This document shows, piece after piece, positions 1 through 64,000 of a DNA stretch of 64,000 bases. Source of the stretch: an uncultured Desulfobacteraceae bacterium (lineage in GTDB: Bacteria; Desulfobacterota; Desulfobacteria; Desulfobacterales; UBA5852); NCBI GenBank assembly GCA_913060875.1, contig CAJXSL010000008.1, positions 186,001 to 250,000 of the forward strand. The letters run 5' to 3'. The stretch's first letter is position 1. Every line of letters starts with the position of its first letter. The notes under the pieces were generated by a model. The model searched no databases. It saw only the letters and a program-made list of their open reading frames with translations, and was not told where the DNA came from. The position numbers and the translations under genes were made by a program.

Positions 1-45
1 CGCCGGACCTGTGATCAACAGGGATGCGGTCAGAAGGAAGAAATT

Positions 46-552
46 ATGTTCGCAAAACTTTCCAAAGCAATTGACGGATACAGTCAAAAACAGGGGGAAG
101 CGACGTCACTGCTGGCCCTGCCGCTTTTGGTGGTGGTGCTCTATGAAGTTTTTATGCGCTACCTGTTCAATGCACCCACCATCTGGGGCTTTGAAGTGAC
201 CACGTTTCTCTACGGTATTCACTACATGTTCGGCCTGTCTTACACCGATGTCACCGGCGGACACGTGAAGGTGGATATCTTCTCTTCGCGGGCTTCACGG
301 AAAACCCAGGCCGGTCTCAACATCTTCTCTACACTGGTGTTTTTTCTGCCGGTGATGACCTGCCTGACCATCTGGTCGATCAAGTTTGCCCAGACCTCGG
401 TTGCCGGCGGGGAACTTAATTCCACCAGCTGGGCACCGGCCATCTGGCCGTTCAAGATCATCATGGCGTTCACACTGCTGGTGCTGGTGCTGCAGGGCGT
501 ATCCAACCTGATCCGCGAAATCCAGGTGCTGCGTGGCCAAGCGGAAAGCTGA
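46..552 (+). CDS. dctQ: TRAP transporter small permease (DctQ-type)
   Basis: Small integral-membrane subunit of a TRAP transporter, which uses an ion gradient to import a solute (often an organic acid) delivered by a periplasmic binding protein. The 168-residue product has the family's size and about four hydrophobic segments (near residues 20-40, 55-75, 95-120 and 135-155). An AGGAAG ribosome site sits just upstream of the ATG. The large permease gene follows 24 bases later in the same direction, so the two are co-transcribed. The binding-protein gene is expected just left of the window. The substrate cannot be told from these subunits. Confidence 0.9.
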   Translation: MFAKLSKAIDGYSQKQGEATSLLALPLLVVVLYEVFMRYLFNAPTIWGFEVTTFLYGIHYMFGLSYTDVTGGHVKVDIFSSRASRKTQAGLNIFSTLVFFLPVMTCLTIWSIKFAQTSVAGGELNSTSWAPAIWPFKIIMAFTLLVLVLQGVSNLIREIQVLRGQAES

Positions 553-576
553 CGAGGGAAAGGCAAGGGTATATCA

Positions 577-1920
577 ATGAGTCCAGAATTTTTAACGGTG
601 GCCATGTTCGCCACCCTGATTGTTGCGATTTGCCTGGGGCATCCCCTGGCCTATACGCTGGCCGCCGTGGCGGCCCTGTTCGGTCTGATCGACAACGGTT
701 TCGACATCCCCGGTCTGTTCGACATGTTCGCCAACAACACCTGGGGGTTGATGAACAATTACGTCCTGGTGGCAATCCCTTTGTTCATCCTGATGGCCCA
801 GCTGCTGGATCGCTCCAAAGTAGCCGATCAGCTCTTTGAAGCCCTCTATGTGGTGCTGGGGGGCCTCAAGGGCGGCCTTGGCCTGGCGGTGGTGGTGGTG
901 TGTACGGTCTTTGCGGCCACCACGGGTATCATCGGGGCCTCGGTGGTGGCCATGGGGCTGCTGGCGTCTCCCGCCCTGCTGAAAAAAGGCTATCAGAAGG
1001 AGCTTACCAGCGGGATTATCTGCGCGGCCGGAACCCTCGGCATCCTGATTCCGCCGAGTATCATGATGGTGGTCTACGGCGGGTTGACGGGACTGAAAGA
1101 AACGTCGGTGGGCAATCTCTTTGCCGGTGCCATCATTCCCGGTCTTTTGCTGGCAGGCCTGTACTTCCTCTATATCTTTATCCGTTGCCAGATGCAGCCG
1201 GAGTTGGGTCCGCCCATCTCCAAGGAGGAAGCCAGCAGCTGGAGTGCCGCCCAGAAATGGGGCATGACGCTCAAATCCCTGATTCCCCCCCTGGCGCTTA
1301 TTCTTGCGGTGATGGGGACCATCCTGGCGGGCGTGGCGACCCCCACCGAGGCGGCTGGCATGGGAGCGGCCGGTGCCGCCGTCCTGGCGCTGTGTAATCG
1401 CAAATTGACGTGGGATGTGTTGAAACACTCCTGTTTCGCCACCCTGAAGACCACTTCCATGGTCATGATGCTGTTCATCGGGGGCAAATTCTTCAGTACC
1501 GTCTTTCTTAGCATGGGCGGCGGTGATGTGGTGGCCGATGTCCTGGTGGGGAGCGGTTTGAACCGTTGGGTGGCGCTGCTCATCATGATGCTGATCGTTT
1601 TCATGATGGGCATGTTCATCGATTGGGCCGCGATCCTGCTGGTGACCGTGCCCATCTTCATGCCCATCGCCATGGAACTGGATTTCAACCCGCTGTGGTT
1701 TTCCCTGCTGATGTGCGTCAACTTGCAGACGTCCTTCCTGACGCCGCCGTTTGGCTACGCCCTGTTCTATTTCAAAGGGGTGGCGCCTGAGGGGTACACC
1801 ATGATGCATATCTACCGCGGGATCATGCCGTTCGTGCTGCTCCAGTTGATCGGCCTGATCGTTATTGCGCTGTTCCCTAGTCTGGTAACCTGGCTGCCGT
1901 CCATTTTCTTTTCCGGTTAA
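577..1920 (+). CDS. dctM: TRAP transporter large permease (DctM-type)
   Basis: Large membrane subunit that forms the transport channel with DctQ. At 447 residues it has the usual DctM length and is hydrophobic throughout. Typical family stretches are visible, such as GIIGASVVAMG near residue 114 and GILIPPS near 154. It starts 24 bases after dctQ, with a GGAAAGG-like site upstream. It is the last gene of the operon: a long inverted repeat ending in a T-run follows about 100 bases later. Substrate unknown. Confidence 0.92.
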   Translation: MSPEFLTVAMFATLIVAICLGHPLAYTLAAVAALFGLIDNGFDIPGLFDMFANNTWGLMNNYVLVAIPLFILMAQLLDRSKVADQLFEALYVVLGGLKGGLGLAVVVVCTVFAATTGIIGASVVAMGLLASPALLKKGYQKELTSGIICAAGTLGILIPPSIMMVVYGGLTGLKETSVGNLFAGAIIPGLLLAGLYFLYIFIRCQMQPELGPPISKEEASSWSAAQKWGMTLKSLIPPLALILAVMGTILAGVATPTEAAGMGAAGAAVLALCNRKLTWDVLKHSCFATLKTTSMVMMLFIGGKFFSTVFLSMGGGDVVADVLVGSGLNRWVALLIMMLIVFMMGMFIDWAAILLVTVPIFMPIAMELDFNPLWFSLLMCVNLQTSFLTPPFGYALFYFKGVAPEGYTMMHIYRGIMPFVLLQLIGLIVIALFPSLVTWLPSIFFSG

Positions 1921-2020
1921 GGGAAAGGGACGCTCCGGATTCAGCATCGACTGTACGGTGGGGCCCTCCATGCGGGGGTACCACCAGCGTTTGCCGCCAC
2001 TCCGGATGGAGGCCTCGACG

Positions 2021-2089
2021 ATAACGGGCGGGCACTTGAAAAACAAATCGAAAACCAAAACCCGTGCCTTTGCCCGCCCGTTATTTTTC
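2021..2089 (+). terminator. Inverted repeat with T-run after the TRAP operon
   Basis: A perfect 14-base inverted repeat (2021-2034 with 2071-2084) encloses a 36-base A-rich loop and runs into a T-run at 2084-2088. It lies about 100 bases beyond dctM and well before manC, where an intrinsic terminator is expected. The loop is longer than in a classical terminator. The rest of 1921-2357 shows no convincing gene. Confidence 0.6.
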
Positions 2090-2357
2090 CACGCCATAGA
2101 CGCTTGGGGACCTGCCGCCGCCTCTGCAGCGTAAGGTTTCCTGCCTGCCTTCGATTTCCACCGGCCTTTTACGGCGCAAGGCTTCCCCGACGGACCGCCG
2201 GGCCAGCCAGTAATGCGCCGCTAACCCGAACATTGCATGGTTATTTATCCCGGACTTCGGTTGCCTTTTGGGCGAATTGCTTCTAAGCTGAACGATTATT
2301 TACCGATTATGGCGCCAAGCCTGTGTTGGCTTGCAGCGCCCATAGGGAGATGGTGCA

Positions 2358-3779
2358 ATGATTGTCCCTGTCGTTCTTGCCGGCGGTGCGGGAACCCGCC
2401 TTTGGCCGCTATCCCGGGAGCTCCACCCCAAACAGGTATTGGCGCTGGCCGGAAAACATACCATGATCCAGGAGACGCTGGCGCGTCTTGATGGCCTGGA
2501 AAACGTCGCTCCCCCCATCGTGATCTGCAACGAGAGCCTTCGGTTTATGATCGCCGAACAAATGCGCGCGCGGGGGATTGCGCCGGGTGCCATCATTCTG
2601 GAGCCCATGGGCAAGAATACGGCCCCGGCCGTCGCTGTGGCAGCATTGCATGCGGCCCGCCAGGCCAGCGACGCGACCTTGCTGATTTTGCCGGCCGACC
2701 ACCATATCGGGCAGCCGGAGAGGTTTCGCCAAGTGGTCGCAGCCGGGCAGGCCCTGGCTGAAAACGGCCGCCTGGTGACCTTCGGCATCGTCCCGACCGC
2801 ACCCGAGACAGGATATGGTTATATCAAACAGGGTAAGGCACTGGACGCTTCACTCTCACAGACCAAGGGGTATGCCATTGAGGCTTTTGTGGAGAAACCG
2901 GACCGTGCGACAGCGGAAAAATATCTGGCCTCCGGGGCGTATTTATGGAACAGCGGTATGTTCCTTTTTAACGCCGCGGGTTTACTCAAGGAGATGCGGC
3001 GCCTGGTGCCGGCGATGGTATCGGCTTGTGAAAATGCACTGGCCGCCGGCCGGGAAGATTTGGATTTTTTCCGGCTGGATCGTGATGCGTTTGCCGCCTG
3101 CCCGGCCGATTCCATCGACTATGCGGTGATGGAAAAGACCGCTTTGGGGGCCATGCTGCCACTGGATGCCGGCTGGAACGACCTGGGATCCTGGGAGGCG
3201 CTTTGGGATGTGGGGGGCAAGGATGAAAACGACAACGTCACCCGCGGGGATACCCTGCTCCATGATGTCACCCGTTCGGTGGTGCATGCCGGGCATCGCC
3301 TGGTGGCGGCAGTGGGCATCGACCGGCATATTATCGTGGAAACAGCGGATGCGGTATTTGTCTGCCCCCGTGAGCGGGCCCAGGATGTCAAGCGCCTGGT
3401 GGTGCAACTGCGGCAGCAGCAGCGACCCGAATCGGAACGGCATCGAATGGTGTACCGGCCCTGGGGAACGGTGGACAGTCTCGTGGCTTCCGAGCGTTTC
3501 GAAGTCAAGCGCCTGATTGTCCGACCGGAGGCCCGCATCAGCAAACAGCAGCACAACCACCGGGCCGAGCACTGGATTGTCGTCAAGGGTACCGCCATGG
3601 TGCAGCGGGGGACGGAGGAATTCATTCTGCGAGAGGATGAATCCACCTATATTCCCATCGGGACCCCCCATCGTCTTGCCAATCCGGGCAAGATCCCGTT
3701 GGAGATTATCGAGGTGCGTACCGGCAGTTATCTCGAAGAGGACGACGTCGCCCGTTTCGAAGATGATTACGGACGCTGA
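2358..3779 (+). CDS. manC: Mannose-1-phosphate guanylyltransferase / mannose-6-phosphate isomerase
   Basis: Bifunctional type II PMI/GMP enzyme making GDP-mannose for surface glycans. The 473-residue length is typical. The N-terminal nucleotidyltransferase half shows the signature GGAGTRLWP at residues 9-17. The C-terminal cupin-fold isomerase half carries the metal-site region [10 protein letters not shown] near residue 397. The ATG follows a GGGAGATGG purine stretch. The GDP-mannose dehydratase gene begins 7 bases after the stop, so its product feeds the next enzyme directly. Confidence 0.95.
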
Positions 3780-3786
3780 TGAATTT

Positions 3787-4902
3787 ATGAAAAAAGCATT
3801 GATCACTGGAATAACGGGGCAGGATGGCGCCTATCTGGCGGAACTGCTGCTTTCCAAAAACTACGAAGTGCATGGCATCAAACGCCGTTCTTCGAGTTTC
3901 AATACCGGTCGGGTCGACCATCTTTACAAAGATCCCCATGAGGCGGACGTCCGATTTTTCATGCACCATGGCGATTTGACCGATGCCACCAACCTTATCC
4001 GTATCATCCAGGAAACGCGGCCGGACGAGATCTACAACCTGGCGGCCCAGAGCCATGTCAAGGTGTCTTTCGAAACGCCCGAGTACACGGCCAACGCGGA
4101 TGCCCTGGGCACCCTGCGCATCCTGGAAGCTATCCGCATCCTGGGGCTGGAGCAGGCGGTCCGCTTCTACCAGGCCTCCACCAGCGAGATCTACGGCCGG
4201 GCCAGGGAGACGCCCCAGACCGAGAAGACGCCGTTTTATCCCCGCAGTCCCTACGGGGCGGCCAAGCTATACGGTTACTGGATTACGGTCAATTACCGGG
4301 AAGCCTACAACATGTTCGCCTGCAACGGCATTTTGTTCAATCATGAGTCGCCCATACGCGGGGAAACGTTTGTGACCCGCAAGGTGACCCGGGCTGTTGC
4401 CAGAATGCACATGGGCCTCGAAACCTGCCTTTATTTGGGAAATCTCGAGGCCCGGCGGGACTGGGGCCATGCCCGGGACTATGTGGAGGCCATGTGGCGC
4501 ATTTTGCAGCAGGGCGAAGCGGATGACTATGTCATTGCGACCGGCGTGGCCCATTCGGTGCGGGAACTCGTGGAGACGGCCTTCGACGAGATCGGTGCCC
4601 ATCTTCGCTGGGAAGGGGAGGGCATCGATGAAAAGGGCATCGTGGATGCCATCGAGGGTGAGCGCAATTCCGCCCTGAGGGTCGGCGACACGGTCGTTCG
4701 CATCGATCCCGGCTATTTCCGCCCCACCGAGGTGGACTATCTTCTGGGGGATCCCGCCAAGGCGCGTGACGTGCTGGGCTGGGAGCCATCGATATCCTTC
4801 GACGAACTTGTTCGTGGCATGGTGCGGGAAGATTTAAAAGACGCCGACCGGGACCGTTTGTGCAACATTGCCGGTTTTCCGGTGGTCCGGCATACCGAAT
4901 AA
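3787..4902 (+). CDS. gmd: GDP-mannose 4,6-dehydratase
   Basis: Converts GDP-mannose to GDP-4-keto-6-deoxymannose, the branch point to GDP-fucose and other deoxyhexoses. The 371-residue protein starts [14 protein letters not shown] (Rossmann NADP site, residues 8-14) and has the SDR catalytic pair YGAAK at Tyr156/Lys160 plus the strongly conserved [17 protein letters not shown] segment. The reading frame stays open far upstream through manC, but the ATG at 3787 is where family similarity begins. It sits between manC and GDP-fucose synthase. Confidence 0.95.
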
Positions 4903-4925
4903 CTTATCTGGAAGAGAATGACATC

Positions 4926-6053
4926 ATGATCAACAAGCAAACGCGGATTTTTCTGGCCGGCCACGGCGGCATGGTGGGCTCCGCCATCCAGCGCCGGCTC
5001 GCCAAAGAAGGTTTCGATAACCTCATTACCCGCCCGCATGCGGCCCTGGATTTGACCGATCAGGCATCTGTCCGTCGTTTTTTTATGGAAAACCCCGTGG
5101 ATCATGTCGTCCTGGCGGCGGCACGGGTGGGGGGCATTCATGCCAACAATGCCTTTCCGGCGGATTTTATCTACCAGAACCTGATGATCCAGACCAATAT
5201 CATTCAAGCCGCCTACGAGAACGGGGTCCAACATCTTCTCTTTCTGGGCAGTTCTTGTATCTATCCCAAATTGGCTTCCCAGCCCATGCAGGAAGAGGCT
5301 TTGCTGGGGGGCTGGCTGGAGCCGACCAACGAGCCCTATGCCATCGCCAAGATTGCCGGCATCAAGATGTGTGAATCCTATAATCGTCAATACGCCACCC
5401 ACTATCGTTCCCTCATGCCCACCAATCTATACGGTCCCAATGACAATTACGATCTGGAGTCGTCGCATGTTTTGCCGGCCCTGATTCGCAAATGCCATTT
5501 GGCCAAGTTGGCCGTACAGCGGGACTGGGATGCCATCGCACGGGATGAACGGTGCCATGGAACGATACCGGATGATTTGCGTGAAGCACTGGGAATCCCG
5601 GACAAACCTGGTGCCGGCCGTGTTTCGGGAACCCCGGCACCTAAGCTGGTGTTGTGGGGGACCGGGCAGCCCTATCGTGAATTTCTGCACGTGGATGACC
5701 TGGCGGCGGCCTGTCTGTTCGTCATGGAACAGTCGGACGAGGCGTTGATCAAGGTTTGCCAGCCTTCTCAGGCCGAAGGGAACGCGGAGGGCCGGCCCAA
5801 CCTGCGGCCGGAAACCTGTCTGCTGAATGTCGGCACCGGCAAAGATCAGACCATCCGGGAGCTGGCGGAAATGGTGCGGGACATCGTCGGTTTCAGCGGT
5901 CAAATCCTCTGGGACGCTTCCCGTCCCGACGGCACCCCCAAGAAGCAGCTCGATGTATCGCGTCTGTCGCGGTTGGGGTGGCGACCGGCGATTTCGCTTC
6001 GGGAGGGGATCGCCGCCACCTACCGTGCCTATCTGGAATCGGTGGCGGGTTGA
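4926..6053 (+). CDS. fcl: GDP-L-fucose synthase
   Basis: Epimerase/reductase that turns GDP-4-keto-6-deoxymannose into GDP-L-fucose. It has the nucleotide motif GHGGMVG (residues 12-18) and the catalytic YAIAK (Tyr138/Lys142). The start at 4926 follows a GGAAGAG site; the frame is open upstream into gmd. At 375 residues it is about 55 longer than the classical enzyme. The extra length is two insertions, one around residues 200-240 and one near 285-295 before a typical C-terminus. This looks like a long subtype, not a disruption. Confidence 0.93.
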
Positions 6054-6103
6054 GGACGCTGCAAGGCGTCTCCAAGGGATCTATTTTCAATGAAAGGAAT
6101 TTG

Positions 6104-7762
6104 ATGATGGCTGATGGGAAACAAGTTGATTCGGTATCCATGGCTCCCAATGGCGAGGTGTTTGCCCTGCCCTCGGAAGATGACTATGCCCGTGAATTCG
6201 AACGGCTGCGGAAGACGGTGGATGAGCAACGGGCAACCGGACGCGAAATTGTGGTGGTCATGGGTGTGGGGTTTGTAGGGGCGGTTATGGCCGGCGTGGT
6301 GGCCGACGCGACGGATAAATCCTCCGGCGCTTCGCCCTATTTTGTCATCGGGATGCAGCGGCCTTCGGTACGGTCATTCTGGAAGATCCCCTATCTCAAC
6401 CAGGGGCAGGCCCCGGTGGAAGCGGAAGATCCGGAAGTCGCTCCCTTGATTGCGCGCTGCGTCAAGGAGAAACAGACCCTGCTGGCTACCTACACGTATG
6501 AGGCGCTGACGCTGGCCGATATCGTCGTGGTGGACGTTCAGTGTGATTATCTCAAGGAAACCCTGGGCGACGTGCGCAAAGGGCATGCCGATATCAAGGC
6601 TCTCGAAGAGAGTTTGAAGGTTATCGGTGATAAAATACCACCGGAGTGCCTGGTGCTGATTGAAACCACGGTGCCGCCGGGGACAACGGAATATGTCGCC
6701 TACCCGATCATCAAAAAGGCTTTCGAGGCGCGCGGTTTGGCCAATTCCGAACCCTGCCTGGCGCACAGTTTCGAACGGGTCATGCCGGGTCGGGATTACG
6801 TGGCATCCATCAAGGAATTCTGGCGGGTGTGCAGCGGCATCAATGATTCCGCCCGCGAGAAAGTGGTCCACTTTCTTTCCCGGGTTTTGAATGTCGAGCA
6901 GTTCCCGCTGACGGTCCTGGATCGTCCCATCGAGAGCGAAACCTGCAAGATCGTAGAGAATTCCTACCGGGCCACACTGTTGGCCTTTCTCGACGAGTGG
7001 AGCCTTTTTGCGGAACGCAATGGTGTCGATTTGACCAAGGTGGTGGAGGCCATCAAGGTCAGGCCCACCCATTCCAATATCATTTTCCCCGGGCCGGGCA
7101 TTGGCGGTTACTGCCTGCCCAAGGATGGAGGCCTGGGCGTCTGGGCCTACAACACCCTGATGGGGTTTGAAGACGACATTTTCAAAATCACCCCCCTGGC
7201 CATCGATATCAACGACACGCGCTCCCTGCATGCCGTACAACTGGTGCGCGATGCCCTGCGCAACATGGGCAAAATCGTGGCCGCTTCCCGGGTGGCGCTT
7301 CTGGGGGCTTCCTATCGGCAAGACGTGGGGGACACCCGCTACAGCGGATCGGAGCTCATTGTGCGCAAACTGGCGGAAATGGGCGCGGACGTGGTGGTCC
7401 ACGATCCCTATGTCAAGCGCTGGTGGGAAATGGAGAAGCAGGACCACTACCCGGCGCCGGGACATTCCATGGCCCGATTTTTCCGGAACCAGGAGGGGCT
7501 CAAGGACCTGGCGGTTTATGAACAGCTGGAAAAGGCGCTTGCCGGTGTCGACGCCCTGGTGCTGGCGGTGGGTCATCAGGCCTATCGCGAGCTCGACCCC
7601 GACAGCGTCGTCCGTATGACGGGCCGGCCGGTGGCGGTCATCGACTGCTTCAACCTGCTCGATGACGACCGGATCCGGCGTTATTTTGAGCTGGGCTGCG
7701 AGGTCAAAGGGCTGGGCCGGGGGCATGTCAAGCGGATTAAGGATCAGGTGGCCTGCCGCTAG
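6104..7762 (+). CDS. Nucleotide-sugar (UDP-glucose/GDP-mannose family) dehydrogenase
   Basis: Probable NAD-dependent oxidation of a nucleotide sugar to the uronate. The 552-residue protein has an N-terminal Rossmann motif VMGVGFVGAV (about residues 51-60), a central helix with ENSYRAT, the catalytic cysteine in GGYCLPKD (Cys337), and a C-terminal UDPGDH substrate-binding domain. It is about 100 residues longer than UgdH/AlgD, with extra sequence at the N-terminus and an insertion after the first strand. Start 6104 or 6107 (tandem ATGs after an AAGGA site). The frame is open upstream across fcl, so a longer ORF is not meaningful. The sugar substrate is unresolved. Confidence 0.85.
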   Translation: MMADGKQVDSVSMAPNGEVFALPSEDDYAREFERLRKTVDEQRATGREIVVVMGVGFVGAVMAGVVADATDKSSGASPYFVIGMQRPSVRSFWKIPYLNQGQAPVEAEDPEVAPLIARCVKEKQTLLATYTYEALTLADIVVVDVQCDYLKETLGDVRKGHADIKALEESLKVIGDKIPPECLVLIETTVPPGTTEYVAYPIIKKAFEARGLANSEPCLAHSFERVMPGRDYVASIKEFWRVCSGINDSAREKVVHFLSRVLNVEQFPLTVLDRPIESETCKIVENSYRATLLAFLDEWSLFAERNGVDLTKVVEAIKVRPTHSNIIFPGPGIGGYCLPKDGGLGVWAYNTLMGFEDDIFKITPLAIDINDTRSLHAVQLVRDALRNMGKIVAASRVALLGASYRQDVGDTRYSGSELIVRKLAEMGADVVVHDPYVKRWWEMEKQDHYPAPGHSMARFFRNQEGLKDLAVYEQLEKALAGVDALVLAVGHQAYRELDPDSVVRMTGRPVAVIDCFNLLDDDRIRRYFELGCEVKGLGRGHVKRIKDQVACR

Positions 7763-8036
7763 TGCCAGCCCAGAAATGGTCTTTTTACCCCTGATCGGCG
7801 TTCTCCGCGGGTTTTCCGGCTGCGGCGTACGGGTGTACGCCTCACCGTAAAACCCTTGTGCGGCCTTGACCAGCGCTAAAAATCCTCATTTCTGGACCGG
7901 CACGTATAAGTTGTTGGAAAGATCTTTTCGAACCAGGTCAGCTGGCTGGCCGGTGGCGTACCGTTTTACGCTTTACCACAAATCCTTGTGCGGCATTGGC
8001 CAGAACCGAAAACCCTCATTTCTGGGTTGGCGCGTA
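7762..8036. repeat. Degenerate direct/inverted repeat cluster
   Basis: The 346-base gap before the lipoprotein gene holds two imperfect direct copies of an ~85-base unit (about 7821-7908 and 7953-8036), sharing CCTTGTGCGGC, CTCATTTCTGG and a final CGTAT. A shorter inverted copy lies at 7762-7800; its CCAGAAATG at 7770-7778 is the reverse complement of CATTTCTGG at 7887-7895 and 8017-8025. Nothing here looks coding. Confidence 0.6.
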
Positions 8037-8108
8037 TTCGTTTTAAGAATGGGGTTGGTGTCCGCTAAATGTGGTTTTAGGCCTCGCTGCAACCCCTCTG
8101 GTAAATGG

Positions 8109-9119
8109 ATGATGAACAGCGATCAAAAAACGATAGGGATGCGTTTGACGGCCGGGGTGGCCCTGCTGGTCATGCTTTTTTTGCTGGCGGGCTGCGGGCC
8201 CTACATTCAGGATGCCGTGCGCGGCAATGATGCAGTGCAACTCCGGCAGATGATCGCGCGCGGTGCCGACCCCATGAAAACGGGGTTCAAGGACGAAACG
8301 CTGCTGCATCTGGCGGCCAACCATAACGCCGTGGAAACCGCCCGGCTGCTCATCCAGTCGGGCGTGAAGATCGATGCCCGGGACAAGGACGGCCGCACGC
8401 CGCTGCACCTGGCTGCTTTCCGGGGCTTTGCGGAGACGAGCGCCCTATTGGTGGCACACGGCGCCGACCCCACCCTGGCGGACAACAGGGGCCAGACACC
8501 GCTGCACCTGGCGCGGATCGGGGGCGATCCGCTGTTGGTGATGGTCATGATGCCTGATGACGGGGGGCTTGCTGATCGCTGGTTTGTCATCGGCAACCGG
8601 CTGGCTGAAGAAGGACAGTGTGCCGCTGCGCTGCAGGCCTATCACCTGGAACTGGAATCGAATGGCGAGGATGAACGCGTCTATTACAACATTGGCCTGT
8701 GCCACCTTCGACTGGAACAAATCGACGCGGCCCTGGCGGCCTTCCAATCCGCGGCCAGGCTTGACCACGACTATGCCAAGGCTTATTACAACATGGGGGT
8801 TATTTTCGGGGGGCAGGGACGCTACGACGAAGCCGTGGCCGCTTTCCGCGAAACCCTGCGGATCGATCCCGCCGACGGCGAGGCCTGGTACAACCTGGGC
8901 AACTGCTATGACGGTCTCCATCAGGATGACGACGCTCTGAAGGCCTGGGAAAGCGCACTGCTTGTCGCCCCGGAAATGCCGGCGCCCCGGTTCAACATGG
9001 CGTTGACCCTGAGCCGATTGGGGCATCATGACCGCGCCCGCCGGCATTATGACGCCTTGAAGCGTTCGCATCCGGATATGGCGGCCGAGTTGGCCTCGCT
9101 GCTGCCCCTGTCACAGTGA
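8109..9119 (+). CDS. Ankyrin-repeat / TPR lipoprotein
   Basis: Predicted lipid-anchored scaffold protein. A hydrophobic signal peptide ends in a lipobox (LLAG then Cys at about residue 34). Two to three ankyrin repeats follow (HLAANHNAVETARLL and LHLAAFRGFAE types, about residues 45-140). The C-terminal half has tetratricopeptide repeats (AYYNMGVIFGGQGRYDEAV and AWYNLGNCYDG types, about 165-320). ATGs at 8109, 8112 and 8139 are all possible; 8139 would give the shortest, most typical signal peptide. No specific partner can be named. Confidence 0.8.
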   Translation: MMNSDQKTIGMRLTAGVALLVMLFLLAGCGPYIQDAVRGNDAVQLRQMIARGADPMKTGFKDETLLHLAANHNAVETARLLIQSGVKIDARDKDGRTPLHLAAFRGFAETSALLVAHGADPTLADNRGQTPLHLARIGGDPLLVMVMMPDDGGLADRWFVIGNRLAEEGQCAAALQAYHLELESNGEDERVYYNIGLCHLRLEQIDAALAAFQSAARLDHDYAKAYYNMGVIFGGQGRYDEAVAAFRETLRIDPADGEAWYNLGNCYDGLHQDDDALKAWESALLVAPEMPAPRFNMALTLSRLGHHDRARRHYDALKRSHPDMAAELASLLPLSQ

Positions 9120-9204
9120 TCCCGGCTGTTTCGGAAGCTGCCTGGTAATGCCGTTGCGGTTGTGTTACAGATCGGCATGATGGGCTAAACCCAGAATGAC
9201 CAAG

Positions 9205-9225
9205 GTCCCTGCGGGGGCTTTTTTT
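9205..9225 (+). terminator. Short hairpin plus T-run
   Basis: A 5-base-pair stem (9205-9209 with 9214-9218, one G-T pair), a TGCG loop and seven T residues follow the lipoprotein gene and precede the radical SAM gene. This is a plausible intrinsic terminator separating the two transcripts. Confidence 0.5.
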
Positions 9226-9266
9226 AATGGCGTCTGTCGCCGGCGCCGCATCAAAGGATTGTGTCT

Positions 9267-10316
9267 ATGGCCAGCTGTTTCATTCAGACATCGGATTTCG
9301 AATTTCCGCTTGCCGACATCGAGGAAACGGCCCGGCGCAACGGGCTGCTGTCGATGGAAATCGAGTTCAGCCTGCGCTGCAACTACCGTTGCCCCTATTG
9401 CTACGTGCCGCACCACCCGGATGTGTCCCAGGAACTGTCCCGGTCCGAGATCCGGGATGTCATTCGGCAGGCCGCCGGCCTGGGCGCCCGGAAGATCATC
9501 ATTCTGGGGGGGGAACCAACGATCTATCCGCATATTCTTGAGATGATCGCCTTTATCCGTGACCAGGGGCTGGACGTGGAGATGTTTACCAACGGGTCGG
9601 GCATCTCGGCCGAATTTGCCGCCGCGCTGGCCGCCCGGCACGTCCGGGTCGTCCTCAAGATGAATTCTTTCGATGAAGCCACCCAGGACCGCATGACCGG
9701 TGTCCGCGGCAGCTATCGCCAGATTCGGCAGTCATTGGACCATCTCCGGAAAGTCGGCTACCCTTCCGAGGATCTGTTTTTAGCGGTCAGCACGGTCATC
9801 TGCCAGGAGAACCGACATGAGATCCTGACCATGTGGCAGTGGCTCCGCGACCAGGGCATCGCCCCCTATTTTGAGATCATCACGCCCCAGGCCAATGCCG
9901 TGGATCACCCGGAGTTGTCCGTCCCTTCCGATGAGTTGGAACGGCTTTTTTATACGATTGCCCGCCTGGACCGGGAACGCTACGGGCATGTCTGGGAGCC
10001 ACAGCCGCCGCTGGTGGGCAACAAATGCCTGCGTCATCGGTTTTCATGCCTGGTTACGGCCCGCGGGGATGTGCTGCCCTGTGTGGGCGTGACGATTCCC
10101 GTGGGCAATATTCGGCAAACCCCCCTGGCCGACATCCTGCGCGACAGCGAAGTCATTCGGAACCTGAAACGGTATCGTGAGACCATCAAAGGGCCCTGCC
10201 GTGACTGTGACCGCGGGGCGGAATGTTATGGCTGCCGCGGGGCGGCGTTTCAGATGACCGGGGACTATCTGGCTTCCGATCCCCTGTGCTGGAAAAACTG
10301 TCGGGCCGCGAATTGA
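9267..10316 (+). CDS. Radical SAM/SPASM-type protein
   Basis: 349-residue radical SAM enzyme. The 4Fe-4S/SAM motif CNYRCPYC is at Cys38/42/45, with the GGEP motif near residue 80. The C-terminal third is cysteine-rich in SPASM style (CLRHRFSC, VLPCVGV, CRDCDRGAECYGC, LCWKN), so auxiliary clusters are likely. The ATG at 9267 lies 8 bases after AAAGGA; a GTG at 9261 is too close to that site. It is the first gene of the block leading into darA/darB. The substrate is unknown; no short precursor-peptide ORF was recognised beside it. Confidence 0.8.
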   Translation: MASCFIQTSDFEFPLADIEETARRNGLLSMEIEFSLRCNYRCPYCYVPHHPDVSQELSRSEIRDVIRQAAGLGARKIIILGGEPTIYPHILEMIAFIRDQGLDVEMFTNGSGISAEFAAALAARHVRVVLKMNSFDEATQDRMTGVRGSYRQIRQSLDHLRKVGYPSEDLFLAVSTVICQENRHEILTMWQWLRDQGIAPYFEIITPQANAVDHPELSVPSDELERLFYTIARLDRERYGHVWEPQPPLVGNKCLRHRFSCLVTARGDVLPCVGVTIPVGNIRQTPLADILRDSEVIRNLKRYRETIKGPCRDCDRGAECYGCRGAAFQMTGDYLASDPLCWKNCRAAN

Positions 10317-10412
10317 GCCGGTTGACTTTTGGGGTGAAAAACGTCAAATTGACCTGTTTTTGATTTAAGTACACGTTAAAGCTGCGCCGGAAGGACGCGC
10401 CCTTAAACCGCA

Positions 10413-11336
10413 ATGAAGAAGGTCCTGGTTGTTCAATATTCCCAGTCCGGTCAGTTGACGGATATCGTAACATCCATTCTGGAGCCCCTTACGGCGGTCA
10501 ACGCGGCCCGGATCACGACGATTACTCTCTCCCCCCAGCCGGCCTACCCGTTTCCGTGGTCAACCCAGGAATTCTGCGATGTATTTCCGGAATCGGTGGC
10601 GGGGGAGCCCTGTTCCCTGGCGCCGCTCGATCTCCCGGAGGACCACCATTTCGACCTCGTTATCCTGGCCTACCAGGTCTGGTATCTGGCCCCTTCCATC
10701 CCGATGCAATCCTTTTTACAGTCCGCGGCCGCCGAGCGTCTCTTAAAAGGGACGCCCGTGCTGACGGTCATCGGTTGCCGCAACATGTGGCTGTTGGCCC
10801 AGGAGCGTGTCAAACGCCATATCCACCAATTGGGCGGCCACCTGGTCGGCAATATCGTCCTGGGGGACCGGGCCAGCAATCTCGTGGGCGTTGCCACCAT
10901 TGCCTACTGGATGCTGACCGGCCGCAAGGATCGTCTGTGGGGTGTTTTCCCCCGGCCGGGGGTCGATGACGCCGACATCCGGGCCGCTTCCCGGTTCGGC
11001 CTCATTATTCGCAGGGCGCTCCAGCGCGATATCCGATCGCTGGATCAGCAGGTGCTGAATGCGGTCGGGGCGGTGCGGGTCGAGCCGTCCTATATCATTT
11101 TTGAAAAGCGCATCCAGAAAATATTCAATATCTGGTCCCGCTTCATCCGCAAAAAGGGCGGGCCCGGGGCACTGGCGCGCCAGCGCCGCGTAGGCTGTTT
11201 TTTCTATTACCTGTTGGTGGCGATTGTCGTTCTGGCACCGCTGGCCACTGTGGCGGCCAAGGTTACGCTTCGGCTGCGGAAAGCCAGGATCGAAAAAGCG
11301 GTCGCCTATTTTGCCAGCAACCGATTGGAACCCTGA
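10413..11336 (+). CDS. darA: DarA-type dialkylresorcinol biosynthesis protein
   Basis: Member of the family annotated as dialkylresorcinol condensing enzyme DarA in flexirubin/DAR clusters. The 307-residue product begins with a flavodoxin-like strand and loop, KVLVVQYSQSGQ, continues through the family stretch YQVWYLAPSIP (residues 90-100) and GCRNMW, and ends with one membrane segment near residues 270-292. The darB-like gene follows at once, matching the conserved darA-darB pairing. Known work assigns DarA and DarB jointly to forming the resorcinol ring; the exact DarA chemistry is not visible here. An imperfect TTGAC...GTCAA repeat lies at 10322-10347 upstream. Confidence 0.85.
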   Translation: MKKVLVVQYSQSGQLTDIVTSILEPLTAVNAARITTITLSPQPAYPFPWSTQEFCDVFPESVAGEPCSLAPLDLPEDHHFDLVILAYQVWYLAPSIPMQSFLQSAAAERLLKGTPVLTVIGCRNMWLLAQERVKRHIHQLGGHLVGNIVLGDRASNLVGVATIAYWMLTGRKDRLWGVFPRPGVDDADIRAASRFGLIIRRALQRDIRSLDQQVLNAVGAVRVEPSYIIFEKRIQKIFNIWSRFIRKKGGPGALARQRRVGCFFYYLLVAIVVLAPLATVAAKVTLRLRKARIEKAVAYFASNRLEP

Positions 11337-11397
11337 CGGTGGGCCCGTTCTGCGAGAATGAGCCGCCGGCGCATCGCGCCCTATTCGCGAGGTTTGC

Positions 11398-12540
11398 ATG
11401 AACGTCTTTATCAACGACCTGGCGTCGTTTCTGCCCAATGATCCCGTGGACAACGCGCACATCGAAGATGTGCTGGGCAAAGTCAATGCCCTGCCTTCCA
11501 AGGCCAAGGCCATTACCCTGCGCAGCAACCGGATCAAACAGCGCTATTACGCCATCGACCCCGCCACCGGCGCATTTACCCACAACAATGCCCAGCTTAC
11601 GGCCGAGGCCGTGCGCAACCTCAGTCCCTACAGGGGATTTACGCCGGCGGAAATCGAATGCCTCTGCTGCGGCACCACCAGCCCCGATCTGCTGTTTCCG
11701 GGGCATGCCCTGATGGTGGCGGGGGAGTTGGAACTGCCGCCCTGCGACGCGGTGACCACCGCCGGCATCTGCATTGCCGGGATGACGGCCTTTAAATACG
11801 CCTGCATGAATGTGGCGGCCGGCCTTTCCAAGAATGCCGTGGCCACCGGCTCGGAACTGGCCTCGTCTTTCCTGCGGGCCAACTATTTTGCGGTCAGTGC
11901 CGATCCCGAGGCCGATCTTGAAAAGAAGCCAATCCTGGCATTTGACGCTGATTTCCTGCGCTGGATGCTGTCCGACGGCGCCGGGGCGGCCTTCATCGGG
12001 GCGGAAAAAAATCCGCATGGCATTTCCCTGCGGGTGGACTGGATCGAAAATATCAGTTTTGCCGGCGAGTTGGACACCTGCATGTATGCCGGCGGCTGGC
12101 AGGACGACGATGGCCGGGTCAGCGGCTGGCGGGCGGCATCCTCGGTGACCGAGGCGGTGCGCCGGAATCTCCTGGCCGTCCGCCAGGATGTCCGGCTCCT
12201 GGGGCGCGAGATCGTGAAAACAAAGACCCGCGCGCTCGAACAGGTCGTTGCCAAACACGGGCTTAAAACAGAAGAGATCGACTGGTACCTGCCCCACTAT
12301 TCTTCCCACTACTTCCGGGACAAGTTCTACGAGGGGATGAAGGCGGCCGGATTCGAAATTCCCTACGAGAAGTGGTTCACAAATCTTTACACCACCGGCA
12401 ACGTCGGTGCCGCCTCGATTTACCTGATTATGGAAGACCTGTTCAAATCCGGTGAACTGGAGCCGGGTCAGCGCCTGCTCTGCTTTATCCCGGAAAGCGG
12501 GCGGTTTTCCCACTGTTTCATGCATCTGACCGTAGTTTAA
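11398..12540 (+). CDS. darB: DarB-type ketosynthase (KAS III fold)
   Basis: 380-residue KAS III-like condensing enzyme of the DarB family, which joins two fatty-acid-derived thioesters in dialkylresorcinol synthesis. It has the nucleophile in AGICIAG (Cys125), a LPHYSSHYF histidine region near residue 298, and the C-terminal asparagine region TTGNVGAAS (near 330). The N-terminal SFLPNDPV stretch is typical of DarB. It lies 61 bases after darA in the same direction. Substrates probably come from the ACP-bound acyl chains made by the neighbouring KS/KR/DH genes. Confidence 0.88.
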   Translation: MNVFINDLASFLPNDPVDNAHIEDVLGKVNALPSKAKAITLRSNRIKQRYYAIDPATGAFTHNNAQLTAEAVRNLSPYRGFTPAEIECLCCGTTSPDLLFPGHALMVAGELELPPCDAVTTAGICIAGMTAFKYACMNVAAGLSKNAVATGSELASSFLRANYFAVSADPEADLEKKPILAFDADFLRWMLSDGAGAAFIGAEKNPHGISLRVDWIENISFAGELDTCMYAGGWQDDDGRVSGWRAASSVTEAVRRNLLAVRQDVRLLGREIVKTKTRALEQVVAKHGLKTEEIDWYLPHYSSHYFRDKFYEGMKAAGFEIPYEKWFTNLYTTGNVGAASIYLIMEDLFKSGELEPGQRLLCFIPESGRFSHCFMHLTVV

Positions 12541-12584
12541 AGCCGTCGCGGTTTTCGCCGACCCCGTCGTTTTTTTTGCTTTGA

Positions 12585-12900
12585 TCTAACCCCGCCACCC
12601 CGGGTGGCGGACCCGGAGAGGTTTCTTTAGCTTAAGGTGATTTTTCTAAAGGGGTTTCTTCATTTTCTTCCCCGTGAAAGAAAACGAAGCAAAAGAACAC
12701 GCCCGTGTCCCGCGGCCCCTTCGGGGCTTCCCTGCGCGTCGTCGGTGCGACCGTAGCACGCGGAAACTCGCCCCGCTTTCAGCGTGGCTCAAACAGTCCG
12801 CGCGCTTTAATCCGTTCGCCCCACCGATGCTCGGCACGGGACAATGGGGACACCAGAACCCAAAACGACAAACTATTTTTACGCCCCCTTCAAGGGAAGC
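12585..12900 (+). repeat. Dispersed repeat, copy A
   Basis: First of three copies of a noncoding repeat in the window (B: 20141-20460, inverted; C: 54575-54790). It begins with a GGTGGCGGACCCGGAGAGGTT segment (shared with B), then a TTTTCTT...AAGAAAA hairpin near 12663-12684. A conserved core runs from about 12687 to 12850 and includes GCGTCGTCGGTGCG, GCACGCGGAAACTCGCC, CAGTCCGCGCGCTTT and GGGACAATGG. Small ORFs in it are not believable genes. It separates darB from the MarR module. Confidence 0.8.
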
Positions 12901-12939
12901 CTTTCACTTATCCCTGAATCAAGGGTTAGCAAAAGTGGC

Positions 12940-12973
12940 TTGACAAGATTAAAACAGTTTAGTAGCTAAATCG
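12940..12973 (+). promoter_or_regulatory. MarR-type operator overlapping a promoter
   Basis: TTGACA at 12940-12945 is a consensus -35. At 12955-12973 lies CAGTTTAG TAG CTAAATCG, an imperfect palindrome repeated 17/19 at 13466-13484. It ends two bases before the marR ATG at 12975, so any -10 would fall inside it (TAGCTA, 17-base spacing). That suggests autorepression, and a transcript with little or no leader. Confidence 0.65.
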
Positions 12974-12974
12974 T

Positions 12975-13448
12975 ATGGGCATTCGTCAGGAAACTATCAG
13001 TGACGTCATCCGGGAGCTCTATATCGTGGCCGGCAAGCTCAACCGGCTTGAAAAGCGGGGGGTCGATTTCGGCAATGGTCTCAAGCTCCATACCGCCGAG
13101 ATCCATGCCATCGAAGCGATCGGGCACCAGAAGGGCATCACTCCTTCGGAGTTGTGCCGGCATTTTGAGGTGACCCGGGGGGCTGTATCCCAGGTCATCG
13201 CCAAGCTGGAACGCAAGGGCCTCATCGTTAAATACCGCAATCCGCTCTTCGGCAAGGAGAAAAACCTTTCCCTTACCGATGAGGGCTGGAAGATTTTTCA
13301 TTGGCATGACGCCTTCCACCAGGAGATGGACGGTGACTTTTTCCGACAGCTCAAGGGCGTCGACGAGAAGCGTGCGGCGGAGTTCGTGGCATTTTTGAAT
13401 ATGATTTCAAGTCGCTTGGATCGCTATTTGAAACGCGATCCGGCGTAA
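12975..13448 (+). CDS. MarR-family transcriptional regulator
   Basis: 157-residue winged-helix regulator. The HTH is about residues 55-80 (ITPSELCRHFEVTRGAVSQVIAKLERKGLI), followed by the wing with LTDEG. No Shine-Dalgarno precedes the ATG, but the overlapping operator/promoter implies the transcript may begin at or near it. The same palindrome occurs upstream of the next gene, so it probably controls itself and the 13505-15090 genes. The effector is unknown. Confidence 0.82.
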   Translation: MGIRQETISDVIRELYIVAGKLNRLEKRGVDFGNGLKLHTAEIHAIEAIGHQKGITPSELCRHFEVTRGAVSQVIAKLERKGLIVKYRNPLFGKEKNLSLTDEGWKIFHWHDAFHQEMDGDFFRQLKGVDEKRAAEFVAFLNMISSRLDRYLKRDPA

Positions 13449-13465
13449 AATTTTTTTTGGGCATA

Positions 13466-13484
13466 CAGTTTAGTTGCTAAATTG
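13466..13484 (+). promoter_or_regulatory. Second copy of the MarR-type operator
   Basis: CAGTTTAG TTG CTAAATTG, an imperfect palindrome matching 12955-12973 at 17 of 19 positions. It sits 20 bases upstream of the ATG at 13505, between marR and the hydrolase remnant/MBL genes. The pair is best read as two binding sites for the MarR protein encoded between them. Confidence 0.65.
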
Positions 13485-13504
13485 AAAGGGGAGGCATTAC
13501 GGCC

Positions 13505-13879
13505 ATGCTGAAAAAGGGACTGATTTACAGCCTGATTCTTGTGATGCTGGTGATGATCGCCACCATCGCCCACGCCTTGGGCCTGGGAGAGCCTTTTTCC
13601 CTTGAGCGACACAAGACGGCCATCGAAGCCTTCTCCCTCGACAGACCGGGCTATTTGCACAATCCCCGCCACCGGCCGCCCCTTCTGAGCATCAACGGTG
13701 CCGATGACAGCCTGGTGCCCATCGCGGACCTGCAGATCATTTCGGAGCGCGGCATCGATCAGGATGCCTGGATCTACCCCGGCAAAGGCCATTGCGCCAT
13801 GGATGTGATGGACGATTGGGCGGGTAAGGCGGCTTTGTGGATGAAGGACAAGCTGGTGTCGGCTGAAGGGCCGTCATGA
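13505..13879 (+). pseudogene. Shortened alpha/beta-hydrolase-like protein
   Basis: The 124-residue product joins an N-terminal membrane or signal segment (residues 5-25) to what looks like only the C-terminal end of an alpha/beta hydrolase (FrsA/DUF1100-like): the acid region SINGADDSLVP and the terminal histidine region YPGKGHCAMD. The core with the GxSxG nucleophile is absent. A good ribosome site (GGGGAGG) precedes the ATG, so it may still be translated. Most likely an internal-deletion remnant, less likely a small secreted protein. Confidence 0.5.
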
Positions 13880-13971
13880 TTTGACCCGTCATTTCTGGCG
13901 AAGGACCCGGAGTGATTGATCCAATTATTCCTTTTCTTTTCCGGAAAAGAAAAAGAATCAAAGGAAAAAAG

Positions 13972-15090
13972 ATGCTGGGAGACATTATCGAAATTGCGGA
14001 GAGGCTGTGGTTGATCGAGGGGGAAATGCCCCGGGACAATGACCGGTATCCGGACGCGGCCAACGTGATCGTCTACCGCCGGGATGATCGGCTCTATCTT
14101 ATCGACTCGGGGGTCGGGCCGGTGATGCGGGCCAGCCTGGAGAGGCTCATCGAGAAGAACCGGCCGATCCGGGAATTCACGCTTTTAAACAGCCATGGTC
14201 ATATCGACCACATTGCCAACAACGATTTGATGGCGGCGGTTCCGGCGGCATCGAAACACCATTATCTTTCCGCACCGGGGTTCAAATTGTTGGATGGGCC
14301 ACGCTATTTTACCCGTCTCTATGACACGATGAACACCTACTACGATACGTTTGCCGGATTTCAGGCCAGGCAACTCAAGTATCGTGCCGCAGGCCTGGTG
14401 CGCGATGTATTGGCATTCGGGGTGGGCAAGAAAAGGGCTCTCAGAATGCTGATTCCCCTGGGAACGCGTAAATTTGAACCCGTAAGGCCTTCACGCGATA
14501 CCATGGAAGCCTTCGAGAGCCTTGCCCGGCAAAGGATACCGCTCGGGGGCGAGGCATGGACCGGCTGGGTCATGGGCGCAAACGATGTCCTGGTATTGGA
14601 AGATCGCGGTCATTCCCCCGATCATATGCTCTTCTATATTCCCGAGCATCGTTTCCTGTACGCCGGCGATGCCACTTTTGAATTCTTCAGCGTCTGGCCC
14701 GACGCAAATCGCAATGCCACCCGCAACAGCATCGCTAAATGTGTGCAGATGGTCAAACGCGGCCAAGTGCAGTTGTTTGCCGATGCCCATCATCACAAGG
14801 TGATGCAAGACCCCCACGCCGTGGGTGCTTTTTTGGAAAAGCTCCTTGGGGACGATGAGACCTTCCAGCGGGTCTTGGGCGGGGTTCTGGGAGACCATCC
14901 GGGTCTGACGATTCCCGAAATTTACGCACGCCTGCGCCACAGGCGCCACATCCCGGCGGTCCGAACCTACCTGGATCGGGAATTCCCCCATGCGCCGCCG
15001 ACCCTTCAGGCGGTTATTCTGCTGACCCTGCTGGACATGGGCTGCCGCTGCGAGGGGCCCCGGCGCAAGAAACGGTTTTATCCGGTATGA
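13972..15090 (+). CDS. MBL-fold metallohydrolase
   Basis: 372-residue metallo-beta-lactamase-fold hydrolase with the metal motif HGHIDH at residues 75-80 and further ligand regions in EDRGHSPDH (near 208) and AGDATF (near 230). The C-terminal third is probably a helical domain as in longer MBL hydrolases. The ATG at 13972 follows AAAGGA; the frame extends upstream through an A-rich hairpin, which is unlikely to be coding. Probably in the MarR-controlled unit. Substrate unknown. Confidence 0.82.
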   Translation: MLGDIIEIAERLWLIEGEMPRDNDRYPDAANVIVYRRDDRLYLIDSGVGPVMRASLERLIEKNRPIREFTLLNSHGHIDHIANNDLMAAVPAASKHHYLSAPGFKLLDGPRYFTRLYDTMNTYYDTFAGFQARQLKYRAAGLVRDVLAFGVGKKRALRMLIPLGTRKFEPVRPSRDTMEAFESLARQRIPLGGEAWTGWVMGANDVLVLEDRGHSPDHMLFYIPEHRFLYAGDATFEFFSVWPDANRNATRNSIAKCVQMVKRGQVQLFADAHHHKVMQDPHAVGAFLEKLLGDDETFQRVLGGVLGDHPGLTIPEIYARLRHRRHIPAVRTYLDREFPHAPPTLQAVILLTLLDMGCRCEGPRRKKRFYPV

Positions 15091-15097
15091 TGCGGGT

Positions 15098-15364
15098 TCA
15101 GCCGTTCTCTTTTTCCTGACGGATGAAATCCGCCAGGGTTTGCAGCGACTGCAGGATGGTGCGGCCGATTTTTTCGGCGTCGATGCGGATGCCGTATTGC
15201 ATCTGGACGGTGACAATGATTTCCACGGCGTCCAGGGAGTCCAGCCCCAGCGGGCTTTCCGGTCCGATCAGGATGGATTCCGGGCTGAAATCGGCCGGCA
15301 GGGGCTGCGGGATGTCACAGGCGTCGACGATCATATCGATAAGTTCTTGTTCTAATTGATCCAT
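15098..15364 (-). CDS. Acyl carrier protein
   Basis: 88-residue acidic ACP with the phosphopantetheine serine in GLDSLDAVE (Ser43). It is transcribed leftward as the last gene of a three-gene unit (thioesterase, DAK2-DegV, ACP) and begins 6 bases after the DAK2-DegV stop. One of four ACPs in the window. The coupling suggests it receives or delivers an acyl group handled by the fatty-acid kinase-like protein. Confidence 0.88.
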   Translation of the reverse strand: MDQLEQELIDMIVDACDIPQPLPADFSPESILIGPESPLGLDSLDAVEIIVTVQMQYGIRIDAEKIGRTILQSLQTLADFIRQEKENG

Positions 15365-15370
15365 AGCGCG

Positions 15371-17176
15371 CTATCCAGTGTTCCTTTCCATGTAAGCCGG
15401 GGAATGATCAGCAGGGGCCTGTACCACTCCGGTTGAAGACGCTGCCTGTCGGCCCTCGGGGTCCGGATGGACCGCCACGGCCCAGGTGCCCGGTCCGGTA
15501 TGGGCGCCGGTGGTCAGCGAAAGGGGCTGCAGGATGATTTCCGCCGACGGGAAGGCCTGGTGCAACTGGTCGGCCACCAGCCCTTCGACCCACTGGCGGT
15601 TGTCGGAATATTCCAGGAGGATCAACGGCGCCTCGGCCTTGGCCAGATCGCTATCCAGACGCTGTCGGGCGAAGCGGAGTTGGTCTGCCTGGTTTTTGAC
15701 GGTGCCGATTTTTTCGGCACCACTTGGCAGGGGGCTGATAACCGGCTTGACCCGCAGGAGGTCGCCCATCAGGGCGCTGGGCCGGGAAAGTCGCCCGCCC
15801 GCCGCCAGGTATTTGAGACGATCGATAAAAATATACTCCCGGCAGGATGTCAGGGACTGCTGAGCCAGGGCGGCAACAGCGTCCCGATCGGCGCCGCGGG
15901 CGGCCAGGCGGGCGGCCGCCAGGACCACCACGGCCAGGCGTCCCGAAGCCGCACCGGTATCCAGGATGCGCAGCCGGTTGTCGGGATCGTGGCGGGATTG
16001 CCAGGCGGCGGCGGTTTCGTAATTACCGGTAAACACCGACCCCACACAGAGGTAGAGGGTCTGGGGATAGGTTTCGATGAGGCGCTGATAATGCTGGTGG
16101 CGTTCGAATACCGAGGCCTGGGAGGTGGACACCTTTTCACCGGCCCGCATGCGCCGGTAGAGGTCCTCGGCCACCACCCGGGTTTCCGGCTGGGAGCCGC
16201 CGCCGGTGGTGATGTAGCTGTCCAGGAGGGTGAAGCCGTATTGCTGCTGGTCGGCGCGGGTGAGCGAAGCCGCGCCATCGGTGGCGATATGCACCCGGGT
16301 TTCAAGGGGGCGCTGCTGGAACGTTTTGACCTGCCGGGCCAGGTCGTCTTCCGACCAGCTCACCAGGGCCCCGGACGCTTCCAGGGCCTGCCGGGCAGTA
16401 TCCCGGTCCGCCGTGTGAAAATGGAGTTTGACGATATCGCCGTGGGCAATGGCCACCACGCTTTCGGCTTTACCGGTCAGGTTTTTGATGACGGTGTCCG
16501 TCTCTGGCCGGGCCCTCAGCACCGTATCCACGCAATAGCCCTGATCTTCCTGTTCCTGAAAGGCCGCGCTGATGTGCAGGCTGTCCGGAAAACGCTGCGA
16601 GGGGGGGCGGCAGTCTTCGATGCGGTCGATCAGGGCATAGAAAAACCCTTCGAAAAACAGGTACATGCCCAGGGCGCCGGCATCCACGACACCCGCGGAG
16701 CGCAGGCGGGGCAGGGTGTTCCGGCTGGTTTGAACAGTGGCCTGCAGGTGGTCCAGAAGGCCGGGCACGTCGGCGATGTCGCGGGCCTGTTGGCCGTTTT
16801 CCAGCTGGTCGGCGAGGGTGTCGAACACCGTCAGCATGGTGCCGTCCCGGGGGGTGCGCACGGCCTGGTGGGCGGCCCGGGCGCCCCGGTGAAGGGCCTC
16901 GCCCATGGGGGTCGCCGGGGCCTGGATCAATTTGCTGAAAAATTGGGTGGCGATATTGCCGGAATTGCCCCGGGCCGACCGCAGGAGCTGATCGGTCACC
17001 CGGGCGCTGTCGGCTCCCGTGCGGAAGTCCTTGAGGGCTACCAGGCTGACGACCAGGTTGCGGCCGGTATCGCCGTCCGCCACGGGGAAGACGTTGATGG
17101 CATCCAAGAGATCCGACCAGGCGGCCAGACGGTCGAACCCGGTGCCGAAGGCGCGATCAAGCGCGGTCATGGTCAC
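15371..17176 (-). CDS. DAK2-DegV fusion (fatty-acid kinase-like)
   Basis: 601-residue fusion. The N-terminal ~200 residues are a DAK2/DhaL-type kinase domain with the nucleotide/metal motif NVFPVADGDTGRN (residues 28-40), as in FakA. From about residue 290 to the end it is a DegV domain, the fatty-acid-binding fold of FakB (VHIATDGAASL, SQASVF, DRLKYLAAGGRLSR). In the known FakA/FakB system these are separate proteins that phosphorylate a bound fatty acid to acyl phosphate. Here one chain could do both and supply an acyl unit to the adjacent ACP; that role is inferred. It overlaps the thioesterase gene by 20 bases. Confidence 0.85.
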   Translation of the reverse strand: MTMTALDRAFGTGFDRLAAWSDLLDAINVFPVADGDTGRNLVVSLVALKDFRTGADSARVTDQLLRSARGNSGNIATQFFSKLIQAPATPMGEALHRGARAAHQAVRTPRDGTMLTVFDTLADQLENGQQARDIADVPGLLDHLQATVQTSRNTLPRLRSAGVVDAGALGMYLFFEGFFYALIDRIEDCRPPSQRFPDSLHISAAFQEQEDQGYCVDTVLRARPETDTVIKNLTGKAESVVAIAHGDIVKLHFHTADRDTARQALEASGALVSWSEDDLARQVKTFQQRPLETRVHIATDGAASLTRADQQQYGFTLLDSYITTGGGSQPETRVVAEDLYRRMRAGEKVSTSQASVFERHQHYQRLIETYPQTLYLCVGSVFTGNYETAAAWQSRHDPDNRLRILDTGAASGRLAVVVLAAARLAARGADRDAVAALAQQSLTSCREYIFIDRLKYLAAGGRLSRPSALMGDLLRVKPVISPLPSGAEKIGTVKNQADQLRFARQRLDSDLAKAEAPLILLEYSDNRQWVEGLVADQLHQAFPSAEIILQPLSLTTGAHTGPGTWAVAVHPDPEGRQAASSTGVVQAPADHSPAYMERNTG

Positions 17177-17603
17177 CTGCGTCGGGAACCGTCAACGCAT
17201 TCTCGATGTCGGCCGGAATCTGGAGCATCAATTCATCCCCCGGGTATTTGACCGCCACCTGCTCGCCGCGGCCGCGCGTCGTGACCGTGCCGCATTGGGC
17301 CAGGCGGATTTCAAAATCGAGCACGATCCGGATGTGCGCCTCACGCACGGTGGCCCGCACGATAAAATCGTCGCGGTAGCGCAGGGGCCGGATATGTTTG
17401 GTGGACGTCCGGGTCACCGGGAAGAGGAATCCGGAGGTTTTCGAATATTCATGCAGGTCCACGCCGCAGTGGTTGAAGATCGCAAACCGGGCGCGGTCGA
17501 AATATTTCAGGTAGTTGCCGTGCCAGACGATCTGCAGGGGATCGAGGTCGTGAAAGGGCACGGTCATATGGATTTCATGGCTGGCAAAGTGTTCGGCACC
17601 CAT
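17157..17603 (-). CDS. Acyl-CoA/ACP thioesterase (4HBT hotdog)
   Basis: 148-residue hotdog protein of the YbgC/FadM type, with the signature HDLDPLQIVWHGNYLKYFD (from about residue 18; Asp21 is the expected catalytic residue). Such enzymes release or proofread acyl chains in APE-type clusters (ApeK-like). First gene of the leftward unit; its end overlaps the DAK2-DegV start. Divergent from the HTH/BtrH operon. Confidence 0.82.
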   Translation of the reverse strand: MGAEHFASHEIHMTVPFHDLDPLQIVWHGNYLKYFDRARFAIFNHCGVDLHEYSKTSGFLFPVTRTSTKHIRPLRYRDDFIVRATVREAHIRIVLDFEIRLAQCGTVTTRGRGEQVAVKYPGDELMLQIPADIENALTVPDAGDHDRA

Positions 17604-17739
17604 GGGCGTTGCGGTTCCCCTTTCCTATGTTGTCGCCGGCAGGCCGCCAAGGCGGTAAAACGGCCTTCTATCTATCCGGCTTCCCGGATAAAAGTCAATA
17701 ATCAGGCTGAATCTTTTGATATTTAAACAGAAATAGACA

Positions 17740-17769
17740 TTGACAGCCATTCTGCAAGAGCGCTAATTT
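17740..17769 (+). promoter_or_regulatory. Sigma-70-type promoter for the HTH-BtrH-ABC operon
   Basis: A consensus -35 TTGACA (17740-17745) is followed after an 18-base spacer by TAATTT (17764-17769). It lies about 50 bases upstream of the ATG at 17821, in the divergent 217-base gap. This is the best-looking promoter in the cluster. Confidence 0.6.
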
Positions 17770-17820
17770 AACAAAATTTTGCTGACGGCGCTTGAACCGT
17801 GAATCGCTGGAGAAACCACC

Positions 17821-18267
17821 ATGCGCAAGGAAAACGTACCACAGGATGTGGGGCTGGCAGGCCCGATGCGCGAAGTCGTCTACGCGGTCGGTGAAGACGG
17901 CCGCTATGAAGCCGTATCCAGCTACGGTTGGGACCCCAAAACAGTGGCCCTCAGTCAGGCCTGGGACCTTATTCTAAAAGAGTTGGAGGCGATCAACGCC
18001 AAAGTGGCGGCCGGTGAGCTCAGCCCTTTGGCCTGGCATATGACCCGGCACCAGATGGAACCGCCGCTTTTGGCCAAATACGCCCGGATCAACCGGTGGC
18101 GCATCAAACGCCACATGAAAGCCGGCCCCTTCCGCCGCTTGAAGTCGGACCTCCTGGCGCGCTATGCCGACGCGTTCGGCATCAGTGTCGCGGAATTGCA
18201 AACAATTCCCGCGACCCCGGACCTGGAATTCGAGACCCATCGGGAGGAAAATGGAAATCCCCTTTGA
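17821..18267 (+). CDS. HTH-containing protein conserved beside BtrH-type acyltransferases
   Basis: 148-residue cytoplasmic protein. The C-terminal half (about residues 75-135) looks like a Cro/C1-type helix-turn-helix (LLAKYARINRWRIKRHMK, then LLARYADAFGISVAEL). The N-terminal half matches no domain I recognise. Its reading frame overlaps the start of the BtrH-like gene by 17 bases, so the two are translationally coupled. Similar small proteins precede BtrH in flexirubin-type clusters, from my memory of them. It could be a cluster regulator or an accessory to the acyltransferase. Confidence 0.65.
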   Translation: MRKENVPQDVGLAGPMREVVYAVGEDGRYEAVSSYGWDPKTVALSQAWDLILKELEAINAKVAAGELSPLAWHMTRHQMEPPLLAKYARINRWRIKRHMKAGPFRRLKSDLLARYADAFGISVAELQTIPATPDLEFETHREENGNPL

Positions 18268-19252
18268 GCATCGCCAATCCGCCCATTGCGAAACCGGTGT
18301 GGCGGCCAATCTGATGTCCCACTATGGCCTGGACATCAACGAATCCATGGCCTTCGGTATCGGATCGGGGCTTTTTTTCGGTTATCTGCCGTTTATCCGC
18401 CTGAACCACCTGCCCCTGACCACCTACCGCATCAATACCGGCGGCATCATGAAGCGCCTGACCAAACGCCTGGGCGTCAACCTGAGCATGACCCAGTTCC
18501 GGAATCCGGCCAAAGCCATGGACGCCCTGGACCGCAAACTGGAAGAGGGCGTGCCGGTGGGCTGCCAGACCGGCGGCTACTGGCTGCCTTATTTCCCCCA
18601 GGCCTACCGGTTTCATTTCAACATGCACAACATCGTGGTGATCGGCCGCGATGGCGACGACTACAAAATCAGCGATCCCATTTTCGAAGCCCCGGTCACC
18701 TGCCATCGCCGGGACCTGGTCAAAGCGCGTTTTGCCAAGGGCGCCCTGGCCCCCAAGGGGAAAATGTATTTTGTGGAATCCGTATCGTCGGCGCCGGACC
18801 TGCCCCAGGCCGTCAAACGCGGTATTCGTGAAGTTTGCCGGACCATGCTGAAGGCGCCGGTGTCGATGATCGGCGTGAAGGGCATTCGCAAACTGGCCCA
18901 GCAGGTGGAGCGCTGGCCCCGCAAGTTCGGTTCGGAAAAAGCGTTGCTGTATCTGGGCCAGGTGATCCGGATGCAGGAGGAGATCGGCACGGGGGGCGCC
19001 GGCTTCCGGTTCATCTATGCGGCCTTCTTACAGCAGGCGGCCGATGTGCTGGCAACACCGCGGTTCGCGGAACTGGCCTCCGAGATGACGGCCATCGGCG
19101 ACCACTGGCGACAGTTTGCGGTGGCCGGCGCCCGGAACTGCAAAGGCCGCGCCCGGCCGGGGGATTCCTATGCCGCCATGGCGGCGATCCTGAACCAATG
19201 TGCCGATCGGGAAGCCGCCCTCTACAAGGATTTACTGGCGCTCGCCGCGTGA
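18251..19252 (+). CDS. BtrH-type acyltransferase (BtrH_N / DUF4872)
   Basis: 333-residue protein of the BtrH N-terminal family. BtrH transfers an ACP-bound acyl chain to an aminoglycoside in butirosin synthesis; the fold is peptidase/transglutaminase-like. The N-terminal FEHRQSAHCETGVAANL carries the presumed catalytic cysteine (Cys13). The histidine region NMHNIVVIG lies near residue 125 with an Asp in SDPIF. The start has a GGAGG site inside the preceding gene. In this cluster it may join the polyene or fatty acyl group to the resorcinol or another acceptor; that is inferred. Confidence 0.78.
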   Translation: MEIPFEHRQSAHCETGVAANLMSHYGLDINESMAFGIGSGLFFGYLPFIRLNHLPLTTYRINTGGIMKRLTKRLGVNLSMTQFRNPAKAMDALDRKLEEGVPVGCQTGGYWLPYFPQAYRFHFNMHNIVVIGRDGDDYKISDPIFEAPVTCHRRDLVKARFAKGALAPKGKMYFVESVSSAPDLPQAVKRGIREVCRTMLKAPVSMIGVKGIRKLAQQVERWPRKFGSEKALLYLGQVIRMQEEIGTGGAGFRFIYAAFLQQAADVLATPRFAELASEMTAIGDHWRQFAVAGARNCKGRARPGDSYAAMAAILNQCADREAALYKDLLALAA

Positions 19253-19337
19253 CGCCGGGCCGCGTATCGACTGCTCTCCGGTGGCGGCCATGGCCGCCAG
19301 CCGGTTGAACGGGCAGCTCTTATCCACGGGAATTCGG

Positions 19338-20114
19338 ATGGTCGCACAAACCCCACAAACGGTCCGGGAAACCGCGATCCTGACGGCGGACAACCTGGTC
19401 AAACACTATCCCGGCGCTGCCGAGCGGGCCCTGGACCAGCTGACGCTGTGCGTGCCCGAAGGGCGGATTTTCGGTCTTTTGGGGCCCAACGGGGCCGGCA
19501 AGACCACGGCGGTTTCCATTTGCAGCACCCTGATGAAACCCACGTCCGGCAATCTGGTCATCATGGGAAAGAAACCGTCGGAGAACCGCCGGGCCATCCG
19601 GGCGGCCATCGGCCTGGCCCCCCAGGACATCGCCCTCTACGATGCCCTCTCGTCCCGCGAGAATTTAACCTATTTCGGGCGCATGTACGGTCTTAAAGGC
19701 GACCGGCTCCGGCAGCGCGTCGCCGCCTGCCTGGCGGCGGTGGGACTGGAAAACCAGGCGGAACAGGCGGTGGGCACTTTTTCAGGCGGCATGAAACGGC
19801 GGGCCAATCTGGCGGCCGCCGTCATTCACGAACCGCGGCTGCTGTTTCTGGACGAACCCACAGTGGGTGTAGATGCCCAGTCCCGGGCGCTCATCATGGA
19901 CCTGCTGGCCGGGATGAAACAGGACGGCACCACCATGGTCTACACCACCCACTACATGGAAGAAGCGGAAACCCTGTGCGATACGGTGGCCATCATGGAC
20001 GCCGGGCGCATCATTGCGGAAGGGGCGCCGGCAGACTTACTGGAACGCCACCCGTCGGCGGATTCCCTCGGGGAGTTGTTTTTAGAATTGACCGGCAGGA
20101 CGTTGCGCGACTGA
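19338..20114 (+). CDS. ABC transporter ATP-binding protein
   Basis: 258-residue ATPase subunit with Walker A GPNGAGKTT (about residues 51-59), signature FSGGMKRR (about 147-154) and Walker B LLFLDEPT. It resembles the ATPases of ABC-2 drug/lipid exporters. It pairs with the permease at 20485, although a 370-base dispersed repeat lies between them. Start at 19338: the upstream extension overlaps the BtrH gene and has no similarity. Likely exports the cluster product or an intermediate. Confidence 0.88.
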   Translation: MVAQTPQTVRETAILTADNLVKHYPGAAERALDQLTLCVPEGRIFGLLGPNGAGKTTAVSICSTLMKPTSGNLVIMGKKPSENRRAIRAAIGLAPQDIALYDALSSRENLTYFGRMYGLKGDRLRQRVAACLAAVGLENQAEQAVGTFSGGMKRRANLAAAVIHEPRLLFLDEPTVGVDAQSRALIMDLLAGMKQDGTTMVYTTHYMEEAETLCDTVAIMDAGRIIAEGAPADLLERHPSADSLGELFLELTGRTLRD

Positions 20115-20140
20115 GGATCCACCCGCAGAGCGGGAGGCCT

Positions 20141-20460
20141 CAGGTAGCCCCCTGGAAGGGGGCATAAAATGGTTTGTTGTTTTTGGTTTTGGTGTACCCA
20201 TTGTCCCGCGCCGAGCATCGGCGGGGCGGACGGAAAAAAGCGCGCGGACTGTCTGAACCCGCCGTAGCTAAAGCGTAGGCGGGTGAGTTTCCGCGTGCTC
20301 CGGCCGCACCGACGACGCGCAGGGTTAAGCGGGGCGCGGGCGTGTTCTTTTGCTTCGTTTTCTGTCACGGGACAGAAAATGAAGAAACGCACTCATATAA
20401 ACACCCCGGATCGGTCGAACCTCTCCGGGTCCGCCACCAGAGGTGGAGGGTTTAGATCAA
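20141..20460 (-). repeat. Dispersed repeat, copy B (inverted)
   Basis: Reverse-complement copy of the repeat at 12585-12900. It has the same core (CCATTGTCCCG, AAAGCGCGCGGACTG, GAGTTTCCGCGTGC, CGCACCGACGACGCGCAGGG) and a TTTTCTGTC...GACAGAAAA hairpin at 20359-20379. It ends in the shared AACCTCTCCGGGTCCGCCACC segment near 20417. It splits the ABC ATPase from its permease and holds no credible gene. Confidence 0.8.
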
Positions 20461-20484
20461 TACGAAAGCCCTGGAGTAACCGGA

Positions 20485-21813
20485 ATGGATCGGATGCTCG
20501 CATCGGTGATCAAAGAATGGCGGCTGCTGGCCCGGGACCGGGCCGGTCTGCTGATGCTGTTTCTCATGCCGTCCCTACTCGTCATCGTGGTTTCCGTGGT
20601 GCAGATGAATGTCCTCAAAACCATGGGAGACGAGCCGGTGGCCCTCCTGTGGGTCGACCAGGACCGGGGAACGGTGGCCCGGATGCTGCGGGATCAATTG
20701 GATGCCGTGGACGGCATCATCCCCCTCGACCGTCTGGAAGACCGGTCCCTCGATGAAACCACGGCCCTGGCGCTGGTGGCCGAAGGGGACTATCAGGTTT
20801 GCCTTGTGATTCCATCGGGGTTTTCCGATCAGGTGCAGGCCCGTGCCGAGGCGGCGGCCGCCGCCATGCTGGCCAAGGAGACGCCCTCGGTCGCAGAACC
20901 CGGATCGCCGCCGGGGCTGGTGGCCCATTTCGATCCCCTGGCCGGCGGGGCTTTTCGCACGGCCGTCAACCAGGCCCTGCAGCGGCTGGTGTCCGGCATC
21001 GAAATCCAAATGAAACTGGCGGCCTTTGCCGACCGTCTGCCGGATCATCTGGCCGCCGCTCTGGCCGATGTCATGGGGCCCTATGCGGCGGACCGTGTGC
21101 GCCGCAAACTGGCCGATATGCCCTTGGAATGGGATGCCGACCCCCTTATGCGGCTGGACGCGCGATCGGCGCGCCGCGGGGGCTATGATCAGATCCCTTT
21201 GGCCGTGCAGCAGAACGTGCCGGCCTGGGGGCTTTTCGGCATTTTTTTTATTGCCGTGCCCCTGTCCGGAGCCCTGGTAAGGGAGCGCGCCAGCGGGATC
21301 ATGACGCGTCTGCAAATTCTGCCGGTCTCGTTTCTGACGCTCCTTGCCGGCAAGCTGGCGGCCTATCTCTGTGTCTGCCTGGTCCAGTTCGCCCTCATGA
21401 TGTTCATCGGCCGGTTTGTGATGCCCCTGTTCGGTGCAGCGCCCCTGACGCTGGGGCAATCTTATTGGGCGGTGGGGATGGTGTTGGTCTGCGCGGCGCT
21501 GGCCGCCACCGGCTTCGGCATCCTGCTGGGCGTTGCGACCCGGTCTTATGAGCAGGCCTCCATGATCGGCGCCATCAGTGTGGTGATTGCCGCGGCCATC
21601 GGCGGGGTGATGGTGCCGGTGTTTGCCATGCCCCGTTTCATGCGCGACCTCAGCCAGATTTCACCGCTGGCCTGGGGCGTGAATGCCTTTTTGGACCTGT
21701 TTGCCCGGGGCGGAAATGTGGCCACGGTTTGGCCGGAAGCCCTGATGCTGCTGTGTTTCGCCCTGGTGATGCTGCTGTCGGCCTGGATTCTATTTCAACG
21801 CAGGCGAGGATGA
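20485..21813 (+). CDS. ABC-2 type transporter permease
   Basis: 442-residue membrane subunit: one N-terminal membrane segment (about residues 17-40), a large extracytoplasmic region to about 245, then five or so C-terminal segments, as in ABC-2/YhgE-type exporters. The ATG at 20485 follows GGAG. It is the partner of the ATPase at 19338, separated only by repeat copy B. Confidence 0.87.
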   Translation: MDRMLASVIKEWRLLARDRAGLLMLFLMPSLLVIVVSVVQMNVLKTMGDEPVALLWVDQDRGTVARMLRDQLDAVDGIIPLDRLEDRSLDETTALALVAEGDYQVCLVIPSGFSDQVQARAEAAAAAMLAKETPSVAEPGSPPGLVAHFDPLAGGAFRTAVNQALQRLVSGIEIQMKLAAFADRLPDHLAAALADVMGPYAADRVRRKLADMPLEWDADPLMRLDARSARRGGYDQIPLAVQQNVPAWGLFGIFFIAVPLSGALVRERASGIMTRLQILPVSFLTLLAGKLAAYLCVCLVQFALMMFIGRFVMPLFGAAPLTLGQSYWAVGMVLVCAALAATGFGILLGVATRSYEQASMIGAISVVIAAAIGGVMVPVFAMPRFMRDLSQISPLAWGVNAFLDLFARGGNVATVWPEALMLLCFALVMLLSAWILFQRRRG

Positions 21814-21843
21814 GGCCCCCCGGGTGGCGGATCGATAGGCATA

Positions 21844-22665
21844 ATGACCGCAAACGACATTTCCATACCACCGGATTCCCCCCGGCCGGCTTCCGCTCCG
21901 GCGCATCAGGGCCGTTCCAGCCAGGGGCGGTTCGCCCTTGTCATTCCGGTCTACAATCACGCCCTCAACATGGAACAGGTGGCCCGTGAAGCCCTCAAAC
22001 TGGGGTTTCCGGTCATCGTCGTGGACGACGGCTCCACGGACCGGACCGCGGATATCCTGGGCCGGGTGCCGGGCCTCCTGCGGCGGCGGCATGCCGTCAA
22101 TGCTGGCAAGGGGGCGGCGTTGATGACCGGGTTCGAGGCGGCCGCCGAACTGGCCGATTGGGCCGTCACCCTGGATGGGGACGGGCAGCATCGCCCGGCC
22201 GAGGCCGCCCGGCTCGTGGCGGCCGCCCTGGAGGGCCCCCGGGCCATTATCGTGGGCCGGCGCCGGGGCATGGTGGGCCGGCACGTCCCCTGGACCAGCC
22301 GCTTCGGCCGGGGCTTCTCCAATTTCTGGGTCCGGGCCTCGGGCGGGGGGCGCCTGACGGATTCCCAGAGCGGCTTCCGGATCTACCCCCTGCCGGAAAT
22401 CTTCGCCCTGAACGTGAAGGCCCGCCGGTTTCAGTTCGAGGTGGAAGTGCTGGCCAAGGCGGGGTGGCTGGGGCTGCCGGTCCGGGAAGTGCCCATCAGC
22501 GTGGATTATCATCCCGGTGCGCCCCGGATTTCCCATTTTCGTCCCTTTGTGGATTTCTGCCGGAACACGGGCACCTTTGCCCGGCTGATTTTCCAGCGCA
22601 TTGTCGTCCCCCGGGCCATACGCCGGCGCTGGACCCAACCCGCCGCCAAGGATGAGACCTCATGA
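21844..22665 (+). CDS. Family 2 glycosyltransferase (DPM1-like)
   Basis: 273-residue GT2 enzyme with the opening strand VIPVYNHALN, the nucleotide site VVDDGSTDRT (about residues 59-68), the metal-binding LDGDGQH (about 110-116) and the family stretch SQSGFRIYPL near 175. Its stop overlaps the MMPL start by 4 bases (ATGA), so it belongs to the export/acylation operon. GT2 proteins of this subtype recur in APE-like clusters, often with DUF2062 partners; compare the degenerate relative at 62423. Confidence 0.85.
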   Translation: MTANDISIPPDSPRPASAPAHQGRSSQGRFALVIPVYNHALNMEQVAREALKLGFPVIVVDDGSTDRTADILGRVPGLLRRRHAVNAGKGAALMTGFEAAAELADWAVTLDGDGQHRPAEAARLVAAALEGPRAIIVGRRRGMVGRHVPWTSRFGRGFSNFWVRASGGGRLTDSQSGFRIYPLPEIFALNVKARRFQFEVEVLAKAGWLGLPVREVPISVDYHPGAPRISHFRPFVDFCRNTGTFARLIFQRIVVPRAIRRRWTQPAAKDETS

Positions 22666-25600
22666 AATCCGAGCGGCACTTCAACCCCCTGGCCACGGCC
22701 ATAACCGTCTTTGTCCTGGCACTGATGGCCGCGACGGGCCTGTACCGGATCGAGTTCGAAACCGATATCGTGGCCACTCTGCCCGAACGCGACCCGGTGA
22801 TTGCGGCGGCCCGGGATATCCTGCGGCATCATCCGGGGCAGGATCTGGTGGCGGTCGACATCTACCGGGGTGCCGGCGGAACCGCGGCCCTGGCCCGGAC
22901 CACCCGGGAGGTGGAGGCGGCCATGGTTGCCAGCGGGCTCTTCCAGAGGGTCGGTATGCAGGCCGTGGGGGAACAGATGCCGGCCCTGATCCACTACCTG
23001 ACCGGACACCTGCCCCTCCTGTTTTCCCGGGCCGATCTCGAACACCGTGTGGCCCCGCTTTTGACCGAGGCGCATATCCGGCAGCGGCTGATGAACAGCC
23101 TGACCCAGTTGGCCTCGCTGGAGGGCATCGGCCAGGCGGATTTCATCGCCCGGGATCCCCTGGAACTGCGCATCCTGCTTCTGGCGCAGCTGGCGCGGCT
23201 GGCGCCGGCCCCCGGTGTGCGTCCGTTTCAGGGGCACATGCTCTCCGCCGACGGCAGGCACGTCATGGTGGTGGCCACCCCGGCACAGACCTCCACGGAC
23301 ACCGCGTTTGCCCGCCGACTGAAAACCTTTTTCAACGATCTGCAGGCACGCTACCGGAACCCAGGCGGGGCAGGCGACCCTGTCGTCATCACCACCGTGG
23401 GGGCTTATCGGGCCGCCCTGGACAACGAGATGATGGCCAAGCGGGACACCCGCAAAATCGTCCTGTTTGCCATGGGCGGCATTGCCCTGCTGCTCTTTCT
23501 GACCTTTCCGCGGCCCTGGATCGGGCTGCTGGCCTTTGTTCCGGCCGTGGCCGGCACGGTGACGGCCCTTTTCGTGATGTCCCTTTTGCAGGCGCGCCTG
23601 TCCGTCCTGACCCTGGGTTTCGGCGGGGCGGTCATTTCCATCACCGTGGACCACGGGGTGGCCTACCTGCTGTTTCTGGACCGCTCCCGCGCCACCACGG
23701 GGCGGGAGGCGGCCCGGGAAGTGCGCGCCGTGGGCCTGATCGCCACCCTGACCACGGTGGGGGCTTTTCTGGCCCTGTCCTTCAGCGGCTTTCCGGTGTT
23801 GGGCGAGATCGGCCGGTTCGCCGCCCTGGGGATCGGCAGCGCTTTTCTGTTCGTTCATCTGGTGATGCCGCGTCTCATTCCATCGCTGCCGCCGGCACGG
23901 CGTGCCCGGCCGCCGGTACTGCAAGGGCTGCTGGGCCGCCTGAGCGGCCGACTGGGCATGAAAACGTTCTGGGGCGGGGTGGTCCTGCTGGGGTTGCTGG
24001 CGGTCTTCGCCACCCCGCGCTTCCAGGTGGACCTGCGCGCCATGAATTCGGTCACGGCGGCCACCCGCGCGGCCGAAACCGGGGTGCAGGCGGTCTGGGG
24101 GCGATTCATGGAGCGGGTGTTCGTGGTGACCCGGGCGGACCGCCTGCCGGACTTGCTCGTCCAGGGGGACCGGGTGGCCGATCTCCTGGAGGATATGACG
24201 GCGGCCGGCGAGCTGGCCCCCGGTTTTCTGCCGTCCTCGTTTTTCCCGGGACCGGCGCGCGCGGAGACCCATCGGGCGGCCTGGCAGGCCTTCTGGACGC
24301 TCGAACGCATTGCCGCCGTGTCCGACACCCTGCAAACCGTCGGCGCTGAATTGGGATTCGCCCCGGGGGCTTTTGAACCGTTTTTAAACCTTCTGGGGGA
24401 AACCCGGATGGCGGGCCAAATGCCGGATGCCGCCTATTTCGAGTTGTTGGGCATCGTTCCCGATGCGGATGGTTCCGGCTGGCGCCAGTTTTTTACCCTG
24501 AAACCCGGCGATCACTACCAGGCGGCCGCTTTTTATGACCGTTTGACCCGTACCGGCGAAGCCCGCCTGTTCGATCCGGTCTTTTTTGCCGATCGGCTGG
24601 GGCAGTTTCTGGCGAAGACCTTTCGCCACATGCTGGTGGTGGTGGGGGCCAGCGCCGCGGTTTTGCTGAGTCTGTTTTTCTGCGACCTGACCCTGGCGGG
24701 GCTGGCCCTTTTGCCCCTGGCCGGCGCGTTTATCGGCACCCTGGGGATCTTGGGTTTGATGGCGCGGCCGCTCGACATCCCGGCCCTGATGCTGGCCATT
24801 ATTGTGCTGGGAATGGGGATCGACTACGCTCTTTTCACCATACGGGCCTACCAGCGGTACGGCGCGGAACGCGCCCCGGGGCTGGCCCTTTTCCGCACCA
24901 CCGTTTTCCTGGCGGCATCCTCCACCCTGGTGGGCTTCGGCGCCCTGATGACGGCCGAGCACGCGGTTTTTCGAAGTGCCGGATTGACATCCTTCGGCGG
25001 CATTCTATTTTCGGTTCTCGGGGCGTTTGTGTTTCTACCGCCCCTGCTGCGGCGCCTGTTTGACCGCCCGGCGGCCGGGCCTCAGCGGGCGGCCGGAACG
25101 CCGGCACAATGGCGCGCGGCAGCCCGCAAGCGGTTTCGCCATCGTGAAATCGGCCCCCGCTGGACAGCCTGGCGCCGGCTGCGGAAGGGCGGGGTGCTGG
25201 ACGGGCTTTCACCACCGGCTTGCCCTGAAGGACCCGCCGCGGTATATCCGGTCCATTTCGGCGTCGAAGCGGCCTGGCTGGCAGAAGCCTTCCCCGGTCG
25301 GGTCATCGCCGGGGCCGATCCGGATGGGGAAAAGGTCCGGGTGGCGTCCCAGATTGTCGCGGTGGAGGGAGACATCCGGGGTGGCGGTATGGAGGCGCTT
25401 GCAGGCGTCGACACCGCCGGGATGGTGCTCCTTACGGGGCAGCTTCCCGGACACGACGATGCCGCCACGATTTGGCCTGCGGCTTGTCGGTGTCTCGTAA
25501 ACGGCGGCATTCTGATGGTCCTGGCAAGAAACGGGGATGAACATCCCTCCCGGCTGCGGAACGTTGCCGGCCGATGGTTTTCCGAACCCCAGCCGTATGC

Positions 25601-25742
25601 CTTGAATGACGTGGACGCGTTGCTTCAGCAGGAGGGCCTCGAACGCCTGGTCCCCGACGCGGCGGTTGCCGGCGCTTCCCTGGTTTGGGTCTGTGCCGTA
25701 AAGCGAAATGATGTCGATGGGAAGGAAGCGGATCGAACATGA
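22662..25742 (+). CDS. MMPL/RND exporter with C-terminal methyltransferase-like tail
   Basis: 1026-residue protein. Residues 1-800 are an RND/MMPL pump with two membrane bundles (a helix near 10-30, helices near 265-400 and 655-800) and two periplasmic loops; this type moves lipid-like products to the outer membrane with LolA-like carriers. The tail (about 840-1015) resembles a class I SAM-methyltransferase (WLAEAFPGRVIAGADPDGEK, NGGILMVLARN), but the expected glycine-rich DIGCGYG-like loop is missing, so the tail is probably not catalytic. Overlaps both neighbours by 4 bases. Confidence 0.85.
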   Translation: MKSERHFNPLATAITVFVLALMAATGLYRIEFETDIVATLPERDPVIAAARDILRHHPGQDLVAVDIYRGAGGTAALARTTREVEAAMVASGLFQRVGMQAVGEQMPALIHYLTGHLPLLFSRADLEHRVAPLLTEAHIRQRLMNSLTQLASLEGIGQADFIARDPLELRILLLAQLARLAPAPGVRPFQGHMLSADGRHVMVVATPAQTSTDTAFARRLKTFFNDLQARYRNPGGAGDPVVITTVGAYRAALDNEMMAKRDTRKIVLFAMGGIALLLFLTFPRPWIGLLAFVPAVAGTVTALFVMSLLQARLSVLTLGFGGAVISITVDHGVAYLLFLDRSRATTGREAAREVRAVGLIATLTTVGAFLALSFSGFPVLGEIGRFAALGIGSAFLFVHLVMPRLIPSLPPARRARPPVLQGLLGRLSGRLGMKTFWGGVVLLGLLAVFATPRFQVDLRAMNSVTAATRAAETGVQAVWGRFMERVFVVTRADRLPDLLVQGDRVADLLEDMTAAGELAPGFLPSSFFPGPARAETHRAAWQAFWTLERIAAVSDTLQTVGAELGFAPGAFEPFLNLLGETRMAGQMPDAAYFELLGIVPDADGSGWRQFFTLKPGDHYQAAAFYDRLTRTGEARLFDPVFFADRLGQFLAKTFRHMLVVVGASAAVLLSLFFCDLTLAGLALLPLAGAFIGTLGILGLMARPLDIPALMLAIIVLGMGIDYALFTIRAYQRYGAERAPGLALFRTTVFLAASSTLVGFGALMTAEHAVFRSAGLTSFGGILFSVLGAFVFLPPLLRRLFDRPAAGPQRAAGTPAQWRAAARKRFRHREIGPRWTAWRRLRKGGVLDGLSPPACPEGPAAVYPVHFGVEAAWLAEAFPGRVIAGADPDGEKVRVASQIVAVEGDIRGGGMEALAGVDTAGMVLLTGQLPGHDDAATIWPAACRCLVNGGILMVLARNGDEHPSRLRNVAGRWFSEPQPYALNDVDALLQQEGLERLVPDAAVAGASLVWVCAVKRNDVDGKEADRT

Positions 25743-26632
25743 TCGGCGGGGTTTACTATCGCGGTCTTGCCTGGCTCTCCCGTTGGTGCGGGCTGTGGCT
25801 GTTTCGCACCGGGGCCTGGTTTGTGGCCGCCGGCTTTTACTTGTTTTTCCCCGGACGGGTGGCCGCCAGCGCGGCCTTTTACCGCGTCCTGATGCCGGGC
25901 CGCCGCCGCTGGTTCTACTGGCGATGCGCCTGGCGCCAGTTTCACCGGTTTACCGGTGTATTCGTGGATCGGTTTCTCCTGCAGACCGGGCAGACCTTCG
26001 ATTATACCTCGGCAGGTGTTGAAAACCTGGACCGGGCCCTGGACCAGGGCATGGGCGGCATTATCCTCATGTCCCACGTGGGCAACTGGGAGATTGCCGC
26101 CCATCTGCTGAAGCAGCACCGCGACCATTTGCCCCTGATGCTTTACATGGGGGCCAAACAGAAAGAACAGATCGAGAAACTGCAGAAGCAGAACCTGGCG
26201 GAATCGGGGGTGCGCATTATCGTGGCGGGGGCGGATACGGGCACCCCTTTTGATACCGTCGAGGGAATCCAGCATCTCAAAAAGGGGGGGCTGGTGTCCC
26301 TGTCCGGGGACATGGCCTGGCATGCGGCCCAGCGCACGGTTCCGGTCAATTTTTTGGGGCGGCGTGTGGACCTGCCGGCGGGCCCCCATGTGTTCGCCAT
26401 GGTGGCGGGGGTGCCCCTGTTTTATTTTTTTTCGCACCGCACCGGCCCCCGGAGCTACCATTTCAGCGTCAGCGAACCCTGTTATGTCCGGCCGGCGTCG
26501 CGCTCCGCGCGCCAGGCGGCCATTCAGGCCAGCGCCCAGGCCTATGCCGATCGCCTGGCCGAATATGTGCACCGGCATCCGTTTGAGTGGTTTCATTTCC
26601 GTTCGCTTTTCACGGATGGCGATGATGCTTGA
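25739..26632 (+). CDS. LpxL/HtrB-like lysophospholipid acyltransferase
   Basis: 297-residue acyltransferase of the lipid A late-acyltransferase family, with the HX4E motif in SHVGNWE (His113/Glu118). It has an N-terminal membrane anchor near residues 20-40. Start overlaps the MMPL stop as ATGA. ApeD-type homologues are a regular part of APE clusters and are thought to attach the polyene to a lipid anchor; its acceptor here is unknown. About 110 AT-rich bases follow before the next ACP. Confidence 0.85.
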   Translation: MIGGVYYRGLAWLSRWCGLWLFRTGAWFVAAGFYLFFPGRVAASAAFYRVLMPGRRRWFYWRCAWRQFHRFTGVFVDRFLLQTGQTFDYTSAGVENLDRALDQGMGGIILMSHVGNWEIAAHLLKQHRDHLPLMLYMGAKQKEQIEKLQKQNLAESGVRIIVAGADTGTPFDTVEGIQHLKKGGLVSLSGDMAWHAAQRTVPVNFLGRRVDLPAGPHVFAMVAGVPLFYFFSHRTGPRSYHFSVSEPCYVRPASRSARQAAIQASAQAYADRLAEYVHRHPFEWFHFRSLFTDGDDA

Positions 26633-26742
26633 CATTTCGGGTTTGATTCAATAAAAATGCAAGATTTTGTTAAATAAAATCAGCGCGTTTGAAAATTCGG
26701 CAGTAAAGCGCCGGACCGTGCGCGCCCGCGAGGAAATGTTGC

Positions 26743-27000
26743 ATGACAAGGGATGAAATCCGGGACAGAGTTCTGACGATCTTCGCCGAGGAGTTTGAAA
26801 TCGTCGGCCCGGGTCTGGATGATGATTTACGCGAGGCCCATGGTTTCGACAGCATCGATGCCATCGAGCTCCTGCGGGAAATCGAGGATATGCTGGGGTT
26901 CGAATTGAGCCAGGAGCAGAAGAAGCGCGCCATGGACAATATACGGACCCTCAACCAGATTTTAGACTACATTGCGGGCCTGGCGCCCGAACCGGCCTGA
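26743..27000 (+). CDS. Acyl carrier protein
   Basis: 85-residue ACP with the modification serine in GFDSIDAIEL (Ser37) and an acidic helix 2. GAGGAAATG precedes the ATG. It lies 14 bases before the FabF-like KS gene, so these two form a working pair. The AT-rich 26640-26690 region just upstream may hold a promoter, though no clear -35/-10 pair was found. Confidence 0.88.
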   Translation: MTRDEIRDRVLTIFAEEFEIVGPGLDDDLREAHGFDSIDAIELLREIEDMLGFELSQEQKKRAMDNIRTLNQILDYIAGLAPEPA

Positions 27001-27014
27001 CAGGACCACCGTTC

Positions 27015-28250
27015 ATGGAAAGACGGGTTGTTATCACGGCGGCTTCCGCCATCAGTCCCATCGGTCATACCCGGGACGAAATTCTTCACAGTCTGCAAAA
27101 CGGCGTTTCAGGCGTCCAGCCCCTGCGGGACGACGGCTTGCTCTCCGATCATATCCATTCCCAGGTGTTCGGCACCGTCAGTGCCGATATCCCCTTCGAT
27201 TTCGAGCGCAAGTACCGCAAGACCATGGGGCCGGTGGCGTTTTACGCCTGCCAGGTGGTCAAAGAGGTAGTGGAACAGGCCGGATTGTCTCCCGAACAGC
27301 TGGGATCGGGACGCCTGGGCGTGGCCTTCGGCTCCACCCACGGCAGCCCCACGGTGCAGCGGGGGATCTACGAGACCTTTTTCAGCAAATCCGGCAAGCG
27401 TTTCGCTTCCATCGGCGCCGTGGATTATCTCAAGTCCATGGTGCACACCACGGCCGTCAACATCACCAAGATGTTCGGCATCACCGGCCGGGTCATTTCC
27501 TCCTCCACGGCCTGCACCACCAGCAGCCAGTCCATCGGCTTCGGCTACGAGATGATTCGCTACGGCATGCAGGACGCCATGATCTGCGGCGGGGCGGACG
27601 AGTACGACACCACCACCGTGGCGGTGTTCGACAACCTGCTGGCCTGTTCCACGGCGTTCAACGACACCCCTTCGAAGACCCCGCGCCCCTTCGACGCCGA
27701 TCGCGACGGGCTGGTGGTGGGCGAGGGGGCCGGGGCCGTGCTGCTGGAGGATTACGAGAGTGCCCGCCACCGGGGGGCCGACATCCTGGGAGAAGTGGTG
27801 GGCTTCGGCTGCAACAACAACGGCGGCGACCTGATTTTTCCCAACGTGGACGGGATCACGGCTACCCTCAAAATCGCCCTTGCGGACGCCCGGCTCGACC
27901 CCGGGGATGTGGATTTCATCAGTGCCCATGCCACGGCCACCAAGATGGGGGATGTCATCGAATCCCAGGCCATCCGGAACGTCTTCGGTGAAACCACGCC
28001 CATGGTATCCGGCCTCAAGAGCTACATGGGGCACACCATGGGCTCCTGCGGGGCGATCGAAACGATCCTTTCGCTCTACATGATGGCGGAGGGTTTCGTG
28101 GCCCCGACCCTCAACCTGGACAGCATCGATCCCCGCTGTGCCATGATCCGCCATACCCCCGGCCTGGCCGATTACCCGCTCAAGGTGGTGGGCGTCCAGA
28201 ACTTCGCCTTCGGCGGCGTGAACACCTGCCTGCTGATCCGCAAAATGTGA
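27015..28250 (+). CDS. Beta-ketoacyl-ACP synthase (FabF-like)
   Basis: 411-residue KAS II-type enzyme with an intact Cys-His-His triad: Cys167 in STACTTSSQ, His305 in SAHATATKMGD, His340 in MGHTMGSCGAIE. The first histidine motif is HATAT instead of the usual HGT. It extends ACP-bound acyl chains by decarboxylative condensation. It lies between its ACP and a PlsC-like acyltransferase, all within short gaps. Confidence 0.9.
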   Translation: MERRVVITAASAISPIGHTRDEILHSLQNGVSGVQPLRDDGLLSDHIHSQVFGTVSADIPFDFERKYRKTMGPVAFYACQVVKEVVEQAGLSPEQLGSGRLGVAFGSTHGSPTVQRGIYETFFSKSGKRFASIGAVDYLKSMVHTTAVNITKMFGITGRVISSSTACTTSSQSIGFGYEMIRYGMQDAMICGGADEYDTTTVAVFDNLLACSTAFNDTPSKTPRPFDADRDGLVVGEGAGAVLLEDYESARHRGADILGEVVGFGCNNNGGDLIFPNVDGITATLKIALADARLDPGDVDFISAHATATKMGDVIESQAIRNVFGETTPMVSGLKSYMGHTMGSCGAIETILSLYMMAEGFVAPTLNLDSIDPRCAMIRHTPGLADYPLKVVGVQNFAFGGVNTCLLIRKM

Positions 28251-28254
28251 GACC

Positions 28255-29034
28255 ATGACCGGGAAGGCGACACGTCAGGAGAACGCATGGCGCCGAGGGT
28301 TGGCGCGGACAGGGAGCGATGCGGCCGTGACCCTGGTTTTATGGCTCTATTTCACCCTGGGCTTCGTTCTGTTTTTTCTGCCTCGCTACATCTGGGCGCT
28401 GCGCTCCGGCCAGGCGCGTGAAGCCGCCTTCCAGCGCCTCAACAGCCAGTTCTACCGGGGATTTTTCGCCCTGCTGCACTTTCTCGCCTCCCGCGTGCAG
28501 ATTAAAGTGGACGCGGGCGTCCGCCGGCTCAAGGGGGCGGTCGTGGTCAGCAACCATGTGTCCTATCTGGATCCGCTGCTTTTCATCGCCCAGTTTTCCC
28601 GTCAGAAGACCATCGTCAAAAGCCTGTTTTTCCGTGTCCCGATCTTCGGCTGGTTCATTACCCAGGCGGGCTACATGCCGGCCTCGGCCTCGGGGCCGGC
28701 CGGTGAGCTGATGATCCGCAGCATGGCCACCGTGGCGGATTTTTTCAAAGCCGGCGGCGTTTTTTTTGTCTTTCCCGAAGGTACCCGTCATGTCCGCGGC
28801 CGGGATGTGGACCTGCACGAGGGCGCCTTCAAGATCGCCAGCCGCTACAAAGCCCCCCTGGCCGTGGTCCGCATCCGCCATACGGAAAAAGTCTTCCCGC
28901 CGGGCCGCTTCCTCTTCCGCACCGGGTCGCCCGTCACCATCACGGTCGACCTGGTGGATGTGTTCAATGGGGAGCAGGGGGTGGCTTCCCTGAAACCGGG
29001 GGAGTTGAAGGCCAAGGTGAAGGCCATCCTGTAA
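28255..29034 (+). CDS. PlsC-like 1-acylglycerol-3-phosphate acyltransferase
   Basis: 259-residue acyltransferase with the HX4D motif NHVSYLD (His101/Asp106) and the substrate motif FPEGTR (173-178). An N-terminal membrane segment lies at about 23-45. Starts 4 bases after the KS stop. It could acylate a glycerol-phosphate or a cluster-specific alcohol. Last gene of the first cluster half before the accessory island. Confidence 0.87.
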   Translation: MTGKATRQENAWRRGLARTGSDAAVTLVLWLYFTLGFVLFFLPRYIWALRSGQAREAAFQRLNSQFYRGFFALLHFLASRVQIKVDAGVRRLKGAVVVSNHVSYLDPLLFIAQFSRQKTIVKSLFFRVPIFGWFITQAGYMPASASGPAGELMIRSMATVADFFKAGGVFFVFPEGTRHVRGRDVDLHEGAFKIASRYKAPLAVVRIRHTEKVFPPGRFLFRTGSPVTITVDLVDVFNGEQGVASLKPGELKAKVKAIL

Positions 29035-29067
29035 GATCGCGTTCCGACGATGATTCCCGAATTTTTC

Positions 29068-29111
29068 TTGACACTTGCCGATTGGCCTCCTAAGGTAACC
29101 GTCGGTTACCT
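29068..29111 (+). promoter_or_regulatory. Promoter with operator over its -10
   Basis: TTGACA (29068-29073), a 17-base spacer, then TAAGGT (29091-29096) as a weak -10. Overlapping the -10 is a perfect 9+1+9 palindrome, AGGTAACCG T CGGTTACCT (29093-29111). The arrangement suggests repression of the cupin-SDR genes at 29252. The protein that binds is not shown; the TetR at 30593 is the nearest candidate. Confidence 0.6.
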
Positions 29112-29251
29112 AGTATCCATAAAGCATCTGTGTGCCTTGATTCCCGGAAAAACCGATTGATAAACCGATGCAAACGGCAATTCCTGCCGATAACCGGCAG
29201 CACCCTGCGTGCCGGTAAAACGGGCGTTCATTCCAAAAGAAGGGAGCCATG

Positions 29252-29698
29252 ATGGCAAAGCAATTCGAGCATCTCATCGTTCGGGAACCCATCAACGTCA
29301 ATGAATTGCCGGACCACGATTTGAGCCAGGTCATTCCCTATCCGGTGCTGATGGGCAAGGAACTCGTGCCGGAGGCCAAAGCCTGGGCGCTGTATCTTTT
29401 CATCAAGGAGATTACCCAGGAGATGAAAGATATCGCCATCCAGTCGGACCGGGCCACGCTCCACATGCATGACTTCGATGAAATGTACCTGTTGATCGGC
29501 GACAAGGACGCGATCACGTTCGAGGTCACCCTGGCCGAGGAAGTGTATCAGGTGTCAACGCCCGGCGCCGTGTATATTCCCCAGAATACGCCGCATGCCA
29601 TTCGGCCGGTGGGTGCCACCGTGGGGGCCACCGGAGGGCTTATACCCGTCTGTCTGAACGGTGACTATATCACCAAGCCGGCGACGTCCGAGGCCTGA
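29252..29698 (+). CDS. Cupin-domain protein
   Basis: 148-residue small cupin. The metal-binding region HMHDFDEMYLLIGD is near residues 71-84, and a second motif ending IPQNTPHAIRP is near 112-122. ATGs at 29249 and 29252; the latter is better spaced from AGGGAG. It is followed 15 bases later by an SDR, behind the palindrome-controlled promoter. Enzyme or sensor, reaction unknown. Confidence 0.78.
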   Translation: MAKQFEHLIVREPINVNELPDHDLSQVIPYPVLMGKELVPEAKAWALYLFIKEITQEMKDIAIQSDRATLHMHDFDEMYLLIGDKDAITFEVTLAEEVYQVSTPGAVYIPQNTPHAIRPVGATVGATGGLIPVCLNGDYITKPATSEA

Positions 29699-29713
29699 AA
29701 AAAGGAAAACGCG

Positions 29714-30559
29714 ATGGGTAAGCTGAAGAATACAACCGTTGTGATCACCGGCGGGGCCATGGGAATTGGCTTTGCCACCGCCCGGCGAATTTTGGCCGAT
29801 GGCGGCATGGTAACGGTTTGGGATATCAATGCAGCGGCATTGGCGGATGCGCGGCGGGAGCTGGAGGCCGTTTCGGATGCGGTGTTCTGCCATGGTTGCG
29901 ACATTACCGACGAGGAGGATGTTCGCAAGCATGCCGACATTGCCCAACAGGAGATGGGCCGGGTCGATATTCTCATCAACAATGCCGGTGCCGTCAAAGT
30001 CGGCCGGTTCTGTTCACGCCCTCCGTCGGACTGGGAGGCGTTGACCAGGGTCAATCTCGTGTCGATGTATTATACGATCCATGCCTTTTTGCCGGAAATG
30101 TACCAGCGCAACAGCGGGCAGATCATCAACATATCATCAGGTGCCGGCCTGACGGGCCTACCGGATCTGGCGGTATACTGTGCCACCAAATGGGCGGTTT
30201 ACGGCCTGACCGAATCCCTTCGGTTGGAGGGGCTGGCAGACAGGAAAAAGGGGGTTGTCTTTACGTCGGTTCATCCAGGGATTCTTAAAAAAGGCATGTT
30301 TGAGGGAAGCCGGATGAATTGGTTGGGGGAACTGCTGCTGCCGCGCATCGAAACCCATGATGACATCGCTAAAATCATCGTCAACCGGGGCATCAAGAAA
30401 AAGCGCCACGTGGTCATCAAACCCTGGACGCTTTATCTCGGCCCTATCGTCCGGGGGCTGTTTCCCGACATCCTGTTGAACAAACTGTTGCTGCTGGTGG
30501 GATCGGCCCGCTCCATGCAGCGCTGGACCGGAAGGCCGCCGATGGATCACCGGAACTGA
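29714..30559 (+). CDS. Short-chain dehydrogenase/reductase
   Basis: 281-residue SDR with the cofactor motif TGGAMGIG (12-19), the NNAG motif at 88-91, Ser140/141 and the catalytic YCATK (Tyr154/Lys158). The C-terminal extension has a hydrophobic stretch (LYLGPIVRGLFPDILLNKLLLL), as in membrane-associated SDRs acting on lipids. Probably co-transcribed with the cupin gene. It converges on the tetR gene. Confidence 0.85.
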   Translation: MGKLKNTTVVITGGAMGIGFATARRILADGGMVTVWDINAAALADARRELEAVSDAVFCHGCDITDEEDVRKHADIAQQEMGRVDILINNAGAVKVGRFCSRPPSDWEALTRVNLVSMYYTIHAFLPEMYQRNSGQIINISSGAGLTGLPDLAVYCATKWAVYGLTESLRLEGLADRKKGVVFTSVHPGILKKGMFEGSRMNWLGELLLPRIETHDDIAKIIVNRGIKKKRHVVIKPWTLYLGPIVRGLFPDILLNKLLLLVGSARSMQRWTGRPPMDHRN

Positions 30560-30592
30560 CGGGGCCGGGTGGCATTCCGTCCGGAAGGCGGA

Positions 30593-31228
30593 TTACTTCA
30601 ACAACCCTCTATACAGAAGTGTTCCGGCTTTAAGCACTTTGGCTTTGAGCCGCTCATGGTTAAGGATGGTCTGGCTCCCCCCCATGGCGAGAACAAGAAC
30701 CCCCACGATGGCGCCGATGATGACCTCGGCGGCCTCCCATGAATCCGTGGGGGGGATTAGCCTTTGCTTAATGGCGTTGTCGATCTGGTCGGCGATCAGT
30801 TTGACGCCCCGGTATTCGATGCCCCGGGCCCTGTCTCGCTGGGCTTCACTACTGTTCTCGATCACTTTCGGTGTAACGTCGAAGGCCAAAAGCCGGAAGT
30901 AATCACCGTGGGTTTTGGCAAAGTTGGCGATGACCGCGATGTAGCTTAAGATGTAGTCCTCCAGGGGCGTATCTTCCCCTGGTATTTTTTCGAGCTCCCC
31001 GATGATAATTTCGAGCCCGTCGGATGCGATGCTGAGAAACAGGTCGTCCTTGTTGGGGAATTCCAGGTAGACGGTTCGCTTGCTGTAGCCCGCATTACGG
31101 GCAACCTGGTCGATGGTTGTCGCCTGGTACCCCTTTTTTTGAAACAGTTCCCGCGCGGAGGTGGTGACGGCATCCCGTCGTGTGCCTGCCGTGCTCACCT
31201 TGATCGAACTGTGCCCCCTGCCTTTCAT
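30593..31228 (-). CDS. TetR/AcrR-family transcriptional regulator
   Basis: 211-residue regulator with the N-terminal HTH at about residues 20-66 (AREL FQKKGYQATTIDQVARNAGYSKRTVY, then FPNKDDLF) and a helical ligand-binding C-terminus. Upstream on its own strand is a 15-base palindrome at 31255-31269, a likely autoregulatory site. It may also govern the convergent cupin-SDR pair, although the palindrome there has a different sequence. Confidence 0.87.
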   Translation of the reverse strand: MKGRGHSSIKVSTAGTRRDAVTTSARELFQKKGYQATTIDQVARNAGYSKRTVYLEFPNKDDLFLSIASDGLEIIIGELEKIPGEDTPLEDYILSYIAVIANFAKTHGDYFRLLAFDVTPKVIENSSEAQRDRARGIEYRGVKLIADQIDNAIKQRLIPPTDSWEAAEVIIGAIVGVLVLAMGGSQTILNHERLKAKVLKAGTLLYRGLLK

Positions 31229-31254
31229 AGATGCCTCTTTTGTTGCGCGTTATG

Positions 31255-31269
31255 ATGGTGCTGCACCAT
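31255..31269 (-). promoter_or_regulatory. Palindrome upstream of tetR
   Basis: ATGGTGC T GCACCAT is a perfect palindrome around one central base, 26 bases upstream of the tetR start codon. Its position and size fit a TetR-family operator. No clear -35/-10 pair was fixed. Confidence 0.5.
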
Positions 31270-31397
31270 AATAACGATAATTGGCGGGAAAAGATGCCTT
31301 TCCAGAATCTGCAAACGATGTAATCGTTTACTTAACATCTTGATATGTTATTGTATATGGAAGACCATAAAACAATTAAAAAATTGTAAAAAGCCCT

Positions 31398-31772
31398 GTG
31401 AATGCGGATCGCCTTGATGACCGAATATTAAACCCAATCGACCGAACTTCGATAGGCAATGCTGACCTAAACAAGGGGCACCCACGGAGAGGTGCCCCTA
31501 CAGCCGATGTCAAAACGACGTTGTCCGACGTCGTTTACACATTCAAATCATGGACCACAAAACGCTATTCTGATGGTGTGAAACAAGATGGTTGGACTGC
31601 GTTTCCCGGCAGGCTTTGGCAACGTAATTATTTTGAACACATTATTCGGAACGAGGATGAGTCGGACCGTATTCGTAAATACATCGACAAGAATCCTCAT
31701 AATTGGGAAACAGACGAAGACAATCCGGCGAACATCGCAACCACCAAGAAGCCGCATGTGATGAACCCATGA
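31398..31772 (+). pseudogene. Remnant of a REP-associated (Y1, IS200-like) transposase
   Basis: Only the C-terminal part is recognisable: from about 31500 the product matches the tail of RAYT/Y1 transposases (VYTFKSWTTKRY, LWQRNYFEHIIRNEDE, RIRKYIDKNPHNW). The HUH and catalytic tyrosine region is absent. The first ~35 residues run through a hairpin, AGGGGCAC...GTGCCCCT (31477-31500), of the type found around such elements. A dead mobile-element fragment at the edge of the AT-rich island. Confidence 0.7.
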
Positions 31773-31796
31773 GCAAAGCCTTAGACCAAGAAAAAA

Positions 31797-32227
31797 ATGA
31801 CACCTGCCTTCCAATCAAAAAATGAAATTGACCCAAAGGAAGAAGATATTGAATTACTTCGGTTGGCTATAGATGAAAACAATATTTGGGTAACGGGTGA
31901 AAGTACAGGGAATCAGGATATTACATTCTTTATCAGAAACTCAGATAATGAAATAATTGGCGGTATTAGAGGCACCTATAATATTTCTGGTTGGCTATAT
32001 ATAGATGCACTTTGGGTAGACAAAAACTATAGAAACCAAGGTTATGCAACGCTGTTAATGCAGCGTATCGAAAATGAAGCCAAAGAAAAGGGTTGCAAGA
32101 ACAGCTATTTAAATACCATTTTATTTCAGGCACCCGATTCTATATGAAATTAGGTTATCAAAAGTTTGCTGAATTTGAAAAATTTCACCATGAATACAAC
32201 AGGATATTTTTAAAGAAAAAATTATGA
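31797..32227 (+). pseudogene. Frameshifted GNAT-family N-acetyltransferase
   Basis: The open frame (to 32147, 116 residues) contains the GNAT acetyl-CoA motif VDKNYRNQGYATLLM. At about 32128 the natural continuation moves to another frame: reading GGC ACC CGA TTC TAT ATG onward gives the usual C-terminal RFYMKLGYQKF and continues to a TGA at 32225-32227. One missing G in the CAGGCACCC stretch explains it, and repair gives about 143 residues. Either a recent inactivation or a sequencing error. Confidence 0.7.
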
Positions 32228-32376
32228 ACAATTTGGCTAATCTCTTCATCGGTTAGTCGACGTGTGAAGATCGTTGTTGACAGGCTGCCGGTTGAAGGGA
32301 AACTGAAAAAATAATTGGATTTAAATCAAAGATGATGGGTTGAATCCAAGCTTAATTGCGAGTGGAGGATTTTGCA

Positions 32377-32508
32377 TTGGCATGGTGGAATGGATTTTCA
32401 GAGTTTTGGCGCGGGTTCATAACAGGGGGAATCATCGTCCCGCTTACGATTGTTCTCATCGAAATAATCGTAAAATTTGGATTTAAGGGGAAAAAAGGGT
32501 TGCGGTAA
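32377..32508 (+). CDS. Small single-span membrane protein
   Basis: A 43-residue ORF that begins with TTG 8 bases after a strong GGAGG site (32364-32368). It encodes an aromatic N-terminus (AWWNGFSEFWRGF), one hydrophobic helix (about residues 15-34) and a basic tail (KFGFKGKKGLR), the topology of a small inner-membrane protein. No family recognised. The rest of 32228-32637 shows no other gene. Confidence 0.45.
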   Translation: MAWWNGFSEFWRGFITGGIIVPLTIVLIEIIVKFGFKGKKGLR

Positions 32509-32637
32509 CAACCCGAAGCAAAACGGAACAATTTATAAGATATTGATGGTTTAATCCATTTCGATATAAGCCGGATCAAACCGGGCCAACCAATCGATAT
32601 CACGGATGATTGTTTCCAAATTAAAAGAGGATTGGAT

Positions 32638-33444
32638 ATGCCGGATACTGCATTTGCAACCTTGCTCGATCAAGCCCAAAACACGGCTGCAGAAAAGCGC
32701 CTATGTGTGCCGGATGACTGGATGCAAGGCCGTACCGCATACGGCGGACTGGTCGCGGCCATGGCTTTGAACTCAATGCGTGGGCATGTTGCCCGGGAGC
32801 GGAAAGTACGCAGCCTTTTATTTTCTTTTGTTGGCCCTCTGGATTCAGAACCTTTCTCTATCCGAACCCAACGATTACGTTCGGGAAAGTCGGTGACGAC
32901 GATAGAGTCTAAAATAATTCAGAATGATAAGATATGCTGCACAGCGGTGGGGAGCTTCGGTGGTGATCGTGATTCACAGATCCAGATGGAACCCATTGGG
33001 CGTCTGGAGATGCCAGATCCTTCAAGGGCAATCGAATTGCCCTACATCGAGGGGTTGACGCCCGCTTTTACCCGTCATTTCAATTATCGATGGGCCCTTG
33101 GTGAATTTCCCTTTTCCGGCAAAGGCGGTCAAGAAATTGGTGGCTGGATCAGTTTTCGTGAAGGGACAAACTGCCTCACCGAAGAGTGGTTAGTTGCTTT
33201 GGCCGATGCTTGGCCAACACCCGTGCTTTCTAAACTGAAAGAACCCGCGGCGGCCAGCACAATGACATGGAACTTGGGGTTCGTTCATCTGGATCGCAAC
33301 ACCTGCTCTGAAAATGAATGGTGGGCCTATCACTGCGTCATCGATAGCGCCGAAAGAGGATACGCTCACGAACGAAGCGTTGTCTGGGATCCTGAAGGGC
33401 AACTGGCGTTATACAGCTACCAGACCACAACTGTTTTTGCTTAA
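32638..33444 (+). CDS. Thioesterase-family protein (TesB-like double hotdog)
   Basis: 268-residue protein of the thioesterase-like superfamily. The N-terminal hotdog carries the family stretch MQGRTAYGGLVAAMAL near residues 30-45 and RSGKSVTTIESKI near 85. The C-terminal hotdog contains the WAYHCVIDSAERGYAHERSVVWDPEG region. ATG at 32638 after AAGAGG; a TTG two codons earlier is less likely. Its substrate is unknown, and it lies in the accessory island rather than with the cluster's own thioesterases. Confidence 0.75.
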   Translation: MPDTAFATLLDQAQNTAAEKRLCVPDDWMQGRTAYGGLVAAMALNSMRGHVARERKVRSLLFSFVGPLDSEPFSIRTQRLRSGKSVTTIESKIIQNDKICCTAVGSFGGDRDSQIQMEPIGRLEMPDPSRAIELPYIEGLTPAFTRHFNYRWALGEFPFSGKGGQEIGGWISFREGTNCLTEEWLVALADAWPTPVLSKLKEPAAASTMTWNLGFVHLDRNTCSENEWWAYHCVIDSAERGYAHERSVVWDPEGQLALYSYQTTTVFA

Positions 33445-33543
33445 CGCCCTTCGTTATGGGTACTGAAATTGTTTATGAGAGCCGGAAGGTGCGACTTTCT
33501 GCCATCCAGTCTGGCCAAAATAGAAAGGGAAACATCAATCGAT

Positions 33544-34524
33544 ATGTACCAAGATAATCTGCACCACTGGCAGCATACCCACGCTTTCGATCAAGACCGA
33601 AAACTGCCTGGTGAGACGCGTACCATTATTGTCATCGCCATTACGTCCTCCATGATGGTTGTTGAAATAGCTACGGGTTACATCTTTGGCTCGATGGCTC
33701 TGTTGGCCGATGGCCTGCACATGGCCTCGCATGCGGCTGCTTTGACAATCAATGCTTTTGCCTACACTTACGCCCGTCGCCACGCCCACGACGCGCAATA
33801 CAGTTTTGGCACAGGAAAGGTCAACGCGCTGGGCGGATTTACCGGTGCGGTATTGCTGGCAGTTTTTGCGTTGATAATGGCGTGGGAGAGCATCGACCGA
33901 ATCATTTACCCAATCGAGATCGTATTCAACCAGGCCATCTTCGTCGCCGTGCTCGGCTTGATTGTCAACGGGGCTTCGGTCTTCATTTTGGGCCACCATC
34001 ACGATCATCATCATGAACACAATGGTCAGCACCCTCAAAATCACGATCGCCACGAGGATCATGGTCACGAACAACATAACCACGACCACAACCTCAAGGC
34101 CGCCTATCTTCACGTCTTGGCGGACGCCCTGACGTCACTTCTTGCGATTTTTGCCTTGCTGGCGGCAAAATACGTTGGTCTGATGTGGATGGATCCGCTC
34201 ATGGGAATTGTCGGTGCGCTGTTGGTCTCGCGATGGTCATTGGGTCTGTTGCGTTCCACCAGTGCCGTACTGCTCGACAAACAAGGCCCCGAGCATATCC
34301 GAACAAGAATCAAGCAATCCATTGAGCACGATCACAATCGCGTTGCCGATCTTCATCTCTGGTCGATTGGTCCGGATATCTATAGCGTGATTGTCTCGGT
34401 CGTAGCGCACGATCCGCAGCCGCCGGAGCATTACAAGGCGTCGATTCCCTCAAATCTTGGTTTGGCGCACGTTACTGTGGAGGTCCACCGATGCAACGAA
34501 AAACGTACGGACCACGCACGCTAA
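33544..34524 (+). CDS. Cation diffusion facilitator (DmeF/CzcD-like efflux)
   Basis: 326-residue CDF-family exporter of divalent metals. Six membrane segments are expected; the first transport site is in LLADGLHMASHA (about residues 56-67) and the partner site in LHVLADALTSLL (near 192-203). A long histidine-rich cytoplasmic loop (HHHDHHHEHN and following, about 150-185) is typical of Ni/Co (DmeF) or Zn members. The upstream open frame lacks similarity, so ATG 33544 was chosen. No cognate regulator gene is adjacent. Confidence 0.87.
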   Translation: MYQDNLHHWQHTHAFDQDRKLPGETRTIIVIAITSSMMVVEIATGYIFGSMALLADGLHMASHAAALTINAFAYTYARRHAHDAQYSFGTGKVNALGGFTGAVLLAVFALIMAWESIDRIIYPIEIVFNQAIFVAVLGLIVNGASVFILGHHHDHHHEHNGQHPQNHDRHEDHGHEQHNHDHNLKAAYLHVLADALTSLLAIFALLAAKYVGLMWMDPLMGIVGALLVSRWSLGLLRSTSAVLLDKQGPEHIRTRIKQSIEHDHNRVADLHLWSIGPDIYSVIVSVVAHDPQPPEHYKASIPSNLGLAHVTVEVHRCNEKRTDHAR

Positions 34525-34690
34525 AGTAATCCCGATAGGCAAAGATCAATTCAAAAAACAACTCGAGGTTAGTTTTGATAATCTTGTGCACTTTGACTTT
34601 TCCGCACTGGTTGACGATGCAGACATAGATTTTTCTGGCGTGCAGATTGATCCCGCCGTAATGTTTATGCGGCCGGGTGTAGAATCTCAT
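34519..34690 (-). pseudogene. IS110-family transposase N-terminal remnant
   Basis: About 57 codons on the minus strand match the start of IS110-type DEDD transposases (MRFYTRPHKHYGGINLHARKIY and a VHKIIKT stretch), preceded by an AGAAGG site. The first catalytic Asp of the usual GIDLH is Asn here. The remaining ~300 residues are absent and the frame runs into the end of the cation-efflux gene. A truncated, inactive insertion-sequence fragment. Confidence 0.7.
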
Positions 34691-34761
34691 GGCTTGGCCT
34701 TCTTTGGGTGTAAGGATTAATCGAAAGTGGCATTTCCATTGCATCCCTCATCCGGAGGAAT

Positions 34762-34834
34762 GCCATAACGAATATCATACGCATAAAGCGCGACGGCAAA
34801 TAGCCGCCGCACTTTACCCTTGGCGTTAGCCAAC
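34762..34834 (+). other. attC-like imperfect hairpin
   Basis: An imperfect stem (34785-34797 with 34803-34815, 11 of 13 pairs, AAATA loop) is flanked by TAACG (34766-34770) and CGTTA (34824-34828). Nested weak stems ending in a GCGTTAG-type core resemble an integron attC site, but the outer boxes do not match the consensus exactly and no integrase is visible. Confidence 0.25.
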
Positions 34835-34847
34835 AAGAGGACAATTT

Positions 34848-35489
34848 ATGAAAACACTAAGTTCCATCATCAAAGCAAATAATGAAAATTTACTTCCCGA
34901 GAATAAAGTTTTGGGCATTGCCGGCAGTCCCAGAAAAAATGGGAATTCCGATGTCTTATTGCGGCAAGTGCTTAAGGGCGTGAGTCATGAAAATATCGAA
35001 TGCGGCGCTATTCAATTGAGAGACATTCAGTTTCAAGGTTGCATCGGTTGCGAGAAGTGTAGAAAAGATAAAATCTGCACCGGCTTAAAGGATGGGATGT
35101 CACTCATCTACAGCCAGATCATCACTTCCAAAGCGCTTGTCCTTGTTTCACCGACGCACAACTACAACATTACCTCATGGATGAAAGCATTTATTGACCG
35201 GCTCTACTGCTTTTACAATTTTGAAAATACACGCCCCAGAGCCTGGTCAAGTCAGTTGGCTGATCAGGGCCGAAAAGCGGTCCTGATCGCGGTGTGCGAA
35301 CAAGAAACTCAGAAGGATATGGGGTTTACCCTTGAAGCCATGCGAGTCCCAATGGAAGCGCTCGGATATCAAGTGATTGGGGAGCAGGCAATATTCAGGA
35401 TTTTTGATAGGGGCAAGGTTAAAGAAGATACTGAAGGGATGGAAAAAGCATTTACATTGGGGCAGAATTTGGCGAAAACTTTGATATAG
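34848..35489 (+). CDS. NADPH-dependent FMN reductase-like flavoprotein
   Basis: 213-residue flavodoxin-fold protein with the FMN phosphate loop GSPRKNGNSD (residues 27-36) and a Cys cluster CIGCEKCRKDKIC near residues 65-77, as in iron-sulfur flavoprotein-type reductases of anaerobes. The flavin-contact region SPTHNYNITSWMKAFIDR is near 101-118. It converges on a paralogue-like gene at 35554. Electron partner unknown. Confidence 0.82.
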   Translation: MKTLSSIIKANNENLLPENKVLGIAGSPRKNGNSDVLLRQVLKGVSHENIECGAIQLRDIQFQGCIGCEKCRKDKICTGLKDGMSLIYSQIITSKALVLVSPTHNYNITSWMKAFIDRLYCFYNFENTRPRAWSSQLADQGRKAVLIAVCEQETQKDMGFTLEAMRVPMEALGYQVIGEQAIFRIFDRGKVKEDTEGMEKAFTLGQNLAKTLI

Positions 35490-35553
35490 AAACAAAGATG
35501 GTCTCTATATATAGGCGAATACAATCTTATAGGAATAGTGGCTTTCACCTGGG

Positions 35554-36195
35554 TCATTTGTGAATCAGGCCATCCAATTCCAGGGCGCGTGAAAGCACGG
35601 CCGCCGCAGATCTCTGCCCGGCGTCATCTTCATTGACCCCTAATCGCACAGACGGGTCGAATTTGCCTTCCCCATGCCGGCTGGCGACAGCTGAGGCCCC
35701 CAGGGGGCTTATGGAGGCATGATGGGTCGCCGGGATCATATCCAGGGTGATAAAGGCCAGCAGGTGTGAAAGATGGGTGGTTTCCATGCCCCCATGCCTG
35801 GCCCAGGACACACCGGCGCTTATGCCGATCTTATTCCGCAGTTTGCCACCGGCGACATTACCGAAAATAAAGACCCGCAGCCTGTCGATAAGCGTTGCCA
35901 TCATGCCGCTGGTGCGCATGAAATAAACCGGGCTGGCCAGTACGATGATGTCGGCCTGTTCCAATTTCTCGAATACAACCTGGGCGTCATCGTCAAGCGA
36001 ACAGTATTTGCCCGGTTTTTGTTTGGCGAGACAGAAATTGCAATGGACGCAATTTTTGATCGTCAAGCGGGAAAGATCGATCGTGTCCGTATCGAGCCCT
36101 TTCTCCGCGGCCCGCTCCATGATCGTTCCCAGAAACGTATCGACATTGCCCTTTTTTACCGGGCTTCCGGATATTCCGAGAATTTTACGTGGCAT
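35554..36195 (-). CDS. Flavodoxin-family NAD(P)H oxidoreductase
   Basis: 213-residue flavoprotein with GSPVKKGNVD (residues 10-19), a cysteine cluster CVHCNFCLAKQKPGKYC (about 49-65) and the flavin-site region SPVYFMRTSGMMATLIDR. Same family and size as the convergent protein at 34848, but clearly diverged from it. Its ATG lies inside the end of the PaaI-type thioesterase gene (11-base overlap), so the two are one operon. Confidence 0.83.
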   Translation of the reverse strand: MPRKILGISGSPVKKGNVDTFLGTIMERAAEKGLDTDTIDLSRLTIKNCVHCNFCLAKQKPGKYCSLDDDAQVVFEKLEQADIIVLASPVYFMRTSGMMATLIDRLRVFIFGNVAGGKLRNKIGISAGVSWARHGGMETTHLSHLLAFITLDMIPATHHASISPLGASAVASRHGEGKFDPSVRLGVNEDDAGQRSAAAVLSRALELDGLIHK

Positions 36196-36685
36196 AGCAT
36201 TTTCCTAAGAATTTAGATGGCAGTTTGTCAGCAGACACATAATCGACGACGTCATTCATGGTCTGCTTATTGTTGATGGCCATGAGTTTGGATGTGCCGT
36301 GCGCCACCAGCTTTTTACTTTCGCTGAACATTTGCGCTTCGGCCAGATAGATCGTTTTCCCCGCTTTAACCCTTCGTCCGGTGACATAAACGATTCGGTC
36401 CAGGACGGGGGCCAGAAAGTCGACCTTGAGATCGATGGAAACCAGGCCCTGGTCTTCCGGCAGGTCACAGTAAGCCGACCAGTAGGCGGCCGTATCGATG
36501 ACGGAAGAATAGACGCCGCCGTGGAGCGCACCGAAGGGATTCATGTGTTTTCGGCTGATGTCGGCCACCACTTTTGAATAGCCGACCCCCAATTCCGTCA
36601 CGGTCATGGACATATGTCGGAAAAAGGGCCCCTGGTTGATGATCTCGATGACGGATTTCAGGTGTTCCGGGTTCAGTTCGGACAT
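36185..36685 (-). CDS. PaaI-family thioesterase
   Basis: 166-residue single-hotdog protein with the PaaI-type signature NPFGALHGGVYSSVIDTAA (about residues 49-67), whose Gly-rich helix start and Asp/Ser positions bind the thioester. Probably hydrolyses an acyl- or aryl-CoA. Coupled by overlap to the downstream flavoprotein. A long palindromic element lies just upstream and may carry or disrupt its promoter. Confidence 0.83.
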   Translation of the reverse strand: MSELNPEHLKSVIEIINQGPFFRHMSMTVTELGVGYSKVVADISRKHMNPFGALHGGVYSSVIDTAAYWSAYCDLPEDQGLVSIDLKVDFLAPVLDRIVYVTGRRVKAGKTIYLAEAQMFSESKKLVAHGTSKLMAINNKQTMNDVVDYVSADKLPSKFLGKCYAT

Positions 36686-36707
36686 TTCCCTTCCACTCCC
36701 ACAATTA

Positions 36708-36859
36708 GATCGTGCCCATGCATAAATGGTAGATTTTGGTTCCTGGCAAGGCCCAAGCGCGTTTTCAACCGGAGGAATAGCCCGCTATTTCGAGGATTGA
36801 AAACGAGCGCGAACGCCGCCAGGGGCCGAAAGATGCCGTTTATGGATGGGCACTAGATC
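36708..36859. repeat. 152-bp long imperfect palindrome (MITE-like)
   Basis: Two arms of about 75 bases are reverse complements with scattered mismatches: from TAGATC/GTGCCCAT (36706-36718) on the left to ATGGGCAC TAGATC on the right, including CCTGGC/GCCAGG and GTTTTCAA/TTGAAAAC, with the turn near 36783. Transcribed, it would make a very long hairpin. It fills the space between paaI and the marR stop. No ORF in it is convincing. Confidence 0.75.
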
Positions 36860-36862
36860 AGG

Positions 36863-37279
36863 TCACGTACAGTGCTCCAGCCGGTCCAAGAATTCCTGCA
36901 TCTGGCGCCATTCGCCGGGGGAAAAGCAACCCAGGAATTTCTGGTTGGTTTGCTCAAAGAGTTTCAAGATCGCTTCTTTATGCCGGCAGGCGTAATCGGT
37001 AAGATAAATCCGCAGAGACCGGCGATCGGTTTGGTCCGGGCGTCTTTCGATCCACCCATCTTTTGCCAGGCGATCCAAAAGGCCGGTAATGGTCGCCCGG
37101 TCCTGGGACGTCTTTTCGGCCAGCTCGCTGGGCAGGAGCCCCTCCTCCTCCATTACCGCTACGATCACGAAGAACTGGCCGTGCGTCAGCTTGTAGGCCG
37201 CAATCTCGTCGCGGTAGGCGCGGGTGACTTTTCTTACGGTTTTTCCGAGTCGGTAGCACAGGCAGTCTTCGAAATGCAT
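36863..37279 (-). CDS. MarR-family transcriptional regulator
   Basis: 138-residue winged-helix regulator: HTH near residues 50-75 (LLPSELAEKTSQDRATITGLLDRLAKDGWI), wing with RRPDQTDRRSLRIYLTD. The ATG at 37279 follows AGGAAGG; a start 10 codons upstream has no ribosome site. An inverted repeat 76-95 bases upstream is its likely operator. It could control the paaI-flavoprotein pair downstream on the same strand, but the long hairpin lies between them. Confidence 0.85.
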   Translation of the reverse strand: MHFEDCLCYRLGKTVRKVTRAYRDEIAAYKLTHGQFFVIVAVMEEEGLLPSELAEKTSQDRATITGLLDRLAKDGWIERRPDQTDRRSLRIYLTDYACRHKEAILKLFEQTNQKFLGCFSPGEWRQMQEFLDRLEHCT

Positions 37280-37354
37280 GGGGCCTTCCTTTCGGGTTAA
37301 CCCGGACATTGCATGAAATTTTTTCTACGCAACGACGAACTGATTAGCATATAA

Positions 37355-37374
37355 ATAGTTTAAGTGCAAACTAT
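37355..37374 (-). promoter_or_regulatory. Candidate MarR operator
   Basis: ATAGTTT (37355-37361) and AAACTAT (37368-37374) form a perfect inverted repeat with a 6-base spacer in an AT-rich stretch upstream of the marR gene at 36863-37279, as expected for MarR autorepression. Confidence 0.55.
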
Positions 37375-37658
37375 AGGGGTGCGAATGATCCTGCGGAACA
37401 AGGATTATCGCGTCAAGAGCTGGGGGGATAAAAGGGGGCGAGGGGCCGAGGGCTCAAGGGGGCGAGTGAAATACTATAACATTACAACGACTTGATGGCT
37501 TGGCAGAAATGATGCAAGTCTATTCTAAAGGGCGATATACTTGCACCGGCCCTTTTCAAACGGCCGGTTGTTTCGATGTCATGGCTGAAAGCGTTGATCA
37601 AGTTTTTGCGCAATAAACATTTGATGGCGCTGTAAATCGTTAAAAATCTCGTATTGAC

Positions 37659-37728
37659 GTCATTCCGGCGAAAGCCGGAATCTATTGCTACCAATACGTT
37701 AGAGATTCCGGATCAAGTCCGGAATGAC
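37659..37728. repeat. REP-like inverted repeat (GTCATTCCGG family)
   Basis: GTCATTCCGGC GAAA GCCGGAATC is followed 20 bases on by GATTCCGGATCAAGTCCGGAATGAC, so the two hairpins face each other and the ends GTCATTCCGG/CCGGAATGAC pair. The second unit recurs at 55696-55720 and 63830-63842. Noncoding. Confidence 0.75.
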
Positions 37729-37762
37729 AGATAACCTGCTTCTTGTGAGTTCATTGACACTT

Positions 37763-37926
37763 GATGGTTTTGTAAAAAGTTCGAGATACGGCTTGCGAAT
37801 CCCGAGGAATACCGCTGTCGCGGGTGCCGCAGGCAGCGTACTTATCGTACGCCGCAGTGACGAGGGATGAAGCGTAACGCCGATCTTTAGTCCCCCCAGG
37901 GGAATCGGACTTTTTACGAAACCGTC
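37763..37926. repeat. 164-bp element with 22-bp terminal inverted repeats
   Basis: Ends 37763-37784 (GATGGTTTTGTAAAAAGTTCGA) and 37905-37926 are reverse complements at 19 of 22 positions. They enclose about 120 bases without an ORF, a MITE-like layout. GTAAAAAGT-type fragments also adjoin the REP-like units at 55677 and 63801. It lies at the right border of the accessory island, just before the cluster resumes. Confidence 0.65.
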
Positions 37927-37969
37927 AACACTTGGATCCTTGAAACCTCGAATCCCTGGACCCTTCCCC

Positions 37970-39229
37970 TCAAATCTTCCGACCAAACGCTTGCCGGGCC
38001 AGCTTGCGGTTTCGGGGGCGGTAGGTGCCGTCGGCTTGTTCCCGGCGCATGACCTGCTCCATCAGCCGGAACATCTTAAAGCGCTGGGGCTCGTCGTGAT
38101 AGAAGGTGTTCCAGGCGTAGTCCAGCAGCTCCTGCAGCTTATCCGGCGTCATGTGGCGGGGCTGGTAGACCACCTGGTCGGCGGTGTACTTGTCCCAGTC
38201 GTAGGTCAGAATCCGTTTCTGTTCGTGCAGTTCCCGGTAGGCCCGGGTTTGGGGAAAGGGCGTCAGGATCGTGAATTCGGCCAGGTCGAGATCGATTTCC
38301 AGAAGAAAATCGATGAGGCGTTTGATGCTGTCTTCGGTGTGGCTGTCGAGGCCCAGCAGGATGGTGCCCTCCACGCTGATGCCGTGGTCATGGTAGCGCT
38401 TGATCCGCTCGCGGATGAGGTCCGAACAATCGAAGACCGCCTGGTAGACATACCAGGCCCCGGCCTGGGCGGCCAGGTCCAGCACCTCGGGTTTATCTTC
38501 GATGGGGTGGCTGCACCATTTCTTTTTGAGGGGGATCATTTCCCGGAAGAGATCCATTTCCCACTGGGTGTCCTGGGCCAGGGAGTTGTCCACGATAAAC
38601 ATGCGGTTGTTGTCGATGGCGGCCATCTCGGCAATGGTCTTCTCGATGGGGCGCGGCCGGAAATGCCGTCCGCCCAGAAAGGCCACGCAGCAGGGATAGC
38701 AGTTGAAGCGGCAGCCCCGGGAGGCGTGGACCAGGTCCACCATCTGGATGCCTTTGTAGTTGTAGAGGTCGCGGTCCAGGATATCCCGGCGGGCGGTGCC
38801 CACCCATTCGATGGGCGGGCGCTGGTCAAGGTAGTCGTAAACCGGCTTGAGCCGATCGTTGCGCCAGTCGGCAATGACCTCTTCCATGCGGCCCTCGGCC
38901 TCCCCCAGGAAGACGCTGTCGGCATGCTTTTGGGTTTCGTCGGCATGCAGCATGGTGGCGATGCCGCCGCATATGACCTTGATACCCCGTGCCCGGTAAG
39001 CCTCGGCGATTTCCCAGCCCCGTTTGATCTGAATCGTGAGCATCATGGAAATTCCCACCATGTCCACGGGATTGTCGAAGTCGATGTCCTGAAGGTTTTC
39101 GTCGACGAAATCCACGTCGATATCATCGGGCAGGCTGGCGGCGAATACCACGGGGCCGTGGGGCGGCAGGTGGAACTCGGTCTGCCGGTGCAGTTTGGCC
39201 CAGCGGGGATAGATAATGCGGAACTTCAT
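37970..39229 (-). CDS. B12-binding radical SAM protein
   Basis: 419-residue enzyme: N-terminal cobalamin-binding-type Rossmann domain (residues 1-140, with VGISMMLTIQIKRG and VICGGI), then the radical SAM core with CRFNCYPC (Cys173/177/180). Such enzymes methylate, ring-close or rearrange unactivated carbons. ATG 39229 is spaced about 10 bases from GGAAGGG; ATG 39238 is too close. It is the last gene of the leftward unit with DUF3261, LolA, FabG and dehydratase, so its substrate may be the polyene or resorcinol; inferred. Confidence 0.82.
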   Translation of the reverse strand: MKFRIIYPRWAKLHRQTEFHLPPHGPVVFAASLPDDIDVDFVDENLQDIDFDNPVDMVGISMMLTIQIKRGWEIAEAYRARGIKVICGGIATMLHADETQKHADSVFLGEAEGRMEEVIADWRNDRLKPVYDYLDQRPPIEWVGTARRDILDRDLYNYKGIQMVDLVHASRGCRFNCYPCCVAFLGGRHFRPRPIEKTIAEMAAIDNNRMFIVDNSLAQDTQWEMDLFREMIPLKKKWCSHPIEDKPEVLDLAAQAGAWYVYQAVFDCSDLIRERIKRYHDHGISVEGTILLGLDSHTEDSIKRLIDFLLEIDLDLAEFTILTPFPQTRAYRELHEQKRILTYDWDKYTADQVVYQPRHMTPDKLQELLDYAWNTFYHDEPQRFKMFRLMEQVMRREQADGTYRPRNRKLARQAFGRKI

Positions 39230-39349
39230 TTGGGGCATTCCCTTCCTTATATCAGCGGTGCCGAAGCAGTCACATCGTTGGATCCAGGGCTTCACAGGAT
39301 CAAACCGGTGCTTTCGGGGTGATCCTGTAGCCGTAGCAGAACCGGCAAC

Positions 39350-40033
39350 TTAATACGGTTTCGTCGACTTGTCCACCTCCGGGCGGGCTTCGACCAGGTC
39401 CAGGTCGAGACGGTAATCGGCCGGGTGGAAGGCCTCCAGGTGAATGCGGCAGGGGACGGCCTCCTGATCGGCAAGGCCATCGGGGTGGCAGCGGGTTATC
39501 GTCACGCGGCGGGTCAAGCGATGGCGGCGATCGTAGTGCCGGATGCCGACGCGGCCGTACGGCTGGTGCACGACATCCACGTAGCCGTCGGCCCGTGCAT
39601 ACCGGCACCCCCGGGCGCCGGACGGCAAAGTGCCGGAAAGCAGGGGAGGGCCCTCCGGCGCAAAAAACAGCAGCCGGATGTCGGCCATCATGCCTTCGGC
39701 CAGGGCCGGGCGGTCAAAGGGCGGCAGGGCCCGGCGCACGGTCAGGGTGCCGTCGTCGTGGGCTTCGAACAGCCGCAGCCCTTCGATGGTCAGCAGGGCG
39801 CATTCCACGGCGTTTTTTTGGGGCGCCAGGGCCACCACACCCATCATGACCCCCTCGCGCCGACCGGGAAAGGCTGTTTTGATGGTGTGCACCATGCGCC
39901 AGGGCTGGCGGGGGAAAACGGCTGCGCAGTTTTTTTCAAGGTCGTCCGGCGGCTCCATGGGGATCATCAATGGCAGGCTGTAGCAGGCGGCCAGCAGGAC
40001 GGGCAGCAGCGTGACGAACAGCAGGCGTCTCAT
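39350..40033 (-). CDS. DUF3261-like outer-membrane lipoprotein
   Basis: 227-residue predicted lipoprotein: signal peptide with lipobox LLAAC (Cys17), then a beta-rich domain of the DUF3261 type seen in aryl polyene clusters next to the LolA-like gene. Its start overlaps the LolA-like stop by 4 bases. Probably an outer-membrane acceptor for the exported lipid-like product. Confidence 0.72.
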   Translation of the reverse strand: MRRLLFVTLLPVLLAACYSLPLMIPMEPPDDLEKNCAAVFPRQPWRMVHTIKTAFPGRREGVMMGVVALAPQKNAVECALLTIEGLRLFEAHDDGTLTVRRALPPFDRPALAEGMMADIRLLFFAPEGPPLLSGTLPSGARGCRYARADGYVDVVHQPYGRVGIRHYDRRHRLTRRVTITRCHPDGLADQEAVPCRIHLEAFHPADYRLDLDLVEARPEVDKSTKPY

Positions 40034-40692
40034 GATTGGTGCCGGAACATGGCCGGATCGATGGGGCGATTGACCTGCACGCCGGTAAAGATCAGGCGGG
40101 TAAAATTGTTTTCGTCTTCGTAGACGGTGACCGAATCGATGACGCCGGGGGTTTCCGCCAGTTGAAGATCAATTTTTTGGATGACGGTGGCCAGGGCTTC
40201 CTTGCGGGGGGTCAGAACGATGCGCCCGTCGGGTTCCAGACGGGCGTCGAAATCGGGGTTTTCATCAAATCGACCCTTCATCCAGCGGCCGATTTCCTGC
40301 ATGACGAAAGACATGGCCGGTAAAGCCGCGGAGGCGTCTTCGGTCCAGTTTGCGCCGGTTTTAACAAAGCGCTGGACCCGCCCCTCATCCATCACCAGGA
40401 TGCTGGGAAGGGGGGCCTGGTATTCCCAGCGCAGCCGATCCGGCGCGGCAAAGATCAATATGCCATTGGACGTCAAGGGCTTGGCCAGGATCTGCAAGTG
40501 TTTTTCCTGGGTAAAGGCAGCCTGCACCGATTGGATATCCCCGGCGGCGGAGCGGATGCTCTCCCAGGAGGAAGACCAGGCGGCCGTCAGCAGGCATACC
40601 ATTGCCAGGACGGAAAGCCTTGCCGCGATGGCCAGGTTGTGACGGGTTGTCCGCCCCCGGTCGGCCGACTTGTCATGCCGGAAAGCGGTCAT
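40030..40692 (-). CDS. LolA-like outer-membrane lipoprotein carrier
   Basis: 220-residue periplasmic carrier: membrane/signal segment at about residues 24-40, then a LolA fold (VQAAFTQEKHLQILAKPLTSNG, APDRLRWEY, ILVMDEGRV). ATG 40692 lies one base after the FabG stop; the longer frame would overlap fabG. In APE clusters such proteins work with MMPL pumps and DUF3261 lipoproteins to carry the product across the periplasm; the pump here is at 22662. Confidence 0.85.
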   Translation of the reverse strand: MTAFRHDKSADRGRTTRHNLAIAARLSVLAMVCLLTAAWSSSWESIRSAAGDIQSVQAAFTQEKHLQILAKPLTSNGILIFAAPDRLRWEYQAPLPSILVMDEGRVQRFVKTGANWTEDASAALPAMSFVMQEIGRWMKGRFDENPDFDARLEPDGRIVLTPRKEALATVIQKIDLQLAETPGVIDSVTVYEDENNFTRLIFTGVQVNRPIDPAMFRHQS

Positions 40693-40693
40693 C

Positions 40694-41431
40694 TCAGCAC
40701 ATGCCGCCGTTGACGCCGATGACCTGGCCCGTGACATAGGAGGCTTCCTCCGAGCACAGGAAACGCACCACCCCGCTGACCTCCTCGGGGCGTCCCACCC
40801 GTGCCATGGGAATGGCATGCTTGATCATTTCCACGGGCAGGTCTTTGGTCATCTCCGTGTCGATCAGCCCCGGGGCCACCACGTTGACCCGGATGCCGAG
40901 CCGCCCCACTTCGGCGGCCAGGGCCTTGCTGGCCCCGATAAGGCCGGCCTTGGCGGCCGAATAGTTCACCTGGCCCCGGTTGCCCATGACCCCGGAGACC
41001 GATGAAATGGTGACGATGGAGCCCTTCTTCTTGCGGATCATTTTTTTGATGACCGGCTTGGTGACATTGTAAAACCCCTTCAGGGCCACATCGATGACCG
41101 AATCCCATTTGCTGGCCTTCATCATCAGAAACAGATCGTCGGCCGCAATGCCGGCATTGTTGACCAGCACGTCGATGGTGTCCAGGCGCCCGGTGATTTC
41201 TTTCATGGCGGCGCCGGCCTGCTCCGGGTCGGCCACGTCGAAGGCCACGGTTTCGATGGAGCCCCCGGCCGCCTCGATTTCGGCCGTGGTGGCCTCGGCC
41301 GAAGCCGTGTTGGCGTGATAATTGGCGACGATATGATAGCCGGCCTTGGCCAGCGTAACCGAAATGGCCCGGCCAATACCCCGGGTGCCGCCCGTTACGA
41401 GCGCCACAGGTTTCGGATTGTCGGTTGTCAT
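40694..41431 (-). CDS. 3-oxoacyl-ACP reductase (FabG/ApeQ-like)
   Basis: 245-residue SDR ketoreductase with TGGTRGIG (residues 13-20), NNAG (91-94), the SS catalytic region at 143-144 and YSAAK (Tyr157/Lys161), ending in GVNGGMC. AAGGAG precedes the ATG at 41431. It would reduce the beta-keto group after each condensation. Between the dehydratase and LolA-like genes. Confidence 0.92.
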   Translation of the reverse strand: MTTDNPKPVALVTGGTRGIGRAISVTLAKAGYHIVANYHANTASAEATTAEIEAAGGSIETVAFDVADPEQAGAAMKEITGRLDTIDVLVNNAGIAADDLFLMMKASKWDSVIDVALKGFYNVTKPVIKKMIRKKKGSIVTISSVSGVMGNRGQVNYSAAKAGLIGASKALAAEVGRLGIRVNVVAPGLIDTEMTKDLPVEMIKHAIPMARVGRPEEVSGVVRFLCSEEASYVTGQVIGVNGGMC

Positions 41432-41487
41432 GGGTGCTTTCTCCTTTCGAGCTTTGCCATATTGCGATGACCCGGTTCTAATCACCA

Positions 41488-41928
41488 TCAACTAGGGTCG
41501 GTTTCCGTCCAGAATACCTGCAGCACGATGTGGGCTGCCGGCGTGCGGTCCACCAGGACTTCCGTTTCGATTTCATGAAACGTTTGATAGCTGAAGACCG
41601 GGCGGGCGTGGGTTCGAATCGTTTTGCCGATCCGGAAACGCTGTTGATGGAAAGCGGCATTCTTGATGCCCACCAGCCATCCTTTGCCATGGAGCGTTGC
41701 GCCCCTGTGTTGGCGTTCCTGATACCCCACCAGGATTCCGGCCGTCTGGGCACTGATTTCAACGGCCACGAGGCTGCTGACGTGCCCGGCCTGCCGCAAT
41801 GGCCAGCGGCGCGTGGGCGTCGCTTCCGTAACGGCCCCCCGACGATTTACCGCAACGAGCCGGTCGATCAATCGCATCCCCTCGCGGTGGGGGATCAATT
41901 GGCCGAGATCGAATGCCGTATACGACAC
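41488..41928 (-). CDS. FabZ/ApeP-like 3-hydroxyacyl-ACP dehydratase
   Basis: 146-residue hotdog protein; LIPHREGMRLID at residues 11-22 holds the dehydratase-type histidine (His14). Size and context fit the ApeP subfamily of APE clusters. A GTG start at 41928 follows GAAAGG; the frame extends further upstream without similarity. First gene of the leftward unit, divergent from the ACP at 42244. The glutamate of classical FabZ was not identified with certainty. Confidence 0.75.
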   Translation of the reverse strand: MSYTAFDLGQLIPHREGMRLIDRLVAVNRRGAVTEATPTRRWPLRQAGHVSSLVAVEISAQTAGILVGYQERQHRGATLHGKGWLVGIKNAAFHQQRFRIGKTIRTHARPVFSYQTFHEIETEVLVDRTPAAHIVLQVFWTETDPS

Positions 41929-42085
41929 TAAAGCGCCTTTCCAAGAGGACCCAAAGCGTGCGGTCTTTAGGGTGATTCCGGCTGACAGGGTTTTTCTACA
42001 CCAGGTGCGCCGCACCTGTAAAGGGTGGAGGCCACTGGCCGTCCGGCGGTTGAATCCCCAAAAAGCGGTTGAACTGCCCCGGCGG

Positions 42086-42115
42086 TTGAATTATGTTTCG
42101 AAAGTTTAGCTTAAT
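42086..42115 (+). promoter_or_regulatory. Weak candidate promoter for the ACP/KS-CLF operon
   Basis: TTGAAT (42086-42091), an 18-base spacer and CTTAAT (42110-42115) in the 315-base divergent gap. Each box matches consensus only partly. The rest of 41929-42243 shows nothing else that can be supported. Confidence 0.3.
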
Positions 42116-42243
42116 CTGTTGCCGGGTTACGGCGATTAAAGGATTAGTGGCCATTTTACCATTACGCCACGGGACCACGAGCGTGAGGCGTTGCCTGACA
42201 AGCGGACGTTTCATGCTTCAACGCGATCAGAAACGGTGGATGA

Positions 42244-42504
42244 ATGGACAATTTTATCGAAGAACTCAAAGTAAAGATTATCGAAGCACTGGCCCTGGAG
42301 GATGTGACACCGGACGATATCGACCCTGACGCCCAGTTGGTGGGCGGTGATCTCGGCATCGATTCCATCGACGTGCTGGAGCTCGTCATGTTGGTGGAAA
42401 AAGAATACGGCGTGGTTATCGACAGCAAGGAATTGGGGGCCCAGGTTTTCGCCAGCCTCAGCGCGCTCGGCGAATATATCCAGAAAACACGCAAGGAGGG
42501 GTGA
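42244..42504 (+). CDS. Acyl carrier protein
   Basis: 86-residue ACP with the carrier serine in LGIDSIDVLE (Ser41). It is the first gene of the rightward operon that continues with the KS-CLF fusion 4 bases after its stop, so it is the likely dedicated carrier of that synthase. Confidence 0.9.
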   Translation: MDNFIEELKVKIIEALALEDVTPDDIDPDAQLVGGDLGIDSIDVLELVMLVEKEYGVVIDSKELGAQVFASLSALGEYIQKTRKEG

Positions 42505-42508
42505 GGGA

Positions 42509-44689
42509 TTGACTGACGGGCGGCGCGTATTCATTACCGGCATGGGCATCATCAGCGCCATGGGGCGCGGGGTTGACGAAACCCTGGCGGCCCTGGAGCG
42601 GGCCGATACCGGTATCCGTCCCCTGACACTTTTTGCATGTCCTTTTGAAGAACCGTTGCCCGTCGGCGAGGTGTGCGGGGTAGCGAACCAGCCCGATAAA
42701 CCGCCCCGGACCCATCAGCTGGCGCTGGCGGCCGCCCGGGAAGCCTTGATTGAGGCCGACCGCGCGCCGGATATGGTCATCCTGGGGGGCACCACCGGCG
42801 GCATGTTCGCCACCGAGGAATACATGAAGCAGGGCCACCGACGGCCCCCTTATTCGCAGCACCATGCCGTGTCTTCGGTGGCCGAAATGGTGGCCCGGGA
42901 ATGCGGCTGCCGGGGCGCGGCCATGACGGTGACCACGGCCTGCTCTTCGGGTGCGGTGGGGATCAAACTGGCGCTGGAAATTTTGCGCCGGGGCGCGGCC
43001 CGCTCCATCCTGGTGGGCGGCGCGGATGGGCTTTGCCGCCTGACCTATTATGGGTTCAATGCATTGCAGATTGTCGACCGCGCCGGGGCGCGTCCCATGG
43101 ACCGCGACCGCCGGGGCATGACGGTGTCCGAGGGGGCGGCGATGCTCCTTTTGACGGCGGCGGACCAGCCTCCGGATAACGCTTGGGCCGAGGTTGGCGG
43201 GGGCGGGTTGACCTGTGATGCCTATCACCCGGCAGCCCCGCACCCCGAGGGACGCGGGGCACGGGATGCCATGCTGGCCGCCCTGGCGGACGCCGGGTTG
43301 TCAGCGGACGATGTCGATTACGTCAACCTGCATGGCACCGGCACGGTGGAAAACGATCTGTCGGAGGCCAAGGCCATAAAGTCTGTTTTTAGCGACCGCC
43401 TTCCCCAGCTGTCCTCCGTCAAAGGAAGCTTCGGGCACTCCCTGGCCGCTTCCGGTGCCATCGAGGCCGTCATTGCCGCCCTCTGCATCCAGAAGGGTTT
43501 TGTGCCATCGAACGTGGGGTGGCGGCACCAGGACGAGGCCATCGGATTCAGCCCCCTGACCGAACCCCGCCGCCAGCCGGTCCGGACCGTGTTGTCCAAT
43601 TCTTTTGGATTCGGCGGCAACAATGCGGCGCTGGTATTCATTGCGCCCACGAAGAGCGAGCCGGGGACCAGGGCCCGTTTGACGAGAAGCCTGGCGGTGC
43701 GCGCCTGCTGCTGTATGACCGGGGCCGGCTGGACCGGGGACACGCTGGAGCGCTTTTTCAAGGGGTTGTCCTGCCAGGGCACGCTGTCTTCCGACCGCCT
43801 TTCCGAAGGATTGCCGCCCCGCGCGGTGCGGCGAATGAAGCGTTTGGCCCGCATGACCCTGGGGCTTGCCGTTCGTACGGTGGGCCGGGCCGACCTGAAG
43901 GAGCCTATAGGCGATGTCTATTTCGGTACGGCGTTGGGCGCCCTGTCCGAGACCCATGATTTTTTGGACAAGCTTTACGCCTCCAACGAATTCTATACCA
44001 GCCCCATCGATTTTGTGGGATCGGTGCACAATGCCCCTGCCGGCAAGGTGGCCATGAAGGAGAAGGTCCAGGGGGCCAACGTGACCATGAGCGGGGGCGA
44101 TGCGTCTTTTGAGCAGGCCCTGACCGCGGCCCATTACCTTTCCGCTGAAGGCCGGCAGTCCATACTGGTCGGCGGAGCGGATGAAATGCACCCGATTTTC
44201 TCGGAGGTTTTCGACAAGTCCGTTCCCATGGGTGCGAGCGCGGCCGACGGGGGCGGCATGCTTTTGCTTGAAACGGCGGGCAGCGGAACCGCGGTTACCT
44301 TGTCGCCGGGCTACATGACCACCACTGAAGACGTGATGGCCTCGCTGCAAGCGGCAGTGGCCTGGCATGGCGGGCGCGAGGCCGTCAATGACCGGATCGG
44401 TGCCCTTATGGTGGGGATTCCGGCGGCCTGGCGGGAAAGGGTGACGCCGCACCTGGACGATTTTCTCCACTGGCTCGAATTCAAGGGTCCCGTGATCGAC
44501 TACCGTCGCTATTTCGGAGAATTTGCCTCGGTATCCGCCGTGGCTGCCGTGGCCGCCGTGGCCCTGATGGAAAACGGTGCCGTCCCCGGACCGCTGGCGG
44601 AGGGGGAAGACTGCCCCCTGGCCGGCCGCGGCATCCTGCTCATCGGGTTGGGTGTCACCACGTCGACAATGCTGGTCGAAACGTCATGA
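42509..44689 (+). CDS. Fused ketosynthase-chain-length factor
   Basis: 726-residue protein. Residues 1-395 are a FabF-type KS with Cys145 (TACSSGAVG), His275 (LHGTGT) and His310 (GSFGHSLA). Residues 396-726 are a second, shorter KS-like domain in which the nucleophile position reads MSGGDASFEQ, without cysteine, as in chain-length factors such as ApeC. In E. coli-type APE systems KS (ApeO) and CLF (ApeC) are separate partners. TTG start 8 bases after AAGGAGGGG; the frame runs upstream inside the ACP gene and is not real there. Confidence 0.87.
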   Translation: MTDGRRVFITGMGIISAMGRGVDETLAALERADTGIRPLTLFACPFEEPLPVGEVCGVANQPDKPPRTHQLALAAAREALIEADRAPDMVILGGTTGGMFATEEYMKQGHRRPPYSQHHAVSSVAEMVARECGCRGAAMTVTTACSSGAVGIKLALEILRRGAARSILVGGADGLCRLTYYGFNALQIVDRAGARPMDRDRRGMTVSEGAAMLLLTAADQPPDNAWAEVGGGGLTCDAYHPAAPHPEGRGARDAMLAALADAGLSADDVDYVNLHGTGTVENDLSEAKAIKSVFSDRLPQLSSVKGSFGHSLAASGAIEAVIAALCIQKGFVPSNVGWRHQDEAIGFSPLTEPRRQPVRTVLSNSFGFGGNNAALVFIAPTKSEPGTRARLTRSLAVRACCCMTGAGWTGDTLERFFKGLSCQGTLSSDRLSEGLPPRAVRRMKRLARMTLGLAVRTVGRADLKEPIGDVYFGTALGALSETHDFLDKLYASNEFYTSPIDFVGSVHNAPAGKVAMKEKVQGANVTMSGGDASFEQALTAAHYLSAEGRQSILVGGADEMHPIFSEVFDKSVPMGASAADGGGMLLLETAGSGTAVTLSPGYMTTTEDVMASLQAAVAWHGGREAVNDRIGALMVGIPAAWRERVTPHLDDFLHWLEFKGPVIDYRRYFGEFASVSAVAAVAAVALMENGAVPGPLAEGEDCPLAGRGILLIGLGVTTSTMLVETS

Positions 44690-44789
44690 TAATTGGTGTC
44701 AGGCGATTGCCGTCAATGCGGGTATGGTTTTGGGGCCCAACAAGGCCCCGGCATCTTGCCGGTAGTGAAAACAGGTCGGGTGGCGTATT

Positions 44790-46136
44790 GTGAAGGTCCT
44801 GCTGGTATCCGCCAATCGGCTCAATGCCCCTTATGCCGTTTATCCGCTGGGCCTGGACTATGTGGCCCGGGCGATTGAAGACCGGCACGAGGTCCGGGTC
44901 ATCGATCTCAACACGGCGAACACCACCGCCCTGGTGGCGGCCTTGAACGAAACCCCTCCGGATATCGTCGGGATCTCCATCCGCAATATCGACAATACGG
45001 ATACGCTCGACCCCCAAGGGTTCACCGGCCAATACCGTGACCTGGCCGCCCTGATCCGTACCCATGTCACGGCGCCCATCGTTCTGGGGGGAAGCGGCTT
45101 TACCATTTTCCCCGCCGAACTCATGGCGCTGCTGGAGGCGGATTACGGCATCATCGGCGAGGGGGAGCGCCTGGCGGCCCTGTTGGACGCCATCGCGAAT
45201 GGGGGGGATCCCGCCAATATCCCCGGCGTGATCCTGCCGGGAGGGGCGGCCGTCATCCCCCGGCCGCTCAGCGATCATCTGAACCGCAAGGTCAACGGCA
45301 CGCCCGCTGTGACAGGTTATTACGTCCGCCGGGGCGGCATGCTCAACCTGCAGACGAAACGGGGATGCCCGTTTCGCTGCATCTACTGCACCTATCCCCA
45401 CATCGAGGGGCGCGCCATGCGTCCGATCGCGCCGGCTGAGGTGGCGACCACCGCTATGGAACTTCAGGAAGCCGGCGCGCGCTACCTGTTTATCACCGAT
45501 TCGGCTTTCAATGCGGACTACGGGCATAGCCTGGCCGTGGCCGAGGCCTTTCTGGCGGCCGGTTTGAGTATTCCCTGGGGGGCTTTTTTCGCCCCTACGC
45601 ACCCTCCTGCCGGCTATTATAAACGATTGGCCGAAGCCGGCCTTTCACATGTCGAATTCGGCACGGAAGCCATGTCGAACCGGGTGCTCCAAAGCTACTG
45701 CAAACCGTTTCAGGTGGACGATGTCCGGCAGGCCCACGCGGCCGCCCAGGCCGCAGGGGTGCATGTCGCCCATTACATGCTGCTGGGAGGGCCGGGCGAA
45801 ACCACCGAAACCCTTGCCGAAACACTTTCCAATATTGACAAATTGCGTCACACCGTAGTATTTTTTTTCTGCGGTATGCGGATTTATCCGCATACCGCTC
45901 TTTATCGTCTGGCGGTCGAAAACAACATGATTGCGCCGGAGCAGGATTTGCTTGAACCTGTTTTTTACCGGTCGGACGCCATTGCTGAAGACCGGATTTT
46001 GCAGATGGTTCAGGACCATGCCGCGGGCCGGGTCAATTGGGTTTTCGGGGCCGGCGGCGAAGAAACCGAGAAGATCCTGACCCGTTTGCATAAACGGGGG
46101 TTTGTGGGACCCTTGTGGGAATTTTTGATTCGCTGA
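44790..46136 (+). CDS. B12-binding radical SAM protein
   Basis: 448-residue enzyme with an N-terminal B12-binding domain (LDYVARAIEDRHEVRVIDL, VLGGSGF, GEGE) and the radical SAM motif CPFRCIYC (Cys193/197/200). It resembles proteins annotated as lipid-biosynthesis B12-binding/radical SAM enzymes. GTG start with a weak GGTCGGGTGG site. It sits inside the ACP/KS/DH operon, strong context for acting on an ACP-bound chain; the reaction is unknown. Confidence 0.82.
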   Translation: MKVLLVSANRLNAPYAVYPLGLDYVARAIEDRHEVRVIDLNTANTTALVAALNETPPDIVGISIRNIDNTDTLDPQGFTGQYRDLAALIRTHVTAPIVLGGSGFTIFPAELMALLEADYGIIGEGERLAALLDAIANGGDPANIPGVILPGGAAVIPRPLSDHLNRKVNGTPAVTGYYVRRGGMLNLQTKRGCPFRCIYCTYPHIEGRAMRPIAPAEVATTAMELQEAGARYLFITDSAFNADYGHSLAVAEAFLAAGLSIPWGAFFAPTHPPAGYYKRLAEAGLSHVEFGTEAMSNRVLQSYCKPFQVDDVRQAHAAAQAAGVHVAHYMLLGGPGETTETLAETLSNIDKLRHTVVFFFCGMRIYPHTALYRLAVENNMIAPEQDLLEPVFYRSDAIAEDRILQMVQDHAAGRVNWVFGAGGEETEKILTRLHKRGFVGPLWEFLIR

Positions 46137-46168
46137 GCGACAGAAGGATTTGCCGGGACGAACATTCA

Positions 46169-46528
46169 ATGACAGGCACTGATCCATCGGACGGCACCAT
46201 GCGCCGGGAAATTGCGATTCCGGAGGATTCCCTCTGGTTCCAGGGCCATTTCCCGGGCGATCCGTTGCTGCCGGGGATTGCCCAACTCCACCTGGTGGTG
46301 GAAACAATCCAATCCGCCCTGGGCGAAAAGCGCTGCTTGACAGCCCTCAAACGGGTGCGCTTTAAGCGGGTCATCCGTCCGGAGGAGACCATGGCCATTG
46401 CCGTGGAGCCCCTCCCGAACGCCCCCGACACCTTCCGTTTCCAATTGACGGTGGCGGGCGAGAACGCCTGCAGCGGGTTGATGACTACCGGCCCATCGGA
46501 GGCCGTAGAGGATCAGATTAAGCCATAA
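46169..46528 (+). CDS. FabZ/ApeI-like 3-hydroxyacyl-ACP dehydratase
   Basis: 119-residue hotdog dehydratase with the FabA/FabZ motif GHFPGDPLLPG (His27). Second dehydratase of the cluster; APE pathways likewise use two (ApeI and ApeP). ATG 46169 chosen; ATG 46199 is also possible, and the frame extends upstream into the radical SAM gene. Followed 42 bases later by an ACP. Confidence 0.82.
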   Translation: MTGTDPSDGTMRREIAIPEDSLWFQGHFPGDPLLPGIAQLHLVVETIQSALGEKRCLTALKRVRFKRVIRPEETMAIAVEPLPNAPDTFRFQLTVAGENACSGLMTTGPSEAVEDQIKP

Positions 46529-46570
46529 CACTTGCCGGATTGCGATAGCAGTAGAAGGGAGACACCATCA

Positions 46571-46837
46571 ATGGCTGTTGAAACCAAAGAAACCGATATC
46601 ATCCTGAAGGTTGCCGAAGTGCTGATCGAGGAGTTGAAGCTGGAAGACGTTACCCCGACGACCTTCGAACCGGATATCGACCTGGTGGATGAAATCGGTA
46701 TCGATAGCATGGACCTGGCCACGGTGGCCCTGGTCCTGCAGGACCACTACGGGATTCGTTTCGATGAAGACGATTACCCGACCCTGACCACGGTGCGCAA
46801 AATTGCGCTTTACATTGCTGCACGCCTGGAATCCTGA
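46571..46837 (+). CDS. Acyl carrier protein
   Basis: 88-residue ACP, carrier serine in IGIDSMDLAT (Ser46), GAAGGGAG ribosome site. Fourth ACP of the window, with helices clearly different from the other three, so different enzymes probably recognise it. It directly precedes the tandem radical SAM genes. Confidence 0.9.
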   Translation: MAVETKETDIILKVAEVLIEELKLEDVTPTTFEPDIDLVDEIGIDSMDLATVALVLQDHYGIRFDEDDYPTLTTVRKIALYIAARLES

Positions 46838-46858
46838 TGGCACACTGAGGATAATGCC

Positions 46859-47953
46859 GTGACTGTACCGAATTTAAAGGATGTTCGCGAGCCTTGCCGG
46901 AAGCCGCCGATCCAGTGGAAGTTTGCCGACATTTTGGCGGACCCGTCGATCCGTGCCCGTTGGGAAAAGGTGCGCCGCTATTTTTTCCTGCGCGAATCCA
47001 CCTACGACATGACCAGCCGTTGCAATATCCGCTGCGAAGGATGTTACTATTTTGAAGGGCAGAAACAATATGCCGAGGAAAACCGCGCCCCGGAAGCCTG
47101 GCGTGAATTGATGCGGGCGGAAAAGGACCGCGGGGTGACATTCGTCGTGCTGGCCGGCGCGGAACCGGCCCTGGTGCCGGACCTGTGCCAGGTCTGCTTC
47201 GAAGAAATGCCCCTGGGCACCATTGCCACCAACGGGCTGATCCGCATCCCGGAGGCGGTCGGCTATCGCATCCATATTTCCGTCTGGGGCAACGACGCCA
47301 CGAGCAAGCGCGTTCGTGGGGCCGCCGATATGCTGGAACGGCAGTTGGACAATTACCAGGACGATCCCCGCGCGGTGTTCGTCTATACCTTCACGCCGGC
47401 CAATATCGATGAGGCCTACGACGTTACCGCCATCCTGGCCAAACGGAATGCCAAGGTGACCTTCAACATGTTTTCCGCGCCGGTGGGATATGACGGCCCG
47501 CTGAAGCATACACCGGCATCCCTGGGCAGGGTCCGGCAGACCATGGTCGATCTGCTGGCCGCCGACCCGGAGCATGTTTTGTTTTCCAACTACAACGCCG
47601 TGGTGCACACCCATCGCCTGGGGCTGCACGACCTGTTCAGTTGCCCGTATCCCCGCCGCAATCCAACCCGGAATGTCGGCCTGGGCCGGTCCTTCCGGCA
47701 ATACCGCACCGATCTTTCCTGGGATCGCAATGCGGCCTGCTGTGTGCCGGATACGGACTGCGCCGATTGCCGCCACTATGCCGCCGGCAGCGCCATCGTG
47801 ACCTCCAAGCTCTTCCGGCATGCCATCGACCCGGAAACCTTCCGGGCCTGGCTGGACTATGTGGATACCTATCTGGCGGTCTGGGTCAAAGGGTATGAAA
47901 AAGAACCGAATCTTTACACCAGTGTTACCGAACCCCCGTGTTGCCCCCCCTGA
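46859..47953 (+). CDS. Radical SAM protein (tandem copy 1)
   Basis: 364-residue radical SAM enzyme with CNIRCEGC (Cys55/59/62), a GxEP-like segment AGAEPALVPD, and a C-terminal cysteine-rich part (AACCVPDTDCADC) suggesting an auxiliary cluster. GTG start 8 bases after GAGG. It shares layout and many stretches with the next gene (RRYFFLRESTYDMTSRCN against ISKLNIRSSIYDVTNRCN), so the pair arose by duplication. Its place after an ACP and before two KS genes suggests a tailoring step on the growing chain or the starter. Confidence 0.8.
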   Translation: MTVPNLKDVREPCRKPPIQWKFADILADPSIRARWEKVRRYFFLRESTYDMTSRCNIRCEGCYYFEGQKQYAEENRAPEAWRELMRAEKDRGVTFVVLAGAEPALVPDLCQVCFEEMPLGTIATNGLIRIPEAVGYRIHISVWGNDATSKRVRGAADMLERQLDNYQDDPRAVFVYTFTPANIDEAYDVTAILAKRNAKVTFNMFSAPVGYDGPLKHTPASLGRVRQTMVDLLAADPEHVLFSNYNAVVHTHRLGLHDLFSCPYPRRNPTRNVGLGRSFRQYRTDLSWDRNAACCVPDTDCADCRHYAAGSAIVTSKLFRHAIDPETFRAWLDYVDTYLAVWVKGYEKEPNLYTSVTEPPCCPP

Positions 47954-48034
47954 GCCATCCTTGTGCGTTCGGAAGGGGACCCGATCTCTTGTTGCGATTG
48001 GGGTCGGTACAGAGGTGTTTGAAGGAGTGCGTGA

Positions 48035-49033
48035 ATGAAAACGGTAAGTTCGCTGCTGGATGACGAATGGTATGCGCGTTACAAGCGCATTTCCAAGCTG
48101 AATATCCGCAGTTCGATCTATGATGTGACCAACCGCTGCAACCTGCGCTGCAAGGGCTGTTTCTTTTTTTCCTCGGGTGAAGACAAGGCGGCCGAGGAGG
48201 AAATGCGCCAGGATCGCTGGGAAGCGTTTATCGACAACGAAAAGGAACGCGGGGTCAACCTGGCCATCCTGATCGGTGGTGAGCCGACGCTTTATCTGGA
48301 CCGCGTGGAAGCCTTCTACCGGCGGCTGCCGACCTTTTGCGCGACCAACGGCTTGATCAAGGTGCCGCGGGACCGGTTCCCGGACCTGATGGTGGGCATC
48401 TCCCTGTGGGGGGATGAAAACGACGAGAAAACCCTGCGCGGCAAAGATACCTTTGCCGTATCCAGCCGACATTATGCCGGCGATCCCAACACCTACTATC
48501 TCTACACCATCACGCCCAAACAGATCGGCAAGATCGAGAAAATTATATGTAAAATCAAGGATGTGGGTGTCAAAGTGCACATGCAGCTGCTTTCCAACGA
48601 CGAGGGCGTGGACGGCTTTTCCTGGCAACCGGAAGAGTTGAACGACGTGCGCTTCGAGATGGACGACATGCTGGACCGCTATCCCGACACGGTGATTTCC
48701 TGCAAATATTACCATGAGGTGATCACCACCGGTAAAATGCTCGGGCGGCCTTTTGGCTGGAATGAATGCCCCTCGGTGACCGAACCCCTGGACACCCGGA
48801 GCCCGCAGCCCAAACGGCTGATCCATTTCATCCGCTGGGCCTCGGATCTCAAGACCATGCACCGCTGCTGCACGTCCGAGACCCGCGACTGTCGGACCTG
48901 CAAGGACGGTGCGGCCCACATGAGCTGGGTCATGGTCAACAAACGGGCTCACATCCGTACCACCAAGGATTTGCAGAACTGGATCGAAGTGTACGAAATG
49001 TTTGCCAAACTGTATCAGTTTATTCCCTGGTAG
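48035..49033 (+). CDS. Radical SAM protein (tandem copy 2)
   Basis: 332-residue radical SAM enzyme with CNLRCKGC (Cys35/39/42), GGEP near residue 80, and a C-terminal HRCCTSETRDCRTC cluster motif. GAAGGAG precedes the ATG. Paralogue of the preceding gene but shorter at the N-terminus. The retention of both with their cysteine motifs intact suggests a two-step modification or a heterodimer. Confidence 0.8.
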   Translation: MKTVSSLLDDEWYARYKRISKLNIRSSIYDVTNRCNLRCKGCFFFSSGEDKAAEEEMRQDRWEAFIDNEKERGVNLAILIGGEPTLYLDRVEAFYRRLPTFCATNGLIKVPRDRFPDLMVGISLWGDENDEKTLRGKDTFAVSSRHYAGDPNTYYLYTITPKQIGKIEKIICKIKDVGVKVHMQLLSNDEGVDGFSWQPEELNDVRFEMDDMLDRYPDTVISCKYYHEVITTGKMLGRPFGWNECPSVTEPLDTRSPQPKRLIHFIRWASDLKTMHRCCTSETRDCRTCKDGAAHMSWVMVNKRAHIRTTKDLQNWIEVYEMFAKLYQFIPW

Positions 49034-49182
49034 GTTCCGGCGGTCCGCTGACGCCCGCAAGGCGCGTACCGGCCCCATGGGAACGTTGATATTCAGCCGC
49101 TGTTTCGGGCCTGTCTCAGGATTCACCGAACCAGCGGTTTGTTTTTAGGGCGCCGGGACAGGCACCTGAGGAAACGCAACCG

Positions 49183-50433
49183 ATGACATCTGCAAAAACA
49201 GTGATCGTGGGCTGGGATATGGTTTCCCCCCTGGGAACGGATCTGGAGGCCCAATGGACCCGGGCCGCGGCCGGCGACAGCGGCATCGGGCTCCTGACGC
49301 GCTTTGCCCTGCCGGATGGTTTTCCCGTCGCCATCGCGGGGCAGGTCCCGGACTGGGATGCCACCCCTTATCCCTTTCTGTCCCCCCGCCAGATGGCCCA
49401 CTGGACATCGCCCATTTTCCCCCATGCCATGCTGGTGGTGCATCGTGCCCTGGTGCGGGCCGGCATCGAGATCACGCCGGAACTGGCCCCGCGCGTGGCC
49501 GTCACCTTCAGCAGCGCCGTAGGGGGGCTCGATGCGGTACTGCGGGCCGACCGTCAGATGGTGGCGGACAACAAGATGCCCCATCCTTTTACCAATCCCA
49601 ATTCCTGCATCAACATGGTGGGGGGGAAAGTCTCCATCCTGACCGGCGCCACCGGACCGATAAGCGCCACCATTACCGCCTGTGCCACGGGGGTGACCTC
49701 CCTGATCACCGGCCATCTGCTCCTCGAGCAGGGCCGGGCCGACATGGCCATCTGCGGGGCGGTGGATTTCTGTCTGGTGGAGCCCATCGTGGCCGGTTTT
49801 GCCACCATGAACGGCGCCTATCAGCCCAAACCGGGCCACCCCCCCCTGCCTCCCGGGGAGGCCAGCCGTCCCTTTTCCCTCGACCGGCGCGGTTTCGTTG
49901 TCTCCGAAGGCGCCGGCTGCCTGATCCTGGCCACCGATGAATTTGCCAGACGGCATGGTTTGCCCCGGGATATGGCCCTGGCCGGCTGGAGTATGACCTC
50001 CGACGCCCGGCATTTTGTGGCGCCGAACCCGGAGACCATCACCCGCTGCATTGCCGAGGCGGTGGCCGATGCCGGCCTGCAGCCGCAAGATGTGGACGCC
50101 GTCAATGCCCATGGGACCTCCACCCGCATCGGCGATACGGTGGAAGCCCGGGCGCTGGACGATGTCTTCGGGCAACACCTGCCGCCGGTGTCGGCCAACA
50201 AATCCATGACCGGCCACGCCATGGGGGCCTCCAGCGCCATCGAAACCATTCTGGCTATCGAGGGTATGCAGCGCGGCCGTCTCCTGCCCACCATCAACCA
50301 CGCACCGGATCCTGATTTGTCCCTGGATGTGGTGGCCGAGGGAACCCGGTCCCTGGACCAGGAATTCGTGCTTAAAAACGCCTTCGGGTTCGGGGGCTGC
50401 AATTCCTGTGTGGTCCTGCATCGGCGGGGTTAA
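49183..50433 (+). CDS. Beta-ketoacyl-ACP synthase
   Basis: 416-residue FabF-like enzyme with the full triad: Cys167 (TACATGVTS), His310 (NAHGTST), His345 (MTGHAMGASSAIE). Starts 149 bases after the radical SAM pair. Closest in outline to the next KS at 50841; the two may act at different chain lengths. Confidence 0.9.
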   Translation: MTSAKTVIVGWDMVSPLGTDLEAQWTRAAAGDSGIGLLTRFALPDGFPVAIAGQVPDWDATPYPFLSPRQMAHWTSPIFPHAMLVVHRALVRAGIEITPELAPRVAVTFSSAVGGLDAVLRADRQMVADNKMPHPFTNPNSCINMVGGKVSILTGATGPISATITACATGVTSLITGHLLLEQGRADMAICGAVDFCLVEPIVAGFATMNGAYQPKPGHPPLPPGEASRPFSLDRRGFVVSEGAGCLILATDEFARRHGLPRDMALAGWSMTSDARHFVAPNPETITRCIAEAVADAGLQPQDVDAVNAHGTSTRIGDTVEARALDDVFGQHLPPVSANKSMTGHAMGASSAIETILAIEGMQRGRLLPTINHAPDPDLSLDVVAEGTRSLDQEFVLKNAFGFGGCNSCVVLHRRG

Positions 50434-50840
50434 CCCCCATCCCCCTGAGACCCGACCGTGGCTTTCGTTACAGCGACCTTGCCCGAATATATCATGAAAT
50501 TTTCTGCGAAATAAATTTTATGTAAATATATCGGTGGTATTAACACTGTTCGAGGCGCGATTTGCCGGTGACGATTTGGTACCTGCGCCGATTTCCGGGA
50601 ACGCAGAAAAAATTCACCCTGCGGGCGCGTCCGAGATGCCCATTGGCTGCGTTATCAGGGGTTTGCGGTAACAGGTGTACAGCGGCGCCCCTGATGCCTT
50701 GCCCATGAACATCTCAAACGCGTGAAATATCCGGGCTTATCGTGCCCACCGGTGCTGAAAAGCGACGGCCCTCCCCTTGATTTCCCGTCTTTTCGGATGT
50801 ATTTGTGCATATTTGTCTTGAAGGGGCGGATTATCGCGTT

Positions 50841-52106
50841 ATGAAAGCACCTGCCAATCGAAACGTCTATGTCGTCGGATACGGGGCCGCCACTCCGCTG
50901 GGGCGGACTTTTCCCGAAACATGGCAGCGTGCGGCCCGGGGGGAATCCGGACTGCGACGCCTGACCCGCTGCCAGGTGGATACGCGCAACAATGTCGTCG
51001 GTGAAATTCCCGATTGGGATCCCGAGACGCTGGACTTTGTCGATAAAAAAGAAGCCTACAACTGGAATGCCGACTTTGTCCTGCTGACCATGGCGGTCTG
51101 CCGGGAAGCCCTGGCGCATGCCGGCATCGAAATGGACGATACCATCGGACCGCGCACGGCCTGTCTGGTGGGGTCGGCCCTGAACGGGTCGGACGCCTAC
51201 CGGACCGCCATGGACAACTACCTCAATCGGGGCCCGCTCAAGATCAGCCCCTACCTGCTGCCCAACCTGTGCGCGAACCTGCCGGCGGGCAAGGCCGGCA
51301 TGCTGGAGGGGTTCACCGGACCGATTTTCTCACCCCAGGGCGCCTGTGCTTCGGGCAACCACGCCATCGGTATCGGTGCCCGCATGATTCGTGACGGGGA
51401 TTGCGACGTGGCCCTGGTGGGTGGGGTGGACACCTGCCTGATTCCTGAAATCATCCATGGATTCGCCAACATGCTGGCCACCATCAGCATCGGCCCCAAG
51501 GACCGGGCTTATGCCGATCCGGGCCAGGCCTCCCGGCCTTTCAGCCGCGACCGCAAGGGCATGGTGCTTTCTGAAGGCGGCGGGGTCCTGGTGCTGGCCG
51601 CCGATGACGTAGTCGCCGCCCATGGGCTCAAGGCCCGGGCCGAGGTTTTGGGGATCGGGTGGACGTCGGATGCCTTCCATTTTACCCAGCCGAATGCCGC
51701 TACCATCATCCGTGCCATCCATGGGGCCATCGACGATGCCGGTCTTGCGCCGGGCGATATCCAGTACGTCAATGCCCACGGCACCTCGACACCCAAGGGC
51801 GACCTGACGGAAATCGAGTGTTTGCGCAGCGTTTTCGGGCCGCACCTCGATCGGATGCCGGTCTCCTCCAACAAATCGCAGATCGGTCATTCCCTGGGGG
51901 CTGCGGCGGCCATCGAGGCGGCCCTGGCCATCGAGGGCATGCAGCAGGGCATCATCCTGCCCACGATCAATCACCTTCCCGATCCCAAATTTGACGATAT
52001 CGACGTGGTGCCCGATCGGGCCCGGCATCAGGCCCACGAGATCGTGCTGTCCAATGCCTTCGGGTTCGGCGGCACCAACTGCTGCGTCGTACTGCGAGGT
52101 TTTTAG
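50841..52106 (+). CDS. Beta-ketoacyl-ACP synthase
   Basis: 421-residue FabF-like enzyme with Cys169 (QGACASGNHA), His313 (NAHGTST) and His350 (IGHSLGAAAAIE). ATG 50841 chosen; the frame opens 12 codons earlier without similarity. The 407-base gap before it (50434-50840) includes an AT-rich patch at 50490-50560 that could hold a promoter, with no gene. The thioesterase gene starts on the base after its stop. Confidence 0.9.
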   Translation: MKAPANRNVYVVGYGAATPLGRTFPETWQRAARGESGLRRLTRCQVDTRNNVVGEIPDWDPETLDFVDKKEAYNWNADFVLLTMAVCREALAHAGIEMDDTIGPRTACLVGSALNGSDAYRTAMDNYLNRGPLKISPYLLPNLCANLPAGKAGMLEGFTGPIFSPQGACASGNHAIGIGARMIRDGDCDVALVGGVDTCLIPEIIHGFANMLATISIGPKDRAYADPGQASRPFSRDRKGMVLSEGGGVLVLAADDVVAAHGLKARAEVLGIGWTSDAFHFTQPNAATIIRAIHGAIDDAGLAPGDIQYVNAHGTSTPKGDLTEIECLRSVFGPHLDRMPVSSNKSQIGHSLGAAAAIEAALAIEGMQQGIILPTINHLPDPKFDDIDVVPDRARHQAHEIVLSNAFGFGGTNCCVVLRGF

Positions 52107-52586
52107 ATGAAGCCCAAACCGTTTCTGCCGGAAGTTTTGAGCGGCAACCCTCATTATGTGCGCGACACCTCCGGCGGCCAGGTCTGGCACCGCTGTGAAA
52201 CCCGTGTTCTTTATGCCGACACCGACCGTTCCCAGGTCGTCTACCACGGCAATTACCTGCGCTATTTCGAGTTCGGGCGGGCCTCCCTGATGCGGGATGC
52301 CGGCTACCCCTACAAGGAGGTCGAAGAAAACGGATATGTCTACCCGATTATCGAAATCGGCCTGAAATATGTCAGCCCCTTGCACTATGACGACCCCATC
52401 TGGGTCAACACCCGCCCCGCCGACCTGGAGCGCGTGCGCCTGAGCTTCGACTATGTCATTACCCACCGGGAGACGGGGGCGCTGATCTGCACCGGCGAAA
52501 CCCGTCACTGTGCCACCAACACCGCCGGCGTGCCGGTGGGCATCGACGACCAGACCCTGCATCTATGGAAGACGTTTCCCCGATAG
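52107..52586 (+). CDS. Acyl-CoA/ACP thioesterase (4HBT hotdog)
   Basis: 159-residue hotdog enzyme with the signature YADTDRSQVVYHGNYLRYFEFGR (Asp in the ADTD turn is the expected catalytic residue). Zero-base gap from the KS stop and a 22-base overlap with the following dehydratase show tight coupling. Second YbgC/ApeK-type thioesterase of the cluster. Confidence 0.86.
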   Translation: MKPKPFLPEVLSGNPHYVRDTSGGQVWHRCETRVLYADTDRSQVVYHGNYLRYFEFGRASLMRDAGYPYKEVEENGYVYPIIEIGLKYVSPLHYDDPIWVNTRPADLERVRLSFDYVITHRETGALICTGETRHCATNTAGVPVGIDDQTLHLWKTFPR

Positions 52587-53434
52587 GCGCACCTGTTCGC
52601 CAAGCCGTGACCATCCCCAATGCGCCCGCGCTGCAGGATCACCGCTTCCTGGGGCAGGCCGTGCTGCCGGCGGTCTTTGCGCTGGAGCACCTGGCCCGGG
52701 CGGTGCACCGCGTTTTCCCCGATGTGCTCCTGACGGACTTGTCGGACGCCCGGTTTGATAAATTCCTGGACCTGCCGGCCCTGGATACGCTGCAGGTGGA
52801 GGCACTGGCCGAATTGAAGCCTTCCCCCGATGGCGGTATCGAGGCGTCGCTGCTGACCCGCCACGTGGCGCCTAAAAGCGGCATCACCCGCATGAAAACC
52901 CATGTCCGGGCCTGCTTCGGCCCGTTGGTGGATGCCGAACTCTTCCTGCCGGCACCGCCGCCCTGGCCGGAAGATCCGGCGGAAGTCTTCCCCATACCGG
53001 CGGAACGGCTTTACGCCGAGATGGTGCCGTTTGGCCGCAGCTTCCACAATATCGTGTCCCCGGTGTATCTCCGGCCGGAAATTGCCCGGGCCGCCGTGGC
53101 CGCCGGGCCGGCGAAGACAGATGGCCCTGACCTCATCCTGGGGTCGCCTTTCCCGCTGGATGCCGCCTTTCACCTGGCCTGCGCCTGGGCCCAGCGCTAT
53201 GCTGGCGTTGTTGCCTTTCCCACGGGGATGGCCCAACGGGTGATCCGACGTCCTGCGTTTCCAGGGCAGACGTATGAAGCCCATGTCTGCTGCCGCGAGC
53301 AGGCCAAAGATCGGTTGGTGTTCGATCTCTGGCTCCATGATCGCGAAGACACGCTTTGTGAGTATGTCAGGGGGCTTGCCATGCGCGATGTCAGCGGCGG
53401 GCGATTGCAGCCGCCCGACTGGGTCAGGAATTGA
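52565..53434 (+). CDS. Stand-alone PKS-type dehydratase (double hotdog)
   Basis: 289-residue protein that looks like the DH domain of modular polyketide synthases: first hotdog with the catalytic HX3GX4P motif HRFLGQAVLP (His26-Pro35), second hotdog with the DXXXH motif DAAFH (Asp199/His203). As a separate protein it would dehydrate a 3-hydroxyacyl-ACP, or help aromatise or cyclise. It adds a third dehydratase to the two FabZ-like ones. No other PKS domain is attached. Confidence 0.72.
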   Translation: MEDVSPIGAPVRQAVTIPNAPALQDHRFLGQAVLPAVFALEHLARAVHRVFPDVLLTDLSDARFDKFLDLPALDTLQVEALAELKPSPDGGIEASLLTRHVAPKSGITRMKTHVRACFGPLVDAELFLPAPPPWPEDPAEVFPIPAERLYAEMVPFGRSFHNIVSPVYLRPEIARAAVAAGPAKTDGPDLILGSPFPLDAAFHLACAWAQRYAGVVAFPTGMAQRVIRRPAFPGQTYEAHVCCREQAKDRLVFDLWLHDREDTLCEYVRGLAMRDVSGGRLQPPDWVRN

Positions 53435-53575
53435 GGGCAAACGGCCTGCCCACCGTCATTGACCTGCGGTCCTAACGCGGTCAGTTCTTGACGAACCATA
53501 CCAAAATCCATTAGCCTGACGGTGATCTTTTCCCAACTTTTTCCCGTCCAAAATACCTATACCGAGGCTTTGCTT

Positions 53576-54478
53576 ATGAAGGACTGCCGGCAAACGCTTT
53601 GTTCCCATTTGATAATCTTAGTACTTTTGGGCGTCGGTGCTGTTTTGTCGGGCTGTGTGTCCTGGCAGCCGGATTGGCCGGCAGCCGATCCCGCAGCCAA
53701 GATTCCGGATGTAGGGTTGCTTTTGCAGGAGGCGGAACAGGCGGCCGCCGTTGCCGGCGACCGGGAAAGCTTAAAGGCGGCCATGGATGCCTATGGCCGC
53801 GTGCTGGATCAGGCACCTTTTAATGCCCGTGCCCTGACCGAATTGGCCAATCAAACCATTCTCATGGGATCGGCCCATATTGAGAGCCGGCAGGGGAAAG
53901 ACGCACATTTCATCAGGGCCATGCGGTTGTGTGAACGGGCCATGTATGCGAATCGTGACTTCCGGATGCAGGTGGACCGGGGCCTGGCGCCCTGGGAAGC
54001 CTGCCAGTTTCTGGGCCGGCAGGACATACCGGCCATGATGTTCTGGGCCACCGCGGTGTTGTACCGCTTCAAAGAGGTGCTGACCTTTCCGGAGCAGGTG
54101 GTCAACCTGGCCTGGGTCGAACACACGGGGCCCTTTCTCGACCGGATGGAGGCGCTCGATCCGGCATGGGGCGGCGGTGCCATTCCGTTTACCAGGAGTC
54201 TTTATTTCGGCATTCTTCCCGGCGCCTTGGGCGGTGATGACAAAAAGTCCAAGCAGAAACTTGAGCAGGCCGTGGCCTTTGGGGCGCCCTGGATGCTGAG
54301 CCGCTGGGGCCGCGCCAAGTATTTTCACGTGCGCGACAGCAATAAGCAGGGCTTTGAGGAAGACCTGAACTGGGTTATTTCCCAGGATGTGGCCGCCGAA
54401 GGGGAGGCTTTCTGCTGGCGGGTGTATTTTCACCGGGACGCCCGGGAGGCGCTGGATAACGTAGATGAATTTTTCTGA
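53576..54478 (+). CDS. TatT-type TRAP-associated lipoprotein
   Basis: 300-residue predicted lipoprotein: signal peptide with lipobox (LSG then Cys24), then an all-helical TPR-like domain resembling the T component of TRAP transporters (TatT), which oligomerises in the periplasm. GAGG lies 9 bases before the ATG. No TRAP binding protein or permease is adjacent; the TRAP genes at 46-1920 are far away. It may serve the lipid export system instead. Confidence 0.65.
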   Translation: MKDCRQTLCSHLIILVLLGVGAVLSGCVSWQPDWPAADPAAKIPDVGLLLQEAEQAAAVAGDRESLKAAMDAYGRVLDQAPFNARALTELANQTILMGSAHIESRQGKDAHFIRAMRLCERAMYANRDFRMQVDRGLAPWEACQFLGRQDIPAMMFWATAVLYRFKEVLTFPEQVVNLAWVEHTGPFLDRMEALDPAWGGGAIPFTRSLYFGILPGALGGDDKKSKQKLEQAVAFGAPWMLSRWGRAKYFHVRDSNKQGFEEDLNWVISQDVAAEGEAFCWRVYFHRDAREALDNVDEFF

Positions 54479-54574
54479 TTTGGGTTTAGGCGTTTATTTA
54501 GTCTTTCTGGTTTGTCAGCTACCACTGCTGGCGGACTTGTAGAATTTCTACCGTTCATTTTTCTTTTATTGGGT

Positions 54575-54790
54575 TGTTACTTTTCTTACCCGCGTAAGAA
54601 AAGTAACCAAAAGAAGGCGCCCGTGCCCCGCTTAACCCTGCGCGTCGTCGGTGCGGCCGGAGCACGCGGAAACTCGCCCGCCTTCGCTTGGGCTACGGCG
54701 GACTCAGACAGTCCGCGCGCTTTTTCCCGTCCGCACCGCCGATGCTCGGCGCGGGACAATGGGAAACCAAAATCAAAAGCCCAAAAAATA
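54575..54790 (+). repeat. Dispersed repeat, copy C
   Basis: Third copy of the repeat at 12585-12900, same orientation. It opens with a perfect 14-base-pair hairpin (54576-54589 with 54594-54607), then shares the GCGTCGTCGGTGCGGCCGG, CGCGGAAACTCGCC, CAGTCCGCGCGCTTT and GGGACAATGGG stretches. It fills most of 54479-54875. Confidence 0.8.
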
Positions 54791-54875
54791 TCGGCTTGCG
54801 CCGAAGTGTTGTTGGGCGAGAAATTTGCTTTTTCTCTTTCTATCGACAAAATAGAAAAACCTTTAGGAGAGCCAT

Positions 54876-55637
54876 ATGCGGCGGCAAAAATGGATCATTG
54901 GGTTGTTGATTGCGGGCAGCGTGGTGATGGTGTCGGGCTGTGCCTGGATGTTTTCCCTGTTTGCCAAGGCACCCATGGATGTTCTCCACTATTCCGCTGA
55001 CACGGATGGGGAATCGCAGCCCAACCTCTTCATCTTCATGCGCGGCATCGGCGGCAGCAACGCCAGCTTTGAAGAAGAAGGCCTGGTGGACGACGTGCGC
55101 AACCTCGACCTGCCCTTTGACATGGCGGCCCCCAACGCCCACCTGGGCTATTATACCGGCCGAACCCTGATCGTTCGCCTGAAGGAGGATGTCATCGACC
55201 CGGCGCGCGCGGCAGGGAAAGACCATATCTGGCTGGTGGGGTTTTCCATGGGGGGGCTGGGATCACTGCTCTACGAACTGGAGCAGCCGGGGGATATCGA
55301 CGGCATCTGCCTGGTGGCGCCTTTCCTGGGAGACGAACCCATCATCGAAGAGATCCGGGCCGCCGGCGGGGTGCGATCCTGGTCGCCCGGTGCCTACGAC
55401 CCGGACGAGGATTACCAGCGCATGCTATGGCACTGGATCAAGGACAATGTCGAAGGCGATTCGCCGGTGCCGATTTTCCTGGGCTGGGGCCGGGATGACG
55501 AATTCGCGCCGGCCAACGCCCTGCTGGCGGAACTTTTGCCGGAAGGGCGGGCGGTGAGTATCCCCGGCGGGCACGACTACCCGACCTTCAAGGCGCTCTG
55601 GGAACGGTTTTTGGAGAGTGAGATTTATTTGCCTTGA
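54876..55637 (+). CDS. Alpha/beta-hydrolase lipoprotein
   Basis: 253-residue predicted lipoprotein (lipobox VSGC, Cys22) with a serine hydrolase fold: nucleophile GFSMGG (Ser124), acid region WGRDDEFAP and histidine GGHDYPT near the C-terminus. Likely a periplasmic or outer-membrane-anchored esterase. Whether it belongs to the biosynthetic cluster is unclear, since a dispersed repeat separates it. Confidence 0.78.
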   Translation: MRRQKWIIGLLIAGSVVMVSGCAWMFSLFAKAPMDVLHYSADTDGESQPNLFIFMRGIGGSNASFEEEGLVDDVRNLDLPFDMAAPNAHLGYYTGRTLIVRLKEDVIDPARAAGKDHIWLVGFSMGGLGSLLYELEQPGDIDGICLVAPFLGDEPIIEEIRAAGGVRSWSPGAYDPDEDYQRMLWHWIKDNVEGDSPVPIFLGWGRDDEFAPANALLAELLPEGRAVSIPGGHDYPTFKALWERFLESEIYLP

Positions 55638-55641
55638 TTTC

Positions 55642-55720
55642 TTCATTTTCTTTCACGTGGAAAGAAAAGGTGGCCCCGTAAAAAGTCTTTAATCTGTCAT
55701 TCCGGACTTGATCCGGAATC
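55642..55720. repeat. Hairpin plus REP-like unit
   Basis: A TTTTCTTTC...GAAAGAAAA hairpin (55646-55668), then GTAAAAAGTCT and the GTCATTCCGGACTTGATCCGGAAT unit (55696-55720). The same series recurs at 63771-63842 and, inverted, the unit alone at 37704-37728. It sits between convergent genes and may also end transcription. Confidence 0.65.
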
Positions 55721-56314
55721 TCAATTTTGGCTACCCTGGCCCATAGCATCGCGTACATCCTCGATTTCTTGTAGCAAGCGATCAACGGCGTCGTACATCT
55801 GCGACTCGTAGGCGGGCAGGCTGCCGCCCTCGCCTTTGCCGTCCTTGTTGCAGTCGAGGTAGAGGCCGTCTTTGCTCTTTAGGGTTCCCCGCAGATGCAT
55901 GATATAGACAGCGCTTTCGAGGGGTGCGCCGGAGAGCCAGGTGATATGGTTGGGCCGGACATTGACGATGTTGCCTTGGGTGGATGCATCCACCCAGAAA
56001 TGCTGTTCGTTTTTGCGGAGCAGCCGGATATTGACGTTCTGCTGCACGGAGGACGGGTCGATCTCCTTGTTGAAGATAACCGCCACGGCAAGGCGGGTTG
56101 TGCCCGCATGCTGGATTTCCTGGAATTGGACGCTTTGCACCTGAAACGGCTGGAGGGTTGGTTGTTTCACCTTTGCAGGTTTGGCGGTGGCAGGGCTTTG
56201 GGGAATCGTTAACGCCCTGGAGTTTGCACGGCTGGGCTGCGCTTCGGCGAAGCCGTATGACTGTGTTCCTGCCACAAAGCACACTATCGCAATCAGACCG
56301 ATTAGATATCTCAT
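55721..56314 (-). CDS. Secreted protein of unknown function
   Basis: 197-residue protein with a signal peptide (about residues 1-23, cleavage after a Gly-Phe-Ala-like site), a Pro/Ala/Lys-rich linker (40-60), then a beta-rich region (VAVIFNKEIDPSSVQQNVNIRLL) that resembles an SbsA/Ig-like Big_5 fold and ends in a D-rich DCNKDGKGEGG loop. I cannot assign a function. Confidence 0.65.
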   Translation of the reverse strand: MRYLIGLIAIVCFVAGTQSYGFAEAQPSRANSRALTIPQSPATAKPAKVKQPTLQPFQVQSVQFQEIQHAGTTRLAVAVIFNKEIDPSSVQQNVNIRLLRKNEQHFWVDASTQGNIVNVRPNHITWLSGAPLESAVYIMHLRGTLKSKDGLYLDCNKDGKGEGGSLPAYESQMYDAVDRLLQEIEDVRDAMGQGSQN

Positions 56315-56398
56315 GAGATGATCCTCCCTGGTCCAATGGGTTGAGTAAACTTCAAACCATACACTTAATTGTATTGTGTCTTGCCATCACCGAAAGGT

Positions 56399-56770
56399 TC
56401 ATTTGCGGCAGATGCCGACAGCCAGCATCAGCCAGGCCACTATGAAGGCGATCCCGCCAATCGGCGTGATGATGCCAAGGCTGCGGAGGCCCGTTGTGCT
56501 GATAATATACAGGCTGCCTGAAAACAGCAGGATACCTGCCAGCATGAGCAGGCCGGACGCTGTCAGAAGGGTCGATCCCTTGTATAATCGGGTAAGAATG
56601 CCCACCAGAATCAGCCCCAGCGAGTGATAGAACTGGTACTGCACCCCGGTCTGGAAGACGGCCAAGATTTCCACTGGCAGGCGGGATTTGAGCCCATGGG
56701 CGGCAAAAGCCCCCAGGGCAACTGACAAAGCGGCGCTGACAGCGCCTGTGGCGATCAGGAAACGGGTCAT
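56399..56770 (-). CDS. DUF423 family membrane protein
   Basis: 123-residue protein with four hydrophobic segments and the family stretches GALGAFAAHGLK-like (AVSAALSVALGAFAAHGLKSRL) and YQFYHSLGLILVGIL. Function of the family (YgdD) is unknown. Ordinary length and no close partners. Confidence 0.85.
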   Translation of the reverse strand: MTRFLIATGAVSAALSVALGAFAAHGLKSRLPVEILAVFQTGVQYQFYHSLGLILVGILTRLYKGSTLLTASGLLMLAGILLFSGSLYIISTTGLRSLGIITPIGGIAFIVAWLMLAVGICRK

Positions 56771-56794
56771 GGTATCTATAAATGCAGATTCATA

Positions 56795-57121
56795 TTATTT
56801 CTTATGGTATTCAATAAGGCGTTCTACAAATTGATGACAATCTTTTTGTATGTCGTCCATTTCTATTATGCCTTTGGCCACCCCATGTGCGACAGCGTTC
56901 TGTGGGTTTCTAACCACTTCATAAAAATTATATAAACTGCGTGCAGTACCATTATGGTGCTGATGTATTCTTTCGTTTAAATCCCAAACATCAATTTTAC
57001 CTTTTTTCCATTTCTGAAAATAATCAAAAAGATCGTTGAGCGCTTCTGACATTTCCAACTCGTAGCAACGTCCTGACAATTCTCTAAGATGCTTTTTCTG
57101 CTTTTTGGACATAGCTTGCAT
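56795..57121 (-). CDS. Conserved small helical protein, function unknown
   Basis: 108-residue basic protein, predicted all-helical, with the stretch DLNERIHQHHNGTARSLYNFYE in the middle. AAGGTG precedes the ATG. The base composition is more AT-rich than in the neighbouring cluster, suggesting separate acquisition. No domain was recognised. Confidence 0.6.
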   Translation of the reverse strand: MQAMSKKQKKHLRELSGRCYELEMSEALNDLFDYFQKWKKGKIDVWDLNERIHQHHNGTARSLYNFYEVVRNPQNAVAHGVAKGIIEMDDIQKDCHQFVERLIEYHKK

Positions 57122-57151
57122 AATACACCTTATTGGTTTGATAGTTGAGCA

Positions 57152-57235
57152 GAGCGGGGAATTCGGGGTCGGACCAAGCTATCTATCTAAAATGAGCGGG
57201 GAATTCGGGGTCGGACCAAGCTATCTATCTAAAAT
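57152..57235 (+). repeat. 42-bp tandem duplication with distant inverted end
   Basis: The unit GAGCGGGGAATTCGGGGTCGG... repeats exactly with period 42 (57152-57193, 57194-57235). Its GGGTCGGACCAAGCTA part recurs inverted at about 57463-57478, so the tract 57152-57478 has matching ends. The ~210 bases between hold no gene. This boundary sequence resembles those seen next to REP-associated transposases. Confidence 0.7.
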
Positions 57236-57448
57236 CGTGTATTTTACATTCACTTTAACTCCGAATTTTCAGCTTAGCCGGCCAGTTTTGGTCTCATAAT
57301 CAAGGTTCTAAGAAATTTTCAAGTTTCCAGGATATTGCATTTCCACCAACTGCGTGGCAACGATCCGTTTGTGCTCAGAATGCAGGTTTTGACCCCAAAA
57401 CTGAACGGCTAAGGCCATTTTAAGGTCATATTTCAAAGTTTTATTGCT

Positions 57449-57859
57449 TTATGTCAACCGGTTAGCTTGGTCCGACCCAGGCATGCAGGCATGTGTTTCT
57501 CGGGTGTGCAACGTTCCGTCGAAGCCATCGGCGTAATCATCCGGTTCCAATTGGAAGCGGATGTTAGGCTGAACTGTCTGCCAATCCGGGGTCGGATCGT
57601 TGTAAGCTGAGATTAATCGATCTGCAAATCGGCGGATAGCATCAGGATCGCCATCCCTCTCGTAGTCCTTGGCTACATTCTCAAGATTCACAGTGAACGT
57701 TGTGCCCTCAACCTGGATGACGTAGAGGCCATTCTCGTTGGTCTCAAACGCAAGTCCGTGCTCCTTCATCTTCGCCTCGAAGATCGAGTAGGCGGACTCG
57801 GGGGCAGATTGATTGCATTCAGCGCTGGTCATCACGATCAGAAGTGGGATGGGTCGCAT
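57449..57859 (-). CDS. DUF1444-like fragment, function unknown
   Basis: 136-residue product; its middle (YVIQVEGTTFTVNLENVAKDYERDGD...IRRFADRLI) resembles the N-terminal part of DUF1444-type proteins. The last ~20 codons run into the inverted GGGTCGGACCAAGCTA repeat end, so the original C-terminus was probably lost there. May be a truncated gene. The following 378 bases (57860-58237) show nothing that can be supported. Confidence 0.4.
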   Translation of the reverse strand: MRPIPLLIVMTSAECNQSAPESAYSIFEAKMKEHGLAFETNENGLYVIQVEGTTFTVNLENVAKDYERDGDPDAIRRFADRLISAYNDPTPDWQTVQPNIRFQLEPDDYADGFDGTLHTRETHACMPGSDQANRLT

Positions 57860-58237
57860 TTTACTTCACCGAACATAGCTTAGAGAACCGAAATTTGGTG
57901 GCAAATGCCACAAGCCATGTGCCATAGTCCGCCACACGGCAACGATAGAATAATGTAATTTCACATTACAGATCAAATCGTTAGAGAAAAATAGGGAATA
58001 GCTGGCTGCTAATTACGGTGCACATTATTGTGCCCTGTCAGCTGTTTAGACGGAAATCATTCGCCATTGCGGCAGGATGGAGGGGGGCCGGCTTTTTGTG
58101 TGCTGGGCAGGTATTTTTTACCACAATTGTTTCGGTTTTAACAGACGGCTCTGGTCGCAATTTGCTTGCAGGTTTGACCACGGCGTTGACGGATCTCGAT
58201 TGTTAAACAAGGTGGCCGCGCTTCATAAGGACGGGGT

Positions 58238-59548
58238 TTAAAAAAACGAATCCATGACGCTTTTAAAGCCTTCTCCGCGCCAGGCGGCATCCGGTCTGGT
58301 TTCAACCGAAGTTAGAATATTGCCGGGAACAAATGGCAGAAAGTCCGACATCCCCGGTAAAACGACCCGGGCGACGGGAAATTGGAGTACCGGGTGGGTG
58401 AGGTCCAAAACGATGAAGTCGGTATCAAGATCGCGGCAGATTTTTTTGATGGCCTCGATTTCCGATAAGATATCGCCATTGGAACTTTCCCTGAAAGGGA
58501 TGGTATCCCCCTTTTCCAGAAACGAGATATCTTTCTGGGAGACACAGCACTTGAACATCAGATAGAGATTGGAAACGCGAGAGCGATGGACAACCGGCCG
58601 GTCCATTTCGGGTCGGGAGGCTTTCAGTGTACTGCGGCCCTGCATATATTCCGTCAGGCAGCGGCTGAGCGCTTCTTCCAGGTTGAAAGCAACCCCCGGC
58701 ATCAGGATTTTGTGTTCCAGTCGGCCTTCCCGCAGGTTGTGATTGATAAACAGTACACCGATGCTTGGAAAGCGTCCGCCCATGGAGAAATCCTTCAGGA
58801 TGATTTCCACATTTTCAGCTTCATAAAACGCGATCATGGCTTTCAGGGTGTCATTGTACAGCGTGCTTTTATCGATGGTGGGAATGGTCTGTTCCGGTTT
58901 GATGATCTGGATCTGGGTGTGCCGTTCAAATACTTCGCACGTCGCCTGGATAATGGCCTCTTCCAGGGTGTTTCCGGCGGCCAGGCCGTTGGAAGCATTG
59001 ATGTAGGCGATAAAATTGATGGGGACCTTGACGGTTTTGTCCTGGATGAGCGAATAGCCGTCCACCCAGTGCTGGGCCATCTGGCTGTTTTTAATGGTTT
59101 CGATATCCTTTGGATTCAAAGCGGGCTGGTTGCACAACAGCTTTTCAATGGACAGGTAGTCGGTCTTCAAGTTGTCCTGGTGGCTGTTGATATAGCCGTC
59201 GAGCCATTCATAATTTAAAAATCGGTTGACTTCCCGGCTGTAAAGGGCGGGCATGTTGAAGCGCACTTGTTCTTCAAACGCCTGGAAGAACAGCCCTCCG
59301 CTGAAACGTTCGGCAAGTTCCGCATGGGCGCTGGCTTTGGAAAGCTGGGGCGTCAGACCCTTTCCCTGACACTGAAGCTTAATGGCGTGAATTTCGATTT
59401 GGGACCAGTTAAGCCGGTCGGCGCATTGAAAGGGGCGATAGTGGATATCGTAGCCCAGTCGGTCAAAGCCATCGACGATGTTGCGGATCGTGTTGTCCGG
59501 TGTATCCGTTTTCCCGAATTCGTTGCGGCGGTGGTTGTTTAAAATCAT
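58238..59548 (-). CDS. YcaO-domain protein
   Basis: 436-residue YcaO-family protein with the ATP/Mg-binding signatures: SKASAHAELAERF (residues 70-82) and NGLAAGNTLEEAIIQATCEVFERH (187-210), plus LSRCLTEYMQGR downstream. Characterised YcaOs use ATP to activate an amide carbonyl to form azolines, thioamides or amidines. No TfuA, E1-like partner or precursor peptide is adjacent. It is the last gene of a minus-strand set with an AMP ligase, B12-radical SAM and GT-DUF2062. Substrate unknown. Confidence 0.82.
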   Translation of the reverse strand: MILNNHRRNEFGKTDTPDNTIRNIVDGFDRLGYDIHYRPFQCADRLNWSQIEIHAIKLQCQGKGLTPQLSKASAHAELAERFSGGLFFQAFEEQVRFNMPALYSREVNRFLNYEWLDGYINSHQDNLKTDYLSIEKLLCNQPALNPKDIETIKNSQMAQHWVDGYSLIQDKTVKVPINFIAYINASNGLAAGNTLEEAIIQATCEVFERHTQIQIIKPEQTIPTIDKSTLYNDTLKAMIAFYEAENVEIILKDFSMGGRFPSIGVLFINHNLREGRLEHKILMPGVAFNLEEALSRCLTEYMQGRSTLKASRPEMDRPVVHRSRVSNLYLMFKCCVSQKDISFLEKGDTIPFRESSNGDILSEIEAIKKICRDLDTDFIVLDLTHPVLQFPVARVVLPGMSDFLPFVPGNILTSVETRPDAAWRGEGFKSVMDSFF

Positions 59549-59595
59549 GTCGTATTCCCCTCGATGATTATGGGTTGCGATGGGGTTCGCCCTGT

Positions 59596-60984
59596 TTATT
59601 CCGGCGACGACGGGTTTTCTGTGGCAAACAATTGGGCGGCGGTTTCCCGATCATACTTGCCGGCGGCGGACATGGGGATTTTGTCGACGGCGACGATGCG
59701 GCGGGGAAGCGCGTAGGTTTCCACGGTGGCGGCCAGGGCCCGGCGGATGGCCGTCACATCCATTGCACCTTCCACCACGGCCACGATCTCGTTTTCCCGC
59801 GCCCGTCCGGCCGGCCGGGCCAATACCAGCGCGTCGGCTATCCCGGGCAAACCCTTAAGGGCCGTCTGTACCCCTTCCAGATCCACCCGTTTTCCCCCCA
59901 CTTTGACAATGCCGTCGGCCCGCCCCAGAAGAAAAAAGCCCTTCTGGCCATTGCGGCTCACCCGGTCGTTGGTCCGAAAGAAGCCGGTCTGGTCGGTCTC
60001 CAGGTTGGGAGACAGGTAGGGGGAGCGGACAAACAGGCGTTCGCCCTCGATGCGGTGGGCAACCGATTCCAATGGTACCAGGGTGGATTCGTCCTTTGCC
60101 CGGTTGCGCGTGGCCACACCCCCGGTTTCGGTGGAGCCGTAGATTTCGGTCACCCCCACACCCGTTTTACGATAGAAGGCGGCCCCGTCGTCGGGATCGA
60201 GACGCCCGGCCGAAGAGATGGCCAGGCGCAAGGTGTCGCCCGGGATGGGGATGCCGTTGAGCACCCGATAGTGCATGGGCACGCCGGCGAAAACGGTGGC
60301 CTTGTTGTGCGCGATGGCGTCCGTAATCGCCTGGGGATATGCCGATGTGCCGGCCACGACCCCGGCCGATGCGGCCAGGGGCACCAGGACGGCGAACAGC
60401 AGGCCGTAGATATGGTAGGGGACGGTGTTGGCCACAAAACAATCGGACGGGGAGAGATTGAAATGTGTCACCATGAAAAAAGCTTCCCCGAACAGGTTGG
60501 CCAGGGTTTTGGGCCACACCTGGGGCGTGCCGGTGGTGCCCCCGGTGAAAAGGCGCACGATCTCCTTGTCGGCCGCCGCAGCCTTGAATCCTTCGGAAGG
60601 AAAGGGGCGGGGGGCCGCGTCCACCGGTGTCATCGTCGGCGGCAGGAGGTCCGGAAGATCGGTGATCACCCGGCGGGCGCCGGTGGTTGCCCGGATGTCC
60701 TTCAGCACATTGGGGTTCAGGGCATACGGCAGCAGCAGCTGCGGCGAACCTTCCGCGGCCGCGGCCAGCATGGCCGCGGCGGTCAGGGCTTTATCTTCGG
60801 TGAAGAGGCACACCGGACGGTCGGGATCTTCTTCGGCGTCCAGGGCGGTCTTGAGGCCGCAGGCCAGGTCGTAGACTTCCTGGTAGGTCATCCGGCCGAC
60901 GATAAAGTCATTTTCGGGCCGGGCAGGGGATTTCAGAAGATCCGCCATTTGGGTCGCAAGGCGGGTATATTCGGCAAACGGCAT
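59596..60984 (-). CDS. AMP-dependent acyl/aryl ligase (ApeH-like)
   Basis: 462-residue adenylate-forming enzyme: P-loop FTGGTTGTP (146-154), IYGSTETGG (281-289), hinge GRADGIVKVGGKR (354-366) and the catalytic lysine Lys443 in SAAGKYDR. The short length, beginning with a reduced N-domain, fits APE-cluster ligases that load an aromatic acid on an ACP. GGAAGGA precedes the ATG, and the stop of the radical SAM gene is 3 bases away on the upstream side. Confidence 0.83.
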   Translation of the reverse strand: MPFAEYTRLATQMADLLKSPARPENDFIVGRMTYQEVYDLACGLKTALDAEEDPDRPVCLFTEDKALTAAAMLAAAAEGSPQLLLPYALNPNVLKDIRATTGARRVITDLPDLLPPTMTPVDAAPRPFPSEGFKAAAADKEIVRLFTGGTTGTPQVWPKTLANLFGEAFFMVTHFNLSPSDCFVANTVPYHIYGLLFAVLVPLAASAGVVAGTSAYPQAITDAIAHNKATVFAGVPMHYRVLNGIPIPGDTLRLAISSAGRLDPDDGAAFYRKTGVGVTEIYGSTETGGVATRNRAKDESTLVPLESVAHRIEGERLFVRSPYLSPNLETDQTGFFRTNDRVSRNGQKGFFLLGRADGIVKVGGKRVDLEGVQTALKGLPGIADALVLARPAGRARENEIVAVVEGAMDVTAIRRALAATVETYALPRRIVAVDKIPMSAAGKYDRETAAQLFATENPSSPE

Positions 60985-60987
60985 TGG

Positions 60988-62421
60988 TCAGTGGTCCTTC
61001 CGTGGTTCGAAATTATTTTTTGCAGCTATAAAATCCGGTAAATGACGGATCAGGTGCCAGAGGCTCCAGCGATGCTCCCACAGACGCCGGCGGAATTTCC
61101 GCCGCCAGCCGGGGCTCGAATAAAAGCGTTTGACGTGCTGGTTATACAGTTCGTCCAGGGCCTCCCGGGAGGCGATCCCGTGGGGCACGAAGACAAAATT
61201 GAGACAGTTCATCTGGCGCCAGTCCTCCTCCAGGGTGCCGGATTCTTCCAGATTCTGCCAGGCCGGGGCCCCGTGGAAAGGGGTGAATTTGGACATGTTC
61301 ATGTCGTCCAGGTCGAGGGACATGACAAAGTCGCTCGTTCTGCGGATGGACGCCTCGGTTTCGCCCGGAAGGCCCATCATGAACAGTCCCTTGGCGCGCA
61401 GTCCGCAGGCCTGGATGCGGCGCACCGTTTTCCGGACGTCTTCGACGTGGACCCCGGGCTTGTGGCGGTCCATGATGGCGTCGTCGCCGGACTCGATGCC
61501 CAGGGACACCTGCAGGCAGCCGGCCGCCTTGAGCATTTCCAGCAGATCGTCATCGGCATGGCCCACCCGCACGGCACAGTTGAACTGGATGCCCAAGGGG
61601 CGTTCCGTGAGCCGGGTGCACAGCTCGACGATGCGCTTGCGGTGGGCGGTAAACAGGTCGTCGTAGATATTCACGTGGCGGACCCCGAAGCGCTCCCGGA
61701 GGTGGCGCAGGTGGGCGTAGATATAGTCCGCCGAATTGTAGCGATACCCCTGCTTGAAGACCGACCGGTCGCAATAGGAGCACTGGTAGGGGCATCCCCG
61801 GCTGGTGACCATGGTGGCCCCGGGGGGCTGGATGAAGCTGAATAGGGGCAGGTTGTAGTGTTGGGGGAAACCGTCCAGCTTTTCGTAGGCCGGGAAGGGC
61901 AGTTGGTCGAGATCCGGCAGGAGGCGGCGGACCGGATTGGTCACAACCGTGCCGTTGTCCCGCCAGACAAGTCCGTCGATGGCCCCGGGCCGGTTGCCAT
62001 CGGCCAGTTCCGCCAGGGTGGCTTCGCCCTCTCCCATGCACAGGTAGTCGATGGCCGGATAGGCTTCCAACAGGGGGGCGCCCAGGGCGGATATATGGAC
62101 CCCGCCGAATACGGTCAGGATTTCGGGGTGCTTTTGCTTGATGGCGGCGGCCAGCTCGTGGCCGTCCAGGAATCCGGACGTGGTGGCGGAAAAGCCCACC
62201 AGCTCCGGCCGGCGGTCCAGAATGTCCCGGACGATGGCCGCATGGGGCCGGAGCCGCTCGCTGCCCAGGCAATCGTAGACATCCACCTGGTGCCCGCGTT
62301 TTTCCAGCCAGGCGGCCATGGAAAGCAGGCCCAGGGGCGGCATGCGGTTGGCCACCGGGGTGATGTCTTTCTGGCCGGGAACCCAGTTGGAGCCGGCCGG
62401 ATGGACGAGTACAATTTTCAT
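60988..62421 (-). CDS. B12-binding radical SAM protein
   Basis: 477-residue enzyme of the BchE/HpnP-like class: N-terminal cobalamin-binding domain (PPLGLLSMAAWLEKRGHQVDVYD, GFSATTSG, FGGVHIS, GEGEATL) and radical SAM motif CPYQCSYC (Cys210/214/217), with a C-terminal helical domain. Starts 1 base after the GT-DUF2062 stop. Third B12-type radical SAM enzyme in the window. Confidence 0.85.
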   Translation of the reverse strand: MKIVLVHPAGSNWVPGQKDITPVANRMPPLGLLSMAAWLEKRGHQVDVYDCLGSERLRPHAAIVRDILDRRPELVGFSATTSGFLDGHELAAAIKQKHPEILTVFGGVHISALGAPLLEAYPAIDYLCMGEGEATLAELADGNRPGAIDGLVWRDNGTVVTNPVRRLLPDLDQLPFPAYEKLDGFPQHYNLPLFSFIQPPGATMVTSRGCPYQCSYCDRSVFKQGYRYNSADYIYAHLRHLRERFGVRHVNIYDDLFTAHRKRIVELCTRLTERPLGIQFNCAVRVGHADDDLLEMLKAAGCLQVSLGIESGDDAIMDRHKPGVHVEDVRKTVRRIQACGLRAKGLFMMGLPGETEASIRRTSDFVMSLDLDDMNMSKFTPFHGAPAWQNLEESGTLEEDWRQMNCLNFVFVPHGIASREALDELYNQHVKRFYSSPGWRRKFRRRLWEHRWSLWHLIRHLPDFIAAKNNFEPRKDH

Positions 62422-62422
62422 G

Positions 62423-63556
62423 TCAGCGCGTTCCCGATCCCAGGCTGCGGACCGTGGCCATGCTGCGGGCGGCGATGCGCGCCATCAAAAGGGTTGCCAG
62501 GCCGGCCAGGCCGGCCAGGAGCGGCGCCAGGACAAGGGATCCCAACAACCACTCGTATAAGCGTTCCAGGGCCTGGTAGCCCAGTGTTTCCATGGATATT
62601 TCCGTCAAAAAATGGCCGTGGCGCAGCAGGTAGCCGGTTTCGATGCACAGGGCCGGCACCACGGGCGGCATGCACAACTGGCTGGATGCCAGGGCGGCGA
62701 TCTTGTTCAGGCGGAAATAATTGGCCGCCAGCATAATAACCAGGGTATGGCAGGCAATCAGGGGCAAGGTGCCCAGGAAAACGCCCATGGCCGCGGCCAG
62801 GGCCAACTGGGTGGGCGAGGTATTCTCCCGGAGAAGGGTGCGCAGGGAGCGCATGGGGCGCCAAACCGAAATTTTGGTGCCTGCCTCGCCGGCGCCGGGC
62901 ACCAGCTTGCGGTGGGGCACGGGGAGAACCGATCGCAGGGTGTAGTGGATGTTCAGCAAAAACCGCCACACCGGTTCCCCAAGAAAAGGCTGTTCACCCT
63001 GCCGTAGGGAAAGATCCGTTGTCACGGGGGCTTCCTGGAAAGGCACGTCCGCCCAGGCTGTTTTGACCAGGATCTCCATCCACAGGACGGCCCCGCCCTG
63101 ATAGAGCCTGAGATGCTCGATGACGGCCAGGGGATAGATCCGCAGGGCAGAAAGCGGGTCGTTCAGTTGGCACCCGCTCTGCATTTTGAGCCAGAAGCGG
63201 GGGAACGGTTGGCCTGGCTGCTGGCGACGCCCAATGATGACGGCTTCGGGATGCGCCTGACAGGCCATGGCCAGATTGCCGACATCGTCGCCCAGACCGG
63301 GCGATACCTGCCGCAGGACCATGAGATGGGTGGCCCCGCATGCCCTGGCACGCCGGGCGGCCGTCCGCAGATCGGCACCTCGAATCCTGGCGAGGTGCGG
63401 CGTGCCCGTGGCACCCTTGTCCCCGGGCGGGGCACTCCCGTTTCCATCCAGCAGGAAACAGGTGCCCGGCAGGTTTGCCCCGAAGTTTTTTATGCCGTTG
63501 CCCGCCGGGGCCCCGCCGGGACGCGGCATGATGCTTATGGCGATACGTACCTGCAT
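62423..63556 (-). CDS. Degenerate GT2 domain fused to DUF2062
   Basis: 377-residue protein. The C-terminal part (about residues 235-355) is a DUF2062 membrane domain (AAAMGVFLGTLPLIACHT, LNKIAALASSQLCMPPVVP). The N-terminal ~230 residues align with family 2 glycosyltransferases (HPEAVIIGRR, DPLSALRIYPL), but the VNDGST and DGDGQH metal motifs of active relatives are missing (compare the intact enzyme at 21844). Probably non-catalytic, perhaps a membrane partner. Heads the minus-strand operon. Confidence 0.7.
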   Translation of the reverse strand: MQVRIAISIMPRPGGAPAGNGIKNFGANLPGTCFLLDGNGSAPPGDKGATGTPHLARIRGADLRTAARRARACGATHLMVLRQVSPGLGDDVGNLAMACQAHPEAVIIGRRQQPGQPFPRFWLKMQSGCQLNDPLSALRIYPLAVIEHLRLYQGGAVLWMEILVKTAWADVPFQEAPVTTDLSLRQGEQPFLGEPVWRFLLNIHYTLRSVLPVPHRKLVPGAGEAGTKISVWRPMRSLRTLLRENTSPTQLALAAAMGVFLGTLPLIACHTLVIMLAANYFRLNKIAALASSQLCMPPVVPALCIETGYLLRHGHFLTEISMETLGYQALERLYEWLLGSLVLAPLLAGLAGLATLLMARIAARSMATVRSLGSGTR

Positions 63557-63614
63557 GCTGATCGCTTACGATTCCAAAATAAGGCCGATTTCAACCGTCA
63601 GAATGTCCGGTTCG

Positions 63615-63620
63615 ATTATA
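63615..63620 (-). promoter_or_regulatory. Candidate -10 box for the minus-strand operon
   Basis: Read on the minus strand this is a perfect TATAAT, about 60 bases upstream of the GT-DUF2062 start. No good -35 stands at the proper distance, so this is tentative. Confidence 0.3.
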
Positions 63621-63770
63621 AGGACGTTCCGGCGGCAATCCAGCCCATCCGTTTAACAGGGTGCCAACAGAATGGCAAGGATGTTGGCTTTGGCGTAATC
63701 CCTCCCCCTTCTGATCATGGGCTCGTAAAGGTATTATCGTTCCCGGGGATGGTTCCTGAAATGATTTTTC

Positions 63771-63842
63771 GATTTTCTGTCACATGGCAGAAAATCGGCA
63801 TGTAAAACGTCCTTGATCTGTCATTCCGGACTTGATCCGGAT
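63771..63842. repeat. Hairpin plus REP-like unit (second copy)
   Basis: GATTTTCTG...CAGAAAATC hairpin (63771-63797), GTAAAACGTCC, then GTCATTCCGGACTTGATCCGG (63830 onward), the same order as at 55642-55720. The remaining bases to 64000 show no gene that can be supported. Confidence 0.65.
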
Positions 63843-64000
63843 GCGAAGGTGGATACTTAGGACAAAAGGGCGGGCTTTAAGCGTTTTATGCCTTGCACGT
63901 TGGTCACCCCGGGGTGCGGCTCATCGCACTCAGGGTCAGGTGAAAGCTGGCGGCGGGCCGTCCGGTCACCGTCAACGCTACGGTCGCCTGACGGGCGTCG

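Follow-up and report, generated by a model that had tools for sequence, protein, structure and literature searches.

A free-standing type II ketosynthase/chain-length factor fusion conserved in sulfate reducers and spirochaetes

The closest described relatives of the enzyme reported here pair a ketosynthase (KS) with a chain-length factor (CLF) in different ways. In aryl polyene (APE) biosynthesis, ApeO and ApeC (6QSP) are separate subunits, and in ApeC most of the second thiolase domain is gone (PMC8358021). Iga11-Iga12 of ishigamide (6kxd), a type II polyene KS-CLF, likewise consists of two separate proteins, from another type of cluster and another group of organisms. In PfaC, part of a type I PUFA megasynthase, the KS precedes the CLF in one chain, and intramolecular pairing has been proposed (PMC13311796). 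The preliminary description of our locus contrasted it with the separate KS and CLF subunits of described APE systems. This is true of ApeO-ApeC, but a one-chain KS-CLF has a precedent in PfaC (6riw), and because the PfaC didomain is so built, the KS-CLF fusion is known in principle. What is new is a family of free-standing type II KS-CLF fusions. Unlike PfaC, the protein described here consists of KS and CLF domains only and stands beside separate acyl carrier proteins (ACPs), a ketoreductase (KR), and dehydratases.

The fusion gene lies in a 64-kb stretch of DNA, the whole of which is called the window (Table 1). As had been claimed, KS and CLF share one polypeptide: the gene is uninterrupted, starts with TTG, encodes 726 aa with zero internal stops, and has its KS domains followed by the CLF half. 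The same frame is open from a GTG at 42347, 54 codons earlier and within the ACP gene; we prefer 42509 as the start, which lies 4 nt past the stop codon of that gene. In the KS half, PF00109 (ketoacyl-synt N) and PF02801 (C) span residues 68 to 336, and the sequence matches in the PDB are FabF-type enzymes. The CLF half has a match to PF13723 (Ketoacyl-synt_2, a KS-like N-terminal family) at residues 435 to 610 with 57.9 bits (cut-off, 25), and its PDB sequence matches are the CLF of ishigamide (6kxd_B; E = 1e-9, the best) and that of the APE system (6qsp_B; E = 9e-6). The source genome encodes no PF13723 domain outside the fusion, and the same is true of seven other genomes. Between the halves, the conserved residues N372 and G399 are spaced by 25 to 34 residues across the fusions, and this stretch is far less conserved than its flanks (mean majority fraction 0.24 for the linker versus 0.67 and 0.60 for the halves).

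Table 1. Features of the KS-CLF fusion gene and of its surroundings in the window
Feature	Coordinates	Strand	Basis
StlD/DarB-family ketosynthase	11398..12540	+	PRK06816, 532 bits vs cut-off 450
DarH-type acyltransferase	18164..19252	+	474 bits vs cut-off 300
ABC exporter, ATPase and permease	19200..21813	+	
GT2 glycosyltransferase	21844..22665	+	
MMPL exporter	22662..25742	+	
LpxL-type acyltransferase	25739..26632	+	
Ketosynthase KS0	27015..28250	+	
PlsC-type acyltransferase	28255..29034	+	
B12-binding radical-SAM protein, conserved in cluster	37970..39295	-	
Conserved protein, apparent lipoprotein, function not assigned	39350..40033	-	
LolA-type carrier	40030..40818	-	LolA2_flexi-like, under that cut-off
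FabG-type ketoreductase	40694..41491	-	FlxB-like, under FlxB cut-off
FabZ-like hot-dog dehydratase	41488..42015	-	weak match
Acyl carrier protein ACP1, directly upstream of fusion	42244..42504	+	PRK09184 family
KS-CLF fusion gene, 726 aa	42509..44689	+	open frame, Pfam, AlphaFold2
KS half, residues 1-378, with C145, H275, K305, H310	42509..43642	+	Pfam, PDB sequence match, homologue alignment
Linker, about residues 379-394, variable in length and sequence; pLDDT falls to ~70	43643..43690	+	
CLF half, residues 395-726, full thiolase fold; Asp531 for Cys, Glu671 for His; R441/R442/R445 invariant	43691..44686	+	
B12-binding radical-SAM protein, rSAM_ladder_B12	44790..46136	+	TIGR04072, 408 bits vs cut-off 360
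ApeI-like dehydratase	46115..46528	+	
Acyl carrier protein ACP2	46532..46837	+	
Radical-SAM protein a	46859..47953	+	
Radical-SAM protein b, 80-91% identity in relatives	48035..49033	+	
FabF-like ketosynthase KS2	49183..50433	+	
FabF-like ketosynthase KS3	50805..52106	+	
YbgC/FadM-type thioesterase	52107..52586	+	
PKS-type double hot-dog dehydratase (PS-DH)	52565..53434	+	
AMP-binding acyl ligase, 462 aa	59596..60984	-	whole-genome search; 83 bits vs cut-off 29.9
Further B12-binding radical-SAM protein, kept in fused and separate-pair clusters	60988..62421	-	

The neighbors of the fusion are conserved as well, among them KR, dehydratase, LolA, and radical-SAM genes. A conserved block on the minus strand encodes a B12 radical-SAM protein, the lipoprotein-like protein, LolA, FabG, and a hot-dog dehydratase; its counterpart on the plus strand runs from the ACP and the KS-CLF through the TIGR04072 protein, the ApeI-like dehydratase, a second ACP, two radical-SAM proteins, and two FabF-like KSs to the thioesterase and the PS-DH. 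Of 66 loci, 59 have an ACP gene immediately in front of the fusion, the two genes sharing 4 nt in 39; the next gene after the fusion encodes a homologue of the TIGR04072 protein in 46 of 71. At least 13 loci have a relative of the AMP ligase (39 to 45% identity) in the vicinity of the fusion. A DUF2062 protein is encoded downstream on the minus strand, and in other loci its relatives adjoin KS-CLF genes of the fused or the separate kind. The window cluster encodes at least five radical-SAM enzymes, one of them above the TIGR04072 cut-off.

Some features of the surroundings are worth recording in their own right. Radical-SAM protein b is better conserved across the clusters than the condensing enzymes. 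About 9 kb (29035 to 37969; SDR, TetR, thioesterase, CDF transporter, flavin reductases, MarR) separate the PlsC-type gene from the B12 radical-SAM gene, and in the related locus L046 the cluster genes that flank this stretch run consecutively. The gene immediately following the AMP ligase, in the same orientation, encodes a YcaO-family protein (58238 to 59548, minus strand), and the loci retrieved contained no relative of this protein. A 601-aa Dak2/DegV protein (FakA/FakB-like; 15371 to 17176, minus strand) adjoins an ACP, and the plus-strand open reading frame at 15467 to 17251 is a shadow of its gene, despite matches in related loci. Upstream of the StlD/DarB ketosynthase, 10413 to 11336 is a DarA candidate by position, with no NCBIfam match in support of DarA.

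The cluster had been framed as an APE cluster, and this framing holds in part: the KR, an ApeI-type dehydratase, two ACPs, LolA, and MMPL are all present in the window, together with further dehydratases. The AMP ligase is a candidate for activating a starter acid. At the level of the enzyme, ApeO-ApeC also combines a KS with a PF13723-type CLF, and an Arg-Arg pair of our CLF half aligns with an RR in ApeC, where Arg30/31 are proposed ACP contacts (PMC8358021). Unlike ApeC, however, our CLF half is of full length and is fused to its KS, and radical-SAM, StlD/DarB-family, and DarH-type genes are added to the cluster. A whole-genome search with PF00221 revealed no aromatic ammonia-lyase in the 64-kb window; the two lyases of the genome are on contigs C4 and C1 only, and the one on C1 scores 280 against the FlxA cut-off of 700. 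Since an ammonia-lyase is missing from the window and the type of CLF differs, we reject assignment to the canonical APE clusters. As an analogy for the mechanism, the APE comparison is useful. There is also a partial likeness to flexirubin and dialkylresorcinol clusters, in that the models for the StlD/DarB subfamily and for DarH are passed and LolA2-like and FlxB-like proteins are encoded. On the other hand, the cut-offs of FlxB, LolA2_flexi, and the DarB-specific model (455 versus 550) are not reached, the window has no tyrosine ammonia-lyase, and radical-SAM enzymes are added.

We consider it likely that the single-chain KS-CLF carries out the condensations of chain elongation in a type II cluster for a polyene lipid, with its halves predicted to form an intramolecular pseudo-heterodimer. 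In our model, the KS half would be loaded on Cys145 and would condense malonyl units from the neighboring ACP with the aid of His275 and His310. Chain growth would be limited by the cysteine-less CLF half, whose invariant Arg patch (R441/R442) is the probable docking site of the ACP. The KR and the dehydratases of the cluster would work in each round; as the cluster yielded no enoyl reductase, the chain would be expected to keep its double bonds. The radical-SAM enzymes may then modify the chain, a dialkylresorcinol ester may be attached by DarB and DarH, and the lipid would reach the envelope by way of the acyltransferase, LolA, and MMPL proteins; the order of these steps is our proposal. The three further FabF-like KSs of the cluster may share in elongation, and DarB and DarH, 23 to 31 kb away from the fusion, may belong to a neighboring pathway. 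We infer a polyene as the product; an enoyl reductase encoded elsewhere could act on the chain, so that its conjugation may be incomplete.

An unlikely alternative is a methylene-interrupted polyunsaturated chain as made by PUFA synthases. PfaC has the closest whole-chain architecture, several different dehydratases are encoded in the cluster, and anaerobic PUFA synthesis has been proposed for related clusters (Rattray et al. 2009; PMC2649909). The lack of an enoyl reductase in the cluster argues against such a chain, as does the CLF half, which is nearest to the polyene CLF of ishigamide in sequence and structure; furthermore, the KR, LolA, and exporter genes resemble APE and flexirubin sets.

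AlphaFold2 predicted the whole chain (72 sequences) as one compact unit with a mean pLDDT of 93.8 and a pTM of 0.96. Its best match in the PDB is the PfaC KS-CLF didomain 6riw (896 columns; TM 0.81 by query length), similar in domain order and whole-chain fold, at 15% identity. The CLF half alone (pLDDT 90.1) is best matched by the ishigamide CLF 6kxf_B (E = 1e-15; TM 0.75 by query length) and is KS-like over its full length, so that the doubt whether the second half has a KS fold can be put aside. The preliminary description held that the fusion fixes a 1:1 pairing of KS and CLF. The predicted packing of the two halves into a single unit fits this. KSs are usually dimers, and a swapped architecture, in which the KS of one chain pairs with the CLF of another or two KSs pair with the CLFs outside, would go unseen in a monomer prediction. 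Nevertheless, the high pTM of the single chain and its superposition over the whole length on the PfaC didomain, with its proposed intramolecular arrangement, make a swap rather improbable, and we retain the intramolecular pair as our model.

The residues of the two halves are consistent with a KS and a CLF. The cysteine and the two histidines ascribed to the N-terminal half (Cys145, His275, and His310) were numbered correctly and, together with K305, are unchanged in 72/72 fusion homologues. The cysteine reported as missing from the C-terminal half never occupies the active-site position of the CLF: D531, which lies opposite C145 in a profile-profile alignment of the halves, is Asp in 67 and Asn in 5 of the 72 homologues. 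At the position of the second KS histidine, E671 (placed by a by-eye motif alignment of G309-H310 with G670-E671) is Glu in 59, Gln in 11, and Asp in 2. Compared with a KS-CLF pair, a KS with Cys-His-His and Lys is present, and so is a partner with the KS fold and without the active-site Cys; the two separate subunits of such a pair are replaced by a single 726-aa chain. Degenerate KS domains can be decarboxylases, and the cysteine-less half could in principle be a priming domain like KSQ instead of a length factor. KSQ domains have Gln at the cysteine position and keep their histidines, whereas our half has Asp or Asn and has exchanged the second His for Glu, Gln, or Asp, and both sequence and structure group it with CLFs. 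A priming role is therefore very unlikely, and the half is best read as a CLF.

The fused KS-CLF is a real and conserved family in sulfate reducers and spirochaetes. The full fusion, with 46 to 71% identity and zero stops, is present in 12 of 57 relatives searched. Scanning the genomes of GTDB species turned up 192 sequences related to the CLF half, and the best 80 of these 192 are all fusions, 6 of the 80 being truncated by contig ends. By record title, the carriers are Desulfobacteraceae, Desulfobulbaceae, Syntrophaceae, other Desulfobacterota, and Spirochaetes, and they include the isolates Desulfatitalea alkaliphila M08but, Desulfobacter vibrioformis DSM 8776, and Desulfopila sp. IMCC35006. 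A CLF profile run against 395 genomes of the phylum had 20 full-length matches (E < 1e-89), all in frames of 720 to 865 aa; after a gap, the remaining matches in this sample are weak (E of 6e-26 or worse) and mostly in separate frames. Among 198 genomes of Spirochaetota, 10 have a full-length match, in frames of 727 to 859 aa. Fused frames thus hold 30/30 full-length matches in the two samples. The suggestion that the fusion defines a subtype is borne out by a single clade whose members are always fused. A literature search, made largely in papers outside subscription, found no description of a KS-CLF fusion of this type. Although KS and CLF are adjacent, partly overlapping genes in related clusters and could conceivably be joined by an assembly error or a missed stop or frameshift, the probability of this is next to nil, since the frame is intact in the 12 relatives and at 80/80 loci (6 cut by contig ends), recurs in dozens of independent assemblies including those of the isolates D. 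alkaliphila and D. vibrioformis, and has a linker that is in frame and evolves like a linker; codon-position composition is equal on either side of the junction.

Separate KS-CLF pairs in TIGR04072 clusters of Desulfobacterota point to the origin of the fusion. These clusters resemble the fusion clusters in their B12 radical-SAM, GT2, LpxL-type, and ACP genes but have KS and CLF as two adjacent genes, with a 4-nt overlap in several, and their CLFs are only weakly similar (best E of ~6e-26 versus 1e-89 or better in the fused proteins). In the CLF tree the fused CLFs form one clade (100/100), sister to 13 separate CLFs, and in the KS tree the fused KSs form one clade (100/99), sister to 15 separate KS partners. 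The agreement of the two trees suggests that a pair already in existence was fused a single time, probably when neighboring genes for KS and CLF became joined. The single clade is more secure than its sister relationship, since the branches are long and the CLF bootstrap is not fully settled.

A second type of KS-CLF fusion, of 782 to 797 aa, was seen in two genomes (L136:12252-14600, plus strand, and L138:4552-6945, minus strand); it has Glu for Cys in the CLF part and falls outside the clade of the window fusion in both trees. Two other long frames were considered as further fusions: the one in G415 was rejected because the CLF frame differs from the KS frame, and the 516-aa frame in G257 seems to be an overlong reading frame next to a KS encoded separately. 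The source genome itself has a separate KS and CLF pair on contig C1 (L146:13454-19740; ~985.4 to 991.7 kb), the CLF having Glu for Cys and Glu for the second His. The pair is accompanied by genes for an acyl-CoA ligase and an aromatic ammonia-lyase, possibly aryl-starter genes, and stands beside an RND efflux pump.

With a B12 radical-SAM protein above the curated cut-off of TIGR04072, the cluster is related to the 'ladderane-type' clusters, which are suspected sources of ladderanes, a class of lipids not yet explained. Such 'ladderane' clusters outside the anammox bacteria have been reported in Desulfobacterota, with unknown function (PMC9902471), and Desulfotalea, which has a related cluster, made no ladderanes (PMC2649909). 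Among the window ORFs scanned, none had a Pfam match of the phytoene-desaturase-like kind described for the clusters of Kuenenia and Desulfotalea. In Kuenenia, earlier searches reported no polyketide-type enzyme (PMC2649909, PMC4790861). Its canonical and non-canonical FabF genes have neighboring locus numbers (Rattray et al. 2009, PMC2649909; Javidpour et al. 2016, PMC4790861), and the non-canonical FabFs have no Cys and, in two cases, Glu for histidine (PMC2649909, PMC4790861). This residue pattern is CLF-like, and Glu is also the commonest residue at that site in the fused CLF half. We tentatively propose, as a possible though doubtful reading, that in every 'ladderane-type' cluster, also in anammox bacteria, a KS-CLF, fused or as two proteins, is the unrecognized polyene synthase, that the radical-SAM enzymes act on the polyene so made, which would be the precursor of ladderanes, and that the Kuenenia FabF/FabB proteins kuste3606 (by kuste3605) and kuste2805 (by kuste2804) are CLFs. 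The anammox part of this proposal is based on published residue tables and gene lists (PMC2649909, PMC4790861).

In sum, the fusion clusters unite condensing enzymes of the polyene type with a radical-SAM family that is tied to ladderanes. A single-chain KS-CLF avoids the problem of subunit assembly that hampers the production and study of KS-CLF pairs, and it is a ready-made scaffold for polyene synthesis. If the odd FabFs of Kuenenia are CLFs, the assembly of ladderane precursors can be put to a direct test, and sulfate reducers that grow in culture would serve for this as well.
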